Shown here: piece by piece, positions 1 through 22,542 of the stretch
Layout of the letters: every line of letters starts with the position of its first letter
How positions within the stretch are numbered: position 1 is the first letter of the stretch
Source: a virus
Length of the DNA: 22,542 nt
IMG/VR virus record: IMGVR_UViG_3300037086_000471
Coordinates: 1-22,542 of that record
Strand: one strand, 5' to 3'
The notes under the pieces: generated by a model
Database searches by the model: none
The model's input: only the letters and a program-made list of their open reading frames with translations
Told to the model about the DNA's origin: nothing
Program-made: the position numbers and the translations under genes

Positions 1-3000
1 CTAGAGCCGGATCGTCACCGTCAAGTCGCGTCCTGGAGTCCCCGAACCACCCTGCGGGACGGAGAGGGCGTCCAGGTTGATTTGGGAGCCGACAGCCAAA
101 GGTGGCAGGCCCAGACCCGAAACGACATTGGAGACTACGGCGCCCGCCGGAATCAGGAGCCGGCAGTACTCGTCGCCATTCTGTCGCAGCCGGAGCTCGA
201 TAGGCGCTCCTTGCGGCGCTTCTCGCACTACTGCCGAGATGTCGCGGGCGCAATGCGTTTCTTCGATGACCAGCGGCGGCGCGACGTCGGAGTGAATCGC
301 CAGGTAGCCTTCCACCTGAATGGAGAGCTGCCCGCCGGCGAGCGTCCGCAATCCGAAATCCGTACTGGCTGTGAGGCAAATCTGCGACGGCTCGCTCGTG
401 CCTCTTGAGTTCGTCGCGCTCAACTCTGCGCTGGCGATCCGCACATCGGGAAGGAAGACCGCGTAGCTGTAATTGCCGCTGGCCGGGCTTCCAAAGAAGT
501 CTCTCGAGAAAGGCAGCACGTACACCTTACTCTTGAGGTGCTCGACCGGCGTGCCCTGGTTGTGCTCTGTGGCCGTACTGCTGTGTACCCCTCGATCCAC
601 GCTATACCGCAGACCCCCGTCAAGCACCTCGGTCACACGCAGGACTTCCCCCTCTAACTGAATCAGGGACCCCACAACCGCGCTACCCACGGCCGATAGC
701 GACACACTGGACCCATCGGCATGCAAGACCTGACTCAGGTGTACTGGTGAAACCCCGTCAAGTTCGTCCCAGTAGTTGAGTGCCAATGTCCCGGCCGCGA
801 TCGTGCGTGTGTTTGTTAGTTCCTCGAATCCAACGCCGACCACCTCGACCGTGCCTTGCCCTGTCGGATGCAGTCCGAAGACCGGCTTCCCAGGGGGCGC
901 GGTATCCATGGGCGTCCCGCCCCCGCCACCGATCAGCCACCGTGTAAGTGGCGATAGTTCGTAAGCGCATTCTTTGTCGCAGACGTTCGCCGCCCGTCCG
1001 GAAACGTGGATCGTAGTCCCCGGCCGGCTCGGAACCTCGAAGCCCACCGGACTCGTGCTCCCCAGCGCGCCGAAATGCCATCCCGCCTCCGCAACAACGA
1101 AGTTACTTGAGCCGTCCGGTTCCGTCCCCCAGGCCGGCGCAACGGTCAGAACGGTGGCGGTGTTGGCGGCCGCTGGCCTTTCTTGGCCCTTGCCTGCGCC
1201 CTGGGTGATCCGAACCACCATCCCGCGGTACTCATTGACCGGCATTTCGAGGGTCTCGTTGCCGATCGTGCTTACGGAGTGAATCGTGGCCGGCGCTTCG
1301 GGTTGCAGCTCGAGCCGCCAGTAGAAGTTCGCATGATCGTAGTCCTCGTCGGGCGGCGCCTCCAACTGGTTCGGCAACCCTGTGTCGACGAAGAACGCTG
1401 CTACGGGCTGCGCTGTCGCAACCCGAAACAGGCGCAGCGGGTCCCTGCCTCGATAGACATGGAACCCCGTCGTACCTGGGGCGAAGCTCAGCCCGTCAAT
1501 CCGAACACTGTTGGCCCCGGTTGAGAAAGGAATCGTCGCTCGCACCAAAAAGGAGAGTGGGCTCTCCGTTCCGTCGGCGCCGAGCGCGCTGACCGCGTAG
1601 TAATAAGTCCTGTCTCCGCCCAGTGTGCCGCCGGAATCCGAAACAACCGGGGACAAGTTCAGGAGAGGGATTCCCGAGTTGCCCGTCGCCGGCCGGCGCG
1701 GAACCACGAATCCCGCCTTGAGCCACGTGTTGGTCTGACCACCCGCGTCCTCATCCGACGATTCCTGAATCTCGAACTGAGGCTCGCCCTCTTCGTCCAG
1801 GACGTTCCCCAACAGCGGCCGCGGCAGTCCCAGCTCGAAGTTCGGCTGCCTCCTCGTTCCTGGGTTGCTGTCGCCGGCCAAATCGGAGTACCACTCGTCG
1901 TTGTGGATTTGCGCCGTAATCACGACTGTCCGGTAATTCACCCCGGGAGAGACCGTCGTCACGCGGAACGGCTGCCGCAGGAGTCCTTCCTTCAGATAGG
2001 TCAGCGTGATCGGGTCCCCGGGCTTGAGCCCGACTCCTCGCACGCTAGTCTCGAACTGTACGTAAGTATTGCCCCGAACCGATTTGTTGAGCTGAAGCTG
2101 GATGATCCTGGCCGCTTGGTGAAAATTCGGCATGCCTAGCGCACTGAGCGAGACACTGATTTCCTGGCCCGTGCGCAAGACGTCGTCGATGTCCACCAGC
2201 GACAGACTGTCTTGCTGGTATTCGTTGAAGGCGTCCTGAAACTCGACGCTGAAACGATTGGGCGTGTCCGCGGCACTCCGGCCCCAGAACCGTATGGCTG
2301 GCTCCCCATTCTCCTTGCGTAAGATGCCGCCTGTGCCCTCCGTGCCATCCCCGAATTCATAGCTCGGCCAGCCGCCATCCAGGACCTCCAGACTATTGCT
2401 CCCTTCCGGCTTCGACGGCTGCTGTAGTGCAAGCGTGTCCTCGACCCGAAGCTGCAATCGTCCATCGATGCCATGGGCCAGATACAGACGGCTGCCGGTT
2501 CTGACTCCGCGAATTACGTCGGCGACACTGCGTCTCTTTCGCAACACCAGATTGCATTGGAAGCGCGGGATGACCGTCGCGTTACCGTGCAAGTCCAGCG
2601 CGTCGATCGGAGCGGCGCAGTACGCTGCCGCTTCGGCAAAGCTGGCCAGATCGATCTCCTCCGCAGCCCAACCGCTCCGTCTGAGGATGTCCAGAATCAC
2701 CCAAACGGGGTTGTTGTCGAACGTGTCGCCAAGATAGGCGGCGTCTGTTCCGAATCGGGAAACCTTCAGACCCTCGATCAGCACTTGGACCCGCGGCAAC
2801 GCTGCTCCGTCGTTGAGCCGGTTTGGAACCACCAGCGACAGGAACGCCATACTCCCATACGGGTCCCCTAGCGGATTCCCAGCCCCGTCGGTGAAATCCG
2901 GATTGAACTCGCCGGTCCGGGTTCCACTGTTCGCCACGGAATACCAGCCTGTAGCCGTCATGTCGACGCCCGTCTGCGCAAGGGGAACCTCAACGCTGTT

Positions 3001-3930
3001 GACCAGGACCTTCAGCACTCCCTGGATCTCCCCCATCCCCAGGAGGATCTCAACGTGAGTCAGATTGCCGTCGTTCCGCGCAAAAACGATCGGCGGCGCG
3101 TACCATGCCGTGCCGTAGACGATCGGTACAAAATCGTTGTACCGGCCTTCGTTCTCGACCACCGGCGATGCGTGGAAGCTCTTCTCGCCGTAGGTTCGCA
3201 CCTGGATAGTCGGAGGGACGAACTCCACTCCGCCAAAACGCCGCGTGGCGTTTTCCGCGGCATCCTTGTCGAACATCCCTCTTTGCTGGCATTGCGGGCG
3301 CGTGTAGTCGCACGAACTGTAGGCCGTGCCTCCGTTCGCGTTCCCCGCCCCGCCTGGCACCTCCGGAGAGTATCCGCAGCGGTAGAAGGGCGAGTATTTC
3401 CCCCGTGTACCTCCGTCGACGGCTTCGGCCCGCTGTTCGGGGCTGGCAGGGAAGTTCCAGGGACATCGCCGCTGGATGCGAACCTCCGGAACGAGCAGCC
3501 GCTGCAGGTTCATGCGATTGGAGACAGTCAGGCGGAGGGTCGATTCGGTGATCTCGTCCGGCGAGTTTGCCACCCCCCGAAACACCACCACGCTTTCGGA
3601 GGCCGGCGCTCCATTCTTCAGGTCGAAGAACAAAAAACGCACAGTCGTCTTGGCGCCCTTCCAGCCGGTGCTGCGCTCGATCTGTGAGCAATAGGAGTCC
3701 GCGTTCGCCAGCGTGACCGTGAGCTTGGAGAGGCTGTCAATCCCCTCCTCCGAGTCGGCGCGCATATCGAACAGATTATGGCCGAGCACCCGCGCCTCAT
3801 AGACTTGACCCTCAACCTCGACCCGGTGGGTGCACCAGTGCGCCACCGTGCCCGAACTCAATTCGAATGTGAACAGAAACAGCGGCGTCTGTGTCACGTT
3901 CTGTTCTTTCAAGTCGAAGATGGTGGACAT
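1..3930 (-). CDS. Phage tail hub / tail tip protein (fused DUF2163-like and gpJ/megatron-like)
   Basis: Large 1309-aa structural protein that should sit at the distal end of the tail, closing the tube and carrying receptor-contact domains. Residues 1-240 look like the DUF2163 hub family. They include a cysteine set at C156, C185, C207 and C214 followed by RRFGG, the arrangement known from lambda gpL and gene transfer agent hubs that bind a 4Fe-4S cluster. Residues about 265-690 resemble the baseplate-hub part of gpJ/megatron proteins (DNNPVWVILDILRRSGW near 405; a GLKPGDPITL segment near 634). Residues about 757-860 look like a fibronectin type III fold (TYYYAVSALGADGTESP, then TTGFHVYRG). 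The remainder is beta-rich and unassigned. The stop codon is at bases 3-1, so the gene is complete. It starts at an ATG 100 bases after the upstream tail gene. Hub and megatron are separate genes in gene transfer agents, so this is a fusion. No NlpC/P60 peptidase domain was recognised. The family call is firm; the domain borders are approximate. Confidence 0.85.
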   Translation of the reverse strand: MSTIFDLKEQNVTQTPLFLFTFELSSGTVAHWCTHRVEVEGQVYEARVLGHNLFDMRADSEEGIDSLSKLTVTLANADSYCSQIERSTGWKGAKTTVRFLFFDLKNGAPASESVVVFRGVANSPDEITESTLRLTVSNRMNLQRLLVPEVRIQRRCPWNFPASPEQRAEAVDGGTRGKYSPFYRCGYSPEVPGGAGNANGGTAYSSCDYTRPQCQQRGMFDKDAAENATRRFGGVEFVPPTIQVRTYGEKSFHASPVVENEGRYNDFVPIVYGTAWYAPPIVFARNDGNLTHVEILLGMGEIQGVLKVLVNSVEVPLAQTGVDMTATGWYSVANSGTRTGEFNPDFTDGAGNPLGDPYGSMAFLSLVVPNRLNDGAALPRVQVLIEGLKVSRFGTDAAYLGDTFDNNPVWVILDILRRSGWAAEEIDLASFAEAAAYCAAPIDALDLHGNATVIPRFQCNLVLRKRRSVADVIRGVRTGSRLYLAHGIDGRLQLRVEDTLALQQPSKPEGSNSLEVLDGGWPSYEFGDGTEGTGGILRKENGEPAIRFWGRSAADTPNRFSVEFQDAFNEYQQDSLSLVDIDDVLRTGQEISVSLSALGMPNFHQAARIIQLQLNKSVRGNTYVQFETSVRGVGLKPGDPITLTYLKEGLLRQPFRVTTVSPGVNYRTVVITAQIHNDEWYSDLAGDSNPGTRRQPNFELGLPRPLLGNVLDEEGEPQFEIQESSDEDAGGQTNTWLKAGFVVPRRPATGNSGIPLLNLSPVVSDSGGTLGGDRTYYYAVSALGADGTESPLSFLVRATIPFSTGANSVRIDGLSFAPGTTGFHVYRGRDPLRLFRVATAQPVAAFFVDTGLPNQLEAPPDEDYDHANFYWRLELQPEAPATIHSVSTIGNETLEMPVNEYRGMVVRITQGAGKGQERPAAANTATVLTVAPAWGTEPDGSSNFVVAEAGWHFGALGSTSPVGFEVPSRPGTTIHVSGRAANVCDKECAYELSPLTRWLIGGGGGTPMDTAPPGKPVFGLHPTGQGTVEVVGVGFEELTNTRTIAAGTLALNYWDELDGVSPVHLSQVLHADGSSVSLSAVGSAVVGSLIQLEGEVLRVTEVLDGGLRYSVDRGVHSSTATEHNQGTPVEHLKSKVYVLPFSRDFFGSPASGNYSYAVFLPDVRIASAELSATNSRGTSEPSQICLTASTDFGLRTLAGGQLSIQVEGYLAIHSDVAPPLVIEETHCARDISAVVREAPQGAPIELRLRQNGDEYCRLLIPAGAVVSNVVSGLGLPPLAVGSQINLDALSVPQGGSGTPGRDLTVTIRL

Positions 3931-3968
3931 GTTTCTCCTAGTGCTCTGACCGCGAGGAAACGTTCGTC

Positions 3969-4030
3969 AGATCCGAGCCCCGAACGTAAGAGAGGGGTTG
4001 CGAAAGGCACCCAACCACTCAGTCGGACCA
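3969..4030. repeat. Dispersed short hairpin repeat, copy 1
   Basis: The gap between two tail genes holds a unit with arms CCCC (3978-3981) and GGGG (3994-3997) around the 12-base loop gaacgtaagaga. The same loop with CCGC/GCGG arms recurs at 9339-9358 and 12452-12471, and a diverged copy lies at 12490-12509. Downstream the text cggaccactaacc also recurs at 12470. This is non-coding repeat DNA, not part of the phage module's usual gene spacing. Confidence 0.75.
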
Positions 4031-4828
4031 CTAACCGATTAGCGGCGCCACAATTCGCACCTTGCAGGAGTGCTGTTCCGGGCCGTCCGATGCGAGCGTC
4101 AGCACATCGTTATCGAAGCGCGCCTTCTCGTGGACGCCGCTTCGGGACGTCGTCTTTCGATATGCCGACGGCGCCAGTTGCGCCTCCACCTGCATCCCGT
4201 ACACTTCCACCGCGGATCCCGGACTCAGCCGGATGCCGAATGCCACGCTTTCTGCTGTGCCCTGACTCCTCCCCGCATGCGCCAGGCGCCGCCAGGCCGG
4301 ACCGACAGAATACGCCGCCGCTGCCTCGTTCCCGCCCGTGGATCGATATACGCCGAGGACTCCGGGACTCTGGCTTCTCACGTACAGGCTGAAGCAGTAC
4401 TGAAACCAACCCGGACCCTGTATCGTCTGCTGCAACGTCTGCGGTAGTACGCCGCCATTTGTGACCCTGCAAGCCTGCGTACCCCCCTCCGGATCGGCGA
4501 CGCCGCTCGCCAGATTCACAAACGGCTCCTTGGTCCACAGGGTCTGGCCGGGATCGCCGCTCCACGCCAGCAGGTTTTCCGTGGGATCGAGAAAAGTGAA
4601 CTCCCCCAGACAGCCTTCCGCCGCGCGGTGAAAAGCCGCCAGTTCGGCCCGCTCTTCAGTGGTCAGTGTCTGGAAAGTCATTTCCCATTCCAGCCGTGAC
4701 CAATTGGGGTCGGAAAGCTTGAGTAGGCGATCTTCGGCGCTAACGCTGGTGATTGTCCGGCAAATGCGGCGCTTCACCAGTGGGTACTGGGCCGTGGCCC
4801 CCGAAAGAAGCTGTGGAAAGTAGAGCAT
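4031..4828 (-). CDS. Distal tail protein, DUF2460-like, with C-terminal carbohydrate-binding-like domain
   Basis: 265-aa protein. Its first roughly 95 residues parallel the neighbouring 119-aa protein: both carry a QYPL/QYPA start, a W-E/R-L-E core, an acidic helix and then LGEFTFLDP / LGDFAFTDP. This segment resembles the DUF2460 distal-tail family that joins the tail tube to the hub. The remaining part is glycine- and serine-rich beta structure ending in VYGMQVEAQLAPSAYRKTTS, a pattern I associate with jelly-roll carbohydrate-binding domains of phage tails, so it may contact cell-surface glycans. The ATG at 4828 was preferred over an ATG 27 bases upstream because it follows the upstream stop codon (4832-4830) by one base, which fits translational coupling. 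The domain calls rest on resemblance only. Confidence 0.7.
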   Translation of the reverse strand: MLYFPQLLSGATAQYPLVKRRICRTITSVSAEDRLLKLSDPNWSRLEWEMTFQTLTTEERAELAAFHRAAEGCLGEFTFLDPTENLLAWSGDPGQTLWTKEPFVNLASGVADPEGGTQACRVTNGGVLPQTLQQTIQGPGWFQYCFSLYVRSQSPGVLGVYRSTGGNEAAAAYSVGPAWRRLAHAGRSQGTAESVAFGIRLSPGSAVEVYGMQVEAQLAPSAYRKTTSRSGVHEKARFDNDVLTLASDGPEQHSCKVRIVAPLIG

Positions 4829-4829
4829 G

Positions 4830-5189
4830 TCAGACCCTGTTCTCCCGCACCACAACGGCTAACTGGCCCCTCATCAGGTCCTCGAACGTCATCGTGATGC
4901 TGTCCTCCTCCAGGCTGCAGCTTGGGTAGGTCGTCCCATCCCACGGGTCCGTGAACGCGAAATCGCCGAGTCGTCCCAATTGCGACTGGAAGAAATCCTC
5001 CAAAGTCGCCACCTCGGTCTCGTCCAGAAGCTCCAGCCGGATCATCCACTTCCTCAGCGGCTGCGCGTACTCGCGGAATCGCTGTTCGCTGCCGTCCACA
5101 AAGCGCAGCACACACGTCGAGTGGCTGCTGCTCTGGGAGGCCGGGTACTGAAGCACGGCCCCGGTCTTAAGGAGAGGGAAGGCGCTCAT
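4830..5189 (-). CDS. Distal tail protein, DUF2460-like (short form)
   Basis: 119-aa protein between the tape-measure-like gene and its longer paralogue. It has a basic W-M-I-R-L-E-L strand, an acidic helix (LDETEVATLEDFFQSQLG) and an LGDFAFTDP motif, as in DUF2460/TIGR02217-type proteins that form the ring linking tail tube and hub in gene transfer agents and related siphoviruses. It starts one base after the stop of the upstream gene (TAG T ATG) and ends one base before the next start, so the three are tightly coupled. No catalytic residues are expected. The tandem arrangement with the longer related protein suggests duplication with later gain of a binding domain in the second copy. Confidence 0.7.
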   Translation of the reverse strand: MSAFPLLKTGAVLQYPASQSSSHSTCVLRFVDGSEQRFREYAQPLRKWMIRLELLDETEVATLEDFFQSQLGRLGDFAFTDPWDGTTYPSCSLEEDSITMTFEDLMRGQLAVVVRENRV

Positions 5190-5190
5190 A

Positions 5191-5832
5191 CTATAGCTCG
5201 CTCATCACGTCACCCAGGGAATGCGCGTTCAGAAGTGCCTCGCGCACAGCTCGGGCGATGTCGTCACTGTGGTCCAGGAAGGACCGGCTGTCCATAGCCT
5301 GTACCTGCACCGTCACGGACGGCGCGGTATTCTGCGTGCTCGGAGTCACGGCCCGCGGCAGTCCATCCTGTCCGTAATCCACGCCCGCGATCCCCTGCGA
5401 ACCGCCCGCCAGCAACGCGCCCTGGAACTGAATCGAAGGGGGCAGAGTATACGTCTCGAGGGGCGGCGGTTCGGGCTTGTCCTTCTTGAAGAGCCCGACC
5501 AGCGCGGAAACCAGCGGCACCACGCTCAAGGCGCCGCCCAGCGTATTTGCCGCCGTCTTCGCGATGTTGCCTGCGGCCGACGCCACGCCGCCCTGTGCCT
5601 GCGAAACCGTGTTCTGCGCCACCGCCTGGGTATTCTCCGCCACGGATTCCGCTTGCTGTTGAGTCAGTGGGCGGAGTTGCTCCAACTGCGTGGCAATCGT
5701 CGCGACGTTCTCTCCCAGTCCCGGTGTAACCGAAGGAACAGCCCATTGCGCGACTTCCGCCGCGGACGCTTCGGCGCTGCTTCCGCTGCCCGGCGGCAGG
5801 GCGTTCAGTATGGTTCTTTGCGCGTCAGTCAC
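5191..5832 (-). CDS. Short tape-measure-like tail protein
   Basis: 213-aa protein. It lies directly after the frameshifted tail chaperone and before the distal tail genes, the slot always taken by the tape measure protein. It has an Ala/Gln-rich helical N-terminal half (residues 40-95), a hydrophobic segment at about 99-115 ending in FKK, and a C-terminus (VQAMDSRSFLDHSDDIARAV onward) of the kind seen at the ends of tape measure proteins. At about 1.5 angstrom per residue it could span only around 30 nm, against an 853-aa tape measure in lambda. The Rhodobacter gene transfer agent has one of similar small size. The GTG start at 5832 has an AAGGAG ribosome site, and its reading frame overlaps the upstream stop by eight bases. 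It could instead be a remnant, but no frame disruption is visible. Confidence 0.7.
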   Translation of the reverse strand: MTDAQRTILNALPPGSGSSAEASAAEVAQWAVPSVTPGLGENVATIATQLEQLRPLTQQQAESVAENTQAVAQNTVSQAQGGVASAAGNIAKTAANTLGGALSVVPLVSALVGLFKKDKPEPPPLETYTLPPSIQFQGALLAGGSQGIAGVDYGQDGLPRAVTPSTQNTAPSVTVQVQAMDSRSFLDHSDDIARAVREALLNAHSLGDVMSEL

Positions 5833-6519
5833 GTGCGTCTCTCCTTTCCGCTGCCAACTCCCTCTCCAGCACGGTGAACGCGTCCACCTGGCGCGCGCTC
5901 ATGGTCCGGTAGTCCATCCCTCCGGCGAGCTTCCATGCGTAAAACTCCTCGATCCAGGAGAGGCTCTCCGGAGTGATCGAGGATTTCGGACAGCTCGTCG
6001 CCACAACGTGCTTCCGCGCCCAGATCGCCCGCTCGCACCCATCTTCGAATCCGGCAAGAAACCTGCAACGTCGCCTCTTCTCCAGGCCGGCTGCCCTGCA
6101 TGTCTCGCACTTCCACCCGGCCTGATCCGAGAACTGGAACTGGAAGGCGAGGATTAGTTTTTTCGTTCGTCTGCGCTCAGGCCGCACTCGGCCTTGATCG
6201 CGGAGATGATCTCGCGACAAAGTTCTTCGGGCCCCGCCGCAACCAGAGTCTCCGGCGTTGCTGCCTGCCCGTCGATCTCCAGACCCGCGATCTCCGCCAC
6301 CCCCCACAGAAGGTAGACCTGATTTATCTCGGTAGCGAGCAAAGCGGCTTCCATGCTCTCCCTCGGATCTTCCCCGGACTCCAGAAACTCGACCCTCTGG
6401 AGCAACTCCCTCAGCCGGCGCGTCAACCCCAGCCGCCGCTCCACCGACATCCGCCGCAGCTTGAAGGTGACCCCCGGATTGCTCGTCGACGCGATCGTCC
6501 TGTGGCTCTCGTAGTTCAT
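5825..6519 (-). CDS. Tail assembly chaperone, frameshifted long product (gpGT-like)
   Basis: Reading 6519 down to 6157, slipping back one base and continuing from 6157 to the TGA at 5827-5825 gives a protein of about 231 aa. The -1 frame is open well upstream of the slip site and runs 110 codons past it, with no good start codon of its own near the junction, so the second half is best explained as an extension of the first. In lambda the T extension recruits tail tube protein. The extension here contains a CETC pair followed by further cysteines (a CRF nine residues later), which could bind metal. The next gene starts inside the last codons (GTG at 5832). Confidence is high because order, overlap, frame and heptamer all agree. 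Confidence 0.82.
6154..6519 (-). CDS. Tail assembly chaperone, short product (gpG-like)
   Basis: 121-aa, largely helical protein encoded four bases after the tail tube gene. Its position between tube and tape measure, its small size and its termination right at a slippery heptamer identify it as the short form of the tail assembly chaperone. In lambda this protein (gpG) coats the tape measure during tail assembly and is absent from the finished particle. The first residues (HRTIASTSNPGVTFKLRRMS) resemble other chaperones of this class that start with a predicted beta segment. It ends DERKN followed by TAA (6156-6154), with A AAA AAC immediately before the stop. The functional call rests on context and the frameshift signal more than on sequence similarity. 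Confidence 0.8.
   Translation of the reverse strand: MNYESHRTIASTSNPGVTFKLRRMSVERRLGLTRRLRELLQRVEFLESGEDPRESMEAALLATEINQVYLLWGVAEIAGLEIDGQAATPETLVAAGPEELCREIISAIKAECGLSADERKN
6157..6163 (-). promoter_or_regulatory. Programmed -1 ribosomal frameshift site
   Basis: On the minus strand the heptamer A AAA AAC is read in frame 0 as CGA AAA AAC TAA. Slippage of both tRNAs by one base gives AAA AAA CTA and opens the downstream frame. The stop codon directly after the heptamer would favour pausing. An 8-bp perfect stem (6124-6117 with 6090-6083, 26-base loop) lies 32 bases downstream. That is farther than the usual spacing, so it may or may not act as the stimulator. Confidence 0.8.
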
Positions 6520-6523
6520 GTCA

Positions 6524-7696
6524 TTACCCGAAGGCGACCACCATCTCGTCGTCCACCGTTCCCTGCGCCCTGCACCCCCGGAACTGCCATTGCATGCGCG
6601 TCTGGCTGTCGTCGAATTCGGGCGCCTCCGGAACGACGCTCTTCATGTATGCGCCGAACAGTTGCCCGGCCTCCTGTCCCAACTGGAACATCACCTCGAT
6701 TGGGGACCGCTGCCGCGCCGCCTGGTACAAAGACACTGTCGCTGCGTCCTCCCGGCCGTAAAGGTCGAAGTCCACCGACACATTGCGCGTGCCCGCCGCC
6801 ATGCAGCATGGCGTGATGGCCCCGAACTCCCGCGCCCTAAGGTCCAGGTTGTTATCCAGCGTGATGTTGGCATCGGTGATCGTGAAGAAGCGGTCTGAGA
6901 TCGTCCCCAACCAGGCTTGTCCCAGATGACCGGGGATGATCGAGTAGTCGAACACCGCCTCCGCGGGCTCGCCTGGGAAACTCGACAATCCCCCCTGTCC
7001 CCCTGTGAAACTGCTGTTGTCCAACAGATCCTTGGCCGTGCCCGTGAAGCGAAACTCGTGGTAGTCGCCGTTGATCCGCAACTGCATCTTTTCGATGCCC
7101 GCTCCGCACGCGATCCGCTGCACCGCCTCTGCCGGCGACCAGTAGTCGAAGATGCTGGCGCTCCTGAGCCGGTTCGCCGGCATGTACGTGACTGTCCGTC
7201 CGATCGGCGCCCCTGCGCCAGGCGCGGAGCTGAACGGGGCGTTCAACAGCACGGTCCGGTCGTCCGCGATGGCTGACACGAACCGGATCTCTCCGTCAAA
7301 GGTCACCGCCTGCCCCGCGGCCAGCCCGTGCGGTGCGGAGAAGACCAGCGTCCTGTCTCCGCTACCCGCCCCGGCCACACCGCCGGCAAACACCAACGCC
7401 TCGCCTCCTAATGCAGCCTGAAACAGCGATCCATACCCCGGCTGCTCCGCCCCATCCGTCCAGCCGGTCATGTAGCTGCTCAGATCGAAGGTTGTCTGCT
7501 TGCGAAGATTTGGCGCTAACCCCTGAAACGTGCGCGTCCCCGTCTTGTCTTTGCGCTGCGGTTTTTCGACGTCCTGCTTCAGCGCCAGCTTCACGCCGGG
7601 AAACCGGTTGCTCGCGGTGATTGCAGGCACCGTTCCATAGGCGGTCTCGACGGCCGCGTAGAATCGGTTGTTGTTTGACGATATGTAACAGGCCAT
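6524..7696 (-). CDS. Phage tail tube protein (major tail protein)
   Basis: 390-aa protein with the N-terminal signature of tail tube proteins (NNNRFYAAVETAYGTVP: an eta-type strand and early description of a tube start) and alternating beta strands throughout. Such proteins form stacked hexameric rings making the tail channel. Location after the terminator-like gene and four bases before the chaperone supports the call. Residues about 112-172 (SAPHGLAAGQAVTFDG onward to YMPANRL) look like an inserted small beta domain, which would explain why it is longer than the usual 140-250 residues. The start at 7696 has a GAGGA ribosome site about nine bases upstream. A tail sheath is excluded by length and by lack of any sheath-like gene. 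Confidence 0.75.
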   Translation of the reverse strand: MACYISSNNNRFYAAVETAYGTVPAITASNRFPGVKLALKQDVEKPQRKDKTGTRTFQGLAPNLRKQTTFDLSSYMTGWTDGAEQPGYGSLFQAALGGEALVFAGGVAGAGSGDRTLVFSAPHGLAAGQAVTFDGEIRFVSAIADDRTVLLNAPFSSAPGAGAPIGRTVTYMPANRLRSASIFDYWSPAEAVQRIACGAGIEKMQLRINGDYHEFRFTGTAKDLLDNSSFTGGQGGLSSFPGEPAEAVFDYSIIPGHLGQAWLGTISDRFFTITDANITLDNNLDLRAREFGAITPCCMAAGTRNVSVDFDLYGREDAATVSLYQAARQRSPIEVMFQLGQEAGQLFGAYMKSVVPEAPEFDDSQTRMQWQFRGCRAQGTVDDEMVVAFG

Positions 7697-7716
7697 AAGA
7701 TTCGTTCCTCACCCCA

Positions 7717-8214
7717 TCAGCCGATGCTTACGTCCACTTCGAAGGCAACCTTCGCACTCTGGATGAAGTTCTTGCCGCCGTGCTTCATGCCGCCGAAAGT
7801 CACCTCGTAACCTCCCGTGTAGAAGATGCCTCCTCCCCAGTCCCCCCGGTGCGAGTCCAGCACATCCGTAACGGCTTCCGCGTGCAGCTCCAATTGCTGG
7901 CCGAGCTCTTCCAGGCGTTCGTGGGTCACACGCACGTCCACCACCAGACGGGCCTTGCCCGAAAACGTCCGGAACTTCTCCCGAAGCTGGTTCGTGAACT
8001 TCTCACAGAACACGTAGTAGACCGGGTACTTGACCCCCGCCGTCCGCTCGGCCAGTTCCGGCGCCACGTTTTGCGGCAAGATTTGCTGGGGCGCGATCTC
8101 TCCGAGCTTCACGTTCTCTCGGCTGGAGATCGCCGCGAGGCTGTTGGAGAGTCCCATCGGACCGTTCAGTATGGCCGCCAGCCGGCCTGAGCTATTGTTG
8201 GCAACTTGAGCCAC
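7717..8214 (-). CDS. Tail terminator / tail completion-like protein
   Basis: 165-aa protein starting at a GTG (8214-8212) that lies five bases after the stop of the preceding gene, with AAAGGGGG as ribosome site overlapping that stop. The open frame extends further upstream, but that part overlaps the preceding gene and has no good start. The sequence shows paired beta strands and a helix (VKYPVYYVFCEKF; ARLVVDVRVTHERLEELGQQ; YEVTFGGMKHGGKNFIQSAKVAFEVDVSIG), typical of small head-tail or tail-terminator proteins that cap the tail tube at the neck. It sits directly before the tail tube gene, where the terminator is found in HK97-like phages and gene transfer agents. Family identification is by position and fold impression. 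Confidence 0.6.
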   Translation of the reverse strand: MAQVANNSSGRLAAILNGPMGLSNSLAAISSRENVKLGEIAPQQILPQNVAPELAERTAGVKYPVYYVFCEKFTNQLREKFRTFSGKARLVVDVRVTHERLEELGQQLELHAEAVTDVLDSHRGDWGGGIFYTGGYEVTFGGMKHGGKNFIQSAKVAFEVDVSIG

Positions 8215-8219
8215 GGCGG

Positions 8220-8957
8220 TTACCCCCTTTGCAACACGCGGTTGATTCGTACGTAGGATGAAGGCTGCTGACCGTTGCCAGCCTTCCTCCCCGCGGCCAG
8301 GCCTGAAAGCGGTAGCCTCCAGGTTGCGCCGATCTCGATTGGCGGATCGTTCTGCAGCCGGCTGTCCTCGATCGACAGGCCGGCGTATACGTTCCAGCCG
8401 CTCGCATTCGCGGGTGCCTCCGCGGCCTCTACCTCCGGCACCGTCCCCTGCGCTGCCGCCAGCACGGCCGGCTCGCTGGGACATCCTTCCTCGCCCTTCG
8501 CGCTCACCCATGCCACGCGGGTCCAGTACATCGCCGCCGCGCCCTGGCCGCTGACCGCGCGCACCGTCGGCGCTGCCGCCTTTGGCACCGCTTCCTCGAT
8601 CAACCCGACCCCCGTCTCGAACAGGCTCCTGCTGGCCCAGTTGGCCATCCGCTGGTATTCCCGCCACTTGCCGAGGTAGCGATCGTTGAGGTGGCTGTTG
8701 TATGCGTCCCTGTACGTCAGAGCCAGACTCTGAAAGATGTGCCACAAGTGGAGAGGCTGGGTGACGACGACACGCCCGAGCTGTTCGGGTTGCTCCCGGA
8801 AGAAATGCGCCGTCAATTCGACCTCCAGTTCCTGATGTGCCAAAACCAGTTTTTGGGACAAGTCGATGCCCTCGATCGAGGCGACATCGTACAATCCGCT
8901 CTCGTAGCCCCTCAGCTCCTCAAGAGTCGAGGTGGTCCCGTCCGTGAATAGTGCCAT
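8220..8957 (-). CDS. Head-tail adaptor-like protein with beta-sandwich C-terminus
   Basis: 245-aa protein, not confidently assigned. Residues 1-115 are helical (DLSQKLVLAHQELEVELTA; YRDAYNSHLNDRYLGKWREY), consistent with a head-tail connector/adaptor ring protein, and the gene stands after the capsid gene, where adaptors occur. Residues about 125-240 change to a beta-rich fibronectin-like segment (YWTRVAWVSAKGEEGCPSEP, then SGWNVYAG) that resembles residues 770-830 of the tail hub protein of this same module. It starts three bases after the stop of the upstream 109-aa gene and is followed by the terminator-like gene with a five-base gap. An adaptor carrying an added Ig-like decoration domain is the best reading. 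Confidence 0.55.
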   Translation of the reverse strand: MALFTDGTTSTLEELRGYESGLYDVASIEGIDLSQKLVLAHQELEVELTAHFFREQPEQLGRVVVTQPLHLWHIFQSLALTYRDAYNSHLNDRYLGKWREYQRMANWASRSLFETGVGLIEEAVPKAAAPTVRAVSGQGAAAMYWTRVAWVSAKGEEGCPSEPAVLAAAQGTVPEVEAAEAPANASGWNVYAGLSIEDSRLQNDPPIEIGATWRLPLSGLAAGRKAGNGQQPSSYVRINRVLQRG

Positions 8958-8960
8958 CTC

Positions 8961-9290
8961 TTACTGCCCCTTCGTCCCCTTGGACCCGCCGCCCGGCTTC
9001 TTAGCCTCAGGCTCGCTCAGAACCATGACTTGTATCCGCCGCGCCAGAGCCGCCTGTTCTGCCGCGCGGCAATCCTCCTGGCACTTCTCTCGAAACTCCT
9101 GAGCCTCGGCCTCGGTCGCCAATCGTGCGCTTCCGTCGGCGATCATCTTCGCCGCGATGTCGCGCGGCGCCTCTGTAGCCACGCCCGCCCGACCGCCATC
9201 CGGCGTCGCCAGGCTGACCAACACCACGCACGCATCCGTGATGCTCGCCTCGATTTGTCGCAGCTTCTGGTAATACACTTTCAGATCCAT
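8961..9290 (-). CDS. Small phage protein of unknown function (head-tail region)
   Basis: 109-aa protein that I do not recognise. It starts at ATG 9290-9288 behind a strong GAGGGGAA ribosome site; an upstream extension of the frame is unlikely because it would run through repeat DNA. The N-terminal half begins with a helical KVYYQKLRQIEASI and continues to a segment DAPRDIAAKMIADG-like (here APRDIAAKMIADGSARLATE). The middle is rich in Glu, Ala and Cys (EFREKCQEDCRAAEQAALAR), probably helical, and the tail is Gly/Lys-rich (KKPGGGSKGTKGQ). It is separated from the capsid gene by 142 bases of hairpins and leads directly into the adaptor-like gene. A head-decoration, connector or small scaffold-type role is possible. 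Confidence 0.6.
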   Translation of the reverse strand: MDLKVYYQKLRQIEASITDACVVLVSLATPDGGRAGVATEAPRDIAAKMIADGSARLATEAEAQEFREKCQEDCRAAEQAALARRIQVMVLSEPEAKKPGGGSKGTKGQ

Positions 9291-9308
9291 TTCCCCTCCT
9301 CTGTGGTA

Positions 9309-9415
9309 GGACAGGCGCTTCCGCCTGTCCGATCCGAGCCGCGAACGTAAGAGAGCGGACTTTGCCATCGCCGGCCCAGCCCGCTCCAAGGACCCCGGCC
9401 CCCCAGCCGGGGTCC
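9309..9415. repeat. Hairpin cluster between capsid gene and next phage gene
   Basis: Three palindromes fill the gap. A perfect 10-bp stem (9390-9399 with 9406-9415, 6-base loop) lies 18 bases after the capsid stop. The dispersed 12-base-loop repeat lies at 9339-9358. A perfect 9-bp stem GGACAGGCG/CGCCTGTCC with a 4-base loop lies at 9309-9330. None is followed by a T-run on the minus strand, so they are not classical terminators. They could act in mRNA processing or protect the capsid message, or be host repeats only. Confidence 0.7.
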
Positions 9416-9432
9416 CCAACCCGCTCTCCGTG

Positions 9433-10344
9433 CTAGCTGTTCACCTGCACACCGAACGAGTTGCGCAAAACGCCTGCGCCGTACAGCACGTCCACCGTGA
9501 ACTGCTGGGCCAAGGTGTTCGGCTGGTAGCTCATCACCACGCGCATGCCGAAGTTGCCTATCTCGGCGTATTCGGCGATGGCGCCCGTCCCCGGCAGAGG
9601 CTGCGGCAGCCGGCGGACCACCAATCCCAACGCGCTCCTGGCGAACGCCAGATTGTGCGTGGTTGTCGGGCCGCTCCCCGTCTTCTTCACAAACTGCGAC
9701 CGCAGGACGTAGAAGTCCTTGATCTTGCCGACCGACCCTTCGACGATGGCCCGAAGACCCGCGTCCCCCGCCGTCTGATACTCGCTGAAGCGCACGATCT
9801 GCCGCAGTTGAGAGTAAGTGGCGGAATCCACCACCAGATACTTCGGCTCGCTCGCCGGCACCTTCGCCTCGAACATCTCCGTCTCGGCTAGGTCCACCGT
9901 CGATTCTGTGATCGGCGACCCGGCGCTGCCCACCGCCGTGTTCGCGTTGAACCCGGCATACAGCCCCAACAGGTCGCTCTCGATCTTCTCCGCCAAAGCC
10001 ACCAGGGCGGGCTGCATGTATAGCCTGAGCAGATCCGGCACCGCCAGGACCTTGGTGATGTCCGGAATCTGGAAGGTGGCTTCTGCGTGCGTGTTGAGCA
10101 CGATCTGAGCGTTTCCCAGACTGACACTCTGCGTTTGCACCGTATCGCCTTCGGCCAGGTTGTGAGCAACCAGGACGGGCGGGATCGGCACGTTGATTGT
10201 GTCGCCGGCTTGGCCCAGCGCCGGTTCGAAGTCGCGGTTGACGAGGTTCCCCATGACAAGGTTACCCATCAGGGCGGGCAAGGCATCGACCGCCACCAAC
10301 TTGACAATCGCGTTAGCCACATTGGCTGATGTTATTGCTGCCAT
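9433..10344 (-). CDS. Major capsid protein (P22 coat-like / HK97 fold)
   Basis: 303-aa protein placed after the scaffold-like gene. The N-terminus (ITSANVANAIVKLVAVDALP), the stretch GDTINVPIPP, and a long helix preceding EAKVPASEPKYLVVDSATYS are features I associate with coat proteins of the P22 gp5 group, which have the HK97 fold. The C-terminal GMRVVMSYQPNTLAQQFTVD is the usual terminal beta segment. It should form the shell together with the scaffold. No prohead protease gene is seen, in keeping with P22-like assembly where the scaffold is released without cleavage. Start ATG 10344 has an AGGAG ribosome site eight bases upstream. The capsid role is secure; the subfamily is less so. Confidence 0.85.
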   Translation of the reverse strand: MAAITSANVANAIVKLVAVDALPALMGNLVMGNLVNRDFEPALGQAGDTINVPIPPVLVAHNLAEGDTVQTQSVSLGNAQIVLNTHAEATFQIPDITKVLAVPDLLRLYMQPALVALAEKIESDLLGLYAGFNANTAVGSAGSPITESTVDLAETEMFEAKVPASEPKYLVVDSATYSQLRQIVRFSEYQTAGDAGLRAIVEGSVGKIKDFYVLRSQFVKKTGSGPTTTHNLAFARSALGLVVRRLPQPLPGTGAIAEYAEIGNFGMRVVMSYQPNTLAQQFTVDVLYGAGVLRNSFGVQVNS

Positions 10345-10414
10345 TTAGTTTCTCCTATCCAATTTGATTCCGCCTCTGAGGGCGTTCTGTCGTCTTCCGC
10401 AGCCACTCTGCGCC

Positions 10415-11005
10415 TTACTGGCCGCCCAGTGCCTGCGAAGCAATCCGTGCGATCTCCTGGCGGACCCGCTCCAACTCTTCCGGGCTCATTCCAGGCTTGA
10501 TCTTGTCCAGATCCACCGAATGGCTCGCCGGCGGCGCGCCCCGCGTTCCGCTCATCGCTCCCGACCCGCCCAGGTTTCGCGCCGGAAGGAACTCCGGATT
10601 CTCAGTCACGAAATGGGTCAGGTAGTCGCGCAGGCTCACGGCCCCGTTCTCGCTGGTCCCCACCAGCCGCCCGTCTTCCGTCCGCTGAACGTCGTCCTTG
10701 ACGGCCTTGAATGCCAGGTCCACTTTCGCAACCCCCAGCCGCTGCAGTTCCGCCCGGATCGTCGAGTTCCGCTCCGCCTCTTCGGCCATCTTGCGGCTCC
10801 GCGAGTTCTCCTGGACCAGTTCGTTCACCCGCCGCTCCAGTTGTTCCCTGCGCTTCCGCTCTTCCACAAGTTCGTTCCGATAGGCGGGCTCCGCTTTGGC
10901 GACTTCCTTCCGCGCGTACTCCTCGATCACCTCGCGGATGACGCCGCGGATGTCCTGCCCCCCTTCGGACGGCGTCCCCGCGCCTTGTTTGGGTTCTTGC
11001 TCCAT
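10415..11005 (-). CDS. Scaffold-like coiled-coil protein
   Basis: 196-aa protein starting at ATG 11005-11003 behind an AAGGAGG ribosome site; the open frame continues upstream inside the portal gene but without such a site. Residues about 18-85 are strongly charged and helical (EEYARKEVAKAEPAYRNELV, then EERKRREQLERRVNELVQEN), a likely coiled coil. The C-terminal part has KIKPGMSPEELERVRQEIAR, a typical helix-turn end of scaffolds that touches the coat. It lies between portal and capsid, where scaffold genes are found. It would be an internal assembly protein, lost from mature heads. No protease motif was seen. The call rests on composition and position. Confidence 0.7.
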   Translation of the reverse strand: MEQEPKQGAGTPSEGGQDIRGVIREVIEEYARKEVAKAEPAYRNELVEERKRREQLERRVNELVQENSRSRKMAEEAERNSTIRAELQRLGVAKVDLAFKAVKDDVQRTEDGRLVGTSENGAVSLRDYLTHFVTENPEFLPARNLGGSGAMSGTRGAPPASHSVDLDKIKPGMSPEELERVRQEIARIASQALGGQ

Positions 11006-11022
11006 CCTTCGCCTCCTTTGTC

Positions 11023-12414
11023 CTATGACTGCTCGCACCACTGGTTGATCTCGCTTACGATCTGGTCCTTGGTCTCCTGCCGCACGTCGCACAGATACTT
11101 GAGCGCGAGCTTCCTCAAGATCTCTTTGTGCAGCGTCTTCGATCCCACCCCCAACCCCAGCAGCTTGATGGCGTCCGCCAGTTCGCCGCTGAAGTCGCCG
11201 ATGTCGAACTCGTCCAGCCCCGATACGTCGATCGCCAGCCCGTCCTCCCGGGCCGCTTCGATCGATTTCAGTACACGCTTGAGCGTGTCCTTCACCGCAT
11301 CGCCGTACGACCGCAGCACCTCTTGTGTGATCGTGAAATCTCTTTGTTTGCTCAGCCCCGACTGTTGCGAGCCGTCCGACAGCCCGCCCCCCGCTTGCGT
11401 CATCAGGTAGCAGACCCTGTAGATCTCGTCCTTCAGCCGCGTCAAGTTGTCCGCCGCGATCTGGTAGACGTTGCCCTGCGGCTCCGTCCAGCCAAACTTG
11501 TCGTCGGGCCCTAGTTGTATGTAGTAGGACTCTCCCACAATCTGGTTCCATTCCCGGTCCGAGTAAATCACCGGCGACGCGAACAACCCCATCGTCAGCG
11601 CCCAGCTCAGCGCGTTGGACTTGTTGAAGTGCTCCAGTTGCAGCGACGCCGCTTTGTTGGCCAGCCACAATCCCTCGCTCGTCTGAAACTGGAATACCGG
11701 AACCCGCTTCAGCTTCGCCAGGCCGTGGCGTCCGTGGTCGGTCAGTTGTGGCTTCCCGGACTCCTTCTTCCCCTCAAGCCGCCTGTACGTCTTGAATTCT
11801 TCCTTGTCGTAGAACGTCCACTTCGTCTCACGGACCCATCCGTCGTCATTGGGCGACCCCTGCCGCAGACTGGACGTCCGCAGCACCACCCACTCGAAGT
11901 TCTGTTTGTCGTCGTAACTCCAGTTGATGACGTCCTGTGCACCGTAATCCACCAGGTAGGCTCTTGAGCATCCGGCGGCCTCCTCCTGAGCCCGGTTCAG
12001 CACCGGGTCCTTGGTACGGGGGAAGTCCACCAGCACGTACGACGTCCCGCACACCATCGTCTCCACCAGTACCTTCCGGAAGAAGTCGGATATGCAGGTG
12101 CCCTTCATGTCGCAGTCTTCGACGAACTCGCTGTAGAACGCCTTCCCGGCTACGTTGGGCCCCTGAAACGTCAGAACCGGTTCGCGCCGGAACAGCGTGG
12201 CCGCGTACCAGTCCAAGATGGACCCCAGGTAGTTCTCGTAGAAGACCCGCTGCAGCCGCTCCGAGTACACGTCCAGCGGCTCCCGGTGCCTCCGAACGAG
12301 ATACTCGCTCGCGTTCGCCTGAAACTCGTCGCCCCCTGCGTACAACTCCTTGTACTTTTTCCAGGTGGCCTTCTTCTGCGTGTACTCCGGGTGTTCCCTG
12401 TCGATTTCTAGCAC
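11023..12414 (-). CDS. Phage portal protein
   Basis: 463-aa protein, within the usual size range of portals (the dodecameric ring at the head vertex through which DNA is packed). The start is a GTG at 12414-12412 with AAGGAGG six bases upstream. The frame is open for another 217 codons upstream, but that part overlaps the terminase gene and repeat DNA, so it is rejected. Sequence signs are an N-terminal helical region, YLGSILDWYAATLFRREPVL, the strand pair TSYVLVDFPRTKDP, and the stem-type segment near DNLTRLKDEIYRVCYLMTQA. These recall the DUF4055 type of portal. It follows terminase and precedes scaffold and capsid. The 17-base spacing to the scaffold start suggests co-transcription. Confidence 0.82.
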   Translation of the reverse strand: MLEIDREHPEYTQKKATWKKYKELYAGGDEFQANASEYLVRRHREPLDVYSERLQRVFYENYLGSILDWYAATLFRREPVLTFQGPNVAGKAFYSEFVEDCDMKGTCISDFFRKVLVETMVCGTSYVLVDFPRTKDPVLNRAQEEAAGCSRAYLVDYGAQDVINWSYDDKQNFEWVVLRTSSLRQGSPNDDGWVRETKWTFYDKEEFKTYRRLEGKKESGKPQLTDHGRHGLAKLKRVPVFQFQTSEGLWLANKAASLQLEHFNKSNALSWALTMGLFASPVIYSDREWNQIVGESYYIQLGPDDKFGWTEPQGNVYQIAADNLTRLKDEIYRVCYLMTQAGGGLSDGSQQSGLSKQRDFTITQEVLRSYGDAVKDTLKRVLKSIEAAREDGLAIDVSGLDEFDIGDFSGELADAIKLLGLGVGSKTLHKEILRKLALKYLCDVRQETKDQIVSEINQWCEQS

Positions 12415-12446
12415 TGTCTCCTCCTTGCCGCCTTCCGAACACGTTT

Positions 12447-12510
12447 CAGAGCCGCGAACGTAAGAGAGCGGTCCACTAACCAGTCGGAACCGCGACCGTG
12501 AGGGAGCGGC
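12447..12510. repeat. Dispersed short hairpin repeat, copies 3 and 4
   Basis: The gap between terminase and portal holds two units in tandem. CCGC/GCGG arms at 12452-12455 and 12468-12471 enclose gaacgtaagaga. CCGC/GCGG arms at 12490-12493 and 12506-12509 enclose gaccgtgaggga. The same unit is found in two other gaps of the phage block. Confidence 0.75.
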
Positions 12511-12518
12511 CTCTCCCC

Positions 12519-13826
12519 TCACACCAGCAGCCGCTCCCCGCGCTCCCCTGCCCGTCCCATTGGCCTGCATTCCTGCCACACCAAATACCCCAGCGCGTCG
12601 GATAGGTGCGTCCGCCGCGGGTCGCGGTCTTTTTCGATTACCGAACTGCCGGGTTTGTAGCTCACCTGCTCCAGGTCCATCACCAGCTCCCGGCATCGTG
12701 GGTGGATGAACAGCCGGCTCTTGTTCCCCGCCGATCGCAGCATCGCGTTCACTACGCTCACCCGTTCCCTCACTTCCGGGTTCGCACTCGGGACGCGGTA
12801 GCCGAGGCACTTCATGTTGCTCTTCGAGAGCGCCTCGCGCATCATCCCGTAGTCGCTTGATCCGGTCGTCTGTCGTCTCGATCCGGAAGCGTCTCCGTAG
12901 ATCGCCACCCCGGCCTGATGGCGCCCGTACCGGTCCAAAAACTGCTCGCAAACCTGCGGCGTGCTCAACCGGCTCAGCACCATCTCGTCCAGAACGTGAA
13001 CCACGCCATCCCGGACCTGCGCGATTACCGAGCACATCGGGTCCACATTGAAGTCCAGCGCCCACCGCAGCGGCAGTGTCGCATCCAGGTTCATTTCCAC
13101 CAAGTTCTTGGTGCGGTCGAAGGCGTGGTAGACCTGCCCCTCGCTCACGGTTAGATACTTCCCGAGCACTTCTTGCTCGAAGAACCTGCCGTCGTAACTC
13201 CGCTTCAGCCGCTCGTAATAATCCGGCACTTTATCGAGCAGGTACCGGTTCTCGTATGGCGCGGCGAGGGTCATTTCGTAGCCCTCTACCAGGTCTTTCA
13301 CGAACCGCCGGTAGACCCAGTCGAAGCCCTTCGGAGTCCACACCGCGAAGCCGCACAACCGCTTCGCCCGCGGATCCCGAAGCCGCCCTTCCAACCGTAG
13401 CCACGCTTCCTCCGCCGTGTACGTCAATTCGTCCAGCCCGAACCACGCCAGATTCGTTCCCCGCAGCCGTTCGTAGTCGTCCAGGGGCCGGAAGATGATG
13501 CGGCTCCTGGTGTCCGTCATGGTCAGTACGTTCTCCGCTTTGTGATACTCGTGCGGAATGCGGCTCCTCCCCAGGATTTCGAACAAAGTGATCTGCGTCG
13601 CATCGCGCAGCATGGGGTACGTCGGAGCTCCCAGCAGCCCCGCTCTGCCCGGATTCAGGTAGGTCAGCCGGATCGCCTCATGACAAAGCGCCTGGCTCTT
13701 GCCTGACCCTACCGGACCCGAGAAACCCTTGAATCTCTGCGTGGACCGATGGAACCTCTCCTGAGAAGGCAGCGGACAGTACTCTATGTCTCTGTAACAG
13801 ATTCCTTCTCGTTTGGTTCTACCCAC
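12519..13826 (-). CDS. terL: Terminase large subunit
   Basis: 435-aa DNA-packaging motor. The N-terminal ATPase shows Walker A GPVGSGKS (residues 37-44) and a Walker B/catalytic pair in LAWFGLDEL (D132, E133). The C-terminal nuclease of the RNase H fold shows the expected acidic triad at D258 (WALDFNVDP), D312 (YGDASGS) and D410 (HLSDALGY). It docks on the portal, cuts concatemeric or host DNA and pumps it into the prohead. All catalytic residues are present, so it is probably active. The start is a GTG at 13826 whose frame overlaps the preceding small gene by 43 bases; AAGGAG lies 11 bases upstream. The first residue is therefore somewhat uncertain, but the Walker A motif lies so close that little can be missing. 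Confidence 0.92.
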   Translation of the reverse strand: MGRTKREGICYRDIEYCPLPSQERFHRSTQRFKGFSGPVGSGKSQALCHEAIRLTYLNPGRAGLLGAPTYPMLRDATQITLFEILGRSRIPHEYHKAENVLTMTDTRSRIIFRPLDDYERLRGTNLAWFGLDELTYTAEEAWLRLEGRLRDPRAKRLCGFAVWTPKGFDWVYRRFVKDLVEGYEMTLAAPYENRYLLDKVPDYYERLKRSYDGRFFEQEVLGKYLTVSEGQVYHAFDRTKNLVEMNLDATLPLRWALDFNVDPMCSVIAQVRDGVVHVLDEMVLSRLSTPQVCEQFLDRYGRHQAGVAIYGDASGSRRQTTGSSDYGMMREALSKSNMKCLGYRVPSANPEVRERVSVVNAMLRSAGNKSRLFIHPRCRELVMDLEQVSYKPGSSVIEKDRDPRRTHLSDALGYLVWQECRPMGRAGERGERLLV

Positions 13827-14053
13827 GTCACTTTAATCTCCTTGGGTTCCTCTGCATCCAGCTCCTTGCGAAGCTGCTTCAATCGGATATACTCACTTAC
13901 GGTCGGCTTGACTCCATCCGTTCCGAGCGAATCTTCAAACTTCTTGATCAGAGTCTCGATCCCGCCCTCCTTCGCTGGCTGAAGCGGCTTGTTCTTCCCG
14001 TCTTTGCGGGTTGGGCCCTTCTTGGGCCTCTGTTTTTTCGCGGGGTTGCTCAT
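13784..14053 (-). CDS. Small basic phage protein, possible small terminase subunit
   Basis: 89-aa protein directly upstream of and overlapping terL. It has a lysine-rich, probably disordered N-terminus (KKQRPKKGPTRKDGKNK) followed by a helical region (IETLIKKFEDSLGTDGVKPT; VSEYIRLKQLRKELDAEEPK) and a short acidic end. The slot is that of terS, which recognises DNA for packaging, and a basic tail followed by helices would suit it. But the protein is shorter than most TerS proteins and no helix-turn-helix is obvious. The ATG at 14053 has GGAGG eight bases upstream. It could alternatively be a regulatory or accessory protein. Confidence 0.55.
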   Translation of the reverse strand: MSNPAKKQRPKKGPTRKDGKNKPLQPAKEGGIETLIKKFEDSLGTDGVKPTVSEYIRLKQLRKELDAEEPKEIKVTWVEPNEKESVTET

Positions 14054-14157
14054 CCCAGTTCCTCCACCGTCCCTGTAGAATTGCCTTCACGTCGGTAGCC
14101 CCCGATTCCAAGAACCTCCAAATCGAGGTTCTCTGCCATCAAAGTAACATCGAGCAC
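14050..14157 (-). CDS. Possible tiny leader ORF coupled to the phage operon
   Basis: A 35-codon frame from GTG 14157 (or a 29-codon frame from ATG 14139) ends in a TGA that overlaps the ATG of the next gene (ATGA). A GGGAGGG sequence lies eight bases before the GTG. The peptide (VLDVTLMAENLDLEVLGIGG and 15 more residues) is not recognised. The overlap suggests translational coupling, but so short a frame may be chance. Confidence 0.25.
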   Translation of the reverse strand: MLDVTLMAENLDLEVLGIGGYRREGNSTGTVEELG

Positions 14158-14191
14158 GCCCTGCACCCTCCCACCAAACCCCGCACTCGAT

Positions 14192-14220
14192 TGAAAACAA
14201 AGAAACAATTCCGTTCTCAA
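14192..14220 (-). promoter_or_regulatory. Candidate promoter for the phage structural operon
   Basis: On the minus strand a TTGAGA (14220-14215) is followed after 17 bases by TTTTCA (14197-14192), in the only AT-rich stretch upstream of the first phage gene. The -35 is good and the -10 is weak. Position before the whole minus-strand block is the main argument. Confidence 0.3.
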
Positions 14221-14277
14221 ATCTTGTGACCGGCTGTTGCCAACTCACACAAAGGCGCGACCGCACCGATGTGGGGT

Positions 14278-14611
14278 CGGGCTTTCAGCCCGCCGCCGGC
14301 TTTTGAGCCGGCGTTTCTTCGGGCTATCGGGAAGCCCCGGCAGGGGCGCCAGATAATAGCCCACGGCGCAAGCCGTGTGGATCCGCACGGTTTTTTGGGA
14401 AGCCCCGTCAGGGGCGAAAGATCCAATCTGGTTTTGCGAGTCTAGGGGAGTATCCCGGTGGAGCAGGCCATCGCTTTTTGTGGCCTGCTGTATGCACTGT
14501 CCGTTGTGTGGGGCGGTCCCCCTGGACCGCGCCGAACCCCCTGGTTCGGCTTTGTTCGCGGCTTGCCGCGCAGTGCCAAGTGAACCCGCAAGCCGCTGGT
14601 TCTAGTGGCAC
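14278..14611. repeat. Palindrome cluster (REP-like), no gene
   Basis: The stretch 14160-14660 has no convincing gene. It holds at least nine perfect or near-perfect hairpins: 14278-14292 (loop TTTCA), 14294-14313 (loop TTTG), 14333-14346, 14362-14377 (loop GCAA), 14402-14415, 14462-14489, 14513-14530 (loop CCCT), 14531-14550 (loop CCCT), 14557-14570, plus a wide GTGCCA/TGGCAC pair at 14573-14611. The first pair recurs in the same order with different stems at 19058-19094. Such clusters are typical of REP-like intergenic elements. Confidence 0.8.
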
Positions 14612-14657
14612 AGGCCGCTCGTATGTGGAGCGCGCAGTCCTGCCGGCGCATCTCGAC

Positions 14658-14792
14658 CGAAGCCGCCGCTCTCACCCCGAGCCGCTGTCGCCTTCGCCCA
14701 CCTCGAGATCGGCTGCGATCTGCGCGAACTGGTCGAGGGCTGCCTGCGGGTCCTCGACAATTTCAGATGCCAGAACCGCGGGGTCCGGCAAA
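14658..14792. repeat. 135-bp imperfect direct repeat, copy 1 (hsdM 3' end)
   Basis: By hand alignment this segment matches 15536-15670 without gaps and with 12 differences. It covers the last 39 or so codons of the hsdM relic and its stop. The two copies have the same orientation and bracket the toxin-antitoxin pair. Confidence 0.85.
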
Positions 14793-14890
14793 CTGGATCT
14801 TGTTCTGGGCTTTCCGAAAGATGATGCCGGGGATGCACGGCTCCTTGCCGGGATTCTCGAGGGTTTCGCAAACTCGAATCGGTTGACCGC
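14672..14890 (-). pseudogene. hsdM: Remnant of a type I methylase gene: N-terminal piece joined to C-terminal tail
   Basis: Reading leftward, 14890-14793 encodes VCETLENPGKEP, then CIPGIIFRKAQNKIQ, which I recognise as the N-terminal region of one HsdM group (FRKAQNKIQ is characteristic). At about 14792 this is joined, out of frame, to a segment encoding LPDPAVLASEIVEDPQAALD and on to the stop at 14674-14672, matching the C-terminal end of the larger relic at 15550. The methylase core is missing, so it is a deletion remnant. Its last 135 bases are about 91% identical to 15536-15670 with no gaps. Confidence 0.65.
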
Positions 14891-14950
14891 CTGACCGTAC
14901 CGCCTCCGCGTTGAGCGGGGCTACAATGGAATCAGGATAAGGGAACGCCC

Positions 14951-15199
14951 ATGCCTGACAAACAGCACGCGCATCAGTTGCTTGACCAACTCGGCGCCGC
15001 CCAGTTCGACGCCGTTGTCAAACTGATCGAAGTGATGGTCCGCGAGGACGGCGAGGAACTGACCGAGGAAGACCGCGGTGCCGTCGCCGCTTCGCGTGAC
15101 TATTTTCGGCTGAACCCCAAGGGCGGCGTCCCCTTCGAGCAGGTGGTCGCCGAGTGCGGCTTCACGATGGACCAGATCCGCGACTCCCAGGGCGAGTAA
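14951..15199 (+). CDS. Antitoxin of a RelE/ParE-type toxin-antitoxin pair
   Basis: 82-aa acidic protein in the place and size of an antitoxin. It has a helical N-terminal part (AHQLLDQLGAAQFDAVVKLI), an EELTEEDRGAVAASRDYF segment, and GGVPFEQVVAECGFTMDQIR near the end, a pattern I associate with small antitoxins partnered by RelE-like toxins. It would bind and neutralise the toxin and repress its own operon. The ATG at 14951 follows AAGGGA by six to seven bases, and a TACAAT -10-like box lies at 14922-14927 without a clear -35. The toxin starts nine bases after its stop. No DNA-binding fold can be assigned with certainty. Confidence 0.7.
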   Translation: MPDKQHAHQLLDQLGAAQFDAVVKLIEVMVREDGEELTEEDRGAVAASRDYFRLNPKGGVPFEQVVAECGFTMDQIRDSQGE

Positions 15200-15207
15200 T
15201 CGTTCAC

Positions 15208-15456
15208 GTGAAGAAAATCCGCTTTCACCCGAACGTTCCGGAAGAAGTCCGTGCGATCGGGCAGCGCGCCGCTCTGAACATCTTGGCGGCCATTCATCGG
15301 TACGCGGTAACCGGCGCCGGCAGGGTCAAGCCGCTGAGCGGGGAGTTCGAAGGGCTGCTCCGGCTTCGCGTCGGCAACCACCGCGTGTTCTTCGACGAGA
15401 CCGAGGATACCATCACCGTCCACCGCGTCCGCGATCGCAGAGAGGCGTACCGCTGA
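15208..15456 (+). CDS. RelE/ParE superfamily toxin
   Basis: 82-aa basic protein with the RelE-family plan: a starting strand KKIRFHPNVPEEV, a helix (RAIGQRAALNILAAIHRY), then VKPLSGEFEGLLRLRVGNHR and VFFDETEDTITVHRVRDRRE ending in AYR. LRVGNHRVFF followed by a second strand and a basic R-D-R-R end is the hallmark of this family, which mostly cuts ribosome-bound mRNA (RelE) or blocks gyrase (ParE). The GTG start at 15208 was chosen because it avoids a 46-base overlap that the ATG at 15154 would cause and places the first strand at the N-terminus. Which target it has cannot be told from sequence. Confidence 0.8.
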   Translation: MKKIRFHPNVPEEVRAIGQRAALNILAAIHRYAVTGAGRVKPLSGEFEGLLRLRVGNHRVFFDETEDTITVHRVRDRREAYR

Positions 15457-15506
15457 AGGGGCGGCAGGGAGAACCGCTGGCTGCGTAACGTGGGCTTCAA
15501 CCTGCC

Positions 15507-15528
15507 GTGTCGGCGCTCCTGCCGACAC
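15507..15528. repeat. Hairpin repeat beside the hsdM relic
   Basis: Arms GTGTCGGC (15507-15514) and GCCGACAC (15521-15528) enclose GCTCCT. Two further members at 19228-19249 and about 19330-19351 have arms GTGTCCGCA/TGCGGACAC with the same CTCC loop. One base pair is changed on both sides (C-G to G-C). Confidence 0.75.
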
Positions 15529-15535
15529 CTGAAAT

Positions 15536-15670
15536 CGAAGCCGCCGCTCTCACCCCGAGCCGCTGTCCCGTTCGCCCACCCCGAGATCGGCCGCGATCTG
15601 CGCGAACTGGTCCAGCGCCGCTTGCAGGTCCTCGACAATTTCGGCTGCCAGAACCGCCGGGTCCGGCAAA
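15536..15670. repeat. 135-bp imperfect direct repeat, copy 2 (hsdM 3' end)
   Basis: Partner of 14658-14792 at a constant offset of 878 bases. It forms the 3' end of the large hsdM relic. Confidence 0.85.
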
Positions 15671-16446
15671 TCGGACGAATCCCCCAGACTCTCATCCCTG
15701 AGCCAGAAGATATCGAGATTGGCCTTATCCCGCTTGATCAGATCTTCATAGGAGAAGCGCCGGAACCGCTCGCCCTCACTCCGCTGGTGGCGATTCGCGG
15801 GATTGTAGCAGCGGACAAACTCGTCCAGGTCGGCGCGGGTGAGCGTATTCGTCTTCAGTGTGAAGTGCTTGTTGGTGCGCAGATCGTAGATCCAAAGCGT
15901 GCGGGTCCAAGGTGTTTCGCTGGCCGGCTTGCGGTCGAAGAAGAGCACGTTGGCCTTGACGCCCTGGGCATAGAAGATGCCGGTGGGCAGCCGCAGCAGG
16001 GTATGCACGTCGCAATCATGCAAGAGGCGTTTGCGAATGGTTTCGCCGGCACCGCCCTCGAACAGCACATTGTCGGGCAAAACCACGGCGGCGCGGCCGT
16101 TGATCTTCAGCAGGCTGCGGACGTGCTGGAGGAAGTTGAGCTGTTTGTTGCTGGTGGTCGCCCAGAAGTCGTCGCGCAGAATCTCCTTGCGCTCCTTCAC
16201 CTCGTCGCCATCCTGGTTGATGATCGTGACGCTGGACTTTTTGCCGAATGGTGGATTGGTGAGCACCATGTCGTAGTTGACCGACGGCTTGGCGGCGAGG
16301 CTGTCCTTGCCGGCCGCGATGTTCTTCTCATTGCCCAGGCCGTGCAGCAGCAGGTTCATGGCGCAGAGGCGCGCGGTAGAAGCTACCAGTTCGACGGCGT
16401 AGAGCGCTTGGGTCTGCAAGTGGCGTACCTGGTCGCGATCAAACGT
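15550..16446 (-). pseudogene. hsdM: 5'-truncated type I restriction methylase (HsdM) relic
   Basis: The frame encodes about 298 residues of the C-terminal two thirds of an HsdM: LVASTARLCAMNLLLHGLGN, then motif IV in DMVLTNPPFGKKS, then AAVVLPDNVLFEGGAGETIR and VHTLLRLPTGIFYAQGVKAN. The N-terminal helical domain and the AdoMet-binding motif I (DPAxGTGGF) are absent. In frame, sequence runs back to TFDRDQVRHLQ and is then closed by a TAA at 16449-16447, so it has no start of its own and should be inactive. It is a different HsdM group from the intact methylase at 19823. It is most likely what remains of an older restriction system. Confidence 0.8.
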
Positions 16447-16485
16447 TTAGTCCTCTAGGACGTCGCGGGCGGACGGGCCGAGGTA

Positions 16486-16501
16486 GCCCCCGCCAGGGGG
16501 C
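16486..16501. repeat. Short hairpin (GCCCCC/GGGGGC)
   Basis: A 6-bp stem around GCCA, followed by ataag, in the gap upstream of hsdR. Equivalent units occur at 14402-14415 and about 19421-19436 (loop GTCA, followed by gaaag or gtaag), so this is another dispersed copy. Confidence 0.65.
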
Positions 16502-16563
16502 ATAAGCTCATCTGTCCACCATGATCTAACTTCTACCTGCAACCGCCTCCCTCCGGATTTCCC

Positions 16564-16592
16564 TTGCCCCCACACCCGTAACGCCCTACAAT
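16564..16592 (+). promoter_or_regulatory. Candidate sigma70-type promoter of hsdR
   Basis: TTGCCC (16564-16569) and TACAAT (16587-16592) are separated by exactly 17 bases, 54 bases before the hsdR start. The sequence between the hsdM relic and hsdR holds no gene, so this is the natural promoter position. Confidence 0.5.
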
Positions 16593-16645
16593 CAGACCTG
16601 AGCTTCCGAATACCATAGCTCCCAGTACTAATCATTCGGTATGCC

Positions 16646-19045
16646 ATGCCAAGCGCCGGCTCAAGGTTAGCGCCCGCCGTGAACAACCCGCACCCGCTCT
16701 CCCCAGCGCTCACCGAAGCCGACACCTGCCGCAAGTTCGTCCTCCCCAAGCTCTACGACTCCGGCTGGGACGACGACCAGATCGCCGAACAACGCTCCTT
16801 CACCGACGGTCGCATCGTCGTCGGCGCCGGCCAGCCCCGCCGCCGTCCTCAGAAACGCGCCGACTACCTGCTCAGGTACCGCCACGACTTCACCATCGCC
16901 GTCGTCGAAGCCAAACCCTCCTACAAGAGCCCCGGTGACGGCATCCAGCAGGCCAAGGACTACGCCGAAATCCTGGGTCTCAAGTTCGCTTACTCCACCA
17001 ATGGTCACGGCATCGTCGAACACGACTTTCTTACAGGCCAAGATAGCCACCTCGAAGCCTTCCCCTCACCCGCCGCCCTCTGGGACCGTCTCAAGAAGTC
17101 GCAGAACATCTCCGACACAATCACCGCCAACCTCCTCGAGCCCTACTGCCACCTCGCCGGCAAGCCCCCCCGCTACTACCAGGAAATCGCCATCAACCGC
17201 GCTGTCCAGGCCATCCTCCAGGGGAAGCGCCGGGCCCTCCTAACCCTCGCCACTGGCACCGGCAAGACCGTCATCGCCTTCCAAACCTGCTGGAAACTCT
17301 GGAACAGTCGCTGGAACCGCACCGGCGAGCACCGCCGCCCTCGCATCCTCTACCTCGCCGACCGCAACATCCTCGTCGACGACCCCATGGCCAAGGACTT
17401 CGCCCCCTTCGCCGAGGCCCGCTGGAAAATCCAGGGCGAAGCCGTCACCAGCCGCGAGATGTACTTCGCCACCTATCAGGCCATCGCCCGCGACGAAAAC
17501 CGCCCCGGCCTCTACCGCGACTACCCCAAGAACTTCTTCGACCTCATCATCGTCGACGAGTGCCACCGCGGCAGCGCCAGGGACGAATCGAACTGGCGTG
17601 AAATCCTCGAGTATTTCGAGGACGCCTACCAGCTCGGCATGACCGCCACCCCCCTCCGCGAGGACAACCGCGATACCTACCGCTACTTCGGCAATCCTCT
17701 CTACACCTACAGCCTCCGCCAGGGCATCGATGACGGTTTCCTCGCCCCCTACCGCGTCCACCGCATCGCCTCCACAGTCGATACCGTTGGCTGGCGTCCC
17801 AATAAGGGTCAGCTCGATCGCTACGGCCGCGAGATCCCCGACGAGATCTACACCACCCCCGACTTCGAACGAACGCTTGCGCTACGGCCCCGCACGGAAG
17901 CCATCGCCCGCAACCTCTCGGACTTCCTCAAGGAAAACGGTCGGTTCGGCAAGACCGTCGTTTTCTGCGTCGACCAGGACCACGCTGAGGAAATGCGCAT
18001 GGCCTTGAACAACTGCAACGCCGACCTCGTCAAAGTCCACTCCGATTACGTCGCCCGCGTCGTCTCCGACGAGGGCAAGTTCGGCCGCAGCCACCTCGAC
18101 CGCTTCATGGAATTGGAGACGCAGACTCCCGCCATCGTCACCACTTCCCAGATGCTTACCACCGGCGTGGACGTGCCCACCTGCAAAAACATCGTCATAG
18201 CCAGGGTCATCAACGGCATGACCGAGTTCAAGCAGATCATCGGCCGTGGCACCCGCGTCCGCTCCGACTACGGCAAGCTCTTCTTCAACATCCTCGACTA
18301 CACCGGCAGTGCCACCCGTCTCTTCGCCGATCCCGACTTCGACGGCGACCCCGCCCTGATCACCGAAGAGGAGATGGACCCAGAAGGCAACAAAACCAAA
18401 GAGGAGACGATCGCAGAGGAACCGCCCATTGTCGACCCGGTCCCGCTACTCGAAGCCGAGCCCTTGGAACCGCGCCGCAAATACTACGTCGATAACGGCT
18501 CTGTCGAGATCGGAATTCACGTCGTCTACGTGCTCGATCCCGACGGCAAGCAGCTCCGCGTCCTCAGCTTCACCGACTACACCGCGGGCAAGGTCCGTAG
18601 CCTCTACACCTCCGCCGCCGAGCTGCGCTCAAAGTGGTCCGACGCCGAAGAACGCGCCGCCATCATCGCCGCCCTCGAAGACCGCGGCATCACCTTCGAG
18701 AAACTCGCCGAAGAAGCCGGCCAGCCGGGAGCCGACCCCTTCGACCTCCTCTGCCACATAGCCTTCAACGCCCCGCTCCGCACCCGCAGAGAGCGAGCCA
18801 AACTCCTGCGTCAAGCCAAGAAGGATTTCTTCGACCAGTATTCCCCCGAGGCGCGCCAAGTCCTCAACGACATCCTGGACAAGTACATCGACTACGACAT
18901 CGCCCAGTTCAAGATCCCGGACATTCTGAAACTCCCGCCCATCTCCGACCGAGGCACCATAATCGAAATCTCAAACCTGTTCGGCGGAGCAGACCGCCTC
19001 CGCGACGCCGTAACCAAGATGCAGGAACTCCTCTATGCCGCCTAA
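16646..19045 (+). CDS. hsdR: Type I restriction enzyme, HsdR subunit (translocase and nuclease)
   Basis: 799-aa protein with all parts of HsdR. The N-terminal PD-(D/E)xK nuclease shows D73 and E88-A-K90 (FTIAVVEAKPS). A superfamily 2 helicase motor follows, with Walker A ATGTGKT (202-208), DECH (304-307), GMTATP (331-336) and motif VI QIIGRGTRVRS (530-540). The C-terminal region (RRERAKLLRQAKKDFFDQYS onward) would join the methylase complex. It translocates DNA from an unmethylated recognition site and cuts at a distance. All motor and nuclease residues are intact. ATG 16646 was taken as start; no clear Shine-Dalgarno sequence is seen, and a promoter-like pair lies just upstream. The partner genes follow on the same strand after 777 bases of repeats. 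Confidence 0.92.
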   Translation: MPSAGSRLAPAVNNPHPLSPALTEADTCRKFVLPKLYDSGWDDDQIAEQRSFTDGRIVVGAGQPRRRPQKRADYLLRYRHDFTIAVVEAKPSYKSPGDGIQQAKDYAEILGLKFAYSTNGHGIVEHDFLTGQDSHLEAFPSPAALWDRLKKSQNISDTITANLLEPYCHLAGKPPRYYQEIAINRAVQAILQGKRRALLTLATGTGKTVIAFQTCWKLWNSRWNRTGEHRRPRILYLADRNILVDDPMAKDFAPFAEARWKIQGEAVTSREMYFATYQAIARDENRPGLYRDYPKNFFDLIIVDECHRGSARDESNWREILEYFEDAYQLGMTATPLREDNRDTYRYFGNPLYTYSLRQGIDDGFLAPYRVHRIASTVDTVGWRPNKGQLDRYGREIPDEIYTTPDFERTLALRPRTEAIARNLSDFLKENGRFGKTVVFCVDQDHAEEMRMALNNCNADLVKVHSDYVARVVSDEGKFGRSHLDRFMELETQTPAIVTTSQMLTTGVDVPTCKNIVIARVINGMTEFKQIIGRGTRVRSDYGKLFFNILDYTGSATRLFADPDFDGDPALITEEEMDPEGNKTKEETIAEEPPIVDPVPLLEAEPLEPRRKYYVDNGSVEIGIHVVYVLDPDGKQLRVLSFTDYTAGKVRSLYTSAAELRSKWSDAEERAAIIAALEDRGITFEKLAEEAGQPGADPFDLLCHIAFNAPLRTRRERAKLLRQAKKDFFDQYSPEARQVLNDILDKYIDYDIAQFKIPDILKLPPISDRGTIIEISNLFGGADRLRDAVTKMQELLYAA

Positions 19046-19057
19046 CCCAAGCGTGGC

Positions 19058-19437
19058 GCAGCCTTTCAGGCTGCATGTCGGCTTTCGAGCCGACATTCCC
19101 GTCCCACAGGCTTCAGCCTGTTGTGGAGCGGGCAAACCTGCGACCACCCAGCCCGAAGAGCGAAAGAGAACGGCCCACGGCCCAAGCCGCGTGAAACCCT
19201 TTTGTAGCGCACGCTCCCAAGCGTGCCGTGTCCGCACTCCTGCGGACACCCAGCCCGAAGGGCAAAAGAGAACAGCCCACGGCGCAAGCCGCATGGAGCC
19301 CTTTTGTAGCGCACGCTCTCAAGCGTGCCGTGTCCGCACTCCTGCGGACACCCAGCCCGAAGGGCGACAGAGAATAGCCCACGGCGAAAGCCGTGGGAAC
19401 CAAGCATTCAAAGCAACCCAGCCCCCGTCAGGGGGCG
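19058..19437. repeat. Palindrome cluster with a 102-bp tandem repeat between hsdR and hsdM
   Basis: The cluster begins 13 bases after hsdR. Hairpins lie at 19058-19074 (loop TTTCA) and 19077-19094 (loop TTCG), the same order as at 14278-14313. About 2.5 copies of a 102-base unit follow from about 19147 to 19403 (for example ttttgtagcgcacgctc at 19200 and 19302). Each full copy contains a GCACGCT/AGCGTGC stem, a GTGTCCGCA/TGCGGACAC stem and agcccgaagggc. A GCCCCC/GGGGGC hairpin closes the cluster. Open frames here are by-products of the repeats. Confidence 0.8.
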
Positions 19438-19442
19438 TAAGA

Positions 19443-19822
19443 CACAATGGGGACTATGCCATCAACCCCGTACTACAGCACCAAGGAATCTTGCCGTCCT
19501 GCGACGATTTGCCGGATGTGGAGCGTCTTTGTGGCGTGGGCACTCTTGCCTGCCGCAGCGAGACTCATCTCGCTGCCCGGTGGACCAGGGAAAGAGGCAC
19601 GCCGCGGGACCCGCGAGAAGCTGTCCCGTCCAAGTTGGCCAAGTCCGGCGCGCCGGTCTTGGCTGCGGCTCTGCTGCTCTGCGGGGCAGACGATCGCAGT
19701 TCGTCGTCTGCCAAGCCGTGCAAACCGCTATGCGAGCCCACGCGGGCGACAGAAGACGATCGCCTGCCCCAAGCGTAAGAACGGGCATGCTGAATGACGC
19801 ACACCACAACCATCAAGCCCCA
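19443..19822. repeat. Non-coding spacer upstream of hsdM with further hairpins
   Basis: I see no gene here. It holds a perfect 9-bp hairpin at 19555-19576 (GCAGCGAGA/TCTCGCTGC, loop CTCA), preceded by the text gtggcgtgggcactcttgcc, and another 9-bp pair at 19685-19712 (GGCAGACGA/TCGTCTGCC). No clear promoter for hsdM could be recognised. Confidence 0.55.
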
Positions 19823-21391
19823 ATGACAACCAAACGCGCCCAAAAGACCGCCCAGCCCCAATCCACCGCCCAGCAGCTCGGCTCCCTGATCAAATCCTGC
19901 CGAGACATCATGCGCAAGGACAAAGGCCTCTCCGGCGACATCGACCGCCTCCCCATGCTCACCTGGGTCCTGTTCCTCAAATTCCTGGATGACATGGAGC
20001 GCACCCGCGAAGAAGAAGCCAGGATGGAAGGCAAGCGCTTCAAGCCCGCCATCGAGAAACCCTACCGCTGGCGCGACTGGGCCGCCCAAACCACCGGCGG
20101 CATCACCGGCCCCGAACTAATCGCCTTCATTAACCAGGACGAAGCCGTGCGCCCCGACGGGAACCGCGGCCCCGGCCTCTTCGCTTACCTGCGCTCCCTC
20201 CGCAGCGCCAATGGCGACCGCCGCGACGTCATCGCCGCCGTCTTCCAGGGCGCCGTCAACCGCATGTTGAACGGCTACCTCCTGCGCGATGTCCTCAACA
20301 AGGTCCACGAAATCCACTTCACCTCGCTCGACCAGATCCACACCCTCGGCCATCTCTACGAGACCATGCTCCGCGAGATGCGCGACGCCGCCGGCGACTC
20401 CGGCGAATTCTACACGCCCCGCGCCGTCGTCAAGCTCATCGTCTCCGTCGTCGACCCGCGTCTCGGCGAGACTGTCCTCGACCCCGCCGCCGGCACCGGC
20501 GGCTTCCTCGTCGAAACCTTTCAGCACCTTGAGAAGCAGGCCAAAACCACCCAGCAACGCGCCCGTCTCCAACGTGGCACCCTCTCCGGCATCGAGCCTA
20601 AGCCCCTGCCGTACTTGCTCTGCCAGATGAACCTCTTGCTCCACGGCGTCGAGTACCCCGACGTGGACCCCAACAACGCCCTCCGCTTCCCGCTCCGTGA
20701 GATCGGTGACAAGGACCGCGTGGACGTCATCATGACCAACCCGCCCTTCGGCGGCGAGGAGGAGCGTGGCATCCTCTCGAACTTCCCCGAGGACCGGCAA
20801 TCCGCGGAGACCGCGCTCCTCTTCTTGCAGCTCATCATGCGCAAGCTCCGCCGCCCCGTGGGCGGCAGCCAGGGCGGCCGCTGCGGCATGGTTGTGCCCA
20901 ACGGCACCCTCTTCGGCGACGGCGTCTGCGCCCGCGTGAAAGAGGACCTGCTGAAGAACTACAACCTGCACACGATTGTCCGCCTGCCGAACGGCGTCTT
21001 CGCCCCCTACACCAGCATCCCGACAAACCTGCTTTTCTTCGACCGCTCCGGCCCCACCAAGGACATCTGGTACTACGAACACGCGCTGCCTGAACGTCGC
21101 AAGAACTACAGCAAGACCAAACCCCTCCAATTCGAGGAGTTCGAGCCACTACTGAAGTGGTGGAAGAAGCGCGAAGAGAACGGCCGCGCCTGGAAGGTCA
21201 AGGCAGCGGACATCCTGAAGTACGACGGGGAGGACAACCTCCTCTCCGCCAACCTCGACCTCAAGAACCCCAGCGCCAAAGACGACCTGGAGCACCTCCC
21301 GCCCGAACAACTCCTCGACAGCATCCTCGCGAAAGAGAAGCGGATCATGGAGCTGATCAGGGAAACAAAATCACTCCTTGCTAATCGATAA
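19823..21391 (+). CDS. hsdM: Type I restriction-modification DNA methylase, HsdM subunit
   Basis: 522-aa N6-adenine methylase of the type I complex. Residues about 12-160 form the helical HsdM N-terminal domain (SLIKSCRDIMRKDKGLSGDI; LPMLTWVLFLKFLDDMER). The catalytic domain follows, with GEFYTPRAVV (194-203), motif I DPAAGTGGF (220-228) and motif IV NPPF (306-309). It transfers a methyl group from S-adenosylmethionine to adenine at the site chosen by HsdS, protecting self DNA. All key residues are present. The start is uncertain: ATG 19823 is used, while ATG 19787 would add 12 residues; neither has a clear ribosome site. Frame continues open far upstream only because of the repeats. hsdS follows after two bases. 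Confidence 0.92.
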   Translation: MTTKRAQKTAQPQSTAQQLGSLIKSCRDIMRKDKGLSGDIDRLPMLTWVLFLKFLDDMERTREEEARMEGKRFKPAIEKPYRWRDWAAQTTGGITGPELIAFINQDEAVRPDGNRGPGLFAYLRSLRSANGDRRDVIAAVFQGAVNRMLNGYLLRDVLNKVHEIHFTSLDQIHTLGHLYETMLREMRDAAGDSGEFYTPRAVVKLIVSVVDPRLGETVLDPAAGTGGFLVETFQHLEKQAKTTQQRARLQRGTLSGIEPKPLPYLLCQMNLLLHGVEYPDVDPNNALRFPLREIGDKDRVDVIMTNPPFGGEEERGILSNFPEDRQSAETALLFLQLIMRKLRRPVGGSQGGRCGMVVPNGTLFGDGVCARVKEDLLKNYNLHTIVRLPNGVFAPYTSIPTNLLFFDRSGPTKDIWYYEHALPERRKNYSKTKPLQFEEFEPLLKWWKKREENGRAWKVKAADILKYDGEDNLLSANLDLKNPSAKDDLEHLPPEQLLDSILAKEKRIMELIRETKSLLANR

Positions 21392-21393
21392 TC

Positions 21394-22542
21394 ATGGCCA
21401 CGATACGTCTGCTACATGATGGCACATGGAGTAAGGCTCCTGTACTCACTGCGGCGCGAAAGATCCTAATCGACGGACTGGCGAAGCATGTGACGGCTCG
21501 ACCTCTTGGAAACATAGCTTCGTTCCTGAACGGAACCAGCTATGACCAAAGTTTGTTGTCCGATACGGGAACACCGATCATCCGAATCAGTAACATTTCG
21601 AATCCCAGATCTGAGTACATCGCTACGAGCGAACAGTTCGATCCTAGGTACCATGTCGTCCAAGGAGACCTGCTCGTTTCATGGTCTGCCTCTTTCAAAT
21701 CGATAATTTGGCCGGGCCCTAGAGGAATCCTTAACCAGCACATATTCAAGGTGACAGAAACTCCAGGGCACCATCGACCCTATATCAGGCACGCGATAGA
21801 AGCCGTCTTTGACGAGATGCAGCAAAAAGTCGTCGGCATTGGAATGATGCATCTGCGCCGACGGGACTTTCTAGGGCATCTCGTGCCGGCTCCAGATTTT
21901 GGCATACAGCAGCGTGTGAGCGATTTCTTGGATTGGATTGAATTTGGATGTGTCGGGGCCGAACCAGAGCTCCCATCATTCCTGGAAAACCAGCGTCGCA
22001 TCGTCGCCCGCCTCGACCAACTCTCCGCCACAATCGAAGAAGCCCGCCGGCTCCGGAGCGCTTCAGTCGAAACAACCGAAGCCCTGATGTTATCTACTCT
22101 GTCGCACCTGTCTGAAGACTTACTGGCCCGGTACCATGCCCAGCCTTTGGAGCGGCTCACATCGTACATCGGGGACATGAATCACGAGATGCCCAAAGGT
22201 GCTGAGAATGGTATCCCGTTCATTTCTCCAAAAGATTTTACCTCCGATGGTAAGGTCGACTTCGTTGGAGCAAAGCGTATCTCGCAGGACGATTTCTTGC
22301 GCCTGTCCGAGAAATGCAGGCCCGAGAAGGGCGATATCTTGATGGCGCGTTATGGCACTATTGGAGCAGCTCGACTGGTCGAAACAGACGAGCCTTTTTT
22401 GGCTTCTTACAGCATCGCCATAATTCGTCCTCTTCTCGCCGAGGTCAACAATAGATTTTTGGGCTCTCCGCGAGAATTCGTAAAAGCATTCAAATATCGA
22501 GGATTCAGTGAGATGGCGTTTTTGGGTAGACTCGGCGGGTGA
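21394..22542 (+). CDS. hsdS: Type I restriction-modification specificity subunit, HsdS (probably shortened)
   Basis: 382-aa protein that would direct methylase and nuclease to a split recognition site. The first target-recognition domain covers about residues 30-185 (IRISNISNPRSEY; GIQQRVSDFLDWIE). A conserved helical spacer follows (FLENQRRIVARLDQLSATIE, then EARRLR). The second domain starts near 250 (PLERLTSYIGDMNHEMPKGA; KGDILMARYGTIGAARLVET; FLASYSIAIIRP). After residue 350 the usual end of the second domain and the final conserved helix (with its IP-P-PLxEQ-type motif) are not seen, and the protein stops at LGRLGG. A late frameshift or truncation is therefore likely. The first recognition domain and the end of the gene are visibly more AT-rich than hsdM, as often seen in exchanged recognition domains. 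It starts two bases after hsdM. Confidence 0.85.
   Translation: MATIRLLHDGTWSKAPVLTAARKILIDGLAKHVTARPLGNIASFLNGTSYDQSLLSDTGTPIIRISNISNPRSEYIATSEQFDPRYHVVQGDLLVSWSASFKSIIWPGPRGILNQHIFKVTETPGHHRPYIRHAIEAVFDEMQQKVVGIGMMHLRRRDFLGHLVPAPDFGIQQRVSDFLDWIEFGCVGAEPELPSFLENQRRIVARLDQLSATIEEARRLRSASVETTEALMLSTLSHLSEDLLARYHAQPLERLTSYIGDMNHEMPKGAENGIPFISPKDFTSDGKVDFVGAKRISQDDFLRLSEKCRPEKGDILMARYGTIGAARLVETDEPFLASYSIAIIRPLLAEVNNRFLGSPREFVKAFKYRGFSEMAFLGRLGG

Follow-up and report, generated by a model that had tools for sequence, protein, structure and literature searches.

Gene transfer agents (GTAs) look like dead prophages, and for this reason their frequency outside the Alphaproteobacteria is an open question (PMC11841831). 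The DNA considered here poses that question in a concrete form: is a compact block of head and tail genes, deposited in a virus catalogue, an ordinary prophage or a particle locus that a bacterial lineage has domesticated? The window (the whole stretch analyzed, 22,542 nt) is the IMG/VR virus record IMGVR_UViG_3300037086_000471, and the block occupies its positions 1–14053. An earlier note on this DNA had described a conserved particle resembling a GTA or a domesticated phage, and the comparative evidence presented below (synteny, dN/dS, distribution, tree and chromosomal site) argues for that description.

Extent of the Locus

Both edges of the window fall exactly on stop codons (on the left that of the tail hub gene, as had been remarked), because the virus record was trimmed; judging from these edges, it is a provirus prediction cut at gene boundaries. 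The right-hand part, positions 15154–22542, encodes a RelE-like toxin, in a region bracketed by a 140-bp direct repeat (14658 and 15536; 90%), an HsdM fragment on the minus strand (15550–16419), and a complete-looking type I restriction–modification set (hsdR, 16646–19045; hsdM, 19808–21391; hsdS, 21394–22542). We considered these toxin and restriction–modification genes as a possible part of the module and rejected them: they had zero homologues in the ~230 relative loci searched and are therefore local host genes, outside the module.

An Acido-Lenti-1 RNA (RF01687, 41.9 bits) was found at 19354–19397, within a 102-bp tandem repeat adjoining the restriction–modification genes. This RNA, together with the nearest genome matches, which are MAGs of Bryobacteraceae/Bryobacterales (coat identity 89%), places the host in the Acidobacteriota.

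Gene Content of the Module

The module comprises 15 ORFs on the minus strand, i.e., 14 proteins plus one frameshift extension, and is ~97% coding. The run of consecutive minus-strand genes was correctly recognized in the earlier note, which had counted only thirteen of them. The gaps total only ~470 bp of 14,053 bp, in line with the remark that almost no space is spare, and within positions 1–14053 there is no integrase, lysis, replication or regulatory gene (nor a gap large enough for one), as had also been stated.

A TerS-like small protein (g1, 89 aa, 13784–14053), lacking Pfam or PHROG matches, overlaps the start of the terminase large subunit (TerL; g2, 435 aa, 12519–13826; phrog_2, 3e-38; PF17289 and PF03237, Terminase_6N/6C). 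The TerL catalytic residues (Walker A 37–44, D132/E133, D258, D312 and D410), already described as intact, are invariant in 22 relatives. The portal (g3, 463 aa, 11023–12414; phrog_145, 1.4e-51) is followed by a scaffold-like gene (g4, 196 aa, 10415–11005), so called for its place between portal and coat, its charged helical composition and weak matches to unknown PHROGs; it is kept in 148 of 150 IMG/VR loci. The major capsid protein is of the P22-coat type (g5, 303 aa, 9433–10344; phrog_283, 2e-43; PF11651, 1e-15), with a mean column identity of 90% across 20 relatives; its AlphaFold model has a pLDDT of 36. Three genes syntenic in relatives come next: a small head or connector protein (g6, 109 aa, 8961–9290) and a connector or tail terminator (g8, 165 aa, 7717–8214), both assigned from position, with a head-completion protein between them (g7, 245 aa, 8220–8957; weak match to phrog_8040, head closure, E = 0.013).

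The tail genes start with the tube protein (g9, 390 aa, 6524–7696; phrog_290, 1.4e-11; PF18906, E = 0.0016) and a tail assembly chaperone in two frames, the upstream one syntenic in relatives (g10, 121 aa, 6154–6519) and the downstream one in the –1 frame (g11, 5825–6223; conserved at ~50% identity), giving a g10–g11 fusion. A short tape measure (g12, 213 aa, 5191–5832), recognized by weak matches to tape-measure PHROGs and by position, has a conserved length (family median 215 aa, 141 loci). Two DUF2460-type proteins, the first of distal-tail type (g13, 119 aa, 4830–5189; PF09343, 4.7e-12) and the second longer (g14, 265 aa, 4031–4828; PF09343, E = 0.0003), precede the tail hub (g15, 1309 aa, 1–3930; Phage-tail_3 PF13550, 1e-6; phrog_31, central tail fibre J, 1.6e-21). 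The gene order first proposed thus stands, by profile or slip site, for terminase, portal, capsid, tube, chaperone, DUF2460 protein and hub, while the DUF2163-like character given to the hub corresponds to a weak match (PF09931, E = 0.019). For the scaffold, connectors and tape measure, the names derive mainly from position and weak matches, and PDB sequence searches returned weak matches only, to hub, distal-tail, capsid and terminase chains.

The frameshift claimed for the chaperone is real, with a canonical –1 slip site: the heptamer A AAA AAC lies directly before the g10 stop (6157–6163, minus strand), is present in frame in 62 of 65 relatives, and g11 is in the –1 frame in 64 of the 65.

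Of 68 loci, 65 encode a small protein of 62–160 aa ahead of TerL. In this TerS-like family the N-terminus is basic and variable, a hairpin of two helices is predicted, and an IxVxWVEP motif is conserved at the C-terminus; the window's g1 has a disordered N-terminus, ends in IKVTWVEP, and has dN/dS values of 0.22–0.32. Its AF2 model (pLDDT 75) contains helices 27–42 and 52–67 only. No helix-turn-helix or other DNA-binding domain was detected in the Pfam/PHROG families or in the AF2 model, and the protein is identified as TerS by position and size. Known GTA TerS proteins have no DNA-binding domain, a possible reason for their non-specific packaging (PMC11841831), and the TerS-like protein described here would, by analogy, fit such packaging, although this likeness is suggestive only.

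The gaps of the module hold a 20-bp hairpin, CCGCGAACGTAAGAGAGCGG, at 3978–3997, 9339–9358, 12452–12471 and 12490–12509 (the last with 3 mismatches), where 0 copies would be expected by chance. The window has no copy beyond the module, and the hairpin is absent from 529 other fetched loci, close relatives included. Hence the earlier note was right about repeats in the gaps; their being of host type, i.e., a host-wide repeat, could not be confirmed.

Conservation and Selection

Searches of IMG/VR with TerL and with the coat protein each yielded at least ~450–600 relatives. The matches listed comprise ~290 distinct records, none of which exceeds 23.8 kb. The same 15 genes occur in the same order in all long IMG/VR loci and in the best 80 GTDB loci, so that the synteny check proposed at the outset returned a perfect gene order across the order Bryobacterales. 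All but two of these 80 loci come under Acidobacteria-type names; the other two bear the titles Nevskia soli and Acidimicrobiia, probably misnomers, and the genome of locus L204 groups inside the order on rpoB. The distance from TerL to hub is 13.63 kb (5–95%: 13.36–13.90 kb, n = 63 loci).

The reading frames had been described as free of decay, and 930 of 939 scorable genes (~99%) are indeed full length; g11 was excluded from this count because the frameshift overlap makes it score artificially short. Comparison with close relatives gave dN/dS values of ~0.06–0.41 for every module gene; by this measure, also suggested beforehand, the module is under purifying selection.

Flanks of the Module

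Could these loci simply belong to temperate phages, ordinary or defective, that form a widespread family with Bryobacterales as hosts? All genes are of phage type, predictors call the locus a provirus, and, in the available text of a 2025 paper on Tunturi viruses, such loci figure as Bryobacterales-specific "group (i)" proviruses with a shared gene order (PMC11924767). However, the genes are intact rather than decaying, genes for replication, regulation and lysis are missing, and no relative among the IMG/VR matches listed is longer than the size given above. The flanks also speak against this explanation. A tyrosine integrase within 30 kb was absent from 19 of 20 genomes (sole case, G208, among the matches listed), and lysis and regulator genes were identified neither in the module nor in its flanks.

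The left flank deserves particular mention, since lysis or regulatory genes had been suspected there. Relatives have at that place either one tail gene or host genes, and no integrase, repressor or lysis module lies left of the hub. The tail gene, directly after the hub in 11 of 20 genomes, encodes a 770–990-aa protein whose TIM-barrel domain matches PF23845 (4.5e-12 in KBS 96); in the window it would fall left of position 1, outside the record. In KBS 96 the module is surrounded on both sides by host metabolic genes (symporter, permease and sugar-metabolism genes).

Distribution and Descent in Bryobacterales

A patchy distribution had been named as a sign of a prophage. We found instead a near-universal presence in one bacterial order: among the 257 genomes of the order containing KBS 96, which is called Bryobacterales here after the titles of its genome records, 201 have the coat gene. 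At least 11 of the 56 coat-negative genomes have a near-complete or contig-cut TerL, implying that the coat was partly missed through fragmented assemblies. A sample of 396 genomes across the phylum gave no clear match outside the order, only two order members and one weak partial match (1e-8). In a deep clade of the order (G240–G257), 17 of 18 genomes have no trace of coat or TerL; this clade either branched off before the acquisition or lost the module early.

The module is normally single-copy, with one copy in most genomes. Extra, more distant TerL homologues were seen in G182 (contig C62, locus L539), G187 and G181, and are possibly true prophages akin to the module ancestor. An apparent truncation of TerL in G149 proved to be a contig end.

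For 29 genomes, we compared a tree of rpoB/rpoC with a tree of twelve concatenated module proteins, both built with FastTree. The two have 11 of 26 splits in common, compared with a mean of 0.2 and a maximum of 4 upon label shuffling. Most larger subclades agree, and conflicts occur within clades or at the base. On the other hand, the module tree does not recover 7 of 15 well-supported host splits, meaning that some exchange or tree error exists; this discordance is in keeping with infection by temperate phages. In a Mantel test the raw distances correlated weakly (r = 0.27, Spearman 0.05), probably from fast saturation, and tree splits took their place.

A common chromosomal site was also apparent. 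Twenty-three genomes spread over many clades have a host M24-peptidase gene 11–27 kb downstream of the coat gene, on the same strand in 22 of them; the gene itself is present in 242 of 257 genomes of the order. It is far from the module in KBS 96, the Paludibaculum-type G204, G147 and G012, so the shared site is not universal. Altogether, the check on vertical inheritance proposed in the earlier note points, through host tree and chromosomal site, to vertical descent with some discordance.

Three genomes carry scars of deletion at the orthologous site. Both flanks of the G093 module align to G106, where a deletion removed the module but spared the TerS gene and ~42 TerL residues; G102, from the same clade, has the downstream flank in common. 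In G181 and G182, a further deletion joins TerL, cut after residue 58, in frame to the downstream tail gene from its residue 170 on, and the M24 gene adjoins. These scars record the loss of an ancestral resident rather than the excision of a mobile element. The TerL(58)–TIM-barrel fusion is an 870-aa open frame (L536, 3223–5800, in G182; L537 in G181) and is possibly a newly made gene.

With order-wide single-copy presence, a common site and deletion scars, the temperate-phage explanation appears largely refuted, and we regard it as very improbable. The evidence shows the block to be a locus for packaging and particle formation that is intact, under constraint, normally single-copy, non-mobile and present across the order.

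Comparison with Known Systems

The likeness to the Rhodobacter GTA first suggested holds for the organization of the tail region. RcGTA and its relatives (Rhodobacterales/Caulobacter) also consist of a ~14–15 kb head–tail cluster without phage life-cycle genes, vertically inherited across an order. They have DUF2460 and Phage-tail_3 tail-tip domains, a TIM-barrel tail protein, a TerS without DNA-binding domain, and a tape measure of ~216 aa (summed from helix and strand lengths; PMC7296036), compared with 213 aa here. The head does not conform: unlike RcGTA, the present module has a P22-type coat and a scaffold-like gene, and no HK97-type capsid protease between portal and coat, so it is not an RcGTA homologue in this part. 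It also differs in having no NlpC/P60-type peptidase gene in the cluster, and in belonging to a different bacterial phylum. The RcGTA tail-tip set comprises DUF2460, DUF2163, an NlpC/P60 peptidase and the megatron; of these domains the module showed DUF2460, besides Phage-tail_3, and the weak DUF2163 match already mentioned. No RcGTA chains were among the PDB sequence matches for the coat, TerL, hub and DUF2460 protein. The P22-type coat, the missing protease and the missing RcGTA chains together suggest an origin independent from RcGTA, at least for the head.

The closest isolates were siphoviruses of the types of Cyanophage KBS-S-2A / S-H1 and Streptomyces phage Hiyaa (TerL 32%, coat 28%); unlike the module, these are full phages of 40–83 kb, and they are very distant from it.

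PBSX-type defective prophages of Bacillus are domesticated particles that package host DNA and kill. The PBSX locus keeps lysis and regulatory genes, whereas the module has neither.

As for the "group (i)" proviruses, the members named in the accessible part of the paper are KBS 96, Ca. Solibacter usitatus and Paludibaculum fermentans (PMC11924767), and the KBS 96 record (IMGVR_UViG_2522125054_000002) carries this very locus (L450). As far as the description in that part of the paper goes, it proposes neither vertical inheritance, nor an ancestral site, nor a GTA reading. The literature searched contained no GTA proposal for Acidobacteria/Acidobacteriota, Bryobacter or Solibacter.

Possible Function of the Particle

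We consider it likely that the block is a domesticated phage-particle locus of Bryobacterales, that it has descended vertically since an ancestor common to most of the order, and that it most probably works as a GTA. Under host control, a fraction of cells would express the module; a P22-type capsid would form around the scaffold, and TerL would pump in DNA as headfuls of host DNA. With no DNA-binding domain visible in the TerS-like protein, packaging would start anywhere. The 213-aa tape measure would set a short tail of siphovirus type, tipped by DUF2460 and hub proteins, to which the TIM-barrel protein would be added in about half of the genomes. Release would depend on host lysis functions encoded elsewhere, and the particles would then inject host DNA into related cells.

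A particle of PBSX type would package random host DNA too and would kill competing strains without transferring genes. The same gene content is expected for such a particle, sequence alone cannot separate killing from delivery, and the 1309-aa hub and the TIM-barrel tail protein could act on cell surfaces. Conservation of the module, however, extends beyond a single species group to a whole order, and its operon holds no lysis or killing gene; neither point is decisive, but we think this alternative unlikely.

Domestication might also have led to some other use, e.g., a tail-based device or a cargo shell, in which packaging is no longer the selected function. The sequence cannot prove GTA identity, and G181 and G182 retain only a TerS/TerL stub fused to a tail protein. 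Yet strong constraint acts on the portal, coat and scaffold-like genes and on the two active sites of TerL, a pattern that only DNA packaging easily explains, and we attach little probability to such a use. Bryobacterales thus probably build DNA-carrying particles.

The fullest version of the GTA reading holds our support by a narrower margin than its core: we lean slightly towards an independently evolved GTA, with a P22-type capsid and a TerS devoid of DNA recognition, that became fixed in the ancestor of most of the order, would still be packaging and moving host DNA in soils worldwide, and would be the cellular locus behind hundreds of IMG/VR "viruses".

Implications

For an abundant soil phylum that is hard to culture, comparative evidence by itself suffices to tell a domesticated particle from a prophage. 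Hundreds of IMG/VR records correspond to this cellular locus, so that counts of soil Acidobacteria viruses, and host-linked virus abundances, are likely inflated. The available text of the Tunturi paper also describes a second syntenic "provirus" family, group (ii), specific to Terriglobales (Koribacter, Granulicella) (PMC11924767), which may merit the same question of vertical inheritance. The module is present in at least three cultured strains: KBS 96, Paludibaculum fermentans and, according to that part of the paper, Ca. Solibacter usitatus (PMC11924767). If active, it would represent a second well-sampled GTA lineage of independent origin, as well as a sizeable contaminant of virus catalogues, and it would provide a major unrecognized route of gene exchange in soil.
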